Below, piece by piece: positions 1-64,000 of a stretch of 64,000 nucleotides of DNA. The notes beneath the pieces are model-generated. The model was not told the origin of the DNA. It was given only the letters and a program-made list of their open reading frames with translations, and ran no database searches. Origin of the DNA: a virus; IMG/VR virus record IMGVR_UViG_3300025383_000001, positions 1 to 64,000 of that record. The stretch is one strand, 5' to 3'. Numbering within the stretch: the first letter of the stretch is position 1; every line of letters begins with the position of its first letter. The position numbers and the translations under genes were made by a program.

Positions 1-1
1 C

Positions 2-688
2 GGAGAAAATATCAGACCTAATTTTGTTCATTACAGTCATTCTTTGGGGTTTGACTGGGATAGCTATGGCGGTAGGAATCATCGCTTGCCACTTTGGTAT
101 GCTCGCCTAGCATGGGATGGCTTTGAGCAAAAGCCTAGAAAAGATAACATGCACAACCACGGCTACGAGCCTTTGATTAACATCAAGAGCCTGATGCAAC
201 CACGCAAGCTAGATATGACAGGCAAGGATAAGTTTTGTGCGCTTATCGCTGGTAACCCAGAAGGTCTTAGGATTAATCTATTCCACAGCATATCGCAGTA
301 CAAGCAAGTTGATGGCTACGGCAACATGTTTAGAAACCCACTGCGTCAATCTAAGTTTGACATCCTTGCCGACTACAAATTCTGTTTATGCCCTGAGAAC
401 TCTTATTATGATGGATATGTCACCGAAAAACTTATTGATGCGTACGCTGGTCTCACTGTTCCTATTTATAGTGGTGATCTGTCTGTGGATTTCGACTTTA
501 ATGAGCTGGCATTCTTAAACTACCAAAATGCAAAAGACATGGAGCATTTTGTAGACAGTATTAGCTTTTTTGACCGAAACTCAGATGCGTACCAAAGTAT
601 ATACGAACAACCTCTTCTTAAAAAAACACCCAAACTTGATGATGCGATTGCGTTTGTGCGAAGCGTTGTCAGCAAACTGAAAGGCTAG
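2..688 (+). CDS. GT10 fucosyltransferase-like protein (5' truncated by window)
   Basis: The reading frame is open to the window edge and starts upstream. The first in-window residues, GENIRPNF, match the donor-binding region typical of GT10 alpha-1,3-fucosyltransferases. The hallmark CPENSYYDGYVTEKL is encoded near 389-433 and is followed by the usual AG(L/x)(T/V)VPIYSG. Family enzymes transfer fucose from GDP-fucose to an acceptor glycan. A TTG at 44 could be mistaken for a start, but the conserved motif lies before it. It opens a block of glycan-related genes, so a role in decorating virion or host surface glycans is inferred. The catalytic region appears intact; the N terminus is unseen. 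Confidence 0.85.
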   Translation, partial: GENIRPNFVHYSHSLGFDWDSYGGRNHRLPLWYARLAWDGFEQKPRKDNMHNHGYEPLINIKSLMQPRKLDMTGKDKFCALIAGNPEGLRINLFHSISQYKQVDGYGNMFRNPLRQSKFDILADYKFCLCPENSYYDGYVTEKLIDAYAGLTVPIYSGDLSVDFDFNELAFLNYQNAKDMEHFVDSISFFDRNSDAYQSIYEQPLLKKTPKLDDAIAFVRSVVSKLKG

Positions 689-690
689 AT

Positions 691-978
691 ATGGCAACCA
701 AAAAGAAAATTGTAGCGCCTGCAATTAAAGAAAAGAAAACAGGCATCATCATAGAAGCACCATCTAAAGCGTGGGCGCATGACCAGCTTGAGGCTAAGGA
801 ACACATACCTGACAAAAAAGTTAAGCGTGGTTTTATTACCAACGAAGACAAGTTTGTTAAGCGCAAGAAGGCTGCCAAGATAGCAAAGAAAGCTGGACAA
901 ATTAAAAAGAAAGTAAAGAAACTGCACTCTACTGATTTGCGTAAAGCCGAGGGCATTAAAAAGAAAGAGATCAAGTGA
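691..978 (+). CDS. small Lys-rich phage protein
   Basis: A 95-residue, very basic protein of no assigned function. The central stretch GFITNEDKFVKRKKAAKIA followed by AGQI resembles a motif I associate with small phage proteins of the GF-T-x-GRFVxRxEAxxIAxxAGQ type, here in a lysine-rich context. It begins two bases after the preceding stop and its end overlaps the next start (975), so it sits in one operon with the glycan genes. The high Lys content would allow nucleic acid binding, but no domain shows this. Confidence 0.75.
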   Translation: MATKKKIVAPAIKEKKTGIIIEAPSKAWAHDQLEAKEHIPDKKVKRGFITNEDKFVKRKKAAKIAKKAGQIKKKVKKLHSTDLRKAEGIKKKEIK

Positions 979-1700
979 AACGTCGACTACTAAATTTGGT
1001 GCAGGCTCTGCGCCCAGTTAAAACCAAGTATCCGCTTATCCGTGTAGGCGGTAAGAACGATGGTGGCTATTTGCTTCCTGATGACTTGTCAGGTATCTCT
1101 ATGTGCTTTTCCCCAGGAGTTGCTGAGACTGCTACGTTTGAGAGCGACTTACTTAAGCGTGGTATTTGGTCGCACTTAGCTGATGCTTCGGTAGATGAGC
1201 CGCCTATGGGTTTAACCGTGGCTTCTTTTACAAAGAAGTTTTTGGGCGTGGTAAACGACGATGAGTATATGACTCTTGAGCATTGGGTCAAGCGTGAAGC
1301 ACCATTGACAGGCGACTTGTTGTTGCAGATGGATATTGAAGGCGCTGAGTATCAAGTAATTATTGCTACACCGATAGACATCCTGCGCCGATTTAGAATC
1401 ATTGCTATCGAAATACACCACGCAGAGTCTTGGTTCAACAACCCTATTGCTTGGGAAACTATGCAGGACTTCTTTTCTAAACTGCTAGCTGACTTCCGTG
1501 TGGTGCATAATCACCCCAATAATAACTGTCCATTCATTGATGCAGATGGTTTCTTAATGCCGACTGTATTTGAATTGACTCTGTTGCGTAAAGATAGAGC
1601 AGCGCCCGAAGGCTACTGCGATACGTTTCCACACCCACTAGACCAGCCTAATGTAAATAATAAGGATGACCGCCCATTACCTGAAGGATGGTACAAATGA
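975..1700 (+). CDS. FkbM-like SAM-dependent methyltransferase
   Basis: A 241-residue protein with the layout of FkbM-type methyltransferases. RVGGKNDGGYLLPDDL near residue 23 is followed by SPGVAETATFESDLLKRG as the SAM-binding beginning, then the family signature LLLQMDIEGAEYQVI with the acidic D-IEGAE motif, and a downstream IEIHH. Enzymes of this family O-methylate sugars or natural products. The start overlaps the previous stop by four bases. Its place between a fucosyltransferase and other glycosyltransferases suggests glycan methylation, but the substrate is unknown. Confidence 0.8.
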   Translation: MKRRLLNLVQALRPVKTKYPLIRVGGKNDGGYLLPDDLSGISMCFSPGVAETATFESDLLKRGIWSHLADASVDEPPMGLTVASFTKKFLGVVNDDEYMTLEHWVKREAPLTGDLLLQMDIEGAEYQVIIATPIDILRRFRIIAIEIHHAESWFNNPIAWETMQDFFSKLLADFRVVHNHPNNNCPFIDADGFLMPTVFELTLLRKDRAAPEGYCDTFPHPLDQPNVNNKDDRPLPEGWYK

Positions 1701-1945
1701 ACAATGAACCAGTAGCGTGGATGTATGAAAGACCAAACGGAAGTGCAAAATTAACTTTTGTTAGAGAGCCTATGGCTGGAACAGTTGTAACCGAAACACC
1801 ACTCTACACTTATCCAGCAAAGACACTAACACCATTGACCGATGAAGAAATATTGAAAGAATGGACTTGGAAATACTCAGACTGTTTTGAGGATTTTTTG
1901 CTTCAATTTGCTAAAGCAATACTAAGAAAGGCACAAAAGAAATGA
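1697..1945 (+). CDS. small phage protein with LTDEEI...FAKAILRKAQ tail
   Basis: An 82-residue protein of unknown function. The N-terminal EPVAWMYE, a middle LYTYPAKT and then LTDEEI, ending FAKAILRKAQKK, follow a pattern I recognise from small proteins of phages and prophages of Betaproteobacteria. An ATG at 1688 is possible, but 1697 matches the MNNE start of the paralogue at 2374 and is preceded by GGATGG. It shares its C-terminal module with the genes at 1942 and 2374, which points to local duplication. Confidence 0.7.
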   Translation: MNNEPVAWMYERPNGSAKLTFVREPMAGTVVTETPLYTYPAKTLTPLTDEEILKEWTWKYSDCFEDFLLQFAKAILRKAQKK

Positions 1946-2145
1946 TTGAAAGAACACATTTAGTTAGGATGACTATTGGAGTTGATGAGGAAACCAATGA
2001 ACCCTATACAAGAGAAGAATTAGTAAAACCGTTAACTGATGAGGAAATACACAATTTGTTTTTATCTTTTTGCAATGTTGGATTTACGCAAGTTGATGAA
2101 ATTGGATTTGCTAGAGCAATACTAAGAAAGGCACAAGAGAAATGA
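1942..2145 (+). CDS. small phage protein, paralogous tail module
   Basis: A 67-residue protein of unknown function. The second half carries LTDEEI and ends GFARAILRKAQEK, nearly identical to the ends of the neighbouring genes at 1697 and 2374. Its ATG overlaps the stop of the upstream gene, and its own end overlaps the next start, so the genes are translationally coupled. The N terminus (HLVRMTIGVDEETNEPYTREE) is unrelated to the siblings, so the shared part behaves as a mobile C-terminal cassette. Confidence 0.65.
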   Translation: MIERTHLVRMTIGVDEETNEPYTREELVKPLTDEEIHNLFLSFCNVGFTQVDEIGFARAILRKAQEK

Positions 2146-2357
2146 CAATCCAAAAAATATATGTATTGACTTATTCAGGCAGAAGAACAAGCGGTCATGG
2201 AGAAACTGCGCCTTATACCGACATTGCCAGTAAAGATGGTTATGAGTTTAAGCCACATCCAGTATTTAGAAGCCGTCAGAATGCGGAAGAATATTGTGCT
2301 AAATGGAAAAAAGAACATTACATTGCTCCGTCAATAACTGAATTAGATTTGATTTAA
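2142..2357 (+). CDS. hypothetical small protein
   Basis: A 71-residue protein of unknown function with no signal peptide or membrane segment. It begins IYVLTYSGRRTSGHGE and contains FRSRQNAEEYCAKWK, a pattern typical of small alpha/beta phage proteins but not assignable to a family. The start overlaps the previous stop (ATGA). Its stop lies inside the third copy of the junction repeat that recurs in this region. Confidence 0.6.
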   Translation: MTIQKIYVLTYSGRRTSGHGETAPYTDIASKDGYEFKPHPVFRSRQNAEEYCAKWKKEHYIAPSITELDLI

Positions 2358-2373
2358 GAAAGGCACAAGAGAA

Positions 2374-2559
2374 ATGAACAATGAACAGTTGCTTTTTTAT
2401 AACAAAGGATTCAATGATTGCCTTGCTAAAGGTATAAATCCAGCAAAGACACTAACAGATGAGGAAATATGGGCAGTTGCTAACGATTATTTTGTTGGCA
2501 AAAGCAACCTTGTTTATGGTTTTGCTAGAGCAATACTAAGAAAGGCACAGGAAAAATGA
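2374..2559 (+). CDS. small phage protein, paralogous tail module
   Basis: A 61-residue protein of unknown function. It starts MNNEQ, like the MNNEP of the gene at 1697, then has NPAKTLTDEEIW and ends GFARAILRKAQEK. It is therefore a short paralogue of the genes at 1697 and 1942. The region before the ATG (2355-2373) is a copy of the repeat that elsewhere encodes the C terminus, here serving as leader. The end overlaps the radical SAM gene start. Confidence 0.65.
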   Translation: MNNEQLLFYNKGFNDCLAKGINPAKTLTDEEIWAVANDYFVGKSNLVYGFARAILRKAQEK

Positions 2560-3425
2560 GAGAAAAGTATGGGATAGTCCACAACGATGGGCCTGTTATG
2601 GAATTGACCACCATGATAGGTTGCCCTTTGATGTGTACGTTTTGCCCACAAGATAACTTAAGAACCGAGTACGGCAACGGCACCAAATACATGAGCCAAG
2701 TAGATTTGACTAGGATGCTGGTTAAGTTGCCTAAAAATACTCGGATTGATTTCTCAGGTATGTCAGAGCCTTGGGCTAATCCTGAGTGCACAAGCATGCT
2801 AGAAGAAGTGCTATACATGGGATTTGATGTTGCTATTTATACTACCTTGTATGGCATGGCTGACCCTGAACGTGTTAAGAAAGTATTAGAAGCTCATCCT
2901 AACCAAGTCAAAGTAGTAATGTTGCACTTGCCTGATGCTAACAAGAACATGAAGGGCTGGAAGAATAGCCCTGAGTGGATGGAAGCCCTAAGAGTAATGG
3001 CTACCCTTAACGTGCCATGTGGTGTCGGAGCTATGACTATGGATAAAGGTGGTGTGGTTCATGAGTTTCTTCGCCCATATGTGGGGCAATTAGCTGGTTG
3101 GGTGGGTCATACTAGGGCAGATAGCCTCAATGTGGAGCAAATTAAAGGTCAAGTGATTAGCATGACACCGCACAATATCTTTAGTTTAACTTGTGCAAGC
3201 ACACCTTTTTATGATCGTAATGTTCTTCTGCCAAATGGGGATGTCGTCCTATGCTGTATGGACTACAATCTCGTTCACATTCTAGGTAATCTGCTAACAC
3301 AGACTTACGAAGAAATTATGCAGGGCAAACCCCTGCTGGATCTGATCGCCCTTAACGAAGCCCCTGAGTATTCCAAGTGCAGTATATGCAAAGCATGTGA
3401 AAACGTGAGGGAAATATGCGTGTAA
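2556..3425 (+). CDS. radical SAM protein with SPASM-like C terminus
   Basis: A 289-residue protein. The radical SAM 4Fe-4S motif CxxxCxxC is present as Cys23, Cys27 and Cys30 (GCPLMCTFCPQ). The C-terminal third has LPNGDVVLCCMDYN, then a Cys-rich end (CSICKAC...C), as in SPASM-type auxiliary cluster domains that follow LPNGxVxxC motifs. Family members generate a 5'-deoxyadenosyl radical from SAM to modify peptides, sugars or nucleotides. It overlaps the start of the GT2 gene, so a role in glycan or virion protein modification is plausible but unproven. Confidence 0.85.
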   Translation: MREKYGIVHNDGPVMELTTMIGCPLMCTFCPQDNLRTEYGNGTKYMSQVDLTRMLVKLPKNTRIDFSGMSEPWANPECTSMLEEVLYMGFDVAIYTTLYGMADPERVKKVLEAHPNQVKVVMLHLPDANKNMKGWKNSPEWMEALRVMATLNVPCGVGAMTMDKGGVVHEFLRPYVGQLAGWVGHTRADSLNVEQIKGQVISMTPHNIFSLTCASTPFYDRNVLLPNGDVVLCCMDYNLVHILGNLLTQTYEEIMQGKPLLDLIALNEAPEYSKCSICKACENVREICV

Positions 3426-4099
3426 TGGTAATCACCCCAACTACTGGGAAAGATACGCTAGAACAAGCACTACTAAGCGTGGAAAGGCAGACCGTTGAAA
3501 CTGAGCATTTGATTGTGCTTGATGGCAAAGGTATGTCTACAAAACCAGGGGAAACAAAACTAAGAAAAGTAATCCAGCTACCTGAAAACGTAGGCGCTAA
3601 TAATTGGTATGGGCATAGGGTATATGCCGCATTGCCTTTAATTGTCAATGCCGACTACATTCTTTTCTTGGATGAAGATAATTGGTTCGAGCCTAATCAT
3701 GTGGAAACCATGATTAATAAAATTAAATCAAAAGACCTGATGTGGGCTTACTCTTTGAGGAGAATATGTGATGAACGAGGACAATATGTTTGTGACGATG
3801 ATTGCGAGTCACTCGGTAGGAACCCGACGTATTATGACCATACACTTAATTTTGTCGATACTAACTGCTATTGCTTTAAGCGGGAGTATTTGGTGCGTGT
3901 GGCACATAACTTCTACGGACAATGGGGAGCAGATCGTCAATTCTATAGTGCTGCCAGCAAACTACTGCCTTCCTTTGGATGCACGGGCGAGGCTACAGTT
4001 AATTACAGATCACCCGAAAGATTACTTGGAATGTTTAGAGAGGGTAACGAAGCAATGAAGAAAGCATATGGACAACCACTACCTTGGAGAAATAAATGA
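3416..4099 (+). CDS. GT2-like glycosyltransferase
   Basis: A 227-residue protein starting VMVITPTTGKDTLEQALLSV, the usual opening of GT-A family 2 transferases, with YILFLDEDNW providing the acidic DxD-type metal site (residues 86-88). A QWGADRQFY stretch lies toward the C terminus. The start overlaps the radical SAM gene by ten bases and the end overlaps the next transferase by four. Family enzymes use nucleotide sugars; the acceptor is unknown. Confidence 0.85.
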   Translation: MRVMVITPTTGKDTLEQALLSVERQTVETEHLIVLDGKGMSTKPGETKLRKVIQLPENVGANNWYGHRVYAALPLIVNADYILFLDEDNWFEPNHVETMINKIKSKDLMWAYSLRRICDERGQYVCDDDCESLGRNPTYYDHTLNFVDTNCYCFKREYLVRVAHNFYGQWGADRQFYSAASKLLPSFGCTGEATVNYRSPERLLGMFREGNEAMKKAYGQPLPWRNK

Positions 4100-4893
4100 G
4101 TTTTAAAAAATCTAAACCAGCACCAGCACCGATTCAATTTACACCGCCAAAAGCAAAGGCATCTTTGTTTGTAGCCACACCTATGTATGGTGGCATGTGC
4201 ACAGGGCTATATGCTTCAGCAATTATGCAGACTGTCGGTGTTATGGGTCAAAACAATATGCAGATGTATTACTCGTTCATGATGAATGAGTCTTTGATTA
4301 CCCGTGCCCGTAACAGTATGGCTTATGACTTTTTAAAGTCTGATGCTACGCACCTTATGTTTATTGATGCCGACATTGGATTTAACCCACAAGATATTCC
4401 TCGTATGGTTAATGCTGACGTAGATATTATTTGTGGCTTGTACCCTAAGAAAGAAATTAATTGGGTAGAAGTAACCAAAGCGGTTAAGGAAGGTGTGCCA
4501 CCACAAGAACTCCAGCACCACACAGGGGCTTTTGTTGTAAACCTACCACACGGCCAGCAAACAACTTCGGGCAGTATTAACGAGCCGCTTGAGATTGCAA
4601 ATGGTGGTACAGGGTTTATGTTAATCAAACGCAAAGTGTTTGAAGCGCTAGCAGACAAAGTGCCAAGCTATACCAATGATATGTACCATGCGGTTGATAC
4701 TGTGCGTGAAGTCAAGATAATTAAAGAGTTCTTTGCTACCAGCATTGAAGAAGAATCTAATCGCTTGTTATCTGAAGACTATCATTTCTGCAAGATTGCA
4801 CGGGAAGCTGGCTTTAAAGTATATGCGGCTCCTTGGGCACACTTTACTCATACTGGCACTTATGGATTTACTGGTGCCCTTCCTAGGAGCTAA
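4096..4893 (+). CDS. GT-A glycosyltransferase-like protein
   Basis: A 265-residue protein. After a Lys/Pro-rich N-terminal segment it has LFVATPMYGGMCTGLYASAI, SLITRARNSMAYDFL, then HLMFIDADIGF with the DAD motif at residues 91-93, and CGLYPKK. This arrangement matches a glycosyltransferase type often found in environmental phages. Near the end, LSEDYHFCKIAREAG resembles the ED-x-x-FC motif of GT-A acceptor-site regions. It is translationally coupled to the preceding GT2 gene. Confidence 0.8.
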   Translation: MSFKKSKPAPAPIQFTPPKAKASLFVATPMYGGMCTGLYASAIMQTVGVMGQNNMQMYYSFMMNESLITRARNSMAYDFLKSDATHLMFIDADIGFNPQDIPRMVNADVDIICGLYPKKEINWVEVTKAVKEGVPPQELQHHTGAFVVNLPHGQQTTSGSINEPLEIANGGTGFMLIKRKVFEALADKVPSYTNDMYHAVDTVREVKIIKEFFATSIEEESNRLLSEDYHFCKIAREAGFKVYAAPWAHFTHTGTYGFTGALPRS

Positions 4894-4894
4894 C

Positions 4895-5098
4895 ATGCAA
4901 GATCCAGTAAACCACCCAAAACACTACACAAGCCACCCTTCAGGGGTGGAGTGTATCCAAATTACCGAGCACATGGGATTTAACTTAGGCAATGCTATGA
5001 AGTATATATGGCGTGCCGACCTCAAATCTGATGCTGTTGAGGATTTACGTAAGGCTGTTTGGTATATTAACCGTGAAATAGCTAAGAGGGTCAAATGA
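4895..5098 (+). CDS. DUF3310 phage protein
   Basis: A 67-residue protein with the DUF3310 signature: NHPKHYTSHPSGVECIQITE at residues 6-25, then GNAMKYIWRA and DLRKAVWYI. DUF3310 proteins are widespread in phages, and T7 gp1.7 (a nucleotide kinase) contains a related region, but the short stand-alone form has no established role. The ATG lies one base after the preceding stop; its own stop overlaps the next start. Confidence 0.85.
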   Translation: MQDPVNHPKHYTSHPSGVECIQITEHMGFNLGNAMKYIWRADLKSDAVEDLRKAVWYINREIAKRVK

Positions 5099-5337
5099 GC
5101 GAGCCAATTCCTTTTGCTGGTTGGGTGGATATTGACGATAAAACCGATCAAATCCTTAAAGAATTGACTGGAACTGACCCAGAAAACATGCCAAAATACG
5201 TGGTATTAGGTGATGGAAGCGTCTATTTTTACAAGAAAGAGGAAGACAGATATGCCCTACGTGAACAAACCCCGCCCTTACAAGAAGGAATACCAGCAAC
5301 AACTAGCACGGGGGGAACAGCCAGCCCGAAATGCTAG
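5095..5337 (+). CDS. hypothetical small acidic protein
   Basis: An 80-residue protein of unknown function (PIPFAGWVDIDDKTDQILKEL..., then YVVLGDGSVYFYKKEEDRY). The first 52 residues look like a genuine folded unit. The last 28 are read in a second frame across the start of the HNH gene at 5252 and are low in complexity (Pro, Thr). Start and previous stop overlap. The 3' part may be a chance extension past a lost stop. Confidence 0.55.
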   Translation: MSEPIPFAGWVDIDDKTDQILKELTGTDPENMPKYVVLGDGSVYFYKKEEDRYALREQTPPLQEGIPATTSTGGTASPKC

Positions 5338-5587
5338 GGCAAGAGCTAGATACGCTTATGATAAAACACACCCTGATAGCCCTAAAGATAAAGACCACAC
5401 TGCTGAAAGCCGTGAAGGAAAAGATATTGAGCACATCAAGCCCCTATCTAAAGGCGGAAGTAATTCAAAAAAGAATTTGCGTATTGAATCTCAGCATGCA
5501 AATAGGTCGTTTATAAGAAACTCAAATCACACTGTAAAAATAAACAAATCAAGACCCGTTAAAAAGAAAAATGGAAATAATCGATAA
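5252..5587 (+). CDS. small HNH-like endonuclease
   Basis: A 111-residue basic protein. The C-terminal half has DIEHIKPLSKGGSNSKKNL then RIESQHANRSF, a compact H-x-N-x-N HNH pattern (His of IEHI, Asn of KKNL, Asn of HANR) as in small phage HNH nucleases. The ATG at 5252 follows GAAAGAGGAAG, a good ribosome binding site; an ATG at 5210 in frame lacks one. It overlaps the preceding gene by 86 bases and the helicase start by 17. Nicking or packaging-associated activity is known for the family; the role here is open. Confidence 0.7.
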   Translation: MPYVNKPRPYKKEYQQQLARGEQPARNARARARYAYDKTHPDSPKDKDHTAESREGKDIEHIKPLSKGGSNSKKNLRIESQHANRSFIRNSNHTVKINKSRPVKKKNGNNR

Positions 5588-7130
5588 CAAAGCCATAGTA
5601 ATTACTACTCGCAGACCGCAATTAGTAACTGAATGTATTACAAAAAGCGAGATTATTGAAACTAATGGTGACTTGCATAAGGTTGCCGTTCATTGGGGTT
5701 TAGAAGAAGCACAGGCCTTAACTAGACTAAAAATTAAAAGCGTGCCTTCTCCTATCAGAAAAGATTACGAGTGGCCTGGTTTATTTAAACCTATGGCTCA
5801 CCAAATAGATACGGCTAATTTTCTTACTCTAAATCAAAGGGCATTTTGTTTTAACGAACAAGGCACAGGAAAAACTGCCTCATCTATATGGGCTGCAGAT
5901 TATCTTATTGAACAAGGTATAGTCGGTAGAGTATTGATTGTGTGCCCTCTTTCGATTATGCAGTCCGCATGGCAAGCAGATTTATTTAAGTTTGCGATGC
6001 ACCGTAAAGTTGGTGTAGCGTATGGCGAAAGAAAGAAACGAGAAGCAGTTATTGAAAGCGATGCGCAATTTGTAATTATTAATTATGATGGCGTTGAAAT
6101 CGTAGCCGACACTATTGCAAGACAAAATTTTGATTTAATCATTATAGATGAAGCTAATGCTTATAAAACAGTAACAACCAAACGCTGGAAAACTATGCAA
6201 CGTATTCTTACAAATAGAACGTGGCTATGGATGATGACCGGCACCCCCGCAGCACAAAGCCCAACAGATGCTTTTGGTTTAGCAAAGTTGGCCGTACCCC
6301 AAAATGTGCCAAGATTCTTTGGTGCTTTCCGTGACCAAACTATGGTTAACATTAGTAAGTTTAAATGGATGGTACGTCCCGATGCTGACCAAACAGTTTT
6401 TGCTGCGTTGCAGCCAGCAATAAGATTTAGAAAAGAAGATTGTTTAGACTTACCGGAGGTAACACATGTTTACAGGGACGCCCCCCTTACTCCGCAACAG
6501 GAGAAATACTACAAACTCCTCAAGAAAGAAATGCTCATGGTCGCTGATGGAGAAGAAATCAGCGCTGTCAATGCTGCTGTTAACCTCACTAAATTGTTGC
6601 AAATTAGTGGCGGTGCTGTTTACTCTGATAGTGGTAGCGTTGTTGAATTTGACGTTTCTAATCGGTTACGAGTTATCGAAGAAGTTATTAACGAAGCTAG
6701 CCACAAAGTTCTTGTCTTTGTACCATTCACGCATACAATAGAACTGCTCAGTGCGCATTTGAGAGGGGCAGGTATTGCATCCGACATTATAAACGGAGCT
6801 GTTTCCGTTACTAAACGTACTGAAATTTTCAAGAATTTTCAAGAAAATCCAAACCCTAAAGTGCTGTTAATACAACCACAAGCTGCAGCACATGGTGTTA
6901 CTTTAACGGCGGCTGATACCATAATATGGTATTCGCCAGTAACTTCCATTGAGACGTACTTGCAAGCTAATGCACGTATTGACCGCCAAGGACAAAAGAA
7001 CAAGATGACCATTGTGCATATTAAGGGTAGTCCCGTAGAGACAAGGCTTTATAATATGCTGCAAAATAAGCTGGAAATACACACAAAAATAATTGACTTG
7101 TACAAACAAGAAGTAAAAGAAAGTAGTTGA
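5571..7130 (+). CDS. SNF2-like superfamily 2 DNA helicase
   Basis: A 519-residue ATPase. Q-region PMAHQIDTANFL is followed by Walker A NEQGTGKT (about residues 95-102), motif II IIIDEAN (193-196 for DEAN), motif III MMTGTPAA, and motif VI LQANARIDRQGQ near the C terminus, the SNF2-family order. Such phage enzymes remodel or unwind DNA during replication or recombination. The second Walker motif is DEAN rather than DEAH, common in phage SNF2 proteins. It overlaps the HNH gene by 17 bases. Confidence 0.9.
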   Translation: MEIIDNKAIVITTRRPQLVTECITKSEIIETNGDLHKVAVHWGLEEAQALTRLKIKSVPSPIRKDYEWPGLFKPMAHQIDTANFLTLNQRAFCFNEQGTGKTASSIWAADYLIEQGIVGRVLIVCPLSIMQSAWQADLFKFAMHRKVGVAYGERKKREAVIESDAQFVIINYDGVEIVADTIARQNFDLIIIDEANAYKTVTTKRWKTMQRILTNRTWLWMMTGTPAAQSPTDAFGLAKLAVPQNVPRFFGAFRDQTMVNISKFKWMVRPDADQTVFAALQPAIRFRKEDCLDLPEVTHVYRDAPLTPQQEKYYKLLKKEMLMVADGEEISAVNAAVNLTKLLQISGGAVYSDSGSVVEFDVSNRLRVIEEVINEASHKVLVFVPFTHTIELLSAHLRGAGIASDIINGAVSVTKRTEIFKNFQENPNPKVLLIQPQAAAHGVTLTAADTIIWYSPVTSIETYLQANARIDRQGQKNKMTIVHIKGSPVETRLYNMLQNKLEIHTKIIDLYKQEVKESS

Positions 7131-7155
7131 CAAAGTCAAGTAGTAGTCGTAGTAT
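7127..7155 (+). promoter_or_regulatory. candidate sigma70-type promoter
   Basis: TTGACA at 7127-7132 is followed after 17 bases by TAGTAT (7150-7155). It overlaps the end of the helicase gene and faces the gene at 7198. A short hairpin CGGG-CAAAGA-CCCG follows at 7163-7176, and GTAAAGGAAA precedes the ATG as ribosome binding site. The -35 is perfect and the -10 is weak. Confidence 0.45.
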
Positions 7156-7197
7156 TAATTAACGGGCAAAGACCCGACAACTGTAAAGGAAACCAAC

Positions 7198-7629
7198 ATG
7201 GATACTGAAGTCCAAGAGAAACTATCCGCCGACAAATTAGTCGGTGTCTACATCAAGATGCGTGATGCACTTGAGGAAATGTACAAAAAATACCAAGAAG
7301 AGAAAGCCAGCGTAGAGCAGCAGATGTCTATGGTTGAGCAGGAACTTATTGATATCTTGAAACGAGAAAATGCAAGCAATATCAAAACACCATTTGGTAC
7401 TGCATCAAGAATCATCAAGTCTAGATACTGGACTAATGACTGGGAAAGTTTTCACAAGTTTATGATTGAGCACGAAGCTCCTGATTTATTGGAGAAGCGT
7501 ATTCATCAAAGCAACATGAAGACATTCCTTGAAGACAATCCTGATTTTAAACCGCCAGGATTAAACGTAGAAAATTCTTACACTATCATGGTAAGAAGAT
7601 CCAACCCCTCTATAGGAGAATCTAAATGA
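7198..7629 (+). CDS. conserved-looking phage protein with coiled coil
   Basis: A 143-residue protein without a recognised family. Residues about 10-60 (KLVGVYIKMRDALEEMYKKY and on) form a charged coiled coil. The remainder contains TPFGTASRIIKSRYWTNDW and PPGLNVENSYTIMVRRS, a layout that reminds me of Gp157-like phage proteins encoded beside replication genes. It is the first gene after the candidate promoter and its stop overlaps the start of the next gene. Confidence 0.7.
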   Translation: MDTEVQEKLSADKLVGVYIKMRDALEEMYKKYQEEKASVEQQMSMVEQELIDILKRENASNIKTPFGTASRIIKSRYWTNDWESFHKFMIEHEAPDLLEKRIHQSNMKTFLEDNPDFKPPGLNVENSYTIMVRRSNPSIGESK

Positions 7630-8504
7630 GTAACGTCGCTTTGTTTAACCAAGAATTACCTGACTATCTTAAGGAAGTCGAACTCGATGATGTCACTAAA
7701 GCCCTTTCGGGTGGTGGCAGTACAGTTAAGCGTATTACGCTTGGCAATAATAAATTTGTGCTTAAGGTAAATGGTGCTGAAATTTCTAAGAGCGCCAATG
7801 ATAAGCTGGAAGTTGTTTTGGTTAACGCTTCCCCACATGTATCACGTACATTCTATGCTAAAGCATGGGATCCAAAAGCTGAAGCAGCCCCACCTGATTG
7901 TTGGTCTAATGACGGCGAACGCCCTGATGCTTCTGTTACTGAACCACAAAGCCCTATGTGCATGAACTGCCCACAAGATGTAGCTGGGTCAGGCCCAGGC
8001 ACTACTAAGGCTTGCCGTAAAAACCGCCGTGTAGCAGTGGTACTAGCTGGCGATTTAGAAGGTGATGTATACCAAATGACTTTGCAATCTAAGTCAATCT
8101 TCTACGATGCTAAAAAACCAGGCGATTTAGACCATATGCCATTTGACCAATTTAGTCGTTACGTAGGGTCACAAGGCTACAACTTAAATATGCTGGTTAC
8201 TGAAATGCGCTTTGACGAGGACTCTACTGTCGGCAAGTTATTCTTCCGTCCAGTTCGATTTTTGCAACGCCATGAATGGGAAATTGCTAAACGTCAAGGC
8301 GAAACCAAAACTGCTAAGAGTGCAATTACTATGACTGTAGCTCAAGCGGATGGCGTTAAAAAGCTAGAAGCCCCCGTAAAAGCGGCAGCGCCACAGCCAG
8401 AAATTGCTGAGCCTAAGAAGCGTGAAGAAAAGAAAGCCGAACCGACACCCAAAAAAGATTTAAAGGCAGTCTTGGGGAATTGGTCTACTGACGATTCAGA
8501 ATGA
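7626..8504 (+). CDS. candidate ssDNA-binding / replication accessory protein
   Basis: A 292-residue protein of uncertain function. The central part has four Cys in a zinc-site-like spacing (PDCWSND..., MCMNCP..., TKACRKN), followed by a beta-rich region. The C terminus is a Pro/Ala/Lys-rich linker ending in the acidic tail NWSTDDSE. A folded core, flexible linker and acidic tip resemble single-stranded DNA-binding proteins, and the gene lies between helicase and primase genes. That assignment is inference; no OB-fold signature is obvious by eye. Confidence 0.5.
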   Translation: MSNVALFNQELPDYLKEVELDDVTKALSGGGSTVKRITLGNNKFVLKVNGAEISKSANDKLEVVLVNASPHVSRTFYAKAWDPKAEAAPPDCWSNDGERPDASVTEPQSPMCMNCPQDVAGSGPGTTKACRKNRRVAVVLAGDLEGDVYQMTLQSKSIFYDAKKPGDLDHMPFDQFSRYVGSQGYNLNMLVTEMRFDEDSTVGKLFFRPVRFLQRHEWEIAKRQGETKTAKSAITMTVAQADGVKKLEAPVKAAAPQPEIAEPKKREEKKAEPTPKKDLKAVLGNWSTDDSE

Positions 8505-8725
8505 CACTTAGAGGCTACAGCTATCGTTTAGTGGAAGCCAATCAGGCTGCCGACTCCGAGTTAATCGGGGTGCAGCTTGGTCGGTGGTGTATTGCTAATG
8601 ATATCTCGGTAGAAAAGATTGCACGACGTTTTCATGTGTCTCGCATGACTATCTATTCTTGGTTCATTGGCAAGTCACAGCCCCACCCACACAAAGCTGA
8701 ATTAATAAAAAAGTATTTGAAGTAA
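8501..8725 (+). CDS. small HTH DNA-binding protein
   Basis: A 74-residue protein whose second half is a helix-turn-helix: NDISVEKIARRFHVSRMTIY then SWFIGKSQPHPHKAELIKKYL, as in XRE/Cro-like domains. The start overlaps the previous stop by four bases. It is a candidate regulator of the replication genes or of the palindromic repeats in the right arm. No target is known. Confidence 0.7.
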   Translation: MTLRGYSYRLVEANQAADSELIGVQLGRWCIANDISVEKIARRFHVSRMTIYSWFIGKSQPHPHKAELIKKYLK

Positions 8726-8733
8726 GTCTACGG

Positions 8734-8795
8734 GGGCAGCTAGCTCGACGGAGCGAATCGGGATATTGCCGAATCCCATGCTGCCCTTTTCTTTT
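8734..8795 (+). ncRNA. tRNA-like three-way-junction hairpin with U tract
   Basis: GGGCAGC (8734-8740) pairs with GCTGCCC (8780-8786), followed by TTTTCTTTT. Inside are two hairpins: GCTC-GACG-GAGC (8743-8754) and GGGAT-(8 nt)-ATCCC (8760-8777). The 5' half, a 7 bp stem, then TA, then a 4 bp GCTC/GAGC stem, has the geometry of a tRNA acceptor and D arm. However, there is no anticodon arm with U33 and no T loop. It could be an elaborate terminator, a structured leader for the primase gene or a small RNA. Confidence 0.55.
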
Positions 8796-8810
8796 CGGTT
8801 TTGAGGTTAT

Positions 8811-11648
8811 ATGGCTACTATTGATTTACTGACGCATGTGCTAGCACCAGAGGGTGAAGGGCACTACTGTATCGTCGGTTTACGGCAAGACGGGGCAAAA
8901 CCACCAGTGCAAACATTCCACGCAACTCTTGTGGATGCAGAAGCACAAATTGATAAATTGCTACAAGAAAAGTGTAATGTGTACTTTGCTTGTGCTAAAT
9001 ACAAAGACCCTAGTGAAGGGCGTATTCAGCCTAATGGCGATTTAATTAAAGCATTTTGGATTGACGTCGATTGCGGCTTGGGCAAGCCGTATGCAGATCA
9101 AGCTGAGGGCTTATCGGCCCTCAAGGACTTCTGTGCGAAGGTGCACCTACCTTTGCCGACGATCGTCAATTCAGGTCGTGGTATTCATGCGTACTGGAGA
9201 CTAACTACCGTAATCAACCGACTACAATGGAAGCCCGTTGCTGAACGTCTTAAAGTGTTGTGCGAAGAATATGAGTTTAAAGCAGATCCTTCTCGCACTG
9301 CTGACAACGCATCTATTCTGCGTGTACCTGAGACACTTAATTTTAAAAACGAAGAAGGATTACCCGTAGAAATATTGGCGGTTGAGCCTGAGCTTGATTA
9401 CGAATTCGTCAAACAAAAGATTGGTGTTTTAATTGCGCCTGATTGGATGCCACGTCAGCTTAACGAGATGACTCGTGCTTTGATGGGTAACAGGCAGAGC
9501 CGTTTCCAAACCATTATGTTAAAGACAATAAATGGTAAAGGTTGTGCTCAGCTTGAAAATATTGTTTTAAACCAAGAATCAATCGAAGAACCACTATGGA
9601 GGGCGGGCTTGTCTATAGCGGCAGCCTGCATAGACAGAGATGAAGCGATACACAAAATATCTATGGGGCACCCAGAATACTCGGCGGAGGCGACCGAGAG
9701 GAAAGCGAATTCTACGAAAGGCCCTTATACATGCGAAACTTTCCAAAAGATTAACCTCTCGGGATGTGGCGAATGCCCAAATAAGGGAAAGATATCAAAT
9801 CCGATACAGCTCGGATCCGAAATCGTGGCTGCAGAAGAAAGTAGCGTCGTGGAAACGAACGAGGCTGGTGAAAAGGAGGTATTCGATATTCCAGAGTATC
9901 CGTACCCGTACTTTCGTGGCAAGAATGGCGGCGTGTATGTAGAAGTAAAAGATGATGACGGTAATGTAGATGCATACAACATTTATGAGCATGACTTATA
10001 TATCGTCAAACGTCTGCACGATCCTGCCAAAGGAGAGTCAATGTGGTTACGTTTGCACCTTCCTAAAGATGGTATGCGTGAGTTTGCTATCCCTAACACC
10101 GACATTATGACAATCGAAAAGCTGCGTGAGCGTCTTGGGTTTTATGGTGTACTGGGAACTAAGAAACAAATGGAAGCAATTATGGGTTACGTAATTGCAT
10201 CAGCTAAAAATTTACAACATAAGACAGAGGTAGAAATAATGAGAAGCCAGTTTGGTTGGACAGAAGATAACAAAAAATTCATTCTAGGAGAGCAAGAAAT
10301 AAGTGCAGATAAGGTAGCGTACAGCCCACCATCTGCGTCTACTGGGTCATTAGCTGACTGGCTAAAGCCAGTGGGTGATTTTGAGGCATGGAAGAAAACC
10401 GTTAAGATTTATGACCAGCCGGGTTTTGAGCCACATGCGTTTGCGTTCTTTACTGCGTTCGGCGCTCCGCTACTTAAGCACCTTAATCATAAGGGGGCTA
10501 TTGTCAACCTCATCAACAACACTTCAGGCACAGGCAAATCTACCATTTTAAAAATGTGCAATAGTGTATGGGGTCATCCTGAAGAGCTTATGCTGCAGTG
10601 GAAAGATACGATGAACTCAATGATTCACCGTCTTGGCGTAATGAATAACTTGCCTGTAACGATTGACGAAATTACAAAACTTAGTGGAGACCACTTCTCT
10701 GACTTAGCCTATAGTATTTCTCAAGGTCGTGGCAAGAACCGCATGAAGCAGCATGAGAATGCTGAGCGTATCAATGCTACAAAATGGGCAACTATTGCAT
10801 TGTGCAGTTCTAATGCATCTTTTTACGATAAGCTATCTTCCCTAAAGTCTACCCCTGACGGCGAGTTTATGCGTCTGTTGGAGTACAAGATTGATTTAAC
10901 TGGCAACCTTACTAAAGAACAAGCCGACGAGATATTCAATCGCCTTTACGATAACTATGGTCATGCTGGTGTTGAGTATGCTAAGTATTTGGTTAGCGAT
11001 TTAGAGACTGCAATTGATTCCGTAATGCAAGTTCAACAGATGGTAGACAAAGCAATTAACCTAACAAGCCGTGAGCGTTTCTGGTCGGCAGTGATTGCTT
11101 GTAATATTGCTGGTGCATTGATTGCTAAAGACTTGGGCATTATTGACTTTAATATCAAGCGTGTATTTGACTGGGTAGTCAAAGAAATTGAAATTATGCG
11201 TAACGACATCAAGGCCCCAGCCACTAACCAAACAAGTATTATTGGTGAATTCATGAACGAACACCGTGGGGCTGTGTTGGTAATTAACAACGAGGCAGAC
11301 GCACGGTCGGGTATGGAACAGTTGCCAATTGTAGAGCCTAGGTTTAATGACTTGTTCATCCGCATCGAGCCAGACACAAAACGTATTTACATCAATTCGA
11401 AGCAGTTACGTACCTATTGCTCTTCACAGCAAGTTACCTTAAAGGACTTACTCAAGGGGCTTGAAGCCGATAAGACCTATCTTGGACACACCAAAAAGCG
11501 GTTATCTAAGGGTACTAAAATTATCTCGGCCCCAGTAGATGTGCATATCTTTGACTTGTCTAGCCCCCATTTTGGCGATCCTGAGCACGTAATCCAGGCC
11601 ATCAAAGACGCTCCTAATGTTGATCCACGGACTGAACTTCCGAGTTAA
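8811..11648 (+). CDS. primase-helicase (PrimPol-like domain plus DUF927-type ATPase)
   Basis: A 945-residue protein. The N-terminal archaeo-eukaryotic-type primase region has FWIDVDCG with Asp85/Asp87 and GRGIHAYWR with His126. A Cys cluster (CETF...CGECPNKG) lies near residue 310. The C-terminal half resembles DUF927 helicases: Walker A NTSGTGKST at about residue 570, acidic IDEITKL near 617, and CSSNASFYDKL as a sensor-like segment. Such proteins prime and unwind phage DNA at the fork. It is preceded by the structured element at 8734 and a TTGAGG ribosome binding site. Confidence 0.88.
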   Translation: MATIDLLTHVLAPEGEGHYCIVGLRQDGAKPPVQTFHATLVDAEAQIDKLLQEKCNVYFACAKYKDPSEGRIQPNGDLIKAFWIDVDCGLGKPYADQAEGLSALKDFCAKVHLPLPTIVNSGRGIHAYWRLTTVINRLQWKPVAERLKVLCEEYEFKADPSRTADNASILRVPETLNFKNEEGLPVEILAVEPELDYEFVKQKIGVLIAPDWMPRQLNEMTRALMGNRQSRFQTIMLKTINGKGCAQLENIVLNQESIEEPLWRAGLSIAAACIDRDEAIHKISMGHPEYSAEATERKANSTKGPYTCETFQKINLSGCGECPNKGKISNPIQLGSEIVAAEESSVVETNEAGEKEVFDIPEYPYPYFRGKNGGVYVEVKDDDGNVDAYNIYEHDLYIVKRLHDPAKGESMWLRLHLPKDGMREFAIPNTDIMTIEKLRERLGFYGVLGTKKQMEAIMGYVIASAKNLQHKTEVEIMRSQFGWTEDNKKFILGEQEISADKVAYSPPSASTGSLADWLKPVGDFEAWKKTVKIYDQPGFEPHAFAFFTAFGAPLLKHLNHKGAIVNLINNTSGTGKSTILKMCNSVWGHPEELMLQWKDTMNSMIHRLGVMNNLPVTIDEITKLSGDHFSDLAYSISQGRGKNRMKQHENAERINATKWATIALCSSNASFYDKLSSLKSTPDGEFMRLLEYKIDLTGNLTKEQADEIFNRLYDNYGHAGVEYAKYLVSDLETAIDSVMQVQQMVDKAINLTSRERFWSAVIACNIAGALIAKDLGIIDFNIKRVFDWVVKEIEIMRNDIKAPATNQTSIIGEFMNEHRGAVLVINNEADARSGMEQLPIVEPRFNDLFIRIEPDTKRIYINSKQLRTYCSSQQVTLKDLLKGLEADKTYLGHTKKRLSKGTKIISAPVDVHIFDLSSPHFGDPEHVIQAIKDAPNVDPRTELPS

Positions 11649-11814
11649 TTGGAAGAACTTTATAGTCGGCTCGTCGTTTTTTATCCCATGCCTAAATCCA
11701 GATGCAGCTTTGGAGCAGGTTTTAAGGGCTACACGGCGGCTTGGCTATAAGGTTAAGTCCCAGATAGTCATAGAAAAAGGTATACGAGGATTGCGTGTTT
11801 GGAGAATTAAGTAG
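11617..11814 (+). CDS. small hypothetical protein
   Basis: A 65-residue basic protein. GSSFFIPCLNPDAALEQVL, then RLGYKVKSQIVIEKGIRGLR and VWRI, form a compact beta-alpha-beta pattern that I associate with small phage proteins encoded after replication genes. The start overlaps the end of the primase-helicase gene by 32 bases in another frame. It is the last gene before the terminator at 11869. Function unknown. Confidence 0.6.
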   Translation: MLIHGLNFRVNWKNFIVGSSFFIPCLNPDAALEQVLRATRRLGYKVKSQIVIEKGIRGLRVWRIK

Positions 11815-11826
11815 TATTATTTGCTT

Positions 11827-11893
11827 GTAGTCTAGGGTTTTGACTACGCATCCTTTACAGTGACTTAACCCCACCCAAGCGGTGGGGTCTTTT
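11827..11893 (+). terminator. double hairpin with strong rho-independent terminator
   Basis: A first hairpin GTAGTC-(9 nt)-GACTAC (11827-11847) is followed by CCCCACC-CAAGC-GGTGGGG (11869-11887) and TCTTTTTT. It ends the left plus-strand operon and faces the end of the minus-strand late region at 11894. The T tract is on the plus-strand side only. Confidence 0.85.
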
Positions 11894-14800
11894 TTAGTCC
11901 TTACTGTAATCCAACATACCTTCTAAGCGTGGCATTAGTTTTTTGTTTACGCCCATGCCTCCAGTAATATCAGCAAGCGCTCTATCTTTATATCGCTTAG
12001 TTACTGACTTTAATAAAGTGTCTGGGTTAATTGGTAGCTCTGGAACTTGCTCATTGTATTTAGTTATTTTTTCTAACACTTTATCAAGCATAACTTCATC
12101 ACCACCGTCCAATGCAATAAAAAACGCATTTAACAAATTAGTGTGTTTCTTCATAATTGTTTCGTTTACGTTTTTCATTTCAATAGCAGCTTTTTGTGCT
12201 TGGGCAACACTTTCTGGCGAGAAGCCGAGCATCTGTGCGAGAGCTTCACCTGGGTTTACATCTTGTACTAAATTGCCTTTAATGCTGGTAGCCTCTCCTT
12301 CAGCCATGTATCGTGCACCAACCAATACGTTTTTAATAGCTGCAGGCATCATTGCTTCCATAGCACGCTCTGTATAACCTTCGTTATAGCGCTTCAAAGC
12401 CTCTGGGTAGTTAACCAAGATAGCGCCAGCCGACGGCCCCAACGCATTGATAAACATATTTTTAACGTAGTCGGTTTCGTCTGAACCTTTACGAACATCT
12501 GGGAACCATAGGTCTGGTAAGTTGGTGTTCATACGGTCAGCAAAGTTTAATCCAGTAGCTTGCGACAATAAACCACGGGAAATACTATCTCCTACAAACC
12601 CACCAAACGTGCGGTTAGCCCAGTTTTTGAACCAGTTCTCTGGATCAAACTCGTCGTCATCCCCAAACACAGCATTAAACGCAGATGCAAGACCAGAAAA
12701 AATAAACCATAAAGGCATGCCTGTTAAACCGGCAGTTAAGAAAGACATACCCATCATGCCAAGGAATGCATCTCTAGCTTGTTTTTTCATTTCAGCTAAT
12801 TCAGCACGTTTAGCATCCATGATTTCTTTAACCACAGGTTCTGGGGTTTTGTCGTCTGCTAGCTCTTGTTCTAGAATTCTTAACTCTACGGCTGAGTTTT
12901 GCCCAATAGCTTTATAGAATGTACGGAACATAAGCATGCTTAAGTTTTGTGGGTACATCTTAAACTGCAAGAGAATGCTGGCTAAGTTGCCACGGAAATA
13001 GCGTGGCTTATTGGTAGTGTTGTAGTTAAACATGGTCTCTTGTGTAAGATCCCGTGCCTCATCCAAAGCGGCTTCATATGCTTTTTGGGGAGTTTTATTT
13101 TTAGAATGCTTCTCGTAAGCTAACTCAAATGAAGTCATATAGGATACTTCACGGTTAAACTTTTCGGCTGCGTGGAACGGCAAGCTAGCGTAATACATAA
13201 ACTTCTGCCACCTTCCAGTGTAGTCGGCTGAGGGGTGCTCACCAATAGACACAGCGTCATGGGTTAATGTAGTATCAATAACGTTTCGATTAACACCCGC
13301 TGCATATACGTCTGCTAGGGACATACCCTTAGGCAACGAAATAGTTTTACCTTCTTTATTTACAAAGCTAGTCTGACCTTGTAAATTTGCACGTGCTAAA
13401 GACAAGAATTCGTAACGCCCAGTATCGCCGTTCACATACCCAGTACCACCAAGCATGCGCATATACTTAGTAACAACCCTACCTACTTTTTTAACTCCAC
13501 CATACCTAGACCCAGCTACAGGAATATAAAGACCAGGAACAGCCATCATGTTAACTACTGCTGAAGCAGGAGAAGTTAAGAAGTTTAAGAATCCAAAGTG
13601 CGTAAGGTATGTAGTAAGCTTGTTTTGTTTAGGCGGTTCTAGCACACCATCTTTAAATTGCTTAGCTAATTCATTAGACACGTCGCCATAAACTGCTTTT
13701 TCTTCTGGGGTCGGCATTGTTTTAAGGCGCATTTTAGATGCTTCGATAATATTAAACAGTGCAGGCATGTGTTGGAAACGAGCACGCTGATATGCAATAC
13801 GTTCACGTGATAAACCAAAAGCACGAAGCATATCTTGGCTGGGGCCCGCTACGTTCTCACGGTGTAAGAACATCTTTTTAATACTTTCAGAAGGTAACAA
13901 CTCTAAATAATATTGCCCAAACTGATCTTTGAGTTCGTTTTGCAGCGCAGCAAGTTGGTTAGCAGCGACCGATGGATCTGTAGCAGAGCTAGTCATAACC
14001 CCTGCAGTAGTCTCGTCAATCATTTCGTAAATCTTATTAAGCTGCGAAACATCGTTAAGTTTTTGATTTAAAACTTCATTGAATCCTTGTCCGGGCCAAA
14101 GCTGTTTATCTGCATCTTGTGGGGTCATTCCCATGTCAACTAGCTTTTTCTTTTGCTTTTCTAGTTCGGCATCACGAGCAAATGCATCCTCAAACTGCAT
14201 GAAGATTTTCTTTTGACCTTGGCCGACCATCAAGAAATACTCACCAAAACGTTTGATTGGAAAGTATGGCCGGATAATCTTTTCTTCAGTAGCCTTTTTA
14301 AAATCAAGTTTTTTCTTGGCTATTTCTTCATCAGATAAGCCCTTAACTTTACCGTTTTCTTCAATGCGTTGGAGCTGCACTTGGACATATTCATTCATAC
14401 GGCGCTCATAAAACTCACGCACTTGACGATATATTTCTACCGCAACCCCGCCGTCTTTACCGTTTGTTAGTTCTTGCCAAGCTGCTTTTAACTCTGGCTC
14501 TTTTAGCATTACTTTGGGATCATAACCAATACTTTTTGGGTCTGGGTCAACTTTTTTAAGTGTAGCCTCAATCATGGTTTTCCCTAACTGCTTAGACTTC
14601 TCAGGGTTATTATTGATTAAGTTACTCCACTTAGTAATGATTGGATCGCCTTCTTTAAGAATAGCGTTACGTGTAGCAATCATCGCATCTACTTCTTTAA
14701 CGTAAAGCTTTAACTGTGGCATGTTATCGCCATATATGTCAGCAAGCTGGTCTACGCTAAGTGCGCCAAGCAAGTATTTACGGTATTGGTTGTTTAAGCT

Positions 14801-17800
14801 ACCAAAGAACTTTTTGACATTAGTTTTATCTAGATCTTGCCATTTAGTTCTGTTCTTAATTAAGTTGCTTATCCACTTGGTGCGTTCGCCAGGGTTGAGC
14901 GTAAACTTACCGTCACGTACATCGTAGCGGCTAGGGGACCACAAAAGATCCTTACCATTAGTAACTTCGCTATTGCTACGAGCAGAGAACAAAACGTCGG
15001 CGTTTGCTAGCGTATGGAAAAGCACGTTATCTATGCCGATTAACTTAGCAACAAGCTGGATAAACTTAGACCAAGCTGACATGTTTGTTTCCATGCTAGC
15101 TTTCATTTCCCGCAATTCTTTTTGGAATTCTGGTCGGCTAAACGCTTCTGCTACAAACTCGTGCAGATTGTTATACCCATAAGCTTTTGGGTTTTTAGTA
15201 TGTTTTTTGGCAAACTCATATAGCCCTTCCAACTTACCCAAAGCAATCTGTTGTTCTTTATTTAACTTACCTGGGTTATCAATAGCCCAATGAGTAGCGG
15301 AGTGAGTCAGCTCATGCGTAATAACATAGTTAGAATTACCGCCCGTAGTTAAGCTTAAACCAATAGCATTAAACCTAGTAAAGTATGTGCCAGGAGAATT
15401 TAATGTTTTGTATGTCTTCTCGTAAATTTCAATTACGTCTTTTAAATCTTCTTGGAACATGCCTGGAGGTATGCTAAGTTTGCCTTCTTTCAAGTCTTTA
15501 AACGCTTGCAACAGTTCAGTTACAGGCATGCGCATCTTAGACTCGTCAAACTTGTTACGGTATACCTCTGGATAAATCTGCTGGACCCACTTAATGATCC
15601 TGTTCTTTTGGCCCTCGACCCCTTTTAGACCTGCCATAGCTAAGTCGTACTGTACATCATCCCAACCTAATCTAGTGGTTAACCCTAACTCACTTAAGCG
15701 TTCTGCAAGGGCAGATATAAACTTACCGCCTGTGTTTTTGAGGGCTTTAAGCACACCATTGATGTCGTTTTGACCGATTGCAATCGTAACTGATGGATGT
15801 GCAGTTTTAAACAGCGGGTCGTTTAACGGAACCTGGTCGGCTTTGGGGCTTGTGTTTTCAGCCTTAGTTACAACAGGATCAGCAAACAAATTGTCTAAGT
15901 CATCAATGTCAAGGCGCTCTGGGTGGTCTTCTAGATTGTCCAGTAATTCATCTATTTCAACTTTAGACTTACGTTTTTTCTTTTCTTTTGTTGGTGCAGC
16001 AGCTTCTACTTTTGGCGCACTTAATAATGTATCAACTTCGGCAAAGTCTTTTTCTAGAAGATTTGCAATTTCTTGTTGTTGTGCCGGATTAGCACGTTTG
16101 TATTTTTTATCAATTGCCTCTAGCTTTTTCATTGTAAGCGTAGTAGAACCGGCAATTTGGCTCATCTTGTCTTTTATATCTTGCAGTTCTTTTGGTGACG
16201 TTCTATTTACGTCAGTAAAACTAACACCAAATTCACCAAGCTTATCGCTTAGTTTTTGAATGTATTCTTCGGCTTTCTGAATTAATGGGTGGTCTTTGTA
16301 TGTGCCATACCGCTGCTCATCTTTTGGATAGCCAGTCAACCAAGGAGTTAATGCGCTTGGTTTAGTTTCTTCTGCCGTAGTTTCCGCAGTAGTAGTTTCT
16401 TCTTTATTGCCCTTAAGATTTTCAACCTGGTCAAGTATTAAGTTTTGTTCTTTAATAACTTCTTCTAGGCGTTCTTTTACCGCAACTCTTTCATCTGCAT
16501 AATCGGGCTTATATTCTAAATCGTAATATTTAGTGTTTAACTCTTCATAGATCTTTTGGAGCTCGTCGTATTTAGAAAGTAGTTTATTTTTTGTTTCAAT
16601 AAGCTCTAGTACGTTTGGCGCACCTTCTTGTTTTGGTGCTAACTTCTCTAAGCGACCATCAATATCGTTAATGCGAGTTTGTAATGCATCGTATTCTTCA
16701 CGGCGTTTAGTACCTGTTCTAGGTAGATTGCCGTTTTTATACAGCATAGATTGCTGCTCAACAGCGTAGTTATTTTTAATCTCAAGCAGTTCATCATAAG
16801 ACTTTTGGTCTAATGCACTTGGCTGTACTTCATCTCGTACTTCAGTTCCTCCAGTAGTAGACTCAGTTCGTTCCACTCCTCCAAGGTCAGTTGTATCAGG
16901 TCCTGTGGCAGTGGTGCGTTCTTCTCCAGACACAGAAACGCCTGGCTCACCTGCTCCGGTGTCAGTTCCAGTATCTTCACCTTCTGTCTCCTTACTAATA
17001 TTTTTAGCTGCTGTAACAAACGAATTAACTTCTTCTTCAGTAGCTTCTCTACCGGTTTTCTCGGCAAAGTCTTGTTTGAAGACTTCTGCTCTATCTTTGT
17101 CTAATTGCTGTTCGCCTTTTCTTTCAGCACGCTTTTCTAAGTACCCTTGTGTACCGCCAGTGATACCACCGAAACCACCGCCGCCGACAGCACCACGAAC
17201 ACCAGACTCTACTATACGATTAAATTCTTTGCTGCCCCAAGCTTCTGGATGATCTTGCACAAACTTTTCTGCAAAAATACTAATTGCTTCTTGAGCTGCT
17301 TCTGTCGGTGCCTCTTCTGCTGCACCAGTAATAGCTGTTCCAATAGCTGCTCTAGCGATGCCTGGTTTCATTCCAGACTTTTCCAAAAGCTTTTCTACAA
17401 TACCAGCTTTAGATCCTGGGGTTAATTTACTTAATAATGTTGCTGGCAATACCGAATCTAATGCAGCAGAAACAGAGCCTGCAAGAATAGCTGCACCTGG
17501 CTCTAACTGGCCGCCAGTCTCTTCGTAAATGTTCTGGAATATCTCTGGGGCGTTAAGTGCATAAGAACCTAAGTATGTACCAACGCCTTGGCCAATAGCA
17601 ACACGTTTAGCTGCTTCTTTTGCAGCCATACCAGCAACACCCCTAGCGGCCAAAGCTCCACCACCAACGCCCGGAACCAATGCTGTGAGCATGTTTGGAA
17701 CCTGCTCGGCTACGGTTTCTAGGGCAAACGGAACATAATCGCCTACACCCTTAACATCTGACAAGCTCTTATAACGAGCCCCGTATTTTTGCTCAATTTC

Positions 17801-18118
17801 TTTTTGGGTTTCGGCAGCCTCTGCCATTTGTTTACGTGCGTATTCATCAGCACCTACGGCGCTAGCAGCCATTGCTGGCAACACGTCAAATAAAGCCGAA
17901 CCCGTCTGTTTAGCGCCACGTACAATACCACGCCCAAGCATATCCACCAACCCAGTAGGCTTGCTTCCTTCTTCTGAGTTAGCAACGTATCTACCTAGCT
18001 CATCAGGCTGTGGTTTGCCTTTTTGCGACTCTAAATGGTTTAGAATCTTTTCTTTGGCGACAGCATGATCTTCATCAGCAATATCGTAGTGCTGGCCTTG
18101 GTATTCATAAATAGGCAT
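11894..18118 (-). CDS. giant internal virion / ejection (polyvalent-type) protein with metallopeptidase motif
   Basis: A 2074-residue protein and the last gene of the late region. The N terminus (PIYEYQGQHYDIAD...) is followed by Gly/Ala-rich hydrophobic segments (about residues 120-320) with EEAPTEAAQEA. Next come Thr/Glu-rich linkers and coiled coils (to about 750). HELTHSATH then gives His935, Glu936 and His939, a zincin motif, with NLHEFVAEAF downstream supplying a possible third ligand. The C-terminal third has more hydrophobic segments and long helices. The size, last-gene position and membrane-active segments resemble T7/P22-type ejected proteins and large polyvalent proteins. Peptidoglycan or host-protein cleavage during entry is inference. 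Confidence 0.75.
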   Translation of the reverse strand: MPIYEYQGQHYDIADEDHAVAKEKILNHLESQKGKPQPDELGRYVANSEEGSKPTGLVDMLGRGIVRGAKQTGSALFDVLPAMAASAVGADEYARKQMAEAAETQKEIEQKYGARYKSLSDVKGVGDYVPFALETVAEQVPNMLTALVPGVGGGALAARGVAGMAAKEAAKRVAIGQGVGTYLGSYALNAPEIFQNIYEETGGQLEPGAAILAGSVSAALDSVLPATLLSKLTPGSKAGIVEKLLEKSGMKPGIARAAIGTAITGAAEEAPTEAAQEAISIFAEKFVQDHPEAWGSKEFNRIVESGVRGAVGGGGFGGITGGTQGYLEKRAERKGEQQLDKDRAEVFKQDFAEKTGREATEEEVNSFVTAAKNISKETEGEDTGTDTGAGEPGVSVSGEERTTATGPDTTDLGGVERTESTTGGTEVRDEVQPSALDQKSYDELLEIKNNYAVEQQSMLYKNGNLPRTGTKRREEYDALQTRINDIDGRLEKLAPKQEGAPNVLELIETKNKLLSKYDELQKIYEELNTKYYDLEYKPDYADERVAVKERLEEVIKEQNLILDQVENLKGNKEETTTAETTAEETKPSALTPWLTGYPKDEQRYGTYKDHPLIQKAEEYIQKLSDKLGEFGVSFTDVNRTSPKELQDIKDKMSQIAGSTTLTMKKLEAIDKKYKRANPAQQQEIANLLEKDFAEVDTLLSAPKVEAAAPTKEKKKRKSKVEIDELLDNLEDHPERLDIDDLDNLFADPVVTKAENTSPKADQVPLNDPLFKTAHPSVTIAIGQNDINGVLKALKNTGGKFISALAERLSELGLTTRLGWDDVQYDLAMAGLKGVEGQKNRIIKWVQQIYPEVYRNKFDESKMRMPVTELLQAFKDLKEGKLSIPPGMFQEDLKDVIEIYEKTYKTLNSPGTYFTRFNAIGLSLTTGGNSNYVITHELTHSATHWAIDNPGKLNKEQQIALGKLEGLYEFAKKHTKNPKAYGYNNLHEFVAEAFSRPEFQKELREMKASMETNMSAWSKFIQLVAKLIGIDNVLFHTLANADVLFSARSNSEVTNGKDLLWSPSRYDVRDGKFTLNPGERTKWISNLIKNRTKWQDLDKTNVKKFFGSLNNQYRKYLLGALSVDQLADIYGDNMPQLKLYVKEVDAMIATRNAILKEGDPIITKWSNLINNNPEKSKQLGKTMIEATLKKVDPDPKSIGYDPKVMLKEPELKAAWQELTNGKDGGVAVEIYRQVREFYERRMNEYVQVQLQRIEENGKVKGLSDEEIAKKKLDFKKATEEKIIRPYFPIKRFGEYFLMVGQGQKKIFMQFEDAFARDAELEKQKKKLVDMGMTPQDADKQLWPGQGFNEVLNQKLNDVSQLNKIYEMIDETTAGVMTSSATDPSVAANQLAALQNELKDQFGQYYLELLPSESIKKMFLHRENVAGPSQDMLRAFGLSRERIAYQRARFQHMPALFNIIEASKMRLKTMPTPEEKAVYGDVSNELAKQFKDGVLEPPKQNKLTTYLTHFGFLNFLTSPASAVVNMMAVPGLYIPVAGSRYGGVKKVGRVVTKYMRMLGGTGYVNGDTGRYEFLSLARANLQGQTSFVNKEGKTISLPKGMSLADVYAAGVNRNVIDTTLTHDAVSIGEHPSADYTGRWQKFMYYASLPFHAAEKFNREVSYMTSFELAYEKHSKNKTPQKAYEAALDEARDLTQETMFNYNTTNKPRYFRGNLASILLQFKMYPQNLSMLMFRTFYKAIGQNSAVELRILEQELADDKTPEPVVKEIMDAKRAELAEMKKQARDAFLGMMGMSFLTAGLTGMPLWFIFSGLASAFNAVFGDDDEFDPENWFKNWANRTFGGFVGDSISRGLLSQATGLNFADRMNTNLPDLWFPDVRKGSDETDYVKNMFINALGPSAGAILVNYPEALKRYNEGYTERAMEAMMPAAIKNVLVGARYMAEGEATSIKGNLVQDVNPGEALAQMLGFSPESVAQAQKAAIEMKNVNETIMKKHTNLLNAFFIALDGGDEVMLDKVLEKITKYNEQVPELPINPDTLLKSVTKRYKDRALADITGGMGVNKKLMPRLEGMLDYSKD

Positions 18119-18126
18119 TCTATATC

Positions 18127-20811
18127 CTAGTTAATTTTTATTGGATTGCTAGCTGTCCCCAATTGACCTTGTGTTTGGGCTTGCTGCGTACCTCCTGACA
18201 TTCTATTATAAATGCCAGTGAACAAGTCATTTTCCATTTTTTGTTTAGCAGCAATAGCTTCTTTATCGCCTTTAGCCGCTTTTTTAGCTAAGTCACGATA
18301 TGTTGGATCTAATTGTAACGCACCAATACGTTTGCCATATTCCGTCTCAGCAGCTTGACGAATTCTAGCGGCCGAAGTTTCATCGCTCATACTTGTAGCT
18401 TGAGTATATGCTTGCAACACTTCTGTTGTAGTTGGCTCTCTACCTAGTTTCTGAGCAAGGTCGGCTTTAATGCCAGCCAACTGCTGTGCCTTAAGTGCGT
18501 TGGCGCTATGCGCTGCAGAAGCTCCGATTTGTGCTCCAGCAATATGTGCATTAGCTTGAGTAATAGCGTTATCACGAGAAACAACGTGCCCTTCATGTTC
18601 GTTGTAAAGCTTCTCGGCAGCATCCATATCTCCAATAGCTTCTTTACGTCTTGCTTCTTCAAGCGTAGTTTGAGCTTTCATGTTTTCAACTTCAGCAACA
18701 CGTTGGGCTTTACGTGCCTCAGCTTCACCCGCAGCAAATTTACCTAATGACTTAAGTCCAGCAACACCGGCTCCACCAGGAGAAGGCGTTGTACCAAAGT
18801 CAGCAAACGCCTGTGCCATACGTAAATAACGATCACGTGTAGATTCATTAGCTGCATTAGCTTGTTGTTGCTCAAGAACATTCATAAGCGCTTTGTATTT
18901 TTCTCCGCCGCCTTGTTCAATACCTAGTTCTTTTGCCATTGCTTGACGCTGTTTTAGCATATCCATTGGATTGCCTAAATTCATATTAGAACTAAACTGA
19001 GGCGCTGCTGGGCCTCCAGTAGGAGCAGCCGGAGCAGCAGGGGCAGCAGCAGCAGTGGGTGGAGCGGCAACAGGTTTTTCAGCTACAGGAGCTTCGTCTG
19101 TTTCTTTTTTAGCTGTTTCTTTTTTGATCGGGACACCACGGTCGCTATATCCTTCTGGTGGTGTATATTGAATGCCATGCCGTTTTAATCGATCAGCTTT
19201 TTGCCATTCTGTTTCTGTACCTAACATACCTAATACGTCACCAAGATTAGAAACTGTAAAACCATAGCCTGGGCCAGAATTTTGCCCGACAGTTTCTTCT
19301 GGTGTTGGCACAAGGCCTTCGTTAGCAAAAGCAATAATCCCGCCACCAGCAAGACGTTGAGTATCAAATGCTGGGCCACCAGCAGCACCGAGGCCAGACA
19401 TACGGGCTTGTTGGATTGCTTCTGGGTTGGGTTGTGGTTGTGGGATTGCACCGGCTTGGGCAATAGCTGCTCCAGCACCAGGAAGTTGACGTAGTCGGTT
19501 TTGATCTTCTTGTACGCCTTGGAAAAGAATACGTTCACTAGGTGTTACCTGTGGGTCATTAATGCGATTTTGTAATTGTGCAGCACTTAAACCACGTGAA
19601 TAATCTTCTAGTTGCGGGTCGTTAATAACGGCACCATATTTATATCCGGGCACTTTACCGCCCTTTTTCATGCCGATTATGCCACCTTGTGCCTTACCAA
19701 AAGCAGCACCTAATGCAGCAGCAGTTCCACCAAGACCAATAGCTTGCTGTGTACCTGTCGGCTGCGCTTGGTATATAGAAGTAGTCTGTGCCTGCAACGG
19801 TAACCCACGAAGCATATTAGACATTGTGCCAAGTTGTAGCAACGGATACTGCTGAGCAGTAGCATAATTTTGTATTGCTTGGTTAATAATTTGTTGTTGG
19901 TTTTGTTGCTGCTGACCGCCAAATTGGTTTTGACCTTGCAATATGCCCATCTGTTGGCCATACTGTGTTTGTCCTAATTGGCCTAAAGCATTAGCAGCAT
20001 TTACTGCTTGACCATAACCTTGCAATCCAGTTTGATATCCTTGCAAACCTAAGTTAGCACCAAACTGTTGTGCTTGTTGCGCCTGATTAAATGCTTGATT
20101 GTATCCTTGGCCGATCGCCTGTTGACGAGCTAAATCAAAGTTTTGAGCGTTTAACCCTTGGGCCAATGTCTCACGATTACCACCAAATGCACCTTTACCT
20201 GCCGCACCAGCAGCAATGTTTTGGCCTTGTATTGCTTGTTGTTGGTTTAAAAGATTAAGCTGTGGGGCAAGCGATTGCTGAATATATGGATTCATGTAGG
20301 CTTGGATCGAATTAGGATCTGTTGCCATGTTTGCATAATTTTGTCCGGCGCCAGCAGCTTGACCAGCTAAACCTAAAGAACCTAAACCACCCATACCGGC
20401 CATACCAGAAGCTTGGCCAAGTTGTGGGGCAACTTGCATATTAGCCATTCCTTGGAACGACTGTTGTTGCATTGGGGAAAACCCTGCTACGTAATTAGAT
20501 GGGTCATTGCTATATGGGGTATATGGCTTAAAGCCAGTAATTTCTGTAGAGCCCTGTGTACCTGTACCAGGAACTAATGCGCCACTTGAATCATATTGTG
20601 CTGGAACACCAGGAGTTGTTTGGGTGTTAAATAATTGTGCCTGAGTAGCGTTAAGCATATTGCTAACGTATGGCTGAGCATATTCTGGAATATTAGTATT
20701 AGATACAGTTGTTTGAGTGGGGCTTGGGCTGCCACCACCACCTCCACCACCGGAGTCTCTAAGGACGCCACCGTCGGCATACTGGAATCGTTTATATCTT
20801 AAAATGCTCAT
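18127..20811 (-). CDS. large Gln/Ala-rich internal virion protein
   Basis: An 894-residue protein. It opens SILRYKRFQYADGGVLRDS with a Gly run. The first 400 residues are rich in Gln, Gly, Ala and Asn (repeats such as QQAIQGQ and GLQGYQTGLQGYGQ). A Pro/Ala-rich linker follows (about 560-610) and then coiled coil. Segments such as GGIIGMKKGGKVPGYKYG and LAGGGIIAFANEG recur in virion proteins of this phage type. It lies between the GNAT-like gene and the giant ejection protein. An ejection or internal core role is inferred. Confidence 0.7.
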   Translation of the reverse strand: MSILRYKRFQYADGGVLRDSGGGGGGGSPSPTQTTVSNTNIPEYAQPYVSNMLNATQAQLFNTQTTPGVPAQYDSSGALVPGTGTQGSTEITGFKPYTPYSNDPSNYVAGFSPMQQQSFQGMANMQVAPQLGQASGMAGMGGLGSLGLAGQAAGAGQNYANMATDPNSIQAYMNPYIQQSLAPQLNLLNQQQAIQGQNIAAGAAGKGAFGGNRETLAQGLNAQNFDLARQQAIGQGYNQAFNQAQQAQQFGANLGLQGYQTGLQGYGQAVNAANALGQLGQTQYGQQMGILQGQNQFGGQQQQNQQQIINQAIQNYATAQQYPLLQLGTMSNMLRGLPLQAQTTSIYQAQPTGTQQAIGLGGTAAALGAAFGKAQGGIIGMKKGGKVPGYKYGAVINDPQLEDYSRGLSAAQLQNRINDPQVTPSERILFQGVQEDQNRLRQLPGAGAAIAQAGAIPQPQPNPEAIQQARMSGLGAAGGPAFDTQRLAGGGIIAFANEGLVPTPEETVGQNSGPGYGFTVSNLGDVLGMLGTETEWQKADRLKRHGIQYTPPEGYSDRGVPIKKETAKKETDEAPVAEKPVAAPPTAAAAPAAPAAPTGGPAAPQFSSNMNLGNPMDMLKQRQAMAKELGIEQGGGEKYKALMNVLEQQQANAANESTRDRYLRMAQAFADFGTTPSPGGAGVAGLKSLGKFAAGEAEARKAQRVAEVENMKAQTTLEEARRKEAIGDMDAAEKLYNEHEGHVVSRDNAITQANAHIAGAQIGASAAHSANALKAQQLAGIKADLAQKLGREPTTTEVLQAYTQATSMSDETSAARIRQAAETEYGKRIGALQLDPTYRDLAKKAAKGDKEAIAAKQKMENDLFTGIYNRMSGGTQQAQTQGQLGTASNPIKIN

Positions 20812-20814
20812 AGC

Positions 20815-21249
20815 TTAATCCTTAAAAAACTTCTGGTACGTTATGCTTTGCACTTCATACCCGTAGCCCTTCATGTGTTTTCCCCAGCCGGGGCGACCAA
20901 TAAATTCAATACCACTGCAACCTGTATCTTTAGCAAATTTCTCTGCTAATTCTTGCATCTTGTCTTCCACGTATTGCATGTGGTTTTTCTCCATAGCACA
21001 ATACTGCACCCGCAACATTTTACACTGTGGGTACTGTTTAACTTCTGTAATTAAATGCCCATACAGCTTCTTTTCTTCTGTACAAAATACCACCCAAAGC
21101 TGCATTTGTCCATTAAGTACAAAGCGTAATATGTCATCAACTTTAGAGCGTCCTCTAGACCAAAGTTCAGATTCTGCCAAGTACGGCAGCAATCCTGGAA
21201 TGGTTTCAGATAAATGGCCGGGAGGAACAAGGCTTATCTCCAAATTCAT
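20815..21249 (-). CDS. GNAT-like virion-region protein (T7 gp13-like)
   Basis: A 144-residue protein. It has the size and secondary-structure pattern of a GNAT fold: an N-terminal ETIPGLLPYLAES, beta strands QLWVVFCTEEKKLYGHLITEV and KMLRVQYCAM, and a final GIEFIGRPGWGKHMKGYGYE. Podoviruses such as T7 place a small acetyltransferase-like internal virion protein (gp13) at this point, before the large core proteins. The canonical acetyl-CoA loop Q/RxxGxG/A is not clear, so enzymatic activity is doubtful. Confidence 0.6.
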   Translation of the reverse strand: MNLEISLVPPGHLSETIPGLLPYLAESELWSRGRSKVDDILRFVLNGQMQLWVVFCTEEKKLYGHLITEVKQYPQCKMLRVQYCAMEKNHMQYVEDKMQELAEKFAKDTGCSGIEFIGRPGWGKHMKGYGYEVQSITYQKFFKD

Positions 21250-22781
21250 TTTGGTAGGTATTTATCCACTTTTACTGCAGGAGCTTGTTTCTTACGCCCT
21301 GTTCTTGCTTGACGAATCTTATCCATCATTGCATATAGCCGTTTTGCACCAGCATCAGTAGAGCCATTCCCAAGATGAGACACAACATCCGCAGGCACAA
21401 CAAACTCGCCGTCAGCCAATCTGGCAGGTTGCTTTCCACCAATATTAGCAGGGATGCTATCAGACATACCATCGCCAGGACCTTTAAGTAAATGAGGGTT
21501 TCCACCAGCAGCATATCCTCCTAAACCAACTACGTTACCACCGCCAGCAAACTGCTGCATCGGTTCACCAGTATAAGCGTTTGTTTTTGGGTCATAATCG
21601 GAATTAACTATTGACGCACTTGTAGGCAATTGGGTCGGTGTAGCAAACTGAGTATGCTCTTGTAGGCCTTGTGGGTAGTAGTTATTTACCCCGTTGTTAG
21701 CATTTTGCTGACTCATCTGCTCAACAGCACCGCCGATTGCATAATCTTGTGTATCTGCATCTTCGTTATTTATTTGCCCCAAATTAACTACAGGCTTTAA
21801 TCCTTTACTTACGGCATTTTTACCCATACCGGCAGCTTTAGCTTTTTGTCCAAGCCTGTATAGCGCAGCACTATATGCGTCTAAGTTTTTAGTATTAGGG
21901 TCTGTATCTTGTGAAACGCTTAAGCTTGGCTGTGCCGTAGAAATAATTGGCCGTTGGCTAGCATAATTTTCTAGTATGTTTGTAGCATTAACTACACTAC
22001 CATAGTCTGAATCGCCGCTGTAAGAAGGTACAGAACCACCAGCAGCCATGCCAACACGGTAGTCAGTGTATTGTGGTTTGTAGTATGGATTTGGTTGAGC
22101 TGGCGCATAACCTTGGAAGTTTTTAGAAAGAGGCGTAAACCCAAATGGGTTTGTATTCCCTGTAGCTGCTGTTGGAATAGTCGACTTAGAAGACATAGAG
22201 TCGGTCAATACGGGAGCAAAAGCCATCATAGCTGCGCCAGGATGACTTCCAAAAGTAGACATAGCTGTAGGGCCTGTTAGTCCAGTTAATGCATTAGCAC
22301 CACGTGATGCTGGTGGAGGGGTATTAAGAACCGCTTTTCCTGTAGTATCTTCTGAACCCCAATTAGCTGGATTAGCTTCACTTTCTGCGGTAACATCGCC
22401 TGCCGGAGCCAAAGAAGCCCCTGCACCTGCAAATGCGTTAGTCAGGTCAGCACCACCATAAGCCCCCATACCAGCCATAAGACCTTTAGTAAGTGAACCT
22501 GTCATAGCATAGTCGGCCCCGCCAACAAGCATACCTGATAGCAAAGGTGTCATTGCCCCATCAGTTAAAACATCCAAACCAATACCGGCAACGGCTGGTA
22601 AAATAGAACTTAAGAATCCTGCTTCTGGAAGGCCTGTTTCTGGGTTAGTGGTAAGACTACCACCATGCTTTGCAGCCAAGCCTTTAAGCGCCTCGACCTC
22701 ATTTGGAGACATATGGACGAGCTCAGTGTCTGTCCCACGACCTTTGGATTTTAAATAGTGCGCTGTTTTGTGTAGTCCCAT
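21246..22781 (-). CDS. internal virion / structural protein with glycine-zipper region
   Basis: A 511-residue protein. It begins MGLHKTAHYLKSKGRGTDTE and has a hydrophobic Gly/Ala-rich segment at about residues 60-130 (LPAVAGIGLDVLTDG, LLVGGADYAMTGSLTKGLMAG), consistent with a membrane-inserting ejection protein. The C terminus has the pattern GPGDGMSDSIPANIGGKQPA then LADGEFVVPADVVSHLG, which I recognise from phage structural proteins but cannot name. Its stop overlaps the start of the GNAT-like gene. An ejection role is inferred. Confidence 0.65.
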   Translation of the reverse strand: MGLHKTAHYLKSKGRGTDTELVHMSPNEVEALKGLAAKHGGSLTTNPETGLPEAGFLSSILPAVAGIGLDVLTDGAMTPLLSGMLVGGADYAMTGSLTKGLMAGMGAYGGADLTNAFAGAGASLAPAGDVTAESEANPANWGSEDTTGKAVLNTPPPASRGANALTGLTGPTAMSTFGSHPGAAMMAFAPVLTDSMSSKSTIPTAATGNTNPFGFTPLSKNFQGYAPAQPNPYYKPQYTDYRVGMAAGGSVPSYSGDSDYGSVVNATNILENYASQRPIISTAQPSLSVSQDTDPNTKNLDAYSAALYRLGQKAKAAGMGKNAVSKGLKPVVNLGQINNEDADTQDYAIGGAVEQMSQQNANNGVNNYYPQGLQEHTQFATPTQLPTSASIVNSDYDPKTNAYTGEPMQQFAGGGNVVGLGGYAAGGNPHLLKGPGDGMSDSIPANIGGKQPARLADGEFVVPADVVSHLGNGSTDAGAKRLYAMMDKIRQARTGRKKQAPAVKVDKYLPK

Positions 22782-22812
22782 AAGGCCTCACCCAGTAAAT
22801 AATTGCAGTTTA

Positions 22813-23136
22813 TCACGATACCTTGACCTTTAAAACATTTGCGTTAGCGGTATCTACGTATACGTCACCTACTCTTAGGTTAGATAAATCCACCTGTGTG
22901 GGTAGGCTTAGGATTCTAGTGCCACCAGAAGCATTGGCTTGGCTAAAATTAAGGGCAGAAACTATCCTAGTTACCCCGTTTATGGTGTTTCTTTGGGTAG
23001 ACATTGCCGATGGCCCAGCGTTATCTAGCTGGGAAAAGTACAGACGTAGGACGTTATTAAGTTGATCCTGATATTGCTGACTATAGTCTACGGGGGCAAT
23101 AGGTAGGTTGGGGGAGGTTGTGGTTCCTGTGCTCAT
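22813..23136 (-). CDS. small virion-region protein
   Basis: A 107-residue protein of unknown function. Thr/Pro-rich at the start, then PVDYSQQYQDQLNNVLRLYF as a helix, and a beta-rich end (LSNLRVGDVYVDTANANVLK). Its start overlaps the stop of the 718-residue tail protein upstream, so the two are coupled and probably both structural. Encoded proteins of this size and form commonly follow the P22 gp10-like protein in related layouts. Confidence 0.6.
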   Translation of the reverse strand: MSTGTTTSPNLPIAPVDYSQQYQDQLNNVLRLYFSQLDNAGPSAMSTQRNTINGVTRIVSALNFSQANASGGTRILSLPTQVDLSNLRVGDVYVDTANANVLKVKVS

Positions 23137-25289
23137 CGTCTGCCATCATTCTTAATATCAATACGTGGGGTACCTAGCTGCCAAGCAACCCCTAAATCGC
23201 TAGAACTAATCCTAAACGCCATCTGCCTACCACGCAATCTTGTATAAACTATACCTGTAAACTGCTGCACCGTATATTCTGGCACGTTGGTATAGTTTTG
23301 TGAACTTGTTACAACCGGCATGTCTGCTGAGCCATAGTCGGTACCAGAGTTATATCTTGGGTAAATTGCCAGCGTTACTGCCGGTTGATTAGAGTTAGAG
23401 CCGTTAAAGTTCACGTCTGGCAGCATTCGCCATACAAATCCAAAGTTGTGCCCATCCCCAATGTCAAAGTCAGAAGACTGAACATAAGAAGCAATAGGCA
23501 ATACCGTTAAACCAGATGCATCATCCGTGCCTACTTCATGGTACAAAATCTTACCTAATGGATTTCCAACGGAGTCGGCCCCGGAAATAAAGGCACCCAT
23601 AGGATTTTGACGAATACCAGAATCTAGCCATGCAGTACGGTTAATTGTGCCGTAATACCATACACGGTCAAGGTAATTGTAAATAACATACTTATCTACT
23701 ACGGTAGAGTTTTGAGAGCAATAAAACCACCAGACTTCATTAAAGCCCTCGTTGCCACCGCAAGTTACCTGCCATGCCTGATCTTTATTAATGTCGGCAA
23801 AAATGTATTGACGAAGCGAGCAAGGTAGGGTTTCTACACGACCAGAGTACATGTAAAACTTATCCGTACCCATCCAGTAGGTAACGTTATTAATTGTAAT
23901 AGCAGAGTCAGGAGACATGATGGAAATGTTGTCCATCAAAATCTGGAAGCCCCAAACATAGGGAGGCCCTAAATATTGTTGCGAATAAATTGCTGAATCA
24001 GTCCAAACCAAAATCTCTTGGCGGGTTGCACGAGCAGCCACAATATAAGAACCGTTTGATAAACGCTGTTCACCTGATTGGTTTGTATATGCTGGAACCC
24101 AGTCATATGGGTTTTCTTGGTCTGACCAACGTATAAGCATGGGGTCAAAAACAGTGTTTGAATTTGTAGGGTCATAGCTATTTGCGCCATAAGCAATAAC
24201 AAAGCGCTGAATAGCGGAAGAAATAACTTGATTGGTTGTTTTAGGAACCCATACACCAGAACCAGAAGAAGCTACGTTAGCTAAGTCAGATAGGTATGCT
24301 GCACGATTGCCTACACCATTTGCTGCAACCCAATAAAAAATAGGGCCACCACGAGGCGCAATAACTAAATCTTGTCCGTAGTTATCGTTAGACCATAGAC
24401 GTAATTGCTGTCCAACACCCGTGCCCGTATTGTATGCAGAACCCCAACCACCACGAGACCAAGGACCTGCACCCCAACCATTACCTACAGAGTAAACAGA
24501 AAGGCCAACTGGGTATTCATAAGCAACCGTAATTGAAGCTGCATTTGTGGTTTGTGAGGTTGTAAACGTAATATTGGCAAGATTATTATCTGGTGTAGTA
24601 GCCAATACATAGTCATTTCCAGGAGTATATTTAAAAATCTGATGTTCGCCGTTGATGGTTGTATTAGCAATGCCTCCTACAGATGCAGCAGAACAGTTAG
24701 AAAGAATAACAAAGTCTTTGTCATTGGCGTCGTTATTTGTGTCATACCAAGTAAAAAATGCGCTTTGAATGTTGGCACCAGCAGTATGAGACACCGCAGT
24801 TGTGTTATTAAACCCACGGACACAGTTTGTAGCAACGTTGCTACTTAGCGTATTATAAAAAATTTGTTCGCTATCTATCTTAATAATGCCGTTTTGTTCT
24901 GGAAAGTGCAGCGCATTAGTAAAATTAATAGTGGTAGCGTTAGCCGCTATACTGTTAGCTAGCGTAGTAAAACCAGTAGCTAAAGAATTGGCATAAACCG
25001 AAGTGCCGACAATTGGCGTAATGTCGTTATAAACTCCGCCGTTTTCAATATAGTATTTAAGGTTGGTACCAATACCAAGCAAATTTGAGCCACTTAAAGT
25101 AGCCCAATTCCAAAGCGAACGTGCAACCCCTAAAAAGTTAGCAGAGCTTAACTTAATCCAACCACCTAACTTTTCTGGAAAGCCAGAGCGAAAGCGAATC
25201 TTATCGCCGTCGTAGTAACCGCCTTCGTTAGAATAGTTAGTGCCTTCACGGTTTAAACCGGGGCGCAATTGGAGTTTTTGTAATGGCAT
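23133..25289 (-). CDS. large tail tube / DNA-stabilisation-like protein
   Basis: A 718-residue beta-rich protein. It begins PLQKLQLRPGLNREGTNYSN then GGYYDGDKIRFRSGFPEKLG, an opening typical of podovirus tail proteins of the P22 gp10 / T7 gp12 kind. An inserted domain (about residues 110-185) with IIKIDSEQIFYN and TTAVSHTAGA also occurs in the protein at 37015. It lies just after the lysis genes in transcription order. The family assignment is by layout and opening motif, not by search. Confidence 0.65.
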   Translation of the reverse strand: MPLQKLQLRPGLNREGTNYSNEGGYYDGDKIRFRSGFPEKLGGWIKLSSANFLGVARSLWNWATLSGSNLLGIGTNLKYYIENGGVYNDITPIVGTSVYANSLATGFTTLANSIAANATTINFTNALHFPEQNGIIKIDSEQIFYNTLSSNVATNCVRGFNNTTAVSHTAGANIQSAFFTWYDTNNDANDKDFVILSNCSAASVGGIANTTINGEHQIFKYTPGNDYVLATTPDNNLANITFTTSQTTNAASITVAYEYPVGLSVYSVGNGWGAGPWSRGGWGSAYNTGTGVGQQLRLWSNDNYGQDLVIAPRGGPIFYWVAANGVGNRAAYLSDLANVASSGSGVWVPKTTNQVISSAIQRFVIAYGANSYDPTNSNTVFDPMLIRWSDQENPYDWVPAYTNQSGEQRLSNGSYIVAARATRQEILVWTDSAIYSQQYLGPPYVWGFQILMDNISIMSPDSAITINNVTYWMGTDKFYMYSGRVETLPCSLRQYIFADINKDQAWQVTCGGNEGFNEVWWFYCSQNSTVVDKYVIYNYLDRVWYYGTINRTAWLDSGIRQNPMGAFISGADSVGNPLGKILYHEVGTDDASGLTVLPIASYVQSSDFDIGDGHNFGFVWRMLPDVNFNGSNSNQPAVTLAIYPRYNSGTDYGSADMPVVTSSQNYTNVPEYTVQQFTGIVYTRLRGRQMAFRISSSDLGVAWQLGTPRIDIKNDGRR

Positions 25290-25295
25290 ACGGGT

Positions 25296-25889
25296 TTACC
25301 CTAATACGGATAGCGCTTTCGCAATTTTAGCTTTGCGGTCATCTAAGCCAATTAAACCGCCATTAATACGTTTTGTCATTGTCTCAAAATCCCCAGCATC
25401 TGCCAAGTCGTTTAGTCCTTTTTTGTTCCAGAACCACCCCGCAGACAAAGCAGCATAATCAGGCTGAGCCAAAAGACCAGGTTGATTGATAAGGTCAACG
25501 CCAATTGCTTCTCCACAACGCTCATAGTTCTCCTTGCCCGTCAACTGTATCAGGCCTCTTCCGTGGTACTTAGACCCCTCACCGGATTCTTCTGAGCCAT
25601 TACCCATACGGTTTGCATATACTTTGTTAGCTATCTTGACTGGGTCATGCGCATATTTCATAGCAGTCGGCAAGTCTGGGAATCGGCTCGGCCAAACACG
25701 CATTAGTGCTTCTGGGCTGTAATTTAAGTTTTCTTCAAGAATTTTGAAATTATTAGACTCATGAGCACACTGACCAATAAACGCTGCTTGACGTTGGGGG
25801 GTGTTAATATCATATTTAACAAAAACCTGATTAAGGGGTATATCCCACTTAGGGTCGATACCTAGTGCTTGTAATTGAAGTACAGTCAT
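25296..25889 (-). CDS. GH19 chitinase-like endolysin
   Basis: A 197-residue enzyme. RQAAFIGQCAHESNNF holds the catalytic Glu44, and the second acidic region GSEESGEGSKYHGRGLIQLT (residues 98-117) with the Tyr-x-GRG-IQLTG signature matches phage GH19 lysins, which cleave peptidoglycan. It has no signal peptide, so it needs the holin encoded at 26305. The gene follows Rz/Rz1 and its start overlaps the Rz stop by four bases. Confidence 0.9.
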   Translation of the reverse strand: MTVLQLQALGIDPKWDIPLNQVFVKYDINTPQRQAAFIGQCAHESNNFKILEENLNYSPEALMRVWPSRFPDLPTAMKYAHDPVKIANKVYANRMGNGSEESGEGSKYHGRGLIQLTGKENYERCGEAIGVDLINQPGLLAQPDYAALSAGWFWNKKGLNDLADAGDFETMTKRINGGLIGLDDRKAKIAKALSVLG

Positions 25890-26308
25890 TTAATTCCTAC
25901 TTGTTGATTAATCCAGTCTTGGAGTGAAGTTAATTGGGCCGTGGTTTCAGCGCATTGTCCAGCAAGTATTGGGTAGGCGGTTTCTGCATCAGTTCCTTTG
26001 GGGGCTGGGGAAATGCCGGACATTGAACCGCCACTGGGGTTGCGCACCCCGACAGCATAAAAATTATGAACAGCAGCGAGCTTAGTTTCGTACTCATTTT
26101 GGATTCCTTTAGTTACTAGGTCTTGTTGTTTGACGATTGATTCATTTTTTGCTTCTTGGGTTTTTGCCACAACTTCAATTTGATTCTTGAAGTCAGCAAA
26201 ACGTAAATGCTCCACATAAAAGCCAGCACTAAAGGAGCCAAATACAAGAGCAAGATAAATGTAAGTTTGTCCACCAAGACCACCAAAAAGATTTAAAAGA
26301 AAGTTCAT
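25886..26308 (-). CDS. i-spanin (Rz-like)
   Basis: A 140-residue protein with one N-terminal membrane segment (YIYLALVFGSFSAGFYVEHL, about 16-35) followed by a charged coiled coil (FKNQIEVVAKTQEAKNES and on). This is the topology of inner-membrane spanin subunits that link to an outer-membrane partner to complete lysis. The partner is encoded inside it in another frame (25930-26097). The start overlaps the holin stop. Confidence 0.8.
   Translation of the reverse strand: MNFLLNLFGGLGGQTYIYLALVFGSFSAGFYVEHLRFADFKNQIEVVAKTQEAKNESIVKQQDLVTKGIQNEYETKLAAVHNFYAVGVRNPSGGSMSGISPAPKGTDAETAYPILAGQCAETTAQLTSLQDWINQQVGIK
25930..26097 (-). CDS. o-spanin lipoprotein (Rz1-like) embedded in Rz
   Basis: A 55-residue protein read in a different frame, entirely inside the Rz gene. 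ATG at 26097 is preceded by AAAGGAATCCAAA. The product begins MSTKLSSLLFIIFMLSGCAT: a short signal peptide with lipobox LSGC, modified Cys18. The mature part is Pro-rich (PAFPQPPKELMQKPPTQ) and ends KPRPN, exactly as expected for an outer-membrane spanin. Fully embedded Rz1 genes are known from lambda-like phages. This one completes the lysis cassette. Confidence 0.88.
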   Translation of the reverse strand: MSTKLSSLLFIIFMLSGCATPVAVQCPAFPQPPKELMQKPPTQYLLDNALKPRPN

Positions 26309-26529
26309 TGTGGTTCAGAGCCTTGCTTCATTGCAACAGAAGCACCGCCAGCGGCAGATACAATACCCAAAGCTTCTGCAAGTTCACGAATGCTAACTTG
26401 ATTGGTATGAATAACTTCCCACAAGGCTACGGCAATAACCGCAATCAAACTAATTAGCCATGTCCAACGACCAAGGTCGTGGGTTTTGTTGTCTTTACCA
26501 GTAAGTAAATGTTGAATAATATCGTTCAT
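26305..26529 (-). CDS. holin-like membrane protein
   Basis: A 74-residue protein. A polar N terminus (NDIIQHLLTGKDNKTHDLGR) is followed by a membrane segment (WTWLISLIAVIAVALWEVI, about 22-40) and a second weaker hydrophobic helix (LAEALGIVSAAGGASVAM), ending with a short polar tail. Small size, one or two transmembrane segments and position before the spanin and endolysin genes support a holin. The exact class is uncertain. Confidence 0.75.
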   Translation of the reverse strand: MNDIIQHLLTGKDNKTHDLGRWTWLISLIAVIAVALWEVIHTNQVSIRELAEALGIVSAAGGASVAMKQGSEPQ

Positions 26530-26532
26530 TGT

Positions 26533-26985
26533 TTACCCTTTAATGCCCCATGTAAGATACCAAGCAATGACTGCAGCCGCTGCAAAGCAATAGAACTGAA
26601 CTCGCCTAACTGCTTTAAGATCGTGCTGAAATTCTTCGTCATTCTTACGCTCCAAATTTTCTATATCTAACTTAAGTTTAAGAACGGCTTCCCATTCTTT
26701 TGCACCATACTTCTTTACAAACTCTATTTTTAAGTTTGCCTCCTCATCGGAGATTTGCTTCTTTCTCTTCCATTCTTCGAGTGCTTTAATCAGCGCCCTT
26801 TCCTTCTTTAACTCTGCTTCTCTTGCAGCCCTCAATCTCTCTTGGGCTTTGTGTTGTGCCACTTGCGCAGCGTCTTGTTGAACGTTTTCGATACTCCTAG
26901 TAAGTTTTTTACTAGCCTCAAGGCTAGAATCCATACTTTTACTAAGGGCCTTTGCTCCTTCCGAAAACCCGAATCCGTCTGACAT
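26533..26985 (-). CDS. coiled-coil protein with C-terminal membrane anchor
   Basis: A 150-residue protein. Residues about 20-120 are a continuous charged coiled coil (QHKAQERLRAAREAELKKER and on). The C terminus is one membrane segment (VQFYCFAAAAVIAWYLTWG). It is encoded just before the holin in the lysis block, so a role in lysis timing or membrane attachment is possible. No family was recognised; an antiholin or a virion membrane protein are alternatives. Confidence 0.6.
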   Translation of the reverse strand: MSDGFGFSEGAKALSKSMDSSLEASKKLTRSIENVQQDAAQVAQHKAQERLRAAREAELKKERALIKALEEWKRKKQISDEEANLKIEFVKKYGAKEWEAVLKLKLDIENLERKNDEEFQHDLKAVRRVQFYCFAAAAVIAWYLTWGIKG

Positions 26986-27002
26986 ATGACACTTTTTTCA
27001 CC

Positions 27003-27170
27003 TTAAAAAGTAATACCAAACATAGGCAATGGGTCTACAGTAACTGTTGCGTTTTGAATCGGGGCCTTAAGTTCAGCATGGCAAAAACTACATGAATTAC
27101 AAGCAAGCTCTATCTGCGTTACTTCCTTTTTGCACTCTGGGCACGCAAGTTCTATTTTGGTATCGCTCAT
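27003..27170 (-). CDS. 55-residue zinc-ribbon-like protein
   Basis: A small protein with two Cys pairs: ELACPECKKEV and ELACNSCSFCHAEL (Cys10, Cys13, Cys24, Cys27, Cys30), a zinc-ribbon layout built from a near repeat of IELAC. The C terminus is NATVTVDPLPMFGITF. Its ATG overlaps the stop of the tail fibre chaperone gene (ATGA), which supports real translation. Function unknown; it lies between tail fibre and lysis genes. Confidence 0.75.
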   Translation of the reverse strand: MSDTKIELACPECKKEVTQIELACNSCSFCHAELKAPIQNATVTVDPLPMFGITF

Positions 27171-27544
27171 TTGCTACTCCATTGTGCTGTTGGTTGTGTA
27201 GGCCATACTGGGTTAGCAACCGGATTAATTGCATATTGACGCACGGCATTACGGTAAGTGTTAAACTCGGCGGCGTTTGTTAGGTATGGGTTTGACTTAG
27301 CTGGGTCAGATACATCGGCAATCGTTGTCCAGTCGGTTTGGTAAAGAAACTGAGAAGCTTTTTGTTGGCAGGCAGTAATTGGCGCTTGTGCATCCAGTCT
27401 GATAATTTCGTTATTCACTTCCGCTTCGCTAGGTTGTGGAATATCTGGTGAAAACCATTGAATACCAGAATAGGTATTACCTAAAACACCAAATTGTGCA
27501 GTTGGGGTTAGTGCGCATAGCGCATCGTATACTGTAGCTGCCAT
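27167..27544 (-). CDS. tail fibre assembly chaperone-like protein
   Basis: A 125-residue protein starting MAATVYDALCALTPTAQFG. The ATG at 27544 overlaps the preceding stop (TAATG). The middle region IPQPSEAEVNNEIIRLDAQA followed by a helical TACQQKASQFLYQTDW and a Trp/Pro end resembles XkdW/DUF4376-type tail fibre assembly chaperones that help fibres fold and are not part of the virion. It follows the last fibre gene, the usual location. A longer in-frame version from 27610 lies inside the upstream gene and is unlikely. Confidence 0.7.
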   Translation of the reverse strand: MAATVYDALCALTPTAQFGVLGNTYSGIQWFSPDIPQPSEAEVNNEIIRLDAQAPITACQQKASQFLYQTDWTTIADVSDPAKSNPYLTNAAEFNTYRNAVRQYAINPVANPVWPTQPTAQWSSK

Positions 27545-28491
27545 TATAAAATCTCCAATAAAGTCATAGTGCAATAGCCCCAAATACCAGCGCCGCCGCC
27601 TTGTGACCAAACATATGGTTGGTATGTAACTGTGCTGGTTGTTGCTGGCGAATCTGTAAGGCTAACCGCACAAGAAGCGTATAAGTTACTATTGTCAGAT
27701 AACAAATCAGCCATAAAGTTTGTACCACCAGCTATATTAGTGCTGTTTCTGTACATGGTTAACCAGGCATTTCCAGAAGGGTTGCCACCAGAACCAGACG
27801 GGTTAAAAAATGGGCCACTATAAAGCACCAATATTTTGCTTGCTGTTGAAGTTGGTGTAATACTTAAACTAAATCCTGTAGCTGTTGGACTTTGGTTATT
27901 TGTTGAATATCCGGCAGTAAAAGAACCCGATACTGTTTGAACAATCCGTCCGGTAATACCTGTAAATGAGCCAGCAGAAATACTACCCGTCACAGCTACG
28001 TTACCACCAATTGTTGCGTTATTAGTTACAGATACGTTATTACCAAAAGCACCTGAACCACTAACAGTTAAATTACCTACAACGCTATTTAAAGAAGGCG
28101 TTGCGCTATAAAAATTAGTTCCATCGCAATACACTAAAGCAGTTGTATTGTTTAAAATAGTAATGCCATTACCGCCACTAGTCGTAATGTTAACTGTGTT
28201 ACCGCTTTGGTTGCTAACAATATAGGTTTTATTAACACCTGGAGCAATTAAGTTTTGTTGAGCTAGATTAGTGCCTTTTACTACTAGAACAGCATTTCGA
28301 GCTTCGTCAGATGCGCCTTGATAAAAAGACAGGGTGTAGGTAGCGTTTGACATGGTGATTGTTTGCACACCAGTAATTGCCTGCTCAACAAGGGTTCCAA
28401 AATTATTATTGGTTGTAATACCCCAAGTGCCGGACTGTTCGCCCTGACCGATTAATTCAAGCCCTAGGCTTGTGCTGTATGTAGATGCCAT
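27544..28491 (-). CDS. tail fibre protein
   Basis: A 315-residue protein. The N terminus (ASTYSTSLGLELIGQGEQSG then TWGITTNNNFGTLVEQAI) is a frequent virion-attachment opening of phage fibres. The middle has beta-helix-like repeats (VVGNLTVSGSGAFGNNVSVT, NNATIGGNVAVTGSISAG). The C terminus (LDSPATTSTVTYQPYVWSQ-like region, ending TMTLLEIL) resembles a receptor-binding tip. It is coupled to the chaperone gene by overlapping stop and start. Confidence 0.75.
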   Translation of the reverse strand: MASTYSTSLGLELIGQGEQSGTWGITTNNNFGTLVEQAITGVQTITMSNATYTLSFYQGASDEARNAVLVVKGTNLAQQNLIAPGVNKTYIVSNQSGNTVNITTSGGNGITILNNTTALVYCDGTNFYSATPSLNSVVGNLTVSGSGAFGNNVSVTNNATIGGNVAVTGSISAGSFTGITGRIVQTVSGSFTAGYSTNNQSPTATGFSLSITPTSTASKILVLYSGPFFNPSGSGGNPSGNAWLTMYRNSTNIAGGTNFMADLLSDNSNLYASCAVSLTDSPATTSTVTYQPYVWSQGGGAGIWGYCTMTLLEIL

Positions 28492-28500
28492 GTTTGTCCT

Positions 28501-29802
28501 TTATGCTGCTATAAGTTCCCAATTTGCGGTTTCTGAATCATCAATTGCTGTCCATCCATCTGTACCAGAAGTATTAATATTTGTCCAATTTGGATTTTGG
28601 TCATCAGGAATTTGACCCCAAACAAGGACTTGACCAATTATACCTGGTGCAACTATTCCTGTTAAGTAGATATTAGACGATATTTGGGTAGATACTGAAT
28701 TAACCTGACCAATACCTTTTACGCCTGAAACTGCAACAAAAGGCGATACGGATGCTGATACAGAACGTACAATTCCAAGGCCTATTACTTGGGTTAAAGC
28801 GACCTGTGAAGATACCGCAGCCGTTATGGAATTAACCTGACCAAGACCAACTACGCCAGTAACGGCAACATTGGCAGAAACCGTAACAGTTACAGAATGT
28901 ACTGAACCTATGCCCTGAACACCTGTTAAATTAATATTTGCTGCACCTGCTGGGGTTACAGAATTGATTTGTCCTGGGGCATTAATACCCGATAGATAGT
29001 CATTTGCAGCGCCTTTAGCTACTACGTTATTTACTTGGCCTGGCCCAGATATTCCAGTTAGTAGGGTGTTTGCAGTACCTGCGGCTGTTAATGTGCCAGT
29101 ACGTCCAATGCCGGTTACGCCTGTTACCGAGATAATTCCGTCTTCATTGACGGTTACGTTGTTTACTTGTCCAGGCGCATTTATTCCGGATAAATACTCA
29201 TTTGCGTTGGCGGCTACTGTTACAGAACCAACTTGTCCTAAACCAACCAGACCAATTACGCCAACTCTTCCATCATCTTGAGCCGATATAAACCCAACTT
29301 GCCCTAAACCTACTACACCACTTAATAAAATCCTAGCGTCAGGAGTTTGAGCATAAACGGAATTAACTTGGCCCGGCGCATTAATTCCAGAAAGGTTTGC
29401 GTTTGCGGTACCGGTTTCGGCTACACTATTAACTTGGCCCGGCGCAGATATTCCAGTTACAGAAGCGTTAGCACCTGAAGCAAAAGAAACACTATTGACC
29501 TGTCCTGGCGCAGATGTACCTGCTAGATAGTCGTTTGCCGCACCTGTTGCTACTACGTTGTTTACTTGGCCCGGAACTCTTAATCCAGTAACTGCAATGT
29601 TTATCGTAGTAATAAACGATACGTTATTTACCTGACCAATACCTGTTACGCCAGTAAGCGTAATGCTTGCACTAGCAGTTGTTGCTACGGAGTTAATTTG
29701 CCCAATACCTACTACACCAGTAAGCGTTACCGATGCTGGTACTGAAGTTATGCCCCCTGTATCTGCAAATGGGGCCGAGGCAAATGGGCTAAAACCGAAC
29801 AT
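28501..29802 (-). CDS. virion protein with seventeen 22-residue repeats
   Basis: A 433-residue protein. After a short N terminus (MFGFSPFASAPFADTGG), nearly the whole chain is about 17 tandem repeats of 22 residues with consensus (V/I)xGxGQVNSV-x5-A-x4-LTG. The C terminus is a Trp-rich segment (NWTNINTSGTDGW, TAIDDSETANWELI), a pattern seen in phage tail-tip proteins. The regular beta-strand periodicity predicts a fibrous stalk or beta-solenoid. It lies between polyglycine tail genes and the fibre gene. Confidence 0.75.
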   Translation of the reverse strand: MFGFSPFASAPFADTGGITSVPASVTLTGVVGIGQINSVATTASASITLTGVTGIGQVNNVSFITTINIAVTGLRVPGQVNNVVATGAANDYLAGTSAPGQVNSVSFASGANASVTGISAPGQVNSVAETGTANANLSGINAPGQVNSVYAQTPDARILLSGVVGLGQVGFISAQDDGRVGVIGLVGLGQVGSVTVAANANEYLSGINAPGQVNNVTVNEDGIISVTGVTGIGRTGTLTAAGTANTLLTGISGPGQVNNVVAKGAANDYLSGINAPGQINSVTPAGAANINLTGVQGIGSVHSVTVTVSANVAVTGVVGLGQVNSITAAVSSQVALTQVIGLGIVRSVSASVSPFVAVSGVKGIGQVNSVSTQISSNIYLTGIVAPGIIGQVLVWGQIPDDQNPNWTNINTSGTDGWTAIDDSETANWELIAA

Positions 29803-29805
29803 GGT

Positions 29806-31092
29806 CTACCCTGTGTAAGTGCCGCTACTTGTAAAAGTATGAATTGTGTAGCCGCCTGAAGAAGTAACCGTACCTCCAGTGCCACGTTGTGATCCAAGGT
29901 AAGAAATTACTACAATTCCATTGCTACCATTGCCACCATAATAAGGTCCGTTACTAGCAGCAGATGCACCTCCACCTCCGCAACCGTATCCAGATGCACC
30001 GCCACCGTTAGCGCTTGCTCCAGTTCCACCGCCTCCGCCACCTGTACCGCCAGATCCAGCTCCATAAGCTGCGCCACCGCCTCCAGCACCGCCAGCAGCA
30101 TAATATACAGATGATCCGCTTATTGTTGACACTAAACCAGATCCACCATTACCACCAACAGTAGATTGACCAGCTTGACCAGCAGCGCCTGCGCCACCAC
30201 CGCCTCCGCCATTAACTCCACCAGCAGAAGCTCCATTATTTCCTTGCCCAACTGTTCCAGATCCAAAAGAACTGCTATAAATACCAGCCCCACCTCCAGA
30301 TCCACCAGAAAGACCAGCAACACTACCGTTACCACTTCCTCCGCCACCACCGCCAACTGCAGTAAGGCCAAAAGCTGTAGAGTTTGAACCGCTGGAACCA
30401 GTGCCACCGCCACCACCCGCACCTCCAACAACAATTGAATACGCTTGATTTGGAGCTACTGTAGTGCTGTTAGCAAGTAATCCACCGCCTCCGCCACCGC
30501 CAGCACCTCCGTTATTTGAACCACCGCCGCCACCGCCACCAGCAACAATTAAATAATTAACAGAATATCCACCAACTACTGGAGAAGCAATACCAGAATA
30601 TTGCAACCATCCTTGAACGCCATCTGCATAAACTAATGACACAGAAGCGCCAGCAGTAGAAATTGTTGAATTAGCAGTAGTTCCCTCTACATAACTACCA
30701 TTAGGCAATATAACTAAAGCGTTTACGTTAAAGTTTTTCTTGTAATCAATAAAAGTTACATATTGTCCTGCAGTAGGACTTGTAGGAAGGTTTACATAAA
30801 CAGATGTTGATACAGTATTAATTGCATATGTACTGTTTGAAACTGCTGTAAAGTTAGCAGATTGAATTGCTTGAAATGTTCCAGGACCACCACCACCAAC
30901 TGCAGCGGTTGTCATTGTTGTACCATCTTGGAATTTTAAAGTACCACCAAGATTTACTGTATTCGCAGTTGTAGCAGTTAAAAGCGTTACGCCGTTGGCT
31001 TGGAGTGCAAGGTTGCCTGAGTTATCCGCAGTTGTGCGAACCCCTGTTATTCCTGATATGACGCCATTGTCGGCATTAATAGTTGAAGCCAT
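29806..31092 (-). CDS. glycine-rich tail adhesin, paralogue 3
   Basis: A 428-residue protein. N-terminal fibre-like part (ASTINADNGVISGITGVRTT), then YLIVAGGGGGGGS at about residue 180 opens a domain of many Gly runs (GGGGGGGLL, VVGGAGGGGGTG, GGGGAGAAGQAGQ). It ends SGGYTIHTFTSSGTYTG. This layout matches glycine-rich phage tail proteins, and resembles gp38-type adhesins built from polyglycine II helices in which loops bind the receptor. It is paralogous to the proteins at 31102 and 32485. Confidence 0.75.
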   Translation of the reverse strand: MASTINADNGVISGITGVRTTADNSGNLALQANGVTLLTATTANTVNLGGTLKFQDGTTMTTAAVGGGGPGTFQAIQSANFTAVSNSTYAINTVSTSVYVNLPTSPTAGQYVTFIDYKKNFNVNALVILPNGSYVEGTTANSTISTAGASVSLVYADGVQGWLQYSGIASPVVGGYSVNYLIVAGGGGGGGSNNGGAGGGGGGGLLANSTTVAPNQAYSIVVGGAGGGGGTGSSGSNSTAFGLTAVGGGGGGSGNGSVAGLSGGSGGGAGIYSSSFGSGTVGQGNNGASAGGVNGGGGGGAGAAGQAGQSTVGGNGGSGLVSTISGSSVYYAAGGAGGGGAAYGAGSGGTGGGGGGTGASANGGGASGYGCGGGGASAASNGPYYGGNGSNGIVVISYLGSQRGTGGTVTSSGGYTIHTFTSSGTYTG

Positions 31093-31101
31093 TATTTTTC
31101 C

Positions 31102-32082
31102 TTAAGCCGTATATGTGCCAGATGATGTAAATTTCATGATTGTATTGCTGCCTGATGTTGTAACAGTGGGTGATCCTGTTGTAACGCCTGAATAGTTTGT
31201 TGTAGGCACTGAAATAATAACAACACCTGATCCACCAGCACCACTAGCAAAATCGCTTGAGCTATTACGCCCTGCTCCACCTCCACCACCGCCTAAATTG
31301 GCTGTACCAGCCGTTGCAGCGCCATTAGTTGAGCCTGCGCCACCACCACCGTTACCACCAGCACCAGCAGATCCACCTAAAACAACGCCACCACCACCAC
31401 CAGCTGCATAATAAACACTAGATCCTGTAATAGTATTTGCTACGCCAACACCACCAGCGCCACCAGTTGTATCTGTTCCATTAGAGCCTACTGCACCAGC
31501 TCCGCCACCGCCACCACCACCAGCGTTGTTAGAACCACTATATGTAGTTCCAGAACCACCATTATTTCCTTGTCCTGCAGTTCCTGCTCCATACGCACCA
31601 GTTGCTCTAGCACCACCGCCAGACCCGCCACTAGAAGCATCGTTATAGCCACCACCGCCACCACCATTAGCGGTTAAAGATAATCCTGTTGAATTGTTGC
31701 CTACAGTTCCTTGTGCGCCTGTAACACTAGCACCACCAGCACCAACGACAAAATAATAAGTAGTTCCTATATTTAATGTAGTTGCACTAGATAAATAACC
31801 TCCAGCACCTCCACCGCCACCACCAGCAAATCCACCTGAAGTAACTCCAGAGCCAGCCCCACCACCAGCAACAATTAAATAAGATGCTGTATACGCTTGT
31901 TGAGTAATTACAGTCCACCCAGATCCAGAATAAACTTCTGTTTGGTTGGTAGATGTGTTGTAACGTATTGTCCCAGCAACTGGAGCTGATGGGCGTTGTG
32001 CAGTTGTTCCAGACGGCAACAAAATACCCTGCGTTGCAGAGTTTGCGGTTATTCCAAGCGAACCATCAATAATTACCGTCAT
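31102..32082 (-). CDS. glycine-rich tail adhesin, paralogue 2
   Basis: A 326-residue protein. The N terminus has TQGILLPSGTTAQRPSAPVA then GTIRYNTSTNQTEVYSGSGW, a short domain shared with the 32485 protein. It is followed by YLIVAGGGAGSG and Gly runs, with a conserved TYYFVVGAGG segment and a C-terminal TIMKFTSSGTYTA. It is the shortest complete copy after that at 32485. Role as receptor-binding tail protein is inferred from composition and neighbours. Confidence 0.75.
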   Translation of the reverse strand: MTVIIDGSLGITANSATQGILLPSGTTAQRPSAPVAGTIRYNTSTNQTEVYSGSGWTVITQQAYTASYLIVAGGGAGSGVTSGGFAGGGGGGAGGYLSSATTLNIGTTYYFVVGAGGASVTGAQGTVGNNSTGLSLTANGGGGGGYNDASSGGSGGGARATGAYGAGTAGQGNNGGSGTTYSGSNNAGGGGGGGAGAVGSNGTDTTGGAGGVGVANTITGSSVYYAAGGGGGVVLGGSAGAGGNGGGGAGSTNGAATAGTANLGGGGGGAGRNSSSDFASGAGGSGVVIISVPTTNYSGVTTGSPTVTTSGSNTIMKFTSSGTYTA

Positions 32083-32091
32083 GGTAAATCC

Positions 32092-32469
32092 TTAAACTGT
32101 TATTTCAACCCAAGCTGTAGTAGCTTCATCCCACTTGTATGGTTTGCCGTCTGTTGGCATTGGTGTCGGTGCTTCCCACGTCCATGTAGAATGATTTAAT
32201 GTCCAGCTTGCGTATGGTTGAGGAGCATAAAAAACATCATGCGCTTGGTCGTATGTATAACCAATACCAGCGTAGTTACCACGAAGAGCTTTGGTTTGAT
32301 CCGCAGATTCTTGACCTGTAGCTGGGTCGTAGTGTTTTCCGCCACGGGTGTTATAGCTAGTCTGAATCCAAGCACCGGGGCTAGAATCCACAAATGTTTT
32401 AAAAAAATCGGCTTCAGCGACAATCACTTGTGTCACTTTGCCATCTACTACTTTTGCATAATGGCTCAT
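32092..32469 (-). CDS. tail protein resembling a conserved cyanophage/marine myovirus family
   Basis: A 125-residue protein. MSHYAKVVDGKVTQVIVAEA, WIQTSYNTRGGKH, LRGNYAGIGYTYDQAHDVF, PYASWTLNHSTWTWEAP and PTPMPTDGKPYKWDE follow almost word for word a pattern I recall from T4-like cyanophage structural proteins (KNYAGIGYTYD...F-PPKPFASW...W-APTPMPTDG). It lies between two polyglycine adhesin genes, so a fibre- or baseplate-associated role is likely. Precise function is unknown. Confidence 0.75.
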   Translation of the reverse strand: MSHYAKVVDGKVTQVIVAEADFFKTFVDSSPGAWIQTSYNTRGGKHYDPATGQESADQTKALRGNYAGIGYTYDQAHDVFYAPQPYASWTLNHSTWTWEAPTPMPTDGKPYKWDEATTAWVEITV

Positions 32470-32484
32470 GTAATATCTCCTTTG

Positions 32485-33435
32485 TTAAGCCGTATAAGTA
32501 CCACTAGTTGTAAATGTGTGAATTGTATTACCACCTGATGATGTTACTGTGCCTCCAGTGCCACGTTGAGTTCCAGCATATGAAATAATAACTATGCCAG
32601 AAGCACCGCTTCCAAAAATTCCGCCATTTCCTGAATTAGCAGGTGCAGAACCTCCAGCAGCTCCCCCTGTGCAATATGTAACTGTAGAACCAGAAATTGT
32701 AGAGTTTGCACCAGGACCAGCAGTTCCGTATGCACCAGAAGATGCAGCTCCTCCAACACCGCCAGCGCCGCCACCGCCACCACTATTACCTGCGTTAGCC
32801 CCATTTCCACCAGCATAACCTTGACCCGAAGTTCCAGCACCGCCAGTACTACCAGTGCTTGGGCCTCCACCGCCACCACCTCCAGAAGCTCCAGCCACAC
32901 CATTGTTACCTTGACCAGAAGAAGCTCCAGAGCCACCGCCACCACCACCAAGTGCTGTTGCAATTGCCCCTAAAGAAGATGATGTTCCATTTGCACCGTT
33001 TGCAGCAGAAGTCCCAGGATTAGTTCCTCCAGCGCCAATCGTAACTGCATAACCAACACCGCCAGTCAAAGTTGTAGTATTTGCTAAATAACCACCAGCA
33101 CCACCGCCACCACCAGCATAACCACCGGGAGAGCCACCCCCGCCTCCGCCCCCGCCAGCAACCAAATAATTAACTGAATATGTTTGAGAAGTTATGGTTG
33201 ACCAAGTTAAACCAGTATAGATTTCTGTATTGTTATTACTTGTGTTATATCGAATAGTTCCAGCGGGAGGACTTGATGGTCTTTGTGCATCTGTACCAGT
33301 TGGTACAGTTAAGCCGCCTGTAGATGAGTTAGTGAATATCATTCCACCAGTAGTGGAAACTATTACATTGCCAGTAAGATCAGCAGTTACTTTAAACGCT
33401 GTAGTAGTTGTATTTCCTGCGCTTATCGTACTCAT
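32485..33435 (-). CDS. glycine-rich tail adhesin, paralogue 1
   Basis: A 316-residue protein. It opens with an attachment-like segment (STISAGNTTTTAFKVTADLT), then GTDAQRPSSPPAGTIRYNTS shared with the 31102 protein, NYLVAGGGGGGGGS, multiple Gly runs with the segment VGYAVTIGAGG, and a terminal TVTSSGGNTIHTFTTSGTYTA. Related to the proteins at 31102 and 29806. Different Gly-loop content among the copies would give different receptor loops. Confidence 0.75.
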   Translation of the reverse strand: MSTISAGNTTTTAFKVTADLTGNVIVSTTGGMIFTNSSTGGLTVPTGTDAQRPSSPPAGTIRYNTSNNNTEIYTGLTWSTITSQTYSVNYLVAGGGGGGGGSPGGYAGGGGGAGGYLANTTTLTGGVGYAVTIGAGGTNPGTSAANGANGTSSSLGAIATALGGGGGGSGASSGQGNNGVAGASGGGGGGGPSTGSTGGAGTSGQGYAGGNGANAGNSGGGGGAGGVGGAASSGAYGTAGPGANSTISGSTVTYCTGGAAGGSAPANSGNGGIFGSGASGIVIISYAGTQRGTGGTVTSSGGNTIHTFTTSGTYTA

Positions 33436-34428
33436 TTAGATTACCACCCATGATTGACCTGGTGCAACGGTAACTGTTACACCGTTTGCTGTTGCCACTG
33501 GACCTACTGAAAACCCATTTTGTCCAGCAGCTATTGTAGCATTTGAGGTAATGTTTACGTTGTTTAAAAGTATTGAACTATTACCAGCAGCTTGTGCGCC
33601 AGATGAAGTAGACCATGTAGGAGCTGCGGCATTACCTTGTGATGTTAATACTTGACCAGCAGTACCATAAGAAGCATTAGCAGCCAAAGCTCCACTTGCA
33701 TTAATAGTAAACGCATCAACCGCAGAGTTGTTAACAACAAAGTGAATTGAGTTAGCAGTTGCCGTACCAACAACAAGGTCGGCAGCACCAGAATACACAT
33801 AAGCTACGTTGGCTGCTGAAAGTGCGCCAGCGCCAGTATATTTGCTAGAAGTAATACCAAAGTCTGCATATGCTGTGCCAGTATCGTTTGTTACTACAAA
33901 GTCAACAGAAGCATTAGTTCCATTACTTAAGTTCTGAGCAATAATTTGTACATATGTATTAGCTGTATTTGCGTAAGAAGCAAAAATGCCAGTATCTGAA
34001 TAGCTAAGAGCGCCAAGAGAAAAAGCACCAGCATTAGAACTAACTGCGGTATTTCCAACAGATACAATATTGTTTGCAGTAACCGTTTGCAGTACGGTTA
34101 CGTTACCAGTAGCGTCTTGGTTTACAGACTTTTCTGCAGGGTAGGTAATAAATACGTCTTTGGTGTTTGAGCCAAAGTTAACTACAGAGTTAGCATTTGA
34201 TGAGGCAAGAATAGTTGTACGGGCAAGCGCAGTATTACCTGAATAGTACGTGCCAATACCTACTTCCCAGTTCGAACCAACTTGATCCGCAATGGTATAG
34301 TAAGTTGTATTGTTGTTGCCCACCACAGCAAAGGACTGATAGCCTGCTTGAGCGCCAAGCAAAACAACAGTGCCAGTACCAGCAGTGTTACTAGATTCCT
34401 TTACCCTATCAAACAGCACAAGAGCCAT
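33436..34428 (-). CDS. tail fibre / structural protein
   Basis: A 330-residue protein. The N-terminal ALVLFDRVKESSNTAGTGT then GYQSFAVVGNNNTTYYTIAD and NWEVGIGTYYSGN is a motif set I recognise from phage fibre or baseplate-associated proteins. The rest is Ala/Asn/Thr-rich beta sequence (TANTYVQIIAQNLSNGTNAS) ending QSWVVI, like fibres with a terminal pyocin-type knob. It is the first of the fibre block in transcription order. Confidence 0.7.
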   Translation of the reverse strand: MALVLFDRVKESSNTAGTGTVVLLGAQAGYQSFAVVGNNNTTYYTIADQVGSNWEVGIGTYYSGNTALARTTILASSNANSVVNFGSNTKDVFITYPAEKSVNQDATGNVTVLQTVTANNIVSVGNTAVSSNAGAFSLGALSYSDTGIFASYANTANTYVQIIAQNLSNGTNASVDFVVTNDTGTAYADFGITSSKYTGAGALSAANVAYVYSGAADLVVGTATANSIHFVVNNSAVDAFTINASGALAANASYGTAGQVLTSQGNAAAPTWSTSSGAQAAGNSSILLNNVNITSNATIAAGQNGFSVGPVATANGVTVTVAPGQSWVVI

Positions 34429-34440
34429 GTTTGGCTCCTA

Positions 34441-34875
34441 TTAACCGATTTGGATAATTGCAGAACCCGCAGCAGCAGTAGGGAAGATGACCGTGAAGGT
34501 CCCGTTAGTCGAAGTAACTGTACTACCGAAGCTCAATGCACAAACAGCGGTATTAGCAGTGCTGTTATAAATCAAAGCGCCCGCTGCACTAATGTTAGCG
34601 TTAGTCCAAGAAGTATTAGCAAATGACATAAACGCCACGTTACCAGTAGATGTTGGGCTTGTGCTAACTGTCAAAGTGTTACCACCGGCAGTGTAGTTAG
34701 AACCTGAACTTGTTACTTCGTTCACAGTTGTATATGCAGTTGTAGCATTGCTTAATGTTGCTGAGCTTGTGTACAGTGCAAGTTTATAAGTCTGGGAAGA
34801 ACCAGACACCAAATTTTGCTGACCGCTAAGGATTTGTACCTTGAACGAATCTGCCATTGCTTGAGTAATTGCCAT
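34441..34875 (-). CDS. virion structural protein
   Basis: A 144-residue protein. MAITQAMADSFKVQILSGQQ then TYKLALYTSSATLSNATTAY form an opening that I associate with phage tail proteins. The rest is beta-rich with low charge (NVAFMSFANTSWTNANISAA) and resembles an Ig-like or jelly-roll module. It follows the HNH gene and precedes the fibre gene. Exact position in the virion is unknown. Confidence 0.65.
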   Translation of the reverse strand: MAITQAMADSFKVQILSGQQNLVSGSSQTYKLALYTSSATLSNATTAYTTVNEVTSSGSNYTAGGNTLTVSTSPTSTGNVAFMSFANTSWTNANISAAGALIYNSTANTAVCALSFGSTVTSTNGTFTVIFPTAAAGSAIIQIG

Positions 34876-34884
34876 TTGTTGCTC

Positions 34885-35406
34885 CTAATAAAGATTTGAT
34901 TTACGGATGTTTTCTGTTGCGGGTAGCACCCGCAAATTTGACGGAACATGCAAACCAGACACCATTTTACCTTGTAAAGGTATGATATGGTCAACATGCC
35001 ACGAACTGCCTGTTACTTTTGTTAAAAGCGCCGCCAATTTGTATTCATTACCGATACGCTCAAAGTCAATATCGGTTAGCCAAGCTGGAGTACGCTGCAG
35101 TTTAGCAAGCCGTCGAAATGTAGTACGGGCAACTTTTTGCGCTTTTCCAGAGCCTTGCTCATATTTTTGTACGGCTAGCTTTCTAGCTTGTTTTCCAGCT
35201 TCAGATTTGGCATATGTTTGTCCAACTAATTGGCCTTTTGCTGACGCTCTATAAGTTTTGGTTCTAGCATTTTTTAATGCTTTTGATACAGGATTTTGCA
35301 TTTCTGCTAGGTACTGGCACTTTTTGCATACGTGTCTATGACCATGAGTGTGCTTTTTAAAAGCGCTCATGTCTTTTTCTTGAAGACATTTTTTGCACGT
35401 TCTCAT
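34885..35406 (-). CDS. HNH endonuclease inserted in late region
   Basis: A 173-residue protein. An N-terminal zinc site (CKKCLQEKD..., HVCKKCQYL) is followed by a Lys/Arg-rich linker and a C-terminal HNH core: WHVDHIIPLQGKMVSGLHVP, NLRVLPATENIRKSN, with His-His and two Asn residues. The form is that of free-standing phage homing endonucleases. The ATG overlaps the adaptor stop (TAATG). It interrupts an otherwise purely structural gene order. Confidence 0.85.
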   Translation of the reverse strand: MRTCKKCLQEKDMSAFKKHTHGHRHVCKKCQYLAEMQNPVSKALKNARTKTYRASAKGQLVGQTYAKSEAGKQARKLAVQKYEQGSGKAQKVARTTFRRLAKLQRTPAWLTDIDFERIGNEYKLAALLTKVTGSSWHVDHIIPLQGKMVSGLHVPSNLRVLPATENIRKSNLY

Positions 35407-36113
35407 TACGGGTTTACCCTAATTTTAGCTTGACCATCACGATAACTATCGCCACGCTCAAGGCCGGTGCCCAAACGATTCAGTTGTGCCAAGGCCTCAT
35501 TATACTTGGCGTTATATCCAGCTATCAAATCAGCTTCGCCCTTCATGTAGGTATACGCCTCAACGAGGGAACCATAAAGAAGAACAGGAGAGTAATTGTC
35601 ACCAAGCCATGAGGTGCCAGCAGTAACAATAGATTCTGGATAGTAAAAATAGTGCAGCTCTGCGCCGTAACTAAGATCGGGGGTTGGTCCCAAAATGAAA
35701 GTAAGCTCATTAGGGTCATTTAGTCTAGATCCAAATAACGCATAATATCGGGGTTTACCCGTAACGGTAGGGTTTGGATATGCTTCTCTAATGTAATTAA
35801 CGTCTTTATTTAGCAGGTATAAATACTCACCCGTAACTGGATCCATAACGGCCAAAGAATAAGTGGCCAAATAATCATTAGGACAAGCCAAGTATTTATT
35901 TGTTGCTGTGCAATTACCGGTAACATTTTTTCTCAAAGACGGGATTTGAACGCTATTATAGATGCGATCTTCCGCCTGAATAATAAAGGTATTAATCTGA
36001 GTAGTGGCATTGACGTTAGACGCCCCACCCCCAGATGTAACCTGCACAAACGTATCAGGGAATTGGTTTTCCGTGTACGTCTGAATTTGAGAAAAAAGTT
36101 CTTGGTAATTCAT
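35406..36113 (-). CDS. head-tail adaptor / tail completion-like protein
   Basis: A 235-residue protein. NYQELFSQIQTYTENQFPDT, then INTFIIQAEDRIYNSVQIPS and CPNDYLATYSLAV form a pattern I associate with podovirus and siphovirus adaptor proteins. The C-terminal ALAQLNRLGTGLERGDSYRD precedes a short basic tail. It comes after the small basic protein cluster and before the fibres. Identity within the connector is inferred. Confidence 0.65.
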   Translation of the reverse strand: MNYQELFSQIQTYTENQFPDTFVQVTSGGGASNVNATTQINTFIIQAEDRIYNSVQIPSLRKNVTGNCTATNKYLACPNDYLATYSLAVMDPVTGEYLYLLNKDVNYIREAYPNPTVTGKPRYYALFGSRLNDPNELTFILGPTPDLSYGAELHYFYYPESIVTAGTSWLGDNYSPVLLYGSLVEAYTYMKGEADLIAGYNAKYNEALAQLNRLGTGLERGDSYRDGQAKIRVNP

Positions 36114-36388
36114 TATGCCATTGGGCCTCTAGACATAGTGCCTTTAGTAGCTGCACCTGTACCACGAATCTTAATACCGTCGGTTTTCTCGCCTAGTTGT
36201 CCCTTGCTAATACCAGCAATAGAAATTTTAAGTTCATCCATTGGATTACCTTTTTTAACTACGCCAGACATACCGTCGGCAACAGAAGTGCCGTTTTTAG
36301 CATAGACTTCTGCGGCTTTGTTTTCTTTAGCGTGACCTAAAGGATATGGGCCTGCAGGTGTTGGTTTTACAAAACTGTTTTTAGCCAT
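36113..36388 (-). CDS. small basic Gly/Lys-rich protein
   Basis: A 91-residue protein of unknown function: AKNSFVKPTPAGPYPLGHAK, VYAKNGTSVADGMSGVV, and a Gly/Thr-rich basic end. It is probably disordered. It belongs to a run of short lysine-rich genes between capsid and tail genes that share phrases such as GT...KGKT. Its stop overlaps the adaptor ATG. Confidence 0.65.
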   Translation of the reverse strand: MAKNSFVKPTPAGPYPLGHAKENKAAEVYAKNGTSVADGMSGVVKKGNPMDELKISIAGISKGQLGEKTDGIKIRGTGAATKGTMSRGPMA

Positions 36389-36390
36389 GA

Positions 36391-36576
36391 TTACCCCTGA
36401 TTTTTAGCACGAGCTAAGTTGCGGCCCATAGCTTTCATAGATGCGCTAGTAACTGTAGATGCGCCCTTTTTGCCTTTGCCGGTTTGAATGCCTACAGACG
36501 AACCAGAGTCGCCAAGGTTTTTACCCTTAGTTCTACCTGTCTTTGTAACGCCGTCGGCTACTGATTTATATCCCAT
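36391..36576 (-). CDS. small basic protein
   Basis: A 61-residue protein (GYKSVADGVTKTGRTKGKNL...), basic and low in hydrophobics, ending NLARAKNQG. It shares the SVADG phrase with the neighbouring gene at 36113, so the two may derive from one ancestor. Function unknown. The spacing to both neighbours is a few bases, with a TAGGAG ribosome binding site. Confidence 0.6.
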   Translation of the reverse strand: MGYKSVADGVTKTGRTKGKNLGDSGSSVGIQTGKGKKGASTVTSASMKAMGRNLARAKNQG

Positions 36577-36585
36577 AATTTACTC

Positions 36586-37011
36586 CTAAGTTATACTTAC
36601 TGTTACTGTACCTATTTGCCCTACGGCAATCAAGTCATTAGGCGTTAAACCAAAGTCATTGAGTCTTGCGCCGCCAACAGGGTTCCACCCCCATTGAAAC
36701 ACCCTACTACCCAAATCTATATTGCCAAACCCGTCTGGACCTTCTCCAGTAAGGTTAATCTGCAAACCACTTGTACCAGACTGAATATAACTTGTATCCG
36801 GTCTTGGTTCTCTTACTGCTTGTGGATCATCTACTGGGTATAAGCCCAACGACAACTGTGGATGATCTGGATCCCAACAACTCTGACATACCTTAATTTT
36901 ATACGGTTTTGTCTTTAAAATCTGTGTTTTTAGCTCTTTTAATTTATAGCGAAAATTGCAGCGATCGCACTGCGAAATTGCATATTTACCAGAGGCGAAC
37001 TTGTTTGGCAT
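36586..37011 (-). CDS. virion-region protein with CxxC zinc site
   Basis: A 141-residue protein. The N-terminal part has two Cys pairs (SQCDRCNFRYKLKEL and IKVCQSCWDPDHPQL), a zinc-ribbon-like unit of about 50 residues. The C-terminal half is beta-rich (FQWGWNPVGGARLND, TPNDLIAVGQIGTVTVSIT) and uses a phrase, VGQIGTVTVSIT, close to the repeat unit of the 28501 protein. It lies next to the head-tail protein at 37015. Function unknown. Confidence 0.65.
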   Translation of the reverse strand: MPNKFASGKYAISQCDRCNFRYKLKELKTQILKTKPYKIKVCQSCWDPDHPQLSLGLYPVDDPQAVREPRPDTSYIQSGTSGLQINLTGEGPDGFGNIDLGSRVFQWGWNPVGGARLNDFGLTPNDLIAVGQIGTVTVSIT

Positions 37012-37014
37012 AGA

Positions 37015-37947
37015 TTAGGTACCATAGTAGAACGTATTCCGTGGCACAACTCTAAGCGATGCTTTCTCCCGATCTTCCTCTGCAGCTAATTGGAACTGCT
37101 GTTCATAGTCGGCTTTGAGCATCATAATGCGGCTTGGATCTACGTCTTCTAATTTTGTAGAAAGCTGATAAGCAAGACCAGCAACCATGCAAGGTATAAA
37201 CCGGAATGGAATGTCTTGTACGTAAGCTCCAGAGCCTGTGTCTTGGATACGGCGCATGCGATAGTACACAAATGTATACTGATTACCAGGTGCGTTTGGT
37301 GTTGGCCAGACGTTAATTGAAGGTAAGTTTTGTACAGTAATTGCTGCGCCAGCAGTATGTGCCGTTGCGGTAGTGCCGTTTTGTCCACGAGCGCAGTTTA
37401 AAAGCTGATTGCCGTTGACGTTTGGATAGCTAATAATCTCGTTGTCTATCTGAATAAACCCAGAAGAGCCTACTTCTGCGGTAGAAGTAAGTGTAATTGT
37501 GGTATCTGTAGAGCTAACATTAGCAGCTAAAGTAGCAGTAATTGGGTTAGATTGCCCAGATTGGCGATTCACCCAAACCTGAATTGGTCGGCCTTGTGCC
37601 AATTTGTTTGGCAAGGTCATGTAGGTAGACTCAGAAATACGGCTAATATTAATGTCGATTTGGTTTAAAGTACCTGGCTGAGTACGGATAACCATGTCCA
37701 TCAAATCAATAGTATCAACAGGCAAAGGATAGGTAGCTTGTCCAGTAACCATAGGAACAACACCCTGTTCGATTGTCCAAAGATTAATTCCACGGTTAGC
37801 CCACTCAATAGTAAGAATATTTAACGAACGACGTGCGGTTCTAAAATCGTAACCAGAACGCAACTGCTTACCGCAGCGCTCAAACGCTTCTTCGATAAGA
37901 TCATTAACGTCTAGATTAAACGACGAAGTACCTGTAGTTGTTGCCAT
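37015..37947 (-). CDS. tail tube A / head-tail connector-like protein
   Basis: A 310-residue protein. LDVNDLIEEAFERCGKQL then ARRSLNILTIEWANRGINLW is the opening pattern of podovirus tubular or adaptor proteins. A beta insertion (about residues 150-215) with FIQIDNEIISY and TTATAHTAGAAI matches the one in the 718-residue protein at 23133. The final third (PFRFIPCMVAGLAYQLSTKL, ADYEQQFQLAAEEDRE) returns to helices. It is placed after the small basic genes. Confidence 0.7.
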   Translation of the reverse strand: MATTTGTSSFNLDVNDLIEEAFERCGKQLRSGYDFRTARRSLNILTIEWANRGINLWTIEQGVVPMVTGQATYPLPVDTIDLMDMVIRTQPGTLNQIDINISRISESTYMTLPNKLAQGRPIQVWVNRQSGQSNPITATLAANVSSTDTTITLTSTAEVGSSGFIQIDNEIISYPNVNGNQLLNCARGQNGTTATAHTAGAAITVQNLPSINVWPTPNAPGNQYTFVYYRMRRIQDTGSGAYVQDIPFRFIPCMVAGLAYQLSTKLEDVDPSRIMMLKADYEQQFQLAAEEDREKASLRVVPRNTFYYGT

Positions 37948-38171
37948 TATTTAGCCTTTTTCTTTACAATCTTTTCGGCGTTCTTTACAATTTTTTTGGC
38001 TGCTGGCTTTTTAGCTGGACGAGTTGTAGCTTTAGCAACACGTGGTTTGCGTTTTGGCTTTGGCTCTTCTACTGGGAAAGGCCACATTTTAAACTCAACC
38101 GGTGTTGGTTTAAATTCTTCTTTTGGCTTAATTCTTAGCCAGTTTAAAAAACGATTAATTAGTTCTTTCAA
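37947..38171 (-). CDS. small Lys/Pro-rich protein
   Basis: A 74-residue protein, likely starting at a TTG (38171) that follows GGAG at good spacing; a TTG at 38204 would extend it into the upstream gene without a ribosome binding site. ELINRFLNWLRIKPKEEF is an amphipathic helix and the rest is disordered (KPKRKPRVAKATTRPAKKPA), histone H1-like. DNA binding is plausible. Its stop overlaps the connector ATG. Confidence 0.55.
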   Translation of the reverse strand: MKELINRFLNWLRIKPKEEFKPTPVEFKMWPFPVEEPKPKRKPRVAKATTRPAKKPAAKKIVKNAEKIVKKKAK

Positions 38172-38295
38172 TTTCAACTCCAATCCGTAGGATAAGCAAG
38201 TCAACTACAAGGACCCAACGATCTTCATACTCGTCTACTACCTCAATACCTAGAGCTACACCATTTATAAAACATAGGTGAATAGCCCAGCTCAC
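38155..38295 (-). CDS. 46-residue small protein with GTG start
   Basis: Begins GTG at 38295, overlapping the preceding TGA (GTGA). The product VSWAIHLCFINGVALGIEVV, then DEYEDRWVLVVDLLILRIGV and EIERTN, alternates hydrophobic and charged residues as a small beta sheet with one helix. The pattern (W-I-F--G---GI...VDLL-LRI) reminds me of very small conserved phage proteins. It accounts for a gap that would otherwise be unexplained. Function unknown. Confidence 0.7.
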   Translation of the reverse strand: MSWAIHLCFINGVALGIEVVDEYEDRWVLVVDLLILRIGVEIERTN

Positions 38296-38549
38296 TTTTT
38301 TGCGGCTCTCATGTTATCAACCAAATTAGGGTATGGTCGGCCTGCTTTTTTAGCCGCTGCTTTAGCGCTAGCTTTTTTAGCAGGGGATAGCTTTTTAGGT
38401 TTGCCCAAGCTTTTCGGTCTTGGTTTATCCCAAACGTTTCCGCCTTCTTTATACATGGTTACATCATTCGGATTATCTTTGCGGACAATCGTCTTTTTCT
38501 TACCCATCTTAGAAGGCTCAATAGCGCCCATACCCCTAGAGTACCGCAT
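38292..38549 (-). CDS. small basic protein
   Basis: An 85-residue protein: MRYSRGMGAIEPSKMGKKKT, DVTMYKEGGNVWDKPR, then a Lys/Ala-rich tail (PKKLSPAKKASAKAAAKKAG). It resembles short virion-region proteins of other environmental phages (MRYSRGMG opening). Histone-like composition suggests interaction with packaged DNA, without direct evidence. Coupled to the 46-residue gene downstream. Confidence 0.65.
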   Translation of the reverse strand: MRYSRGMGAIEPSKMGKKKTIVRKDNPNDVTMYKEGGNVWDKPRPKSLGKPKKLSPAKKASAKAAAKKAGRPYPNLVDNMRAAKK

Positions 38550-38864
38550 TTAGCACATTTTCCCACGGGTTTTACCCTTAGAAGCAATACCGTCAGCACG
38601 CTTAGAAGCTGAGCCTACTTTACCGCCCTTTTTGTATGTATCGCCAGCAGGGTTCATACGAGACATAGCATCGGTCATAACATTAGACTTTGCTTTAGCC
38701 TTTTTCTTTTTAGGTTTAGGTGCTGGCTCTTCGTCTTTAACGCCACCAGCAGCAATAGCCGCCATAGCACGAGCACGTGTATCGTCACCGATATTTTTGT
38801 TTTGACCTTGAGCTGTTTCAGTCTCAATTACATCGCCTTCGGCGTAACGTTTCATCTTTTTCAT
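38550..38864 (-). CDS. small Lys/Gly-rich protein
   Basis: A 104-residue protein starting at the ATG at 38864, one base after the previous stop; a start at 38882 would overlap. KKMKRYAEGDVIETETAQ is followed by ARAMAAIAAGGVKDEEPAPK, a PKPKKKKAKAK stretch and a Gly/Lys-rich end. It is likely disordered and nucleic-acid binding. Member of the Lys-rich cluster; function unknown. Confidence 0.6.
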   Translation of the reverse strand: MKKMKRYAEGDVIETETAQGQNKNIGDDTRARAMAAIAAGGVKDEEPAPKPKKKKAKAKSNVMTDAMSRMNPAGDTYKKGGKVGSASKRADGIASKGKTRGKMC

Positions 38865-38865
38865 A

Positions 38866-39387
38866 TTAACGACCCCTTCCACTTTTTTTCATGCCACCAC
38901 CGCACATTTTGATAGGAGTAGCATTTTTTGTGCCCTTACCGCCTTTAGCGCCAGATTGAATTTTTAAATTCTTGTATCCACGCTCTTCTTTACCTTTGGT
39001 GTGCGCACGCTTTTGAACTGCGGACTCACCGTGTTTTAAGAGCTTGTTAGAACCTTTTTCTACGTCTTTAGACATAGTTTTTGGCCCCATTGTTTCTTTC
39101 ATGCCAACTTTTTTCATTGCAATTCCACCTTTTTTAAGTTTGGATAAATTAGTGTGTTTGCCTGGATGCTCTTGTTTATCGTGCATACCAAACGCTTTTT
39201 TAATCAACTTCTTGTCTTCTGCTAAATCGTCGTGCTTCATCATACCACCGCTCCTAAATTTTTTGCCTTTATCAGCCGCAGAAAAGTCTTTACCGACAGA
39301 TTGTGGGATACCGACTTTTTTAGCAAAAGCTGCGTTATGCGCAACTGCTTCCATTAAATTGTGTTGTTTTTTAGATGTGCTAGGCAT
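38866..39387 (-). CDS. Lys-rich virion-region protein
   Basis: A 173-residue protein. The N-terminal SKKQHNLMEAVAHNAAFAKK then VGIPQSVGKDFSAADKGKKF is a motif I recognise from environmental phages but cannot name. The C-terminal two thirds are Lys/Gly/Met-rich with several short repeats (KKVGMKETMGPKTMS) and end MCGGGMKKSGRGR. Coupled to the gene upstream. Function unknown. Confidence 0.65.
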   Translation of the reverse strand: MPSTSKKQHNLMEAVAHNAAFAKKVGIPQSVGKDFSAADKGKKFRSGGMMKHDDLAEDKKLIKKAFGMHDKQEHPGKHTNLSKLKKGGIAMKKVGMKETMGPKTMSKDVEKGSNKLLKHGESAVQKRAHTKGKEERGYKNLKIQSGAKGGKGTKNATPIKMCGGGMKKSGRGR

Positions 39388-39647
39388 TATTTAAACCACT
39401 TATCAAGAACCCAAACAACTATACCACCAGCTAAACCAGCAGCTACAGTTAATACAGTGTGCAAGGTCTTTTTGCTAGCACTTTGTTCTGCAAGCATACG
39501 TTGGATATCGGCTAAGCATTTTTTAACTTCTTCCATGTCTTGAACAAGTTTATCCATGTCGCTTTGCAAGTGCTTAATATCGTTAGCATGAGTGGCTAAT
39601 TCTCTTGCCGTTACAATTTCAGGATCGTTGATTTGCAATTCCATCAT
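39387..39647 (-). CDS. XhlA-like coiled-coil membrane protein
   Basis: An 86-residue protein. A coiled coil (THANDIKHLQSDMDKLVQDM and on) precedes a single C-terminal membrane segment (LHTVLTVAAGLAGGIVVWVL) and a short basic end. This is the layout of haemolysin XhlA-like phage proteins that assist lysis or attach to membranes. The start overlaps the previous stop (ATGA at 39647). Unlike most such genes, it lies far from the lysis block. Confidence 0.65.
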   Translation of the reverse strand: MMELQINDPEIVTARELATHANDIKHLQSDMDKLVQDMEEVKKCLADIQRMLAEQSASKKTLHTVLTVAAGLAGGIVVWVLDKWFK

Positions 39648-39910
39648 TTTGATCCACAATTCCAACGTTTTAAACTAGCCGCCTTTCTTGTTGGTCGACC
39701 CTTTTCATCTTTCATAGGGCCAGGCATGCCAGACATTCTAGCGCAAAAAGACTTCTTGCGGGGACCGCCTTGGGGTTGTGGTGCCTTTAAATGCGAGCCA
39801 GTAGCTGCATTATATTTAGCACGACCTTTGGCGGTAAGCCCAGCGCCCTTAGATGCAGGCAACTTTTCACCACGACCAATCGCAAGGGAGGGACCTTTTT
39901 TCTTAGCCAT
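39644..39910 (-). CDS. DUF6321-like basic phage protein
   Basis: An 88-residue protein. GLTAKGRAKYNAATGSHLKA, then PQPQGGPRKKSFCARMSGM and DEKGRPTRKAASLKRWNC match the DUF6321 pattern as I remember it. Its role is not established; it is frequent near structural genes of environmental phages. Very basic. The start overlaps the end of the structural gene upstream. Confidence 0.8.
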   Translation of the reverse strand: MAKKKGPSLAIGRGEKLPASKGAGLTAKGRAKYNAATGSHLKAPQPQGGPRKKSFCARMSGMPGPMKDEKGRPTRKAASLKRWNCGSK

Positions 39911-40448
39911 AGAAAGCAGTCACAAAGTTAACTGTTGTTAAGTTTGCATAAATACCGTTTTGGCATAAAAGTCCTTCGCCAGGAATTAGCATTTCTTGGG
40001 TATTGTATGCACTAGCTACAGTATCTACTTGTGTAATCCAGCGGTTAGGGTTTGGAAAGTTTGCTGTTGGGTTTGGATAAGCAACAACATATACACAGCC
40101 AATACCACCAGAAGTATTTCCAGAGTTAGGGTCTGTAATGGTAAAGCTATTAGCGCCAGTATTAGTAATGGTGTAATTACCATCAGTAGCTGAGTTACCA
40201 GAACTAGAGCTAAACCCAATACCAATTAAAGCGCCGTTCGATAATCCGTGTGCTGTAGAACTTACAGTAACCACGTTACCAAGACGCTGATAAGTTGCGC
40301 CTACAGGAACTGTATTCGTATCAAAAATACAGATAGAACCAGCAGTACCACCAGCACCAGCATAAGTAAGCTGCTTCAATCTAGCACGGCCTTGAGTAAT
40401 ATATCCAGACTGGTTTAGGTGCCCGGATTTTACATCGGTTTGCATCAT
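39903..40448 (-). CDS. virion structural protein
   Basis: A 181-residue protein. The N terminus (QTDVKSGHLNQSGYITQGRA then RLKQLTYAG) is followed by a beta domain with the phrase VVTVSSTAHGLSNGALIGIG and TDGNYTITNTGANSFTITDP, a beta module seen in many tail and fibre proteins. It ends in a short domain (PGEGLLCQNGIYANLTTVNF). It follows the gene at 40498 with a hairpin between them. Probably capsid- or tail-associated. Confidence 0.65.
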   Translation of the reverse strand: MMQTDVKSGHLNQSGYITQGRARLKQLTYAGAGGTAGSICIFDTNTVPVGATYQRLGNVVTVSSTAHGLSNGALIGIGFSSSSGNSATDGNYTITNTGANSFTITDPNSGNTSGGIGCVYVVAYPNPTANFPNPNRWITQVDTVASAYNTQEMLIPGEGLLCQNGIYANLTTVNFVTAFYG

Positions 40449-40473
40449 AATTAATCTCTCCTAAGATTTAAGT

Positions 40474-40489
40474 GGGGGCAAAAGCCCCC
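40474..40489 (-). terminator. GC-rich hairpin between structural genes
   Basis: GGGGGC-AAAA-GCCCCC on the plus strand; an outer inverted repeat AATTAATCT / AGATTAATT (near 40449 and 40491) frames it. There is no U tract on the minus strand, so it may be an mRNA-stabilising or processing hairpin or an attenuator rather than a full terminator. Confidence 0.55.
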
Positions 40490-40497
40490 TAGATTAA

Positions 40498-41010
40498 TTA
40501 AACGTTTTGTACGCCGTTAAGTGGGTCAGCTACGTAGTAGTGGATGTTTCCAGAGATAGCAACACCAGTAGCACCGGGAGCGCCAGCAGCAGCAGTCAAT
40601 ACGATCAAGTTAGTCGCATTAGCAACGTTGCTTATGGATGAACCAGCAGCAGATGAAGAAATATTGAACAATGTGCGAGTAGCTACGTTGCCGTTATTAA
40701 CAAAAGCTGCAGGAACGTTTGTGCCTAAAGTTGTAGGCTGTCCAGGACCGACAGTTACCAAAGGTGTGTAACCAATGTTAATTGCTGAGTTGCCGCCAGT
40801 AGTAGTGTTAGTAACAGAAATACCAACAATAACTGCACCTGCTGGGAGAACGATAGCTTGTGAGTTTGCTGAGCTATTTACGATATTTGCAGTAGCTGAG
40901 CTATTTGCAATGTAAAAAGGCAGATACATGCCTGCTGTGCCACAGAGAGCGGTACGAGTCTGATCGCCGCCGCCAGAACGCCAAATTGACTGGGTGGTAG
41001 AAATTGCCAT
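40498..41010 (-). CDS. virion decoration/structural protein
   Basis: A 170-residue protein, start at 41010 with GAAGGAC upstream; an in-frame ATG at 41031 has no ribosome binding site. AISTTQSIWRSGGGDQTRTA then GMYLPFYIANSSATANIVNS and VGISVTNTTTGG are beta-rich and low in charge, as in capsid decoration or head-fibre proteins. It starts a new transcription unit, since a terminator and the GNAT-HNH island separate it from the capsid gene. Confidence 0.65.
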   Translation of the reverse strand: MAISTTQSIWRSGGGDQTRTALCGTAGMYLPFYIANSSATANIVNSSANSQAIVLPAGAVIVGISVTNTTTGGNSAINIGYTPLVTVGPGQPTTLGTNVPAAFVNNGNVATRTLFNISSSAAGSSISNVANATNLIVLTAAAGAPGATGVAISGNIHYYVADPLNGVQNV

Positions 41011-41100
41011 AACGAATTGTCCTTCATACAAAGATAAGCCAGTTAGTCGTGTATGCGTCTGCCGGGACAGTCTAAAAGGCCGGTTTTCCCGGTTTTCCCT

Positions 41101-41128
41101 ATATTACTACAATTTCGTTGTTGTGCAA
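41101..41128 (-). promoter_or_regulatory. candidate promoter for the 41010 gene
   Basis: On the minus strand TTGCAC (41128-41123) and TAATAT (41106-41101) are separated by 16 bases, about 90 bases upstream of the ATG. The gap 41011-41234 otherwise holds a tandem CCGGTTTTCC at about 41081-41097 and a T-rich, G-rich stretch. A divergent promoter for the gene at 41235 is possible but weak. Confidence 0.35.
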
Positions 41129-41234
41129 TCTTTTTTGGGTAAAATAATTTTGGGGGGTCGGATTTGCCAGGATCAGGCAGATTAGATAGCGGAATTTAAC
41201 GGCCTGCCCACCAACTTTACAGGGGGCATTTTGA

Positions 41235-41723
41235 ATGAAATTCACGGTGAAGAAAGTAGACATTCGGGTTCCATCCATACAAACCACACTTGGGTTTCTT
41301 CAGCGAAAGATACTTCCGGAGGATGTACCATACGACACAACCAGGGGTCATTGGTGGATAGCATACGCAGAGGATGGGAAGCCCGTTGCTTTTGCGGGTC
41401 TGGTGCGTTCGATCAAGTGGAGCGACACCGGTTACTTTTGTAGAGCAGGTGTGCTAGATGGTTTTACTGGACATGGCATTCAAAAGCGCCTAATCAAAGT
41501 TCGTCAAGTGCAAGCTAAAAAACTTGGTTGGAATTGGTGTATCACAGATACAACAAATAATCCTGCATCGTCAAACTCTTTAATCTCTTGCGGATTCAAG
41601 ATGTATACTCCAGCAAATCCGTGGTCTTTCAAAAACGCTTGTTACTGGAAATACAAGGTGAACCCAGATGCCGTACAAAGACGTGAACGTAAGAAAAAAG
41701 AAACACAAGGAGTACAGCCGTAA
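41235..41723 (+). CDS. GNAT N-acetyltransferase-like protein
   Basis: A 162-residue protein on the strand opposite to all surrounding genes. GKPVAFAGLVRSIKWSDTGY is the beta2-beta3 hairpin. Then GYFCRAGVLDGFTGHGIQKR, with RxxGxG-like GHGIQKRL, is the acetyl-CoA loop, and ASSNSLISCGFKMY is the usual C-terminal N-x-x-S-x-x-x-x-x-GF. Enzyme target unknown. The last 19 codons overlap the HNH gene. It may have moved with the HNH as one unit. Confidence 0.75.
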   Translation: MKFTVKKVDIRVPSIQTTLGFLQRKILPEDVPYDTTRGHWWIAYAEDGKPVAFAGLVRSIKWSDTGYFCRAGVLDGFTGHGIQKRLIKVRQVQAKKLGWNWCITDTTNNPASSNSLISCGFKMYTPANPWSFKNACYWKYKVNPDAVQRRERKKKETQGVQP

Positions 41724-42042
41724 GCATTATGAGGCTAATTTAGAAGCCACTAAACGGCGAACTAAAGAAACAAAGGCCAAAGAAAAAGAAGAATGGTATG
41801 CATTTAAATCTACACTTAAGTGCACAAATTGTGGGTTTAGCCACATAGCGGCATTAGATTTTCACCACGAAGATCCATCTACAAAACTAGGAAACGTACA
41901 CCGTTTCATATCCAACGGGCAATTTGCCAAGGCATACGAAGAAATCAAAAAGTGCATAGTCCTATGCGCTAACTGCCACAGAATCCACCACCATAAAGAA
42001 AAAACCCCGCCTCGTGAGCGGGGTCCAAACACAGGGGTTTGA
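41668..42042 (+). CDS. HNH endonuclease beside the capsid gene
   Basis: A 124-residue protein. A basic N-terminal half is followed by the HNH core: LKCTNCGFSHIAALDFHHED and CIVLCANCHRIHHHKEK, giving two CxxC zinc pairs and the HH/H catalytic set. It is on the plus strand, next to the 3' end of the minus-strand capsid gene. Its last 15 residues (KEKTPPRERGPNTGV) are encoded by the capsid terminator, which suggests the reading frame was extended by insertion there. Likely a homing-type nuclease. Confidence 0.82.
   Translation: MPYKDVNVRKKKHKEYSRKHYEANLEATKRRTKETKAKEKEEWYAFKSTLKCTNCGFSHIAALDFHHEDPSTKLGNVHRFISNGQFAKAYEEIKKCIVLCANCHRIHHHKEKTPPRERGPNTGV
41999..42023 (-). terminator. terminator of the capsid transcript
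   Basis: On the minus strand, CCCCGC-(7 nt)-GCGGGG (42023-42005) is followed by TTTTTT (42004-41999), 24 bases after the capsid stop. It would stop most late transcription after the capsid gene, consistent with high capsid expression. Confidence 0.82.
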
Positions 42043-42046
42043 GGTA

Positions 42047-42955
42047 TTAGGCTCCTGGGGAACCGAACATACCGAGCGGATCAGACCAGCCGAAGCTGTA
42101 ACGCTCACGTGACTTGTAACGTACGTTACCGGTGTCAAAGTCGCCGTCCATGCTGTTCTGTAAAGGAACACGAACGAAGTGCTTCATACCGTTTGGAACG
42201 TCAGTAGTCAAGAACCAAGCATTGGTGTCGGTCAAGAAGTGGTTAATTGCATAACCTTCTGGGATTGAACCGTTGTTTTTCAATGCGTTGATATCGTTGT
42301 CGTTAGTACCAACACGCAATTCAGTTTCGAGCAAGCGAGTTGCAACGAACTGGAGAGCAGGAGGAACAACTAACTTCTTAGGCTTAGCAGCGATCAACAG
42401 ACCACGCTCATCAGTCCAAGCAGCGATTTGAATAACAGCAGCTTCCAAAGAAGTTTCGTTCAAATCTGCAGCAACTGCAGGAGTGTTACTGTTAGTACCG
42501 CCAGATACCAATGGGTGAGCTGTAGAGAACAATGGAACGCCATCACCACCGTTGTAACCAGTTGTGAAGCCGTTGTTCAATACTGAAGCAGCTTTAACTT
42601 GCTTGGTATAAGCCATAGCACGAGCTAGTGCTTTAGTGTAACGAGCAGACAAAGAGTCATACAAGTTATCTTCGATCGCTTCTTCTGTCAAGCTAAAGCC
42701 AAGAGCGATAGTTTGATGGTTGTAGCGAGCTGTCCATGCTTCTTGCGCATTATCATACGCAATTGCGGAGCCTTCGTTTTTAACTGGGGCAGCGCTGAAA
42801 CCAGACAATTTGGTTTCTTCTTCAAAAGAACGCTCAGAAGTCTCTGTTTCATAAACTTCTTTATGTTCTTCACCATAGCGAGCATACTCTAATCCGAACA
42901 AAGCGTTCAGACCAGGCAAGAGCTCTTTTAGTAGTTGGGCACGAGAAATAGCCAT
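42047..42955 (-). CDS. major capsid protein
   Basis: A 302-residue protein. AISRAQLLKELLPGLNALFG, then YDNAQEAWTARYNHQTIALG, GFSLTEEAIEDNLYDSLSAR and PLFSTAHPLVSGG form the signature of Mu gpT-like/HK97-fold major head proteins. The C-terminal VRYKSRERYSFGWSDPLGMF is also typical. It is preceded by a strong ribosome binding site (AGGAGC) and followed by a strong terminator. The upstream genes encode a 208-residue capsid-associated protein and a scaffold. Confidence 0.9.
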   Translation of the reverse strand: MAISRAQLLKELLPGLNALFGLEYARYGEEHKEVYETETSERSFEEETKLSGFSAAPVKNEGSAIAYDNAQEAWTARYNHQTIALGFSLTEEAIEDNLYDSLSARYTKALARAMAYTKQVKAASVLNNGFTTGYNGGDGVPLFSTAHPLVSGGTNSNTPAVAADLNETSLEAAVIQIAAWTDERGLLIAAKPKKLVVPPALQFVATRLLETELRVGTNDNDINALKNNGSIPEGYAINHFLTDTNAWFLTTDVPNGMKHFVRVPLQNSMDGDFDTGNVRYKSRERYSFGWSDPLGMFGSPGA

Positions 42956-42967
42956 TTAATTAGCTCC

Positions 42968-43594
42968 TTAGACGTAGTTTTGTGCCGCAGTAGCGAGCAT
43001 CTGTGGGTTGTTCAACTTCACGATAACTTCTGTGAAGGCGTTTGTACCGGTAGCGGTTTCAGGAACAACAGCGATGCACTTAACTGGCCATGCAGCAGCG
43101 TTACCTGTACCTGTTACTGGAGCAACAACTGACAGAGCAGAGTCGCCTGTAGTAGTAGAACCTGCAGATTGCAAAATAGACAAGTTAGTACCAACAACAG
43201 AAGCGTTAGCGGTAGTAATTGTTGTGTTTGCACTGTAAGTAACAGCTACTTTAAATGCAGCCATAGGGTCGCTAACAACATAAGCAATAGCAGAAGTCGC
43301 AGCAGCATTACCTGGGTAGTACTGAGCTTGAACTGTTTGGTTCTGTGTATTAACGTACTGAACACCAATGAATACGCCGTAAGTCAAGTTAGCAGTATTG
43401 TCAGTAGTAGAGTCTACGGTTACGTTTGATTTGATGATATTGCCACCTTTGACCATAACGATGTCACCGTTGTAAATCGCAGTATTGTATGTACTAGCGA
43501 TTGGCAGTTGCTGAGTTGCGCCAGCATATGGCATGAAATCAGCACGGTTAACAGGTACTAGGCCGTAGGGAGCAGAAACGGTTGGATAAGCCAT
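42968..43594 (-). CDS. capsid-associated (decoration-like) protein
   Basis: A 208-residue protein. AYPTVSAPYGLVPVNRADFM then LPIASTYNTAIYNGDIVMVK and TYGVFIGVQYVN, AAFKVAVTYSANTTITTANA form a beta-rich, low-charge chain seen immediately upstream of gpT-like capsid genes in phages I have seen annotated. It is probably a head structural protein; it has no protease motif. A good ribosome binding site (TAGGAG) precedes it. Confidence 0.65.
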   Translation of the reverse strand: MAYPTVSAPYGLVPVNRADFMPYAGATQQLPIASTYNTAIYNGDIVMVKGGNIIKSNVTVDSTTDNTANLTYGVFIGVQYVNTQNQTVQAQYYPGNAAATSAIAYVVSDPMAAFKVAVTYSANTTITTANASVVGTNLSILQSAGSTTTGDSALSVVAPVTGTGNAAAWPVKCIAVVPETATGTNAFTEVIVKLNNPQMLATAAQNYV

Positions 43595-43613
43595 TTAATT
43601 CTCCTAAGATTAA

Positions 43614-44063
43614 TTATTTACCTTTGCCAAAAGTAACTTCCGAACGACCTTCTTTAAAGATGGGCATACGGGCGTCGCTTTGGCGCATTAAATTGTTATC
43701 TACAGCGTCCGTCTGGGCTTGTGTTTGATTAGCATAATAGTCACTACGCTGTTGCACAAACTCTTCTGGGGTTTTGCAGAGTAACAATCCGCCGATCTCA
43801 ATGTTGTCTTTAAAACGACTTTGAGGGTCGACTAGCATTTGAAACTTGGGTTGTTCCTCAATCCGGACCGCTTCCCAACCTTCTCTGAGTTTGGCAGAAA
43901 GATTACGGGGGTCTGCTTGTCCAAGTGATGAGACACGAATCCAACGATACGCATATCCTGCCTGTCTATCTGGCTCAGGCAAGAGCTCAGGGGGTGCCCA
44001 ATGCTGTGGGCGCTCTACTGTGTTACGAGTATCTAATTCACGGGTCAATCTGTTTTCAGCCAT
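43614..44063 (-). CDS. head-region structural protein
   Basis: A 149-residue protein starting at the ATG at 44063 after TTGGAGGCTTCAA; a start at 44096 would lie in the scaffold gene. RPQHWAPPELLPEPDRQAGY, YRWIRVSSLGQADPRNLSAK and GGLLLCKTPEEFVQQRSDYY make a pattern I recognise between scaffold and capsid genes of environmental phages but cannot name. It overlaps the scaffold stop. Function unknown. Confidence 0.65.
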   Translation of the reverse strand: MAENRLTRELDTRNTVERPQHWAPPELLPEPDRQAGYAYRWIRVSSLGQADPRNLSAKLREGWEAVRIEEQPKFQMLVDPQSRFKDNIEIGGLLLCKTPEEFVQQRSDYYANQTQAQTDAVDNNLMRQSDARMPIFKEGRSEVTFGKGK

Positions 44064-45039
44064 TTGAAGCCTCCAATTTTTGTTGTTCACGGGCATACAC
44101 TTCGGGGGTTAACCCTAATTTTTTGATTAGAGCCATTTGTGACGTTTTCAAACGTACCTGTTTGGAGGACGTTGATCTTGTCGCCGGAGCTACAACCGTA
44201 CTAGGCTTTGCTTTTGCAGGCGCTGTTTGGGGCTCCTTCTCTGGCTCAGCTTGACTACCTTCCAGGGTTTCAAAGTACTCTGGGAACTTTTTGCGCATTG
44301 TTTTGTCAATGTGCTTGAAATATTGGTCAGTACCGATAACGTTTGTACCATACTCATCAATAAGTTCTTCATGTATTCCAACAGCAAAATTAGACATGGC
44401 TTTTTTAGCGCCATACCAAGGATTTTGGTCCAACCATTGTTGTGTTTTAGGATCAACTTTGGGTTGCTGTTGTGCTACCTGAGGGATTTGTACCTCATTT
44501 TCTTCTGATTGTAAAGAAATATTTGGCTTAAATCGTTTTACGTCTTCTAATTTAATCTGTGCTTTAGTCAATTCAGTCTGCGCTTCAGCTACTTTTTCAG
44601 CGTCTCCAGACTCAATTGCTTCTTTATAAACACGTTTTGCCTCAGAAACAGCCGCTTTGGCAGCGCTCTTATATGAGTCAGTAAGTTCTTTTGACCCTTT
44701 ATCGAGCACTTCTTTTAGGCGTTTATTCTCCTCAACGATCTTTTGGGCTAGGGCAATAGCTTCTTGACGCTCACGATTAGCTTCATCAGCACGGCGACGC
44801 TCGTCGTTCCAGACCTTTTTGTACTGCTTTAGGCGTTCTTTCTGTGCTTTTGCATCGTCGATCTCTTCATCGTCATCAGCTTCTAGCTTTTTAACGATTT
44901 CTTCAGGCATGGGTTTTTGGCCCCTGTCTTCTGGTGGAGTATCGTCTTCAATAATGATCTCAAAATCATTATCTTTTGCGTCTGCTTTTGCAGGTATTTC
45001 GTCTGGAAATTTAAATTCTTCTTTTTCAAATTCAGCCAT
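44056..45039 (-). CDS. scaffolding protein
   Basis: A 327-residue acidic, highly charged protein with a long coiled coil (about residues 60-170, KQYKKVWNDERRRADEANRE and on), Ala/Pro linkers, and a basic C terminus (KQVRLKTSQMALIKKLGLTP). The C-terminal helix-turn is typical of the capsid-binding end of scaffolds. Its place just before the capsid genes and the absence of a protease domain support this. Confidence 0.75.
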   Translation of the reverse strand: MAEFEKEEFKFPDEIPAKADAKDNDFEIIIEDDTPPEDRGQKPMPEEIVKKLEADDDEEIDDAKAQKERLKQYKKVWNDERRRADEANRERQEAIALAQKIVEENKRLKEVLDKGSKELTDSYKSAAKAAVSEAKRVYKEAIESGDAEKVAEAQTELTKAQIKLEDVKRFKPNISLQSEENEVQIPQVAQQQPKVDPKTQQWLDQNPWYGAKKAMSNFAVGIHEELIDEYGTNVIGTDQYFKHIDKTMRKKFPEYFETLEGSQAEPEKEPQTAPAKAKPSTVVAPATRSTSSKQVRLKTSQMALIKKLGLTPEVYAREQQKLEASNG

Positions 45040-45050
45040 TTGGGGCCTCC

Positions 45051-45509
45051 TTAAATGAATTTACGAGAGATGCCACGTGGGTCTTGGACCACTGCTTCTA
45101 CCGTATCATCGTTAATAACTCGGAACTCTTTGCCGTGAATAACGACACGAGTACCAGCGTTTGGACGAACTAAAACAAAGTCTCCTGGTTGGCACCAAGC
45201 ACCACTTGGGAAACGCTTTTCGTCTTTGTAACAGTCTGGGCCTAATGCAACTACAAACAAAACTGTAGTAAGCAACTCGTCCTTTCTGATTAATTCGTCA
45301 GGCTTAATTAAGCCACCTTCAAACTCTTTGTCTACATCAGGTACTGCACAAAGAATTCTATAGCCAGATGGGAGCGGAAGTTGGCGACCTCTGTCCTCAA
45401 TTGCTATTTCTTCTTCTTTTGGTTTGATGGAAGGCATTGGGTTGCCTAACGCATCGGTAATGATAAAGCCTTGATTATCGGGGTTTGAGCCGACAAGGAT
45501 TTCACTCAT
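45051..45509 (-). CDS. GroES-like co-chaperonin
   Basis: A 152-residue protein; start 45509 after GGAGAACTCAG. The region from PSGYRILCAVPDVDKEFEGG through VVALGPDC, PGDFVLVRPNAGTRVVIHGK and FRVINDDTVEAVV follows the chaperonin-10 fold, with GGLIKPDELIRKDELLTT at the mobile loop. Phage GroES-like proteins (such as T4 gp31) replace host GroES for folding of large capsid subunits. The first 45 residues are an extension (NPDNQGFIITDALGNPMPSI) not found in GroES. Located between portal and scaffold genes. Confidence 0.78.
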   Translation of the reverse strand: MSEILVGSNPDNQGFIITDALGNPMPSIKPKEEEIAIEDRGRQLPLPSGYRILCAVPDVDKEFEGGLIKPDELIRKDELLTTVLFVVALGPDCYKDEKRFPSGAWCQPGDFVLVRPNAGTRVVIHGKEFRVINDDTVEAVVQDPRGISRKFI

Positions 45510-45696
45510 CTGAGTTCTCCATTCTATGGTTAAGGTCACTTATTTCCAACTGCGCAGACAGCAGACCTTTTATCTGTCCACACATAAACTGGTACTCGGC
45601 ATAGTCTTTGGCTACACCTGCACCTAAACTCTCTTCCAGATGTTTGATCTGTTCACCTAGCTTTTTGTGTAGGTGTTCGAGGTATTTATCAATCAT
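45502..45696 (-). CDS. small helical protein
   Basis: A 64-residue protein, two predicted helices (KYLEHLHKKLGEQIKHLEES and YAEYQFMCGQIKGLLSAQLE), ending RMENSDE. It resembles short helical proteins that commonly follow portal genes in this kind of phage. It overlaps the portal stop by four bases and the GroES start by eight. Function unknown. Confidence 0.65.
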   Translation of the reverse strand: MIDKYLEHLHKKLGEQIKHLEESLGAGVAKDYAEYQFMCGQIKGLLSAQLEISDLNHRMENSDE

Positions 45697-48191
45697 TCTT
45701 CAGTTTTCTCCGTTGGCGCTTTTTTCTCTTGTGCACGCATTTGGTCTTTAGTTTTGGCTATATCGACCCCAATACGAACCCCTTCCATATGCTGTTTAGC
45801 ATGTAGATTCATCTTGTCTGCTTTTGATTTAGCGCCAATTTGCATGCCAGCAATTTCTTTTTGTGCTGCAATACGCATCTTCTCAATCTCAATTTGGTCC
45901 GCTTTAGCCGCTGCATCCGCCTGCATTTTGGCTTTCTTGATCGCAACATCTTGTGCTTTGATCTGCAATTCTTGCTGTTGCATTTGGATAATTGGGTCTT
46001 GTTGCGCTTGTTGGGCTTGCTTAGCGGCCATCTCTTGTGTATCACGCTGCAGAATAATTTGTGATGCTTGCGCAGCCATTTGAGAAATGCGTACTTCAAT
46101 CTCAGGAGGAATACCAACTTGGCTATTCTCGTCTTCTTGGTCTGGATGGAACGGTAAATCAACGCCCATAGCTGTTTCCATTTGCTTGCGATACTCATAA
46201 GCAATATGCTCATTAATATGTGCTTGCATAGCAGCTTGCATTTGCTGTGCGTTAGGGTTTTGCCCAACTAACTGCATGATCTTAGGGTCTTGCATAGCAG
46301 ACATATGTACTTGGATATGAGCCTGATGGTCTTGATACAAGAAAGCCTTGACTGGTTTTAACATGAGAATGTTTTGGTTCTCAGTAATTGGGTCTTGTGG
46401 CTTCATGTCTTCTGGCAGCGCTACTAACTGATTAGCGTTCTTAATGCCAAGCACATCTAACATCTGACGATGCAACTTAGGTAAGTTGTAGATTTGTGGT
46501 GCGCCTTGAGCTAGCTGCAATACAGCTTGGTATTGCGTAATCTTCTGTGCCATTGTTGCGGCATTTGGATCACTAACTGGAATAACATCAACGTTATCGT
46601 AGTCAGAACGTTTAGCATTTGGGCGGCCTTCTACTGGCTCGTAGGTATAGGAATCTGGAGTGTAATCACGAATGATGTCCCGAAGTAACCGAAGCTCCTC
46701 TTTAAATGAGTAGTGGATGCGGGCTTGTACAGCGGACATTACTTTTAATGTACGCTCCAGAATTGCTAGTGTTGTTCCAACAGGCGCCTGTGCGCTCATG
46801 TCAGATATCTGTAAGTCGGCAGCCGAAGCGAAGCGGCGGCCTTCCTCAATAATCTTATCCATTAGAGCAGCCAATGTTTGGCTTGGCTCTTTGTATGGCA
46901 ATGGCAAGAAGTTGTCACGCATTGTACCGGCAGGTACGTCTACGTCTCTCCACTCACCTGGGGCTATCGGTGTGTCGTCACCCTTGACTCGCATGCCACG
47001 GGCCTTAAAGCCACCTGGCAGATTTGCAAGTGACCCTGCATCAACAAGTTGGCGAAGTATGGAAGTGCCAGATTTAGCAAAAGCGCCGATAAGATGGATG
47101 AGACCAAAACAGTAGAAACCAAAACCGGGAATATACCCGTAGTGAACAAAGTGCGAACGTTTCTTCTTGTGCTCATCTTCTGGCCTCCAGTTACGGCGGA
47201 TAGCTAAAACTTTGCTAGTCGCTTTTTCTATGGTCACGATGTATGGCAATGCAATTCCTGTCGGCTTGCCTTTATCATCAACATCTTCATACCCAGGCAG
47301 ATCTAAATCAACCTGCATTTCAAGAATCTTATAGCGGTCATCGACGGTAGCCCTAAAGCCCATCTTCTCAGCAATCTTCTTCTCTACTTCGTCAAATGTA
47401 TCTACTGGCTCGCCAAGGTCAACATCTAGCCAGAATCCTGCATACATTAGTTTCTTAACTTCATTCTCTGTCTTGCGCATCACGTGGGTAACACGTGGGC
47501 TAGACTCTAAATTAGATGCGCCATATGGCACAACCAAATCTTCTGCTGGCACAAACAGGGATACCTGACGGCCAATACTTGGGTCGTAATACACTTTCTT
47601 AAATGCGTTACCAGATAAACCCAAGCCCCATAACATGCGCTCATGCTCAGGGCGGAACTCTTTCATCTTCTCAGTTAATTGGTAGTTCATGTCATCAGCG
47701 ACACGCTCAGCAGCATCTTTCTTGTCCTGAGTTTCTTTACCAATAATTACTGTTTTAACTGGACCGGCTGCTGGGAACGTCTCCATAATAGTCTCAGCCT
47801 GGAAACGAACTAAGGTCTCAGACAATAGTGGGTGATACACACCACATGCGCCTTCCCAAGGTTCAGTACGCTCTTCGATCTGCATACCCAATAACTGTAG
47901 ACCGTCAACATAAGTCTGCATCCAGTCTTTGCGTGAGCTGACGTCTTCGTCAAAGTCACCAATCAAATCATTAGCTAACTCTGACAGCTCACTGTCTGAC
48001 ATGTACTCGGCTAGGTTATCGTCAAAGCCCTCTTCGTCTTCTTCGCCCTTTTCCATCTTCATGATCGGTTGGCCATCAACGCCAATCTCAACAGACTCTG
48101 GGTCCTCGATGGTGATATCTAACTCATGCTCTTCTTGAGCAGCATCGTCCATACCTGAAGGGGCTGCGTATAAACCTTTTTCAATTGCCAT
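45693..48191 (-). CDS. portal protein (P22-like)
   Basis: An 832-residue protein. KDWMQTYVDGLQLLGMQIEE, the DDMNYQLTEKMKEFRPEHER helix and GNAFKKVYYDPSIGRQVSLF then VPAEDLVVPYGASNLESSPR are portal stem/clip features. The C-terminal 170 residues are Gln/Ala-rich coiled coil (QQAQQDPIIQMQQQELQIKA), like the barrel helix of P22-type portals. It follows the large terminase gene. It would form the dodecameric DNA channel. Confidence 0.87.
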   Translation of the reverse strand: MAIEKGLYAAPSGMDDAAQEEHELDITIEDPESVEIGVDGQPIMKMEKGEEDEEGFDDNLAEYMSDSELSELANDLIGDFDEDVSSRKDWMQTYVDGLQLLGMQIEERTEPWEGACGVYHPLLSETLVRFQAETIMETFPAAGPVKTVIIGKETQDKKDAAERVADDMNYQLTEKMKEFRPEHERMLWGLGLSGNAFKKVYYDPSIGRQVSLFVPAEDLVVPYGASNLESSPRVTHVMRKTENEVKKLMYAGFWLDVDLGEPVDTFDEVEKKIAEKMGFRATVDDRYKILEMQVDLDLPGYEDVDDKGKPTGIALPYIVTIEKATSKVLAIRRNWRPEDEHKKKRSHFVHYGYIPGFGFYCFGLIHLIGAFAKSGTSILRQLVDAGSLANLPGGFKARGMRVKGDDTPIAPGEWRDVDVPAGTMRDNFLPLPYKEPSQTLAALMDKIIEEGRRFASAADLQISDMSAQAPVGTTLAILERTLKVMSAVQARIHYSFKEELRLLRDIIRDYTPDSYTYEPVEGRPNAKRSDYDNVDVIPVSDPNAATMAQKITQYQAVLQLAQGAPQIYNLPKLHRQMLDVLGIKNANQLVALPEDMKPQDPITENQNILMLKPVKAFLYQDHQAHIQVHMSAMQDPKIMQLVGQNPNAQQMQAAMQAHINEHIAYEYRKQMETAMGVDLPFHPDQEDENSQVGIPPEIEVRISQMAAQASQIILQRDTQEMAAKQAQQAQQDPIIQMQQQELQIKAQDVAIKKAKMQADAAAKADQIEIEKMRIAAQKEIAGMQIGAKSKADKMNLHAKQHMEGVRIGVDIAKTKDQMRAQEKKAPTEKTEE

Positions 48192-48199
48192 AATTTACC

Positions 48200-49759
48200 T
48201 TACACGTTGTAGTAGCCCTTACCTCGGCTACTTCTAAATCCTCGAACCTCGTCTTCTTCATCAGAATCGAGTTGAATAAAACCACCTCGTCTAAATCGCA
48301 ATAACGCCTGGCTCATTGAGTCAACTAAGTCATCGTGCTCACCTGATGGGAAACTTGCCACTTCTTCCACCAATTCTTCTGCCCAATGAGTATTAGGTAC
48401 CCATACTCTACCACTAGCAAATATATCTGCTACTGCATTTAGCCTCGCAATTTTATCATTACCTTTGCTCGGAACATACTCCTGAACGGGTATTCCCATA
48501 GCTCGTAACTCAAAAACCAGAGGAGCACCCGATGCTTTTGCTTCAACAATCAAGCAATCTGGCTGCCACTCTTTATAGTCATCATACGCCTTTTGTTTTA
48601 ATTCTGGAAACTCCATGCGTTGCTTGAACGAATTTAGCAAAATAATGTTAGGTACAGACAAGCCACGGGAGTTCTCCTGATAGAACACACCCCATGTCGT
48701 GCAAGCGCAATAGTCGGACCGCTGGGTTTTTAGGAAGGCCGTATCCCAAGACTGGATAGTAAACTCACAAAACGGTGGGTCATCATGCTCCCATATTTGC
48801 CACCACTCACGCTTAATAATCGCCGATACATCTGATGTCGGCTGCTGCATATACTGAGCCATCCACTTGCCATTAGGCAATTCAGTACGCAGTGCTTCTA
48901 ATTCAGTTAGCTTCCAGAACTGTGGCCATAGCGGGCCACCATCGGGCAAAATTGCAGGAAATTCAATGACTTCCCACTGCTCACCGCTTCTGTTTTGTGC
49001 TGCTTTGACTACTTGCCCGGTCAAATCTTTCTTTGACCAGCGTGTCATAACTATAATAATTGCGCCACCTGGCTGTAGACGCTGACGTGGACCAGAGGTG
49101 TACCACTCGTATGTCTTATCGTAAATCTCAGGGTTGTTCTCGCTTAGGGCTGCTTCTTGTTCTGAGTGGGGGTCGTCAATAATGAGGATATCTGCGCCCT
49201 TACCCGTAACTGCGCCTCCCACACCGATAGCAAAATAGTCTCCCCCTTGGTTAGTTGCCCAGCGCCCAGCAGCTTTAGAGTCAGCCTGTAGTCCAACTCC
49301 TGGGAAGATAGACTTATAAACGTCGGAATCCACAAGATTACGGACTTTACGTCCAAAACCCACCGCCAACTCCGCCGTATGAGACGTCTGAATGACTTTC
49401 TTCTTAGGGAATTTTCCAAGGAACCAAGCAGGTAACAAGTAAGAAGCAAATTCAGACTTAGTATGCCGAGGAGGCATATTAATAATAAGTCGTTTAATCT
49501 GTCCATTTGCTACCCTTTCAAATGCGTCTGCCATTTCGTTGTGATGTGCGCCATCAATGAAGTCAGGCCACACCCTATGGACAAAATCCATGAATTTTTC
49601 CTGACAATTCTCCTTTTGTACTGCGTCTACTGTCGTATCTAGTTGATCTTTAAGGCTTCTTAGCTGCGCATCAGTCAAAGAATCAATATTATCTAGTAAA
49701 TATTGTAGTTCTTGTTGTCCCAATTTGGGACTGTCGGCCTTACTCGTCTGTTTCTGCAT
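48200..49759 (-). CDS. terminase large subunit
   Basis: A 519-residue protein. RLIINMPPRHTKSEFASYLL carries the Walker A-like site (MPPRHTKSE), DILIIDDPHSEQEA the Walker B, and IIVMTRWSKKDLTG the coupling motif. The C-terminal RNase H-like nuclease has QSWDTAF, CLIVEAKASG and GEHDDLVDSMSQAL. This is the order of gp17-type packaging motors. It overlaps the small terminase gene by 20 bases. Confidence 0.93.
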   Translation of the reverse strand: MQKQTSKADSPKLGQQELQYLLDNIDSLTDAQLRSLKDQLDTTVDAVQKENCQEKFMDFVHRVWPDFIDGAHHNEMADAFERVANGQIKRLIINMPPRHTKSEFASYLLPAWFLGKFPKKKVIQTSHTAELAVGFGRKVRNLVDSDVYKSIFPGVGLQADSKAAGRWATNQGGDYFAIGVGGAVTGKGADILIIDDPHSEQEAALSENNPEIYDKTYEWYTSGPRQRLQPGGAIIIVMTRWSKKDLTGQVVKAAQNRSGEQWEVIEFPAILPDGGPLWPQFWKLTELEALRTELPNGKWMAQYMQQPTSDVSAIIKREWWQIWEHDDPPFCEFTIQSWDTAFLKTQRSDYCACTTWGVFYQENSRGLSVPNIILLNSFKQRMEFPELKQKAYDDYKEWQPDCLIVEAKASGAPLVFELRAMGIPVQEYVPSKGNDKIARLNAVADIFASGRVWVPNTHWAEELVEEVASFPSGEHDDLVDSMSQALLRFRRGGFIQLDSDEEDEVRGFRSSRGKGYYNV

Positions 49760-50357
49760 CTTTTATCTCTACTGCTTCCACGTCTGTGACGTGTTTTAGC
49801 TGATCTAAACGAGATTCAGTCTTGGTTTTTGCGTTAATTGTGGTCGCCTGCATCAATTGTGTGATGCGTTCTTTAATAGCGGCCTTTAATTCATCAGAAG
49901 TTTGGTGTGTAATTGTGATTTCTGAGCGTTCTGTGAACAAATCTGACGCTTTTCCGAGTAATTCGAGCGCTTTTAGTGCTGTTTTGTTATCTTCGTCCTG
50001 ACTAATCTCCATTAGTCGGTTCATTACAATCGTGCGAACCTGTATTTTGTCCGCAACAATTTGTTTTTCATACTCAGATATGTAACCACCTAGCTTATAT
50101 GCTACGCCTGGATTAGTTAGAGCGTTCTCCGTGCTGTCCGCTTTCTTTGCTGTCTCTTTAACAGCGCCCATTTTTTCAAACATCTGCTTAGCAGCTTCGT
50201 CTTCTTCGGGTGTATAGGACATGTCTGCGCCGAGCTCAGCTAAAAGCAGTGCAGTATTGCCAGCGACTTTTGCACGCTGCTCAAATGTCTGGCCTTTTTC
50301 TGGGTAGGCTAGATCGGGTACGGGTTTGTCGAGGTTTGGCTCGATTGGTATTTGCAT
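49740..50357 (-). CDS. terminase small subunit-like protein
   Basis: A 205-residue protein, start at 50357. Helical, with RAKVAGNTALLLAELGADMS, an AYKLGGYISEYEKQIVADKI, then ALKALELLGKASDLFTERSE and ITQLMQATTINAKTKTESR. Its position just before the large subunit, its length and the LELLGKASDLFTERSE(I) end, typical of small terminases, support the call; the DNA-binding N terminus is not classic. It is the second gene of the late operon. Confidence 0.7.
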   Translation of the reverse strand: MQIPIEPNLDKPVPDLAYPEKGQTFEQRAKVAGNTALLLAELGADMSYTPEEDEAAKQMFEKMGAVKETAKKADSTENALTNPGVAYKLGGYISEYEKQIVADKIQVRTIVMNRLMEISQDEDNKTALKALELLGKASDLFTERSEITITHQTSDELKAAIKERITQLMQATTINAKTKTESRLDQLKHVTDVEAVEIKDAETDE

Positions 50358-50467
50358 AGACCTGGTTTGGTAGGTTATATGCTGCCGACTATACCACAAA
50401 ATGAAAATGGGGTACTACTAGAACCAATGTATGTGAAGCATTAAGAAACCTAGTTTCCCCCACCAAG

Positions 50468-50590
50468 TTATTTTACTTTGAAAAACTCTTTAATACTAGA
50501 TAGCACTGACTGAACCCAGAACTCATTGATCTGCTGGTAATGCTTAGCCATCTGCTCTACTTTTTTGTATTGCTCTTCAAATGAAAACAT
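50468..50590 (-). CDS. 40-residue phasin-like helical protein
   Basis: ATG at 50590 follows TTAAGGAGAAAATT, a strong ribosome binding site. The product, MFSFEEQYKKVEQMAKHYQQ then INEFWVQSVLSSIKEFFKVK, is one amphipathic helix pair with the FW-x-x-V-x-S-x-x-x-F pattern of phasins. If it is expressed it is the first gene of the late minus-strand unit. Function unknown. The spacing of 110 bases to the terminase gene is otherwise empty. Confidence 0.55.
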   Translation of the reverse strand: MFSFEEQYKKVEQMAKHYQQINEFWVQSVLSSIKEFFKVK

Positions 50591-51021
50591 AATTTTCTCC
50601 TTAAGTTTTGCTGCAATGCAGCATAAAAGAATTCTATCACAAAAATATTATTGGGGGTATGGCACCAAATAAAAAAGGTATGGGGGGTGTTTTCTAGGAT
50701 TAAATTAACAACATGTTGTCAGGAGATTAAGGCCCCCCTATGCACAAGAATAGATTGGGGTTAGTTGGTACTTATTGCCGGTTTTTAAATTTACATAATC
50801 TATTGTGCACATTATTGTGTATAGGTGTTGCCAGGGTCCTCTTTACCCTATCTTGGGGGCTGGGGGTAGGTAGGGTTCATATAACCAGCATTTAAAGCCC
50901 CTGGGAGCAGGTTTTATTAGACAGATAGTTTACTGCTGGGATTTGTCCTGGTGTATAATGTACTTACCAGGTAGCAAGGTGTTACCTGGATTTAACCTAA
51001 CCTTAAATGGGAGATTGTAAA
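50591..51021. promoter_or_regulatory. divergent control region
   Basis: About 430 bases without a gene, between the late minus and early plus operons. It holds a perfect hairpin TGCTGC-AAT-GCAGCA (50609-50623), direct GGTATGG copies near 50656 and 50690, a perfect 12 bp palindrome ACAACATGTTGT (50708-50719), a G-run stretch (50855-50875, runs of 5, 5, 2 and 3 G) and a plus-strand promoter (next entry). It is the natural site for early-to-late switching. Confidence 0.6.
50930..50989 (+). promoter_or_regulatory. promoter with leader hairpin
   Basis: TATAAT at 50954-50959 has a weak -35 (TTACTG, 50930-50935, 18 base spacer). The leader then forms CCAGGTA-(9 nt)-TACCTGG (50967-50989), a 7 bp hairpin before the gene at 51022. 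The hairpin may be an operator or an RNA control element. Confidence 0.6.
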
Positions 51022-51645
51022 ATGGAAAATACTTTCCAATTATCAGAAGTACAAAACGACATGTTCACCAATATTGGCGTAACATTCGCAGTAGCTGAAC
51101 TAGATGCTGATGCAGCACTGGAAGATTTTGCCAGGGCAGTAACAGTAAAGAATGACCAGGGAGAGGATGTCGCATCCTATGATTTATGGGAATCAGGCAT
51201 GGCAGTAGTGAAACAGGCTTATGCTGGTAAGAAAGGTGTAACCCTGGATTCAGATACTATCAAGTCTATGGTTAAACGATTCTATCGTCGCCTGGAAGAG
51301 ATGTATGGTTTAACTAAGCCAGCTAAGCCCAGCGCTGAAGGTCAGAAAAAAGCAGCGCAGCGCACAAAAGCCCAGGCAGCATTAGATGAACTCAAGTCTA
51401 AATCTTATGATGAACTCCAAGAAGAGATGGCTAATCTATTGGCTAAGCCCAGTACTGAAACCCTTGCTGCTGCTGGTAAGATCGCCAAGGCTATCAAGGC
51501 TAAAGAAAAGGATGATGTTAAAGACCGTATGACTGAGATCAAGGCTAAGCAAGCCGAAGTAGCTAAGCTAGCTAAACAATGCCTGGTGGAAGATATCCTG
51601 GAAGAATGCCTGGAGCTCTTAGCCGCTAACATCACTATTCAATAA
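51022..51645 (+). CDS. helical DNA-interacting-type protein, paralogue A
   Basis: A 207-residue protein; start 51022 after GGGAGATTGTAAA (an in-frame ATG at 51007 would occupy that site). N-terminal half with LWESGMAVVKQAYAGKKGVT; C-terminal half with KKAAQRTKAQAALDELKSKS, EEMANLLAKPSTETLAAAGK and KEKDDVKDRMTEIKAKQAEV, all helical and charged. The second half is clearly related to the protein at 52579. First gene of the right arm, so probably early. Function unknown. Confidence 0.75.
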   Translation: MENTFQLSEVQNDMFTNIGVTFAVAELDADAALEDFARAVTVKNDQGEDVASYDLWESGMAVVKQAYAGKKGVTLDSDTIKSMVKRFYRRLEEMYGLTKPAKPSAEGQKKAAQRTKAQAALDELKSKSYDELQEEMANLLAKPSTETLAAAGKIAKAIKAKEKDDVKDRMTEIKAKQAEVAKLAKQCLVEDILEECLELLAANITIQ

Positions 51646-51665
51646 CCTATAACCAAGAAAGGATG

Positions 51666-51687
51666 CCCAGGGAAACCTGGGTATTTT
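51666..51687 (+). terminator. weak terminator or attenuator hairpin
   Basis: CCCAGG-GAAA-CCTGGG (51666-51681) with a GAAA tetraloop, followed by TATTTT. It lies between the genes at 51022 and 51692, suggesting reduced read-through. Confidence 0.6.
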
Positions 51688-51691
51688 AATT

Positions 51692-51928
51692 ATGCCTAGT
51701 TTAATTCTCAGTCCGGCCTATGGCCGGGATTATAAATCGAAGGCCGAAGTACTGTCGGCTTTCAATTCTGAAAAGGATTTTATTATCAATTCAGTAATGC
51801 CTGGTTATGCTGGTCTATATTGTAGTAAGCGGGATTTGTCCAGCTTTATTCGAGATGGGTTTACTCATATTGAAATTAGATACCGCAAAATGACCATGTG
51901 CATTTTCCTGGATATACGCAAACTATAA
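51692..51928 (+). CDS. hypothetical small protein
   Basis: A 78-residue protein. PSLILSPAYGRDYKSKAEVL, SAFNSEKDFIINSV, and HIEIRYRKMTMCIFLDIRKL give a compact alpha/beta pattern that reminds me of small conserved phage proteins. The ribosome binding site is poor, since the upstream hairpin is close. Encoded wholly within the CCWGG-dense island. Function unknown. Confidence 0.65.
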   Translation: MPSLILSPAYGRDYKSKAEVLSAFNSEKDFIINSVMPGYAGLYCSKRDLSSFIRDGFTHIEIRYRKMTMCIFLDIRKL

Positions 51929-51954
51929 CCAGGCAGCACCCAGTAGCACTAAGT

Positions 51955-51982
51955 CCCCAGGCATAGACCTGGGGATTTTTTT
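51955..51982 (+). terminator. rho-independent terminator
   Basis: CCCCAGG-CATAGA-CCTGGGG (51955-51974) followed by ATTTTTTT. It ends the first right-arm unit; both arms of the stem carry a CCWGG site. Confidence 0.85.
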
Positions 51983-52034
51983 GTCCCCAGTAAAAAATTA
52001 GGGAACTGGTTGTAAGCGACGCACTAGCCCGCAG

Positions 52035-52061
52035 GACAAAGTGTCACAATGCCACTATGTC
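52035..52061. repeat. 27 bp palindromic repeat R1
   Basis: GACAAAGTGTCA-CAA-TGCCACTATGTC. Ten copies of this family occur in the right arm (consensus GACAAAGTGTCA-N3-TGACACTATGTC). R1 is just after a shared block GGGAACTGG...GCGACGCACTAG (52002-52027) that reappears near 53290-53317. Confidence 0.9.
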
Positions 52062-52132
52062 TTTCTCGGTTAAGCTCTGTAGCAGAGCTTAATATAATTT
52101 TATCGAGTTGTCAAGCATACCGAGTTTATATT

Positions 52133-52432
52133 GTTCTAGCAATGTTCTACCTAATGTTCCTTGTAAGTCCTTGATTATAAAGGAATGTTCTATTGTTCCT
52201 AATGTTCCAAAAATTACTTTGCCCAAAATAATTTTACCGAGTGACAAAGACCCTCTATGCAAGTGCAGATTGCACATGGTGAAATCAAATGAAAAAACCC
52301 CCTCGTAGTAAATTAAATATATAGAACAATAGAACAATATAAATAAATAACCCGCAAAGCCTTTATCTATAAGGCTTAGAGAATGTTCCATCACTTAGAA
52401 CATTATAAGAACAATACCCTATTTTCTAGAAC
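52133..52432. repeat. GTTC/GAAC array in a non-coding gap
   Basis: GTTC occurs at 52133, 52144, 52155, 52187, 52195, 52204 and 52385, mostly as (A/T)ATGTTC(C/T). Its complement GAAC occurs at 52324, 52332, 52398, 52409 and 52429. Between them lies an interval with GTGCA-GAT-TGCAC. The layout suggests an iteron-like or operator cluster, possibly an origin of replication. No gene is credible in 51983-52578. Confidence 0.65.
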
Positions 52433-52447
52433 ATATAGGACAAGTCC

Positions 52448-52476
52448 TTGACATTTCCCACCAAGTGTGCTATACT
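52448..52476 (+). promoter_or_regulatory. strong sigma70-type promoter P1
   Basis: TTGACA (52448-52453), 17 bases, TATACT (52471-52476). The stretch TAGGACAAGTCCTTGACATT recurs almost exactly at promoter P2 (53371-53390). It drives the gene at 52579. Confidence 0.82.
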
Positions 52477-52514
52477 GTATTTGTGAGTCGGAAATTGTTT
52501 TTGGTTCACATCAG

Positions 52515-52541
52515 GACAAAGTGGCAGAGTGACACTAAGTC
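52515..52541. repeat. 27 bp palindromic repeat R2
   Basis: GACAAAGTGGCA-GAG-TGACACTAAGTC. It lies in the leader of the 52579 gene, about 38 bases after the promoter P1 -10, so it will be transcribed. Confidence 0.88.
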
Positions 52542-52578
52542 CCAAACCCTAAACCTCACTCTATTGGAGATTGTTATT

Positions 52579-53157
52579 ATGGCAACAAAAACTGTAGTTA
52601 AAACGGCAGAAATGCTATCTCAATTTGACGAGCAAGAAAAGGCTCGTTTGGTATCTGCAACCCTTGCAATGGACTCTGGTGAAGACGAAGTTGCGGAAGC
52701 AATCGCAACGATTGCTCGTGAACTCGGTAGCAAACCTAGTTGGGCTCGCTATTCAATGGGTCGCATTATCTTCGTTGAAACCCTCGAAGCACAGGGCAAA
52801 ACCGAGGACGCTATCAAGTCCAAGTGGAAGCGGGTTTGTCGTGACTCTGCTATCACTATTCCTGATAGTGATGACCCGCAAGCCAAGAAAAAGGCAGAGC
52901 AAAGGGCAAAGGCTCGTGCTGTATTTGAGAGCAAGTCCGACTCTGAACTAGAAGCGGAAATGGCAAACCTCTTGGCTCAACCTACTCTCAAGCGTATTGA
53001 GGAAGCCAAGAAACTTGGCAAGGAACTTGAGCAACGGCAGAAGGACGCAGGCAAGGACATCAAAGCAGAACTTGCAGAACTCCGCAAGGCTATCCGTGAC
53101 AAGGTCGCACTCATTGAGGACATTGAACAACTGCGTGAAATCCTCGACCAACTATAA
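52579..53157 (+). CDS. helical protein, paralogue B
   Basis: A 192-residue protein; start at 52579 after TTGGAGATTGTTATT. N-terminal half has QFDEQEKARLVSATLAMDSG and EVAEAIATIARELGSK. The second half, KKKAEQRAKARAVFESKSDS, LEAEMANLLAQPTLKRIEEA and KDAGKDIKAELAELRKAIRD, aligns by eye with the end of the 51022 protein (shared EMANLLAxP). Both are charged helical proteins without a named domain. It is followed by a strong terminator, so it is a single-gene unit under P1. Function unknown. Confidence 0.78.
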   Translation: MATKTVVKTAEMLSQFDEQEKARLVSATLAMDSGEDEVAEAIATIARELGSKPSWARYSMGRIIFVETLEAQGKTEDAIKSKWKRVCRDSAITIPDSDDPQAKKKAEQRAKARAVFESKSDSELEAEMANLLAQPTLKRIEEAKKLGKELEQRQKDAGKDIKAELAELRKAIRDKVALIEDIEQLREILDQL

Positions 53158-53179
53158 CTCAACCCGCAGTCCCTTTATA

Positions 53180-53203
53180 CCCCGCCTAGTGCGGGGTTTT
53201 TTT
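53180..53203 (+). terminator. rho-independent terminator
   Basis: CCCCGC-CTAGT-GCGGGG (53180-53196) followed by TTTTTTT. It closes the paralogue B unit. Confidence 0.88.
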
Positions 53204-53208
53204 ATTTT

Positions 53209-53237
53209 CATGCCATCATGCCATCATGCCATCATGC
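53209..53237. repeat. CATGCCAT tandem repeat
   Basis: CATGCCAT occurs three times and then CATGC, immediately before repeat R3. Its ATGCCA element echoes the TGCCAC variant arm of repeats R1 and R4. Confidence 0.85.
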
Positions 53238-53238
53238 G

Positions 53239-53265
53239 GACAAAGTGGCATCTTGACACTATGTC
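53239..53265. repeat. 27 bp palindromic repeat R3
   Basis: GACAAAGTGGCA-TCT-TGACACTATGTC, between the terminator at 53180 and promoter P2. The 53158-53491 gap also holds the second copy of GGGAACTGG-(N)-GCGACGCACTAG; I see no gene in it. Confidence 0.88.
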
Positions 53266-53382
53266 TTTTATACCCCCATTATTTTTTATGGGAACTGGCT
53301 CGACGAGCGACGCACTAGGGAATTCGTTAGCATTGGGGACGAGATTTGGACTTTTTGGACTCCTGTAAGCTAGGACAAGTCC

Positions 53383-53411
53383 TTGACATTTACCACTAGA
53401 TGTGGTATACT
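53383..53411 (+). promoter_or_regulatory. strong sigma70-type promoter P2
   Basis: TTGACA (53383-53388), 17 bases, TATACT (53406-53411). Same module as P1. It drives the long run of small overlapping genes from 53492. Confidence 0.82.
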
Positions 53412-53444
53412 AATAGAGTGGGAATTCGCCTACAACAACCAAAC

Positions 53445-53471
53445 GACAAAGTGTCACTATGCCACTATGTC
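53445..53471. repeat. 27 bp palindromic repeat R4
   Basis: GACAAAGTGTCA-CTA-TGCCACTATGTC, about 34 bases after the P2 -10, followed by CCCAACCAAACGGAG, a leader block that recurs after R9. Confidence 0.9.
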
Positions 53472-53491
53472 CCAACCAAACGGAGTCAAGC

Positions 53492-53650
53492 ATGACAAGT
53501 AAAGAACAAGCCCAACTAACAGGCACGCTACAAAAACTGCTAACCCTTTGCCTCAAATATCCGACCGCAGAAAACATTGCTCTCGCCAAAGAAGTAATGA
53601 AGACAATCAATGTAGTCGGTCTTCAATCCGCAGACAAAGTGGCAGAGTGA
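53492..53650 (+). CDS. small helical protein
   Basis: A 52-residue protein: TSKEQAQLTGTLQKLLTLCL then KYPTAENIALAKEVMKTINV. ATG at 53492 follows ACGGAGTCAAGC; an ATG inside repeat R4 (53459) is in frame but would read through the leader. The end lies in repeat R5. Helical, function unknown. Confidence 0.6.
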   Translation: MTSKEQAQLTGTLQKLLTLCLKYPTAENIALAKEVMKTINVVGLQSADKVAE

Positions 53651-53659
53651 CACTATGTC
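53633..53659. repeat. 27 bp palindromic repeat R5, carrying a stop and a start codon
   Basis: GACAAAGTGGCA-GAG-TGACACTATGTC. The TGA of the 53492 gene and the ATG of the 53655 gene both fall inside it, so the dyad spans a gene border and could control translation. Confidence 0.9.
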
Positions 53660-53957
53660 CAAACTCAAACTAACCTTCGAACCCGCAAGCCAAGTGCCAC
53701 GCACCCACATCAGTCAGTCTTACTTGTGTGTTTCTCGTGTATCACATGATTGTGATGTTCATGTAGAAGCAAGCCGAGCCGACTATCTCAAAGCAAACAA
53801 TCTCCGCATGGTTTGCCACAAGTGTGGCGACGCACTAGCGACGCTAGAGTCCAAACGCAAAGCAAGCATGGTTCAGATTCCGTATTCCAAAGGTGCGTAT
53901 CAGTATATCCACAACCCCGACGAATTACGCTTTACTAACCCAAAGAGGACAACATGA
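53655..53957 (+). CDS. hypothetical protein with Cys-x-x-Cys site
   Basis: A 100-residue protein starting inside repeat R5. SKLKLTFEPASQVPRTHISQ, then LCVSRVSHDCDVHVEASRA and MVCHKCGDALATLESKR, give two Cys pairs that may bind zinc. The end (PYSKGAYQYIHNPDELRFTN) is polar. Its stop overlaps the next start (ATGA). No clear Shine-Dalgarno, consistent with coupling to the upstream stop. Function unknown. Confidence 0.65.
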   Translation: MSKLKLTFEPASQVPRTHISQSYLCVSRVSHDCDVHVEASRADYLKANNLRMVCHKCGDALATLESKRKASMVQIPYSKGAYQYIHNPDELRFTNPKRTT

Positions 53958-54121
53958 TGACCAAAGAAGAAGCCGACGCACTAATGCGTCTAACCGCCTA
54001 CATGCTAGACGAGGATAAGTTAGCCGAATACAAGGGCTCTTTCCGTCAGCCAAACAACGATGTAGAAATGCTCAACGATTACTTGTTGGGTCTTGATTCA
54101 ACAGGGAGTTATCCAAAATGA
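53954..54121 (+). CDS. 55-residue hypothetical protein
   Basis: ATG at 53954 overlaps the previous stop and its own TGA overlaps the next ATG. MTKEEADALMRLTAYMLDED, KLAEYKGSFRQPNNDVEML and NDYLLGLDSTGSYPK: acidic, helical, no known domain. Overlaps on both sides support real translation. Confidence 0.65.
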   Translation: MMTKEEADALMRLTAYMLDEDKLAEYKGSFRQPNNDVEMLNDYLLGLDSTGSYPK

Positions 54122-54342
54122 CCTACACATTCAAACCTCGCAGTCGCAAGAACCTAATCGAGCAAGCCAATGCTCGTGCAATATCTACTCGAATCAAGCA
54201 GATGGCGACGCTTGAAGAAAAGCAGCAGCTTGTCGTTGAGACCAACCCTTTCTTGCATATATTTGGCAAGCAACGCTTGGCTCAGGGTCATCTTGATTAC
54301 AGCACTTGGCTTGACCGCATTTACATCGGGAGACGAAAGTGA
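54118..54342 (+). CDS. small basic hypothetical protein
   Basis: A 74-residue protein: TYTFKPRSRKNLIEQANARA, STRIKQMATLEEKQQLVV, WLDRIYIGRRK. Basic N terminus with helices. Part of a run of overlapping genes under P2. Function unknown. Confidence 0.6.
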   Translation: MTYTFKPRSRKNLIEQANARAISTRIKQMATLEEKQQLVVETNPFLHIFGKQRLAQGHLDYSTWLDRIYIGRRK

Positions 54343-54530
54343 AAGACTACCCGCCTTTCAGCGTCATGGACATAGCGATGGTCAAGGCTTGGAATTTCTG
54401 CATGGAATACGATTCGCACTCAGGTCGTGAAGTAGAACGCATGGGTGCAACCTACCTAAAAGAAGGCTATATCGAGGGCTTTCTTGCAGGCTTTTCACAC
54501 AGGCTCGTAGGTGATGATGAAAATAGTTAA
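54339..54530 (+). CDS. small hypothetical protein (GTG start)
   Basis: A 63-residue protein: KDYPPFSVMDIAMVKAWNFC, SGREVERMGATYLKEGYIEG and FLAGFSHRLVGDDENS. GTG start inside the end of the previous gene. The pattern of a helix with AWNFCMEYD suggests a folded unit. Function unknown. Confidence 0.6.
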   Translation: MKDYPPFSVMDIAMVKAWNFCMEYDSHSGREVERMGATYLKEGYIEGFLAGFSHRLVGDDENS

Positions 54531-54693
54531 GTTATATCGTCATCCTGAAAAGCCTGAGTTCTATCTATTAGTCAAGCATGGTGAGATGGGACTGCTTGTG
54601 AATTACCCTATCGACAAACCTGATCGGAAACGACAGGCTCGGTGGTTTTCTTTAAACGAAGTATATATAGATTGGATAAGGGAGTTTATATGA
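54514..54693 (+). CDS. small hypothetical protein
   Basis: A 59-residue basic protein (MMKIVKLYRHPEKPEFYLLV then MGLLVNYPIDKPDRKRQARW and FSLNEVYIDWIREFI). Two ATG codons and a GTG at 54511 compete as start. Beta-rich with basic loop. Coupled to the following membrane protein gene. Function unknown. Confidence 0.55.
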   Translation: MMKIVKLYRHPEKPEFYLLVKHGEMGLLVNYPIDKPDRKRQARWFSLNEVYIDWIREFI

Positions 54694-54845
54694 TGTATTT
54701 ATTCGGAGTAGTAATTCTTTTGACAACGATTATGGTTTCATCTGTTGCTTGGATATGGGTAGACACACCCTTGCTTGCAATCGCTGGACTTGTCATATCG
54801 TCGTTTACCCTCGGCTTCATTCTAGGGGAGAACAGTAGTGACTGA
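54690..54845 (+). CDS. two-helix membrane protein
   Basis: A 51-residue protein with two hydrophobic segments (MYLFGVVILLTTIMVSSVAW and LLAIAGLVISSFTLGFILG). ATG at 54690 follows GGGAG. A small membrane protein of unknown function. It may act on the host envelope or be a superinfection factor, but nothing specific is visible. Confidence 0.6.
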   Translation: MMYLFGVVILLTTIMVSSVAWIWVDTPLLAIAGLVISSFTLGFILGENSSD

Positions 54846-55020
54846 GCATTACAAAGGGCAACGCATTGACGAATTGTTAGACATGATTGTCCGACTGCAG
54901 TATGCACTAGAAGAGAATAGAGATAGCGTCGACAGCGACGAGGTAGTTCGCCTCGTTGAATCAGAAGCTACCCTTGCAATTATGAAAGCAAAACTAACCG
55001 CACTACAAGGAGAAAAATGA
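54838..55020 (+). CDS. small acidic helical protein
   Basis: A 60-residue protein (GTG start): TEHYKGQRIDELLDMIVRLQ, NRDSVDSDEVVRLVESEATL and AIMKAKLTALQGEK. A charged coiled coil. Both ends overlap neighbours. Function unknown. Confidence 0.6.
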   Translation: MTEHYKGQRIDELLDMIVRLQYALEENRDSVDSDEVVRLVESEATLAIMKAKLTALQGEK

Positions 55021-55166
55021 ATGACAAGAAACTGAATGAACTCATGGCATTACTAAACATGGCAAGCACTCGTGGGATTACCAAAGACCACATGAGATTG
55101 CTTGTTATTCAAGCACAAGAAATTGTGCGTCAACTAAAGAAGGAGAAGTTAAATGGCAAGACCTAG
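55017..55166 (+). CDS. 49-residue hypothetical protein
   Basis: ATG at 55017 overlaps the previous TGA. MNDKKLNELMALLNMASTRG, ITKDHMRLLVIQAQEIVRQL, then KKEKLNGKT. Helical, basic C terminus overlapping the next gene. Function unknown. Confidence 0.6.
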   Translation: MNDKKLNELMALLNMASTRGITKDHMRLLVIQAQEIVRQLKKEKLNGKT

Positions 55167-55446
55167 AAAAGCAAAACCCATGCCTGTCGAAGGCAACGCA
55201 TTAGCACTAGACCTTAAAAACCCACAAAGTTTTGAAGGTGTCACCGACCCTCGCCACGCAGTAGGCAGAACAAGCCGTAGTGCAAGCGAGGCATTCAAAG
55301 ACGCAACCTATGCACAGTCAATGTGGAAATGCGAGTCTGATTTTGAATATGGAGTCCGCTTTGTCAGCGACATGGTGGTCGGTATGTTCACAGTCTTTAT
55401 GTATTTACTAGTCCCTGTGTTATTAGCAGTTTGGTTATTTAGATAG
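55153..55446 (+). CDS. C-terminally membrane-anchored hypothetical protein
   Basis: A 97-residue protein. A basic start (ARPRKAKPMPVEGNALALD) and a polar middle are followed by a membrane segment (MFTVFMYLLVPVLLAVWLF) at the very end. Start preceded by AAGGAGAAGTTAA. Last gene before repeat R6. Function unknown. Confidence 0.65.
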   Translation: MARPRKAKPMPVEGNALALDLKNPQSFEGVTDPRHAVGRTSRSASEAFKDATYAQSMWKCESDFEYGVRFVSDMVVGMFTVFMYLLVPVLLAVWLFR

Positions 55447-55472
55447 ACAAAGTGTCATTGTGACACTAAGTC
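55446..55472. repeat. 27 bp palindromic repeat R6
   Basis: GACAAAGTGTCA-TTG-TGACACTAAGTC, directly between the genes at 55153 and 55495, with its first base in the preceding stop codon. Confidence 0.9.
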
Positions 55473-55494
55473 CCTTTATTACGGAGTCAATTAA

Positions 55495-56196
55495 ATGATG
55501 AAACCTCAAGCATACGAAGCATTGCAAAAAGCAAAGGCACTATTTCGCCACCCAGCAGAAGTCGTGCAAGATGATATTCCATCTGAAGCAACACCAATCG
55601 AGCCTATTCGCAAACCACGAGTAGTCCTTTTACCACCCGATGCACCTAAGTTTGACCAACACTCAATGAAAGAGGAACACAAAAAGATGGAACAAGCCAA
55701 ACAAACCGAACTAGAAAACACCCTCGAAGAAATGGGGCTTACAACCCCAGCCATGAGAGAGCACAAAAAACAAATCGACAAGTATGCCGATATGTCTGTC
55801 ACCAAAGCGTGTGAAGTTTGCCTTGCCAAAGGCATCAAGCAACCCGCAAATATTGCTAAAGAAACAGGCAAGAATGTAAATCAGATTTACACCGCCTTGT
55901 GGCATATCAAGCAACGCAAGAAAAAAGCCAAGGCTCAAGCCAAAGAAGCAAAGCGTTATGAGTATGACATGAGCAAGCCAAACCCCAAATTTGTAGCACC
56001 CAAGTCGTTGGACAAAGTGCAAGCCGATTGGGACAGAGAGCCGACTGCATGGGAAGACGCACACAGGGTAGTCCTGCATGACAGGGAGTGGTATGAAGCC
56101 GAGATTGAAAAGCTAGCGACGGCTAACACCGACTTGCTTATCCAAATTCAAGAACTCAAAACCATCATCAAATACTTGGAAGGTAAATCCAAATGA
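55495..56196 (+). CDS. HTH-containing putative regulator
   Basis: A 233-residue protein. QAYEALQKAKALFRHPAEVV, a Pro-rich segment, coiled coil, then an HTH (SVTKACEVCLAKGIKQPANI, AKETGKNVNQIYTALWHIKQ) at about residues 100-140 with a Lys-rich end. A second coiled coil (AEIEKLATANTDLLIQIQEL) ends the protein, as in DNA-binding dimers. It lies between two palindromic repeats and is a candidate to bind them. Function unproven. Confidence 0.65.
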   Translation: MMKPQAYEALQKAKALFRHPAEVVQDDIPSEATPIEPIRKPRVVLLPPDAPKFDQHSMKEEHKKMEQAKQTELENTLEEMGLTTPAMREHKKQIDKYADMSVTKACEVCLAKGIKQPANIAKETGKNVNQIYTALWHIKQRKKKAKAQAKEAKRYEYDMSKPNPKFVAPKSLDKVQADWDREPTAWEDAHRVVLHDREWYEAEIEKLATANTDLLIQIQELKTIIKYLEGKSK

Positions 56197-57143
56197 CATA
56201 TACACATCAAGGGTATAACTGTGCCCGCATTCCAGCACTCGCAAACTATGCTCAAGCAAAAGAGCATTACCAATCCGTTGCACCCATTCGTGGGAGAAAC
56301 CCCGAAGTCAGACCTCTTGGTAAGAACCGCCGCTTTACATGGTTCACTATCAACGAGAAGCACACGGTCTTGCCCGAATCTGATGACCCACTCGGTTCAT
56401 TCGACATCGCCTATATTCTGCGTTGTTGGAACACCGACTTGATTACATTTCACAGTAATGGTGACATTGTTCTCAAGGATACTAGTTGGCATAGCCCGAC
56501 GACGATGGGTTTCATGACCTTTTCATTGCAGGCTTTCGGTTCAATCATATCCAAGCGAGGCAAATGGTATTTCCAAAACAGCAAGGGGGAGAGTTTTCTT
56601 TTCCACAATGAAATGACTCTACGACAAAACGACGATGGGTTTGTCCGACCCAAAGAAGAAGTTGTAGAGAAGCGATACCGACTGTCACGCAAAGCGATGA
56701 ACTCTATTCGCAAGAAATACAAGGGCTTTATCGAATACGGGAAGAACGCTTTGTCTATCGACCCGACTGTCACAAGGCTTGAAGTTGCCGAGGCTAATCA
56801 TGGCTTGTCATTTCAAGACACACATCTTGTGCCTTATTACTCGTGGAATAGCCCCAACACCGACGGGTCTAACCGCACAAAGCTTTTTCAAGCATTGGAT
56901 AGCTTTAATCAGTCTGGGGATTTAACCCTAGCTTACGAGTTGCTTTGCTATGTAGCACAGTCGGTCGGTCGGTATAACTACCATAAGCAAATCATTGTGT
57001 GTGAACCTAATTGGTTTGTAAACAGAATGACCGAAGCAATGAAGTATCAATTCGCCAAAGAATTGTTTGTCGAAGAAACAGTAGAGAAGGGTGTCGTCTT
57101 TCATGATGACAATATTAAGTATGTAGCAAGAAGTGCGAAGTAA
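56193..57143 (+). CDS. hypothetical protein
   Basis: A 316-residue protein. HQGYNCARIPALANYAQAKE, DIAYILRCWNTDLITFHSNG, then TLRQNDDGFVRPKEEVVEKR and IRKKYKGFIEYGKNALSIDP give mixed alpha/beta structure with no family I can name. It overlaps the HTH gene by four bases and precedes repeat R7. Not obviously an enzyme. Confidence 0.65.
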   Translation: MTYTHQGYNCARIPALANYAQAKEHYQSVAPIRGRNPEVRPLGKNRRFTWFTINEKHTVLPESDDPLGSFDIAYILRCWNTDLITFHSNGDIVLKDTSWHSPTTMGFMTFSLQAFGSIISKRGKWYFQNSKGESFLFHNEMTLRQNDDGFVRPKEEVVEKRYRLSRKAMNSIRKKYKGFIEYGKNALSIDPTVTRLEVAEANHGLSFQDTHLVPYYSWNSPNTDGSNRTKLFQALDSFNQSGDLTLAYELLCYVAQSVGRYNYHKQIIVCEPNWFVNRMTEAMKYQFAKELFVEETVEKGVVFHDDNIKYVARSAK

Positions 57144-57145
57144 GG

Positions 57146-57172
57146 GACAAAGTGTCATGGTGACACTATGTC
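57146..57172. repeat. 27 bp palindromic repeat R7
   Basis: GACAAAGTGTCA-TGG-TGACACTATGTC, three bases after the stop of the 56193 gene and about 40 bases before the MoxR ATPase gene. Confidence 0.9.
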
Positions 57173-57208
57173 TTAGTTTTAAATCTAACTTAAATAAAGG
57201 AAACGGAA

Positions 57209-58303
57209 ATGTCGGAAGTATTATTAAATAAATTCTCTACCCTCAAAGAAGCAGAGGATATGATTGTGTCTTGTGGTGCTGGCGCAACCTTTCACCTTAT
57301 GGGCGAACCAGGTGTAGGCAAAACCTCAATGTTCCGCAATATTGTTGCAAGAACTGGCTATAAAGGTATTTACATTGACGCACCAAACATCGAGCTTGGA
57401 GAATTGGGAATCCCAATCCCTAACCACGAAACCAAAACTACTCGCATTTATCCAAACGAGCAATGGGGTTTCCACCTAAACGAGCCGCTTGTTATCTTCA
57501 TCGACGAGTTCACCAAAGCCATGCAAGGTGTTAAGAATATGTTGCACCCAATGCTTAACGAGCCACGCATGGTTATGGGTATCCCATTGCACGAGAAAAC
57601 GATAGTCGTAACGGCAGGTAATTACACTACCGACGGTGTAGGCGACACAATGATGAGCCATTCTCGCAATCGTATCTCTGTGGTCAATGTCAAGAAACCG
57701 CACGCAGGCTTTAATCCTGATGGCTCTATTGATGCTGACTCATGGGGTGAATGGGCAGTCAAGAATGATGTAGTCCCCGAAGTATTGGCATGGGTAAAGA
57801 ATAACCCTCAAGCACTAGCCTCATACTTAGACCCATCACAGGCTGGCAACAAATACATCTTCAATCCAAAAGAAGCACAGAAGTCTTTTGTGTCGCCCCG
57901 CTCATTGGTTCGTGCAAGTAATATTCTCAAGCACAGAGCCGACTGCACAACGACAGCCATTACTTGTGCATTGGAAGGGACTATCGGAGCACCTGCGGCT
58001 AGGGATTTGATGGCATTCGTAGATGTGGCGGATAGCCTACCGACATGGGAAGCAATCATCAAAGACCCACAAACCGCTACCGTGCCGACTAGTCCAGCAG
58101 CCTTGTGCTTACTTGCTTTTAGTGCAGTAAATAGAGTTGACCGCAACACCATCTCTAAATTCTTTGACTACCTCAAGCGGACTCCAAAAGAGTTGCAATC
58201 TGTCTTCTGCTTAACAGGCATGAAGAACGACGAGAAGAAAAAGACATTCTTAACCAGCCAAGCATTTACTGATTGGATGCGTGAGAACCAATACTTGTTC
58301 TAA
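57209..58303 (+). CDS. MoxR/CobS-like AAA+ ATPase
   Basis: A 364-residue ATPase. Walker A GEPGVGKT (residues 32-39), Walker B LVIFIDEFTK with Asp99/Glu100, TIVVTAGNYTTDGVGDTMM as sensor 1 with Asn, then HSRNRISVVNV (arginine finger region). MoxR-family ATPases act as chaperones for metal centre or complex assembly, together with a vWA protein, here encoded at 58623. A viral MoxR/vWA pair is known from an archaeal virus (ATV p618/p892). Preceded by AAAGGAAACGGAA and repeat R7. Confidence 0.87.
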   Translation: MSEVLLNKFSTLKEAEDMIVSCGAGATFHLMGEPGVGKTSMFRNIVARTGYKGIYIDAPNIELGELGIPIPNHETKTTRIYPNEQWGFHLNEPLVIFIDEFTKAMQGVKNMLHPMLNEPRMVMGIPLHEKTIVVTAGNYTTDGVGDTMMSHSRNRISVVNVKKPHAGFNPDGSIDADSWGEWAVKNDVVPEVLAWVKNNPQALASYLDPSQAGNKYIFNPKEAQKSFVSPRSLVRASNILKHRADCTTTAITCALEGTIGAPAARDLMAFVDVADSLPTWEAIIKDPQTATVPTSPAALCLLAFSAVNRVDRNTISKFFDYLKRTPKELQSVFCLTGMKNDEKKKTFLTSQAFTDWMRENQYLF

Positions 58304-58305
58304 AC

Positions 58306-58332
58306 GACAGAGTGTCATGGTGACACTTTGTC
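58306..58332. repeat. 27 bp palindromic repeat R8
   Basis: GACAGAGTGTCA-TGG-TGACACTTTGTC. Here the fifth base is G and its partner T, so as RNA a G-U pair would replace the A-A mismatch of most copies; as DNA it breaks the dyad. Confidence 0.9.
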
Positions 58333-58350
58333 CTAACCTAAGGAAACTAT

Positions 58351-58635
58351 ATGAAAAAGAAAATGACAGACGAAATGTTTGAACAAGCAAATCGTCTTAA
58401 AAACGACATTGGCACTTTGCTAGAAGCGTCTGATGTAGAACTTGGATTGATACTGCCTGTGTTGATTGCAATCACTTGTGAAGCGGCGATTATCCAAGCT
58501 GAAATGAAACCGCACGAGTTTCTACGCTCAATCACAAATGGTGTATGTGCAATGATTGACTTATCTCAGGAAGTTGAGGAAGAAGAAGATGATGAACCAA
58601 CCGATGGAAGGAATAATATTCAATGGCTAAACTAA
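58351..58635 (+). CDS. hypothetical acidic protein in the MoxR/vWA cassette
   Basis: A 94-residue protein. Helical middle (RLKNDIGTLLEASDVELGLI, LPVLIAITCEAAIIQAEMKP) and a very acidic end (LSQEVEEEEDDEPTDGRNNI). It lies between the ATPase and the vWA genes and overlaps the latter by 13 bases, so it may be a cassette subunit. No named domain. Confidence 0.6.
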   Translation: MKKKMTDEMFEQANRLKNDIGTLLEASDVELGLILPVLIAITCEAAIIQAEMKPHEFLRSITNGVCAMIDLSQEVEEEEDDEPTDGRNNIQWLN

Positions 58636-59858
58636 CTGCCGAACAACGCATCGAAAGATGCCATGTGCAACTTATGAAGCACAGGAACTTTGCCCTGTTC
58701 TCAGGCTTATTTATGATTGGCAAGGTGACTGTTGCCGAAAACACCAATCATGGAACTGCGGCGACTAATGGTGTTGATGTGACCTATGACAGAGCATTCG
58801 TCGATAGGCTCAACGATAAGCAACTAGCCTTTCTTATACTGCACGAGAATATGCACAAGGCTTATCGACATCTTGTCGTATGGGAAAGCCTGCATCGCAA
58901 GAATAGGATGCTCGCAAATGCGGCGTGCGACTATGTCATAAATTTACAGATTCGTGATTATGACCCTAGCGAATACGATACGCAATTCCCAACCGACGAG
59001 TTCGGCAATCAGATGGGTTTGATTGACGAGAAGTATCGTGGCATGGACTCTGCCCAAGTATTCAAGCTACTCGAAGAAGAACATGGCGGTGGTGGCGGTG
59101 GTGGCGGTGGTGATGGTGATGGAAAAATCTTTGTCGTAGGCGATGGCAACGGATTCGACCATCACGATTGGGAAGATGCACAAGAACTATCCGATACCGA
59201 AAAGGAAGAAATAGCCAAAGAGATTGAGTCTGCGTTGCGTCAGGGCTCTATCCTAGTCGGCAAGCTAGGCGGTAATGTTTCTCGTGAGATAGGCGACATG
59301 CTAACTCCCAAAGTAGATTGGAAAGAAGCGTTGCGTGATTTCGTCAAGTCATCCACGCAAGGCAAGGAAAAGTCTACATGGAAGCGACTGCATAAACGCT
59401 ATATCGGTATGGATATCGTGATGCCCTCACAATATTCTGAAAAGGTAGGCGGCATTGCTATCGGTATCGACACATCAGGCTCGATTGGTTCGGAAGAACT
59501 TAATCAATTCTTATCTGAAGTTAAGTCTATCTGCGAAGAAGTATCACCCGAACAGATTGATTTGCTTTATTGGGATACTCATGTGGCTTCTAGAGAAACA
59601 TATATGCAGAACGAGCTTGCAGGTCTGGAACAAAACACCAAGCCAGCAGGCGGTGGTGGGACTGACCCGACTTGTGTGCCTAAGTTTATGGCGAAGCATG
59701 ATATCAAAGCCGAGTGCCTTATCTTTCTGACCGATGGATATATCGGGCGACAAAACCCAAGCGACTATTCAAGCCTGACCATGCCTGTGTTGTGGTGCAT
59801 CAAAGGCAATAGTCATTTTAACGAAGCCGTAGTTGGCAAAGTAGTTCATGTTGAATAA
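58623..59858 (+). CDS. DUF2201-like metallopeptidase with vWA domain
   Basis: A 411-residue protein. LAFLILHENMHKAYRHLVVW gives HExxH (His74, Glu75, His78), followed by CDYVINLQIRDYD as in DUF2201-type putative metallopeptidases. A Gly-rich linker at about residue 160 leads to a vWA domain: GIAIGIDTSGSIGSEELNQF with MIDAS-type Asp283-Thr-Ser-Gly-Ser, GGGGTDPTCVP and FLTDGYIG. Pairing with the MoxR ATPase two genes upstream matches known vWA-MoxR systems. Peptidase activity is possible but not shown. Confidence 0.85.
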   Translation: MAKLTAEQRIERCHVQLMKHRNFALFSGLFMIGKVTVAENTNHGTAATNGVDVTYDRAFVDRLNDKQLAFLILHENMHKAYRHLVVWESLHRKNRMLANAACDYVINLQIRDYDPSEYDTQFPTDEFGNQMGLIDEKYRGMDSAQVFKLLEEEHGGGGGGGGGDGDGKIFVVGDGNGFDHHDWEDAQELSDTEKEEIAKEIESALRQGSILVGKLGGNVSREIGDMLTPKVDWKEALRDFVKSSTQGKEKSTWKRLHKRYIGMDIVMPSQYSEKVGGIAIGIDTSGSIGSEELNQFLSEVKSICEEVSPEQIDLLYWDTHVASRETYMQNELAGLEQNTKPAGGGGTDPTCVPKFMAKHDIKAECLIFLTDGYIGRQNPSDYSSLTMPVLWCIKGNSHFNEAVVGKVVHVE

Positions 59859-59868
59859 GGAGAAACAA

Positions 59869-60099
59869 ATGATTGAAACCAAAATGCCGAAAGGCAGAGC
59901 AAGAGATGGAAAGATAAACATCAGCCTCAACCCTGAGACTGTTGCTCAACTCGTCGTAGTAAAAGATGATATCGGAACTGCCCTGGGCTTTTCCGTATCG
60001 TATTCCCAAGCAATACAACACCTCATTAAGCATTTCAACCAACGGACAGAGTGTCAAGGTGACACTTTGTCCCAACCAAACGGAGAGTCAAATGAATAA
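59869..60099 (+). CDS. ribbon-helix-helix-like DNA-binding protein
   Basis: A 76-residue protein; start 59869 after AAGGAGAAACAA. DGKINISLNPETVAQLVVVK followed by SVSYSQAIQHLIKHF is a beta strand plus two helices, as in RHH (Arc/CopG-like) domains, with a polar end. Its 3' end contains repeat R9, so the last codons (TECQGDTLSQPNGES) come from the repeat. An autoregulatory role through the palindrome is plausible. Confidence 0.6.
   Translation: MIETKMPKGRARDGKINISLNPETVAQLVVVKDDIGTALGFSVSYSQAIQHLIKHFNQRTECQGDTLSQPNGESNE
60045..60071. repeat. 27 bp palindromic repeat R9
   Basis: GACAGAGTGTCA-AGG-TGACACTTTGTC inside the end of the RHH-like gene. It is followed by CCCAACCAAACGGAG, as after R4, supplying the ribosome binding site of the next gene. 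Confidence 0.9.
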
Positions 60100-60979
60100 C
60101 TCAATCAACATCTCATCATCAGCCATGCTAGTCGAACTAAGCATCCGTAGTTGGACTGCACGCAAGTTGGACAAGCGTGTTTCTAGCGAAGTAGATACGG
60201 CTAAAGGGGCAAAGACCAGAGTGGTAAACGCAAACAAGAACCTACTCGCAGGCACAGGGGTTCTTGATACCATCATCAAGTATGCCGCCAATGCTCGTGC
60301 ATGGCACAACGCACAAACTCTGCCGTGGTCTGACAACGGCTCTCGCTTGTTGCCTGTATCTAACTTTGTAAATTACAAAGAGCAACTCAATGTGCTTGAG
60401 CAGAACTACACCGCATTGGTCGGTAAGTTTATCACCGCATACCCAGACCTAGTTAGTGCGGCTGCGTTTCAGTTGGGCGACTTGTTCGATAGGTCAGAGT
60501 ATCCCGACGCAAGCAAGATAGCGACGAAGTTTAGTTTCAATTACAGTTTCTTTCCTGTGCCGACTGCTGGCAGTTTTCTTCCCGACCTAATCGAAGAAGC
60601 CAAGCGTGAAGTGCAAGACAGTTGCAGTAAGGCTTACGACGAGCGTCTTAACAATGCAATGCGTGAAGCGTGGGATAGGTTGCATGATTGTCTTATTCGT
60701 ATGAGTGAGCGACTAGCACCAGCAACACCAAGACCATTAAAGGATGGGACATTTACTGATGTTCCTGTATTCCGTGACAGCCTTGTCGAGAATGCGTTAG
60801 AGTTAACAAGCCTCCTAACACATTTTAATCTTACGAACGACCACAATCTTGACCTTGCCAAGCAAGAGTTGTATCAGGCAATCAAGAACCACGATGCCGA
60901 CTCGCTACGCAAAAACGCACAGGCTCGTGAAGTAGTCAAGGCAAAGGTAGATGCGATTCTTAACAAGTTTAATTTCTAA
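60092..60979 (+). CDS. DUF3150-like protein of the MoxR/vWA cassette
   Basis: A 295-residue protein, start at 60092 after CGGAGAGTCAA. SIRSWTARKLDKRVSSEVDT, TIIKYAANARAWHNAQTLPW, SNFVNYKEQLNVLEQNYTAL, then helices. It resembles DUF3150 proteins, found in plasmid and phage gene sets with CobS-like AAA+ and vWA/CobT genes. The identity is moderate by eye, but the neighbourhood fits. Almost all helical; biochemical role unknown. Confidence 0.6.
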   Translation: MNNSINISSSAMLVELSIRSWTARKLDKRVSSEVDTAKGAKTRVVNANKNLLAGTGVLDTIIKYAANARAWHNAQTLPWSDNGSRLLPVSNFVNYKEQLNVLEQNYTALVGKFITAYPDLVSAAAFQLGDLFDRSEYPDASKIATKFSFNYSFFPVPTAGSFLPDLIEEAKREVQDSCSKAYDERLNNAMREAWDRLHDCLIRMSERLAPATPRPLKDGTFTDVPVFRDSLVENALELTSLLTHFNLTNDHNLDLAKQELYQAIKNHDADSLRKNAQAREVVKAKVDAILNKFNF

Positions 60980-60988
60980 GGGGTAAGT

Positions 60989-61858
60989 ATGATAGCAATA
61001 GATAAATCAGTCTTAAAGAAAGAATACCGAGACGCAGAGGTTGACCAAATGCTGGTTAACTTTGCCGACTTGGTAGGCTTTGCCAAGCCATGTTGCAATT
61101 TCGTGTTAGACGATAACTGCGTGGACAGGGAATGGGTAGTCGACGAGCAGAACAAAAGTCTCAGCAAACACTATATCCGTAGGCTCAGGGTGTTTGAGAA
61201 CGGCGAGGAGTTGGGCGACATAGGTGTGTCTAGACGCTACACAGGCGGTTCGTCTGACATGGTCTACAAGGTTCGAAGTTTTCGTATTGTCAAAGAACGG
61301 GGCGACCGCAACGGAGTGACGGCTAAAGATATTAAGGTTGCTCTCCGCCACGCTAAAAAAGTATTTGTTTCTAGAGAATCAGCAGAACTTATAGCCCAAG
61401 TAAAAAATGCAGTAGACAGCCATGTTAATTATCTAGAAAGCCGAACATGCCATCAGTTGCAATGGACTATGGATAGTATGGCGACTAGTGTAGACCTTGC
61501 TTTGCACGCACAAGAAGCTAGGCGAAAGGGGGAGCAAGTAGTTTCCGTTCCTTTGAGTATGGTCAGGGTTAATAATAAAATAGAAGACCACGATGCGGCT
61601 TGCGATAGATACAGAGAAGCTAAGTCTTTGTTAGATGGTATACAAAATGGCAAAGGCTATGGTGTATTTTGTCGCATTGACAATAGCTTAGTTGTGTATA
61701 GCTATTCTACGAACACGGTTAAGCGATACGCTAGCTTTGAAGAATTGCCCGAACCCATACAGAGTAAGTATGCAATGTTCAAGGTTCTCGACAAAGAAGA
61801 GCCACACGAAACAATCGGATGCAAGTTTGATGAGGGCTACTTTTATGTGGTAGAGTAG
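60989..61858 (+). CDS. hypothetical protein
   Basis: A 289-residue protein. KEYRDAEVDQMLVNFADLVG, VDEQNKSLSKHYIRRLRVFE and SRRYTGGSSDMVYKVRSFRI form a beta-rich first half; helices follow (DIKVALRHAKKVFVSRESAE), then a second beta region (YGVFCRIDNSLVVYSYSTNT). No family was recognised. It closes the MoxR/vWA operon. Function unknown. Confidence 0.65.
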   Translation: MIAIDKSVLKKEYRDAEVDQMLVNFADLVGFAKPCCNFVLDDNCVDREWVVDEQNKSLSKHYIRRLRVFENGEELGDIGVSRRYTGGSSDMVYKVRSFRIVKERGDRNGVTAKDIKVALRHAKKVFVSRESAELIAQVKNAVDSHVNYLESRTCHQLQWTMDSMATSVDLALHAQEARRKGEQVVSVPLSMVRVNNKIEDHDAACDRYREAKSLLDGIQNGKGYGVFCRIDNSLVVYSYSTNTVKRYASFEELPEPIQSKYAMFKVLDKEEPHETIGCKFDEGYFYVVE

Positions 61859-61986
61859 TCTCTGACTTCCGTGGGAATTTTTGATTGGGTTTGTAGAACC
61901 TAGTATGATGCGAAGCAAGCCACGGCTTATGCCGACAATCTCCCCCTAGCGTAAGTAGGATACGCAATCTACTTGACCTACACCAA

Positions 61987-62008
61987 GCCACCTTCGGGTG
62001 GCTTTTTT
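61987..62008 (+). terminator. rho-independent terminator
   Basis: GCCACC-TTCG-GGTGGC (61987-62002), a classic UUCG loop, followed by TTTTTT. Confidence 0.9.
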
Positions 62009-62013
62009 ATTGG

Positions 62014-62040
62014 GACAAAGTGTCACGATGACACTATGTC
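62014..62040. repeat. 27 bp palindromic repeat R10
   Basis: GACAAAGTGTCA-CGA-TGACACTATGTC, upstream of promoter P3 (its -35 begins 29 bases later), in a good position for an operator or activator site. Confidence 0.9.
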
Positions 62041-62068
62041 TTCGGGTTAACACCTACAAAAAAACTTC

Positions 62069-62096
62069 TTGCATTTATCTGGGGAAGGACTATACT
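62069..62096 (+). promoter_or_regulatory. promoter P3
   Basis: TTGCAT (62069-62074), 16 bases, TATACT (62091-62096), with the same -10 as P1 and P2. It drives the nuclease-polymerase unit. Confidence 0.65.
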
Positions 62097-62125
62097 GTGT
62101 CAATAATTATATTAAAGGATGCAGT

Positions 62126-62428
62126 ATGACCCCCGAATCAAAGGTCAAAGCTCAAGTAGTTAAGCTACTTAAAGAGAATGACATATATTACTTCTTTCCA
62201 GCCACGCACGGTTATGGTCGTTCGGGTGTGCCCGATATTGTCTGTTGCTACAATAGCCAGTTCCTAGCCATAGAATGCAAAGCAGGCAAGGGCAAAACAA
62301 CTGCACTCCAAGAAAAAGAAATTAAAAAGATTCGTGATGCGGGTGGACATGCCTTTGTCATCAACGAGACCAACATTCACACACTAGCCTTGTATTTATT
62401 GGGGGGACAAGATGACGACCGATGCTAA
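62126..62428 (+). CDS. VRR-NUC domain nuclease
   Basis: A 100-residue protein; start at 62126 (an in-frame ATG at 62069 overlaps the promoter). ESKVKAQVVKLLKENDIYYF, GYGRSGVPDIVCCYNSQFLA and IECKAGKGKTTALQEKEIKK contain the VRR-NUC catalytic pattern GxPD...ExK (Asp of VPD, Glu and Lys of IECK), ending HAFVI. Phage VRR-NUC proteins are probable structure-specific or Holliday-junction nucleases. First gene of the P3 unit. Confidence 0.87.
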   Translation: MTPESKVKAQVVKLLKENDIYYFFPATHGYGRSGVPDIVCCYNSQFLAIECKAGKGKTTALQEKEIKKIRDAGGHAFVINETNIHTLALYLLGGQDDDRC

Positions 62429-62705
62429 AAGTATGACCAGTTCCAAAGAAATGAACAACGGTATTGAAATTATTTTAAAGCGGATGGAAACCCACCCCGA
62501 AGAATTTTATGGGGAAAGCAAGAAGTGGGCATTCATGTATAAAGAATATTTCCGTGACATTATGACTGAGTCCGAGAAAGCCGCCATTCACGAGAAGCTG
62601 AAGGAAATCCGTCGTGCGGAATTAACTTATCAAGTAATGCGGACAATGACAGAAGAGCCTGAGTATGAATACAAATGGGTGGCTGACACTAGGGTTAAAT
62701 ACTAA
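62412..62705 (+). CDS. hypothetical protein
   Basis: A 97-residue protein. MNNGIEIILKRMETHPEEFY, SKKWAFMYKEYFRDIMTESE, AAIHEKLKEIRRAELTYQVM are helices; the end is acidic-basic mixed (EPEYEYKWVADTRVKY). It overlaps both neighbours. No family recognised; it may be an accessory of the replication genes. Confidence 0.65.
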   Translation: MTTDAKSMTSSKEMNNGIEIILKRMETHPEEFYGESKKWAFMYKEYFRDIMTESEKAAIHEKLKEIRRAELTYQVMRTMTEEPEYEYKWVADTRVKY

Positions 62706-63127
62706 TGAGCCTAGTCAAAGCCTTCGAGCAAGAACTCTACGATAAATACGACGCACCAGCAAAGGAAGCGGTTGCTCGCTACCTGATGGACACTTGCGGG
62801 TATGAAGTCACTCCCAATAACGACGCCTACGGCATCGACCTTTTGGTCAAAAAAGCTGGCTCAACGATTGGTGCAGTAGAAGTAGAAGTCCGCCAATGGA
62901 GTCCTATTTGTCCGTTCCCAACAATCCACGTGCCTAGCCGTAAGACTAAATTTTTTGGTGGTAACTCTTTGTTCTTTGCTTTAACAAAAGACATGAAGCA
63001 CGCATATTGGATTGAGTCTAAAGAAATACTCAAGCATCCAATGAAAGAAGTTCGTAATGTAAAAGTCGTAAGTGGTGAATTGTTTTACGATGTGCCGACT
63101 AACGAATTTAATTTTGTAGATTTATGA
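62705..63127 (+). CDS. possible PD-(D/E)xK nuclease-like protein
   Basis: A 140-residue protein. NDAYGIDLLVKKAGSTIGAV followed by EVEVRQW gives D-x(n)-ExE spacing as in restriction-like folds, with a preceding helix (AVARYLMDTCGYEV) in the usual place. The final half is beta-rich. The expected Lys of the ExK is not clear, so activity is uncertain. Overlaps the polymerase start by four bases. Confidence 0.5.
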   Translation: MSLVKAFEQELYDKYDAPAKEAVARYLMDTCGYEVTPNNDAYGIDLLVKKAGSTIGAVEVEVRQWSPICPFPTIHVPSRKTKFFGGNSLFFALTKDMKHAYWIESKEILKHPMKEVRNVKVVSGELFYDVPTNEFNFVDL

Positions 63128-64000
63128 ATATTTTAACAATCGACTTCGAAACTTATTACGCTAGGGACTTTAGCTTGACCAAGCTAACTACTGAAGAGTA
63201 TGTGCGTGATGATCGTTTTGAAGTTATCGGAGTATCAGTAAAGGAGAATGATGATGAAGTTAGATGGTTTAGCGGTTCTCACAAAGAAATACTGGATTTC
63301 CTGCATAGCTACGACTGGAGTAATTCTTTTGCTCTTGCCCATAACGCTATGTTTGACTCTGCTATTCTCAGTTGGCGGTTTGGTATTCGCCCAATGGCTT
63401 GGCTGGACACGCTTAGCATGGCTCGTGCGACGGATGGTTTGGAGGCTGGAAACAGTTTGGCTAAACTTGCTGTGCGCTACAACCTCGGACGAAAAGGGAC
63501 AGAAGTTGTTGAAGCCCTCGGCAAACGACGTCAAGATTTTAGCGTCAATGATCTTAGCGCATATGGCGGATATTGTAATAATGACGTGGAGTTAACCTAC
63601 GCTCTTTTTCAAGTCCTATCACAACGCTTTAGCCTCAGTGAACTTAAGCTAATTGATGTAACCATCAAGATGTTTGCCGAGCCGACACTATTTTTAGATA
63701 CTACGTTGCTTGAGCAACACCTCATGCAGGTAAGAGACCGCAAAGAGAAATTGCTTGCTGCTTGTGTAGCAGATAAAGATACGCTTATGAGCAACCCCAA
63801 GCTAGCTGAATTGCTAATTTCACTTGGTGTTGAGCCCCCTATGAAAATAAGTCCAGCCAATGGAAAGGATACATATGCGTTTGCCAAAAACGACGAAGGA
63901 TTCAAGGCTCTTGCAGAACACCCCGATGAGCGTGTCCAAGCCGTTGTTGCCGCTCGTTTGGGCACTAAATCAACGCTTGAGGAAACTCGTACAGAACGAT
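63124..64000 (+). CDS. family A DNA polymerase, 3'-5' exonuclease part (truncated by window)
   Basis: The frame runs open to the end of the window. NILTIDFETYYARDFSLTKL carries exonuclease motif I (DxE), LAHNAMFDSAILSW motif II, and AYGGYCNNDVELTYALFQVL motif III (Asp), the DnaQ-like order. Helical sequence follows, as before the polymerase domain, which lies beyond base 64000. It replicates the phage genome together with the primase-helicase at 8811. ATG overlaps the previous stop. Confidence 0.87.
   Translation, partial: MNILTIDFETYYARDFSLTKLTTEEYVRDDRFEVIGVSVKENDDEVRWFSGSHKEILDFLHSYDWSNSFALAHNAMFDSAILSWRFGIRPMAWLDTLSMARATDGLEAGNSLAKLAVRYNLGRKGTEVVEALGKRRQDFSVNDLSAYGGYCNNDVELTYALFQVLSQRFSLSELKLIDVTIKMFAEPTLFLDTTLLEQHLMQVRDRKEKLLAACVADKDTLMSNPKLAELLISLGVEPPMKISPANGKDTYAFAKNDEGFKALAEHPDERVQAVVAARLGTKSTLEETRTER

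Follow-up and report, generated by a model that had tools for sequence, protein, structure and literature searches.

What is the role of the similar palindromes that recur along one arm of a freshwater phage genome? The window analyzed here (64,000 nt, positions 1 to 64,000 of IMG/VR record IMGVR_UViG_3300025383_000001) carries ten copies of a 27-bp dyad family (R1-R10), which a sequence-only reading took to be either operators of a phage-wide regulator or RNA processing or attenuation hairpins. We conclude that there is good support for a conserved operator network at the DNA level, divided into lineage-specific classes, and that it probably acts on transcription elongation.

The ten dyads of the window

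All ten copies occur where the sequence-only reading placed them, on the plus strand and with at most two mismatches, and none is found in 100 dinucleotide shuffles. A motif scan across the full 66,656-bp record returns exactly these ten sites, none of them outside the right arm, and the reversed pattern used as a control gives 0 matches. The arms are kept and the central N3 is variable. Most sites lie between genes or across gene borders; the earlier statement that they always do so fails for R9, which is embedded in the 3'-terminal part of an RHH-like ORF. R5 contains a stop codon (53648-53650) together with the following ATG at 53655, and R6, R7 and R8 each start within 0-2 nt of the preceding stop codon. 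The promoter assignments of the earlier reading hold: the -10 element of a TTGACA-17-TATACT promoter lies 39 bp before the start of R2 and 34 bp before that of R4, and R10 ends 28 bp ahead of a weaker promoter, TTGCAT-16-TATACT (62069-62096). The features of this region are as follows.

52035-52061 (+), R1 dyad, 106 nt after the 51692-51928 ORF and ahead of the promoter that serves the 52579 gene
52448-52476 (+), promoter of the 52579 gene, TTGACA-17-TATACT with extended -10
52515-52541 (+), R2 dyad in the leader, 39 bp past the -10 and 37 nt ahead of the 52579 gene
53239-53265 (+), R3 dyad, after the terminator at 53179-53197
53383-53411 (+), promoter TTGACA-17-TATACT with extended -10
53445-53471 (+), R4 dyad in the leader, 34 bp past the -10
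53633-53659 (+), R5 dyad, across a stop and the next start codon
55446-55472 (+), R6 dyad, overlapping the last base of a stop codon
57146-57172 (+), R7 dyad, 2 nt past a stop codon and ahead of the MoxR gene
57209-58303 (+), MoxR-type AAA ATPase, the anchor for finding relatives
58306-58332 (+), R8 dyad, 2 nt past the MoxR stop codon
58623-59858 (+), VWA/DUF2201 protein, the partner gene of MoxR
59848-60099 (+), RHH-like small protein, 83 aa
60045-60071 (+), R9 dyad, in the last 55 nt of the RHH-like ORF and 20 nt ahead of a DUF3150-like gene
62014-62040 (+), R10 dyad, between the terminator at 61985-62004 and the promoter at 62069-62096

Other repeats are present in the window. A hairpin, GCTCTGTAGCAGAGC, is located just behind R1 (52069-52093) and has GCTCTGGTACAGAGC-like versions in relatives. 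A GGGAACTGG...GCGACGCACTAG stretch is common to 51998-52030, beside R1, and 53290-53320, beside R3. A 43-nt repeat ending in AAGAAAGGCACAAGAGAAATGA occurs four times within 1903-2559, with three copies 91-100% alike, and the reverse-strand genes of 28642-33479 contain dense CCACCGCC-type and other repeats.

Lineage-specific classes in related phages

Relatives were sought by a motif pattern scan of viral contigs and with the MoxR protein as an anchor. The pattern scan finds the motif class of the window in 20 stretches of 12 viral contigs, and 84,980 prokaryote genomes yield 2 single matches. The MoxR search returns 53 loci. About 40 related contigs have their own 25-29 bp dyad families, located in one arm at conserved gene borders and mostly present in 5-12 copies where the contig extends far enough; among close relatives (MoxR identity 75-84%), nearly all have such a family. 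The 15 contigs that were scanned over their full or nearly full length have their sites in one arm, with one weak extra match in G003. The positions recur: a site lies ahead of MoxR in 24 of the 24 genomes counted, ahead of the DUF3150-like gene in 22 and after the terminator in 19, and further sites occupy other borders.

The gene borders are shared by relatives and the arm sequence is specific to the lineage. Approximately 14 operator classes, separated by eye on their arm sequences, differ in sequence and in spacer, which is constant within a class (3, 4, 5 or 6) and varies between classes. Arm identity between positions within one genome is 0.86. At the same position, it is 0.91 for genomes of the same class and 0.58 for genomes of different classes, and the sites of a lineage change in concert. 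Small mobile or selfish repeats that spread through duplication could also produce a family of this kind, and some flanks are alike (R4 and R9). This origin is very improbable because the same gene borders are occupied in divergent relatives, the arms are kept while flanks and spacers differ, and change is coordinated within each lineage.

Variation as a DNA dyad

Class A, to which the window belongs, has 90 distinct sites, and the changes among them are mirror-image and uncompensated. Pair 12/16 (n = 90) is A-T in 67 sites, G-T in 11, A-C in 10 and G-C in 0; pair 10/18 (n = 90) is T-A in 53, G-A in 18, T-C in 14 and G-C in 2. Over all classes, mismatches of the G-T and A-C types occur in a ratio of 89:69 (fraction 0.56, bootstrap interval 0.49-0.64). 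One contig (L077) carries four copies of its asymmetric site in each orientation, which together with the mirror-image, uncompensated changes agrees with the binding of DNA by a symmetric protein dimer. In class A, mismatches at pair 5/23 are more often A/A than T/T (48:11), a preference for one orientation that reading as a pure dyad would not require, but orientation is mixed in L077, L055 and L043; with this remaining bias, site orientation may matter somewhat.

From this pattern we infer that the dyads are DNA operators bound by a symmetric dimer and not RNA hairpins. Processing, attenuation or protein-binding stem-loops (nut- or put-like sites or RNase sites) might be expected from the location of the sites in leaders and intercistronic gaps, from their mostly single orientation and from the prediction that all copies fold as some hairpin. 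However, no compensatory change between the arms is seen in the 90 sites, A-C is as frequent as G-T at pair 12/16, and pair 5/23 is more often an A/A mismatch than anything else. In the window, a mismatch interrupts the middle of the stem in half of the copies, and no Rfam family matches 50000-64000 at the gathering score. The two orientations in L077 also argue against a transcript-level element, as does Planktothrix phage Pag-Yong1 (OL906435.1): in 20 of its 25 sites, G and C flank the central base, and a loop of 1 nt does not allow them to pair. The hairpin half of the earlier proposal is consequently improbable, and its operator half agrees with the uncompensated dyad-type variation, the conserved positions and the concerted change in each lineage.

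Position of the sites relative to promoters

Strong sigma-70-like promoters precede the sites. When promoter-site pairs are counted within 150 bp, the site is 32-103 bp downstream of the -10 element in 46 pairs and upstream in 8, and it overlaps the promoter in 0; some of these loci are near-identical, so the 46 pairs are not all independent. At least one downstream pair is found in 34 of 38 loci. A search for a T7-type RNA polymerase gives no PF00940 match, and the control for this search likewise matched nowhere. Because the sites lie 32-103 bp past the -10, promoters are avoided and R6-R8 directly follow stop codons, they point to an influence on polymerase that is already elongating (by roadblock or by antitermination) and not on initiation. 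Judged from these positions, a stoperator-like, many-site action on transcription elongation is likely.

The same geometry could belong to antitermination or RNA polymerase modification sites that are read as DNA, at which a factor would load in leaders or between genes and keep transcription going. The distance past the -10, the repetition along the operon and the orientation bias are all compatible with this arrangement. It is nevertheless unlikely, since a single site per transcript suffices for a processive antiterminator, which would not call for one every 1-2 kb, and since the site is a dyad. Sites for DNA organization, partition, replication or packaging are decidedly improbable. Centromere-like sites and KorB-type operators are dispersed dyads, and the array may be said to resemble them. 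On the other hand, the sites here are restricted to one arm and tied to promoters and stop codons, and there is no CbiA/ParA-type match in six contigs.

A candidate binding protein

The proteins considered as binders include the RHH-like protein above and the following.

51007-51645 (+), paralogue of the candidate, type I, 212 aa
52579-53157 (+), candidate cognate DNA-binding protein, type II, 192 aa, all-helical, of no known fold or family
8501-8725 (+), conserved HTH_3-like protein

Members of the 51007/52579 family are present in every close relative whose locus extends far enough upstream. Among about 38 families, this one has the distances that follow those of the operators most closely (partial rho 0.52-0.53 against 0.44 for the next; n = 12), and 24 loci give a partial rho of 0.43-0.53 (p = 0.001); both sets of values allow for the distances of MoxR and VWA, and the partial Mantel test is a liberal one. 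The link is correlative, and ancestry accounts for part of it. Class changes number 11, the minimum, on each of the regulator, MoxR and w56193 trees, which therefore do not discriminate, and because the MoxR and w56193 trees likewise recover the classes as monophyletic, the connection between protein and operator is not independent of ancestry. The predicted model of the 52579 family is confident (mean pLDDT 90.3), and the protein has no Pfam or PHROG match, no PDB or BFVD fold relative and no recognizable DNA-binding fold. On these comparisons, the 51007/52579 family is the likely binder of the operators.

It is less probable, but conceivable, that the dyads serve as operators for a different protein of the phage (w56193, the RHH protein or the HTH protein) or for a host factor. 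The protein w56193 is universal in close relatives, evolves fast and weakly tracks the operators (partial 0.26-0.29), but it matches no known fold. RHH and HTH proteins are DNA-binding types. The RHH-like gene (59848-60099) is absent from its locus in several classes, and we rejected its product as a general binder; the HTH_3-like protein was also rejected, as its recognition helix is nearly invariant across classes and its distances do not track those of the operators (partial -0.05). A host factor does not easily explain the switching of all sites in each phage lineage. The w56193 gene (56193-57143) encodes 316 aa and occurs in 15 of 15 contigs, and its model (pLDDT 91.4) has no PDB fold match.

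Comparison with known arrays

The sequence-only reading knew of no name for this network. In the literature searched, no paper was found that describes the arrays of this clade, but analogues have been published for Clusters A, K, O and EG. In the temperate mycobacteriophages of Cluster A (L5, Bxb1), a monomeric repressor binds stoperators, which are asymmetric sites of 13 bp (PMC6550527, PMC9283540). Stoperators share with the present arrays many sites across one genome, a site at the gene of the repressor (here the candidate), lineage-specific motifs and a correlation of repressor distance with motif distance. They also lie mostly in one orientation, as do the present sites apart from the mixed L077, L055 and L043. 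In contrast, the sites here are 25-29 bp dyads, neither an integrase nor a ParA-type gene is found in six contigs, and the candidate has no L5 gp71 family match (no Pfam, PHROG or fold match). Because these six contigs, which may be incomplete, have no PF00589, PF00239 or PF01656 match, a prophage-silencing role has no direct support, and we set aside a lysogeny network.

Cluster O mycobacteriophages have more than 30 dispersed 17-bp dyads, TGTTCGG-N3-CCGAACA, of unknown function (PMC4351075). These arrays also have a variable N3 center, occur without an integrase and are denser toward one genome end, but about a third of the copies are in coding regions and the motif differs from that of the window. 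A query built from the Cluster O motif matches 31 Mycobacterium and 2 Gordonia records and no others, so class switching is not seen in Cluster O. In the stretch examined of the Cluster O phage Catdawg, neither the candidate nor MoxR/VWA has a homologue. Microbacterium Cluster EG phages contain 18-bp inverted repeats, GATCAACCNNGGTTGATC (PMC7302621), with 8-10 intergenic copies ahead of genes at one genome end and, as here, no repressor or integrase found; unlike the dyads here, they are identical in sequence in three phages, and a binder was not proposed. The ESAS of Cluster K mycobacteriophages are tied to start sequences and are reported to contain a promoter (PMC3203893, PMC11373665). They are likewise imperfect intergenic inverted repeats whose left arm is closer to consensus than the right, whereas the dyads here avoid promoters.

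Proposed mechanism

We favor, with somewhat better than even confidence, a network in which R1-R10 would be operators of one phage-encoded, dimeric, sequence-specific DNA-binding protein that controls elongation in the arm. Bound at many leader and intergenic sites of one arm, this protein would act on host RNA polymerase as it passes; a roadblock of the kind formed by stoperator repressors is the most likely mode, and the arm and the regulator's own gene would be damped or shut off. The protein is most likely the approximately 200-aa helical family encoded at 52579-53157, plus its paralogue at 51007-51645, and the 52579 gene is located behind a promoter plus an operator. The protein and every site in one genome would switch specificity jointly, which would account for the separate class of each lineage.

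If this mechanism operates, phages without recognized lysogeny genes might use arm-wide DNA roadblocks that depend on a new all-helical protein. It is possible, but more speculative, that protein and sites diversify in step into classes foreign to one another, in the manner of immunity types, and that co-infecting relatives thereby can or cannot silence each other. The dispersed dyad arrays of Clusters O and EG were previously reported without a binder or purpose; about 40 contigs, about 14 site classes and one ranked candidate make the function of such arrays directly testable. If the candidate binds, then it would be a DNA-binding protein without a detectable relative and with a ready-made specificity series.

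Dyad arrays in distant phages

Pag-Yong1 (L129), whose MoxR has 28% identity, contains 25 dyads, GGTTCAGNCTGAACC, in 2201-34918. Nineteen of the 25 are at gene borders, though 78% of the stretch is well inside genes, and several begin 4 nt past a stop codon. Rhizobium phage RHph_TM27A (L131, MN988461.1) has about 30 looser GGTTACCT-N4-AGGTAACC matches in 1984-37010, many of them intragenic. No dyad family is present in the first 50 kb of each of DSL-LC04, 023Pt_psg01 and HTVC027P, which are related by terminase and have no MoxR gene named in their annotation. Neither the two distant phages with dyad arrays nor the three terminase relatives yield a detectable homologue of the candidate. A further contig with a distant MoxR (L084) has six copies of a different dyad, AAGTTCTTANNTAAGAACTT, in 7246-12669.
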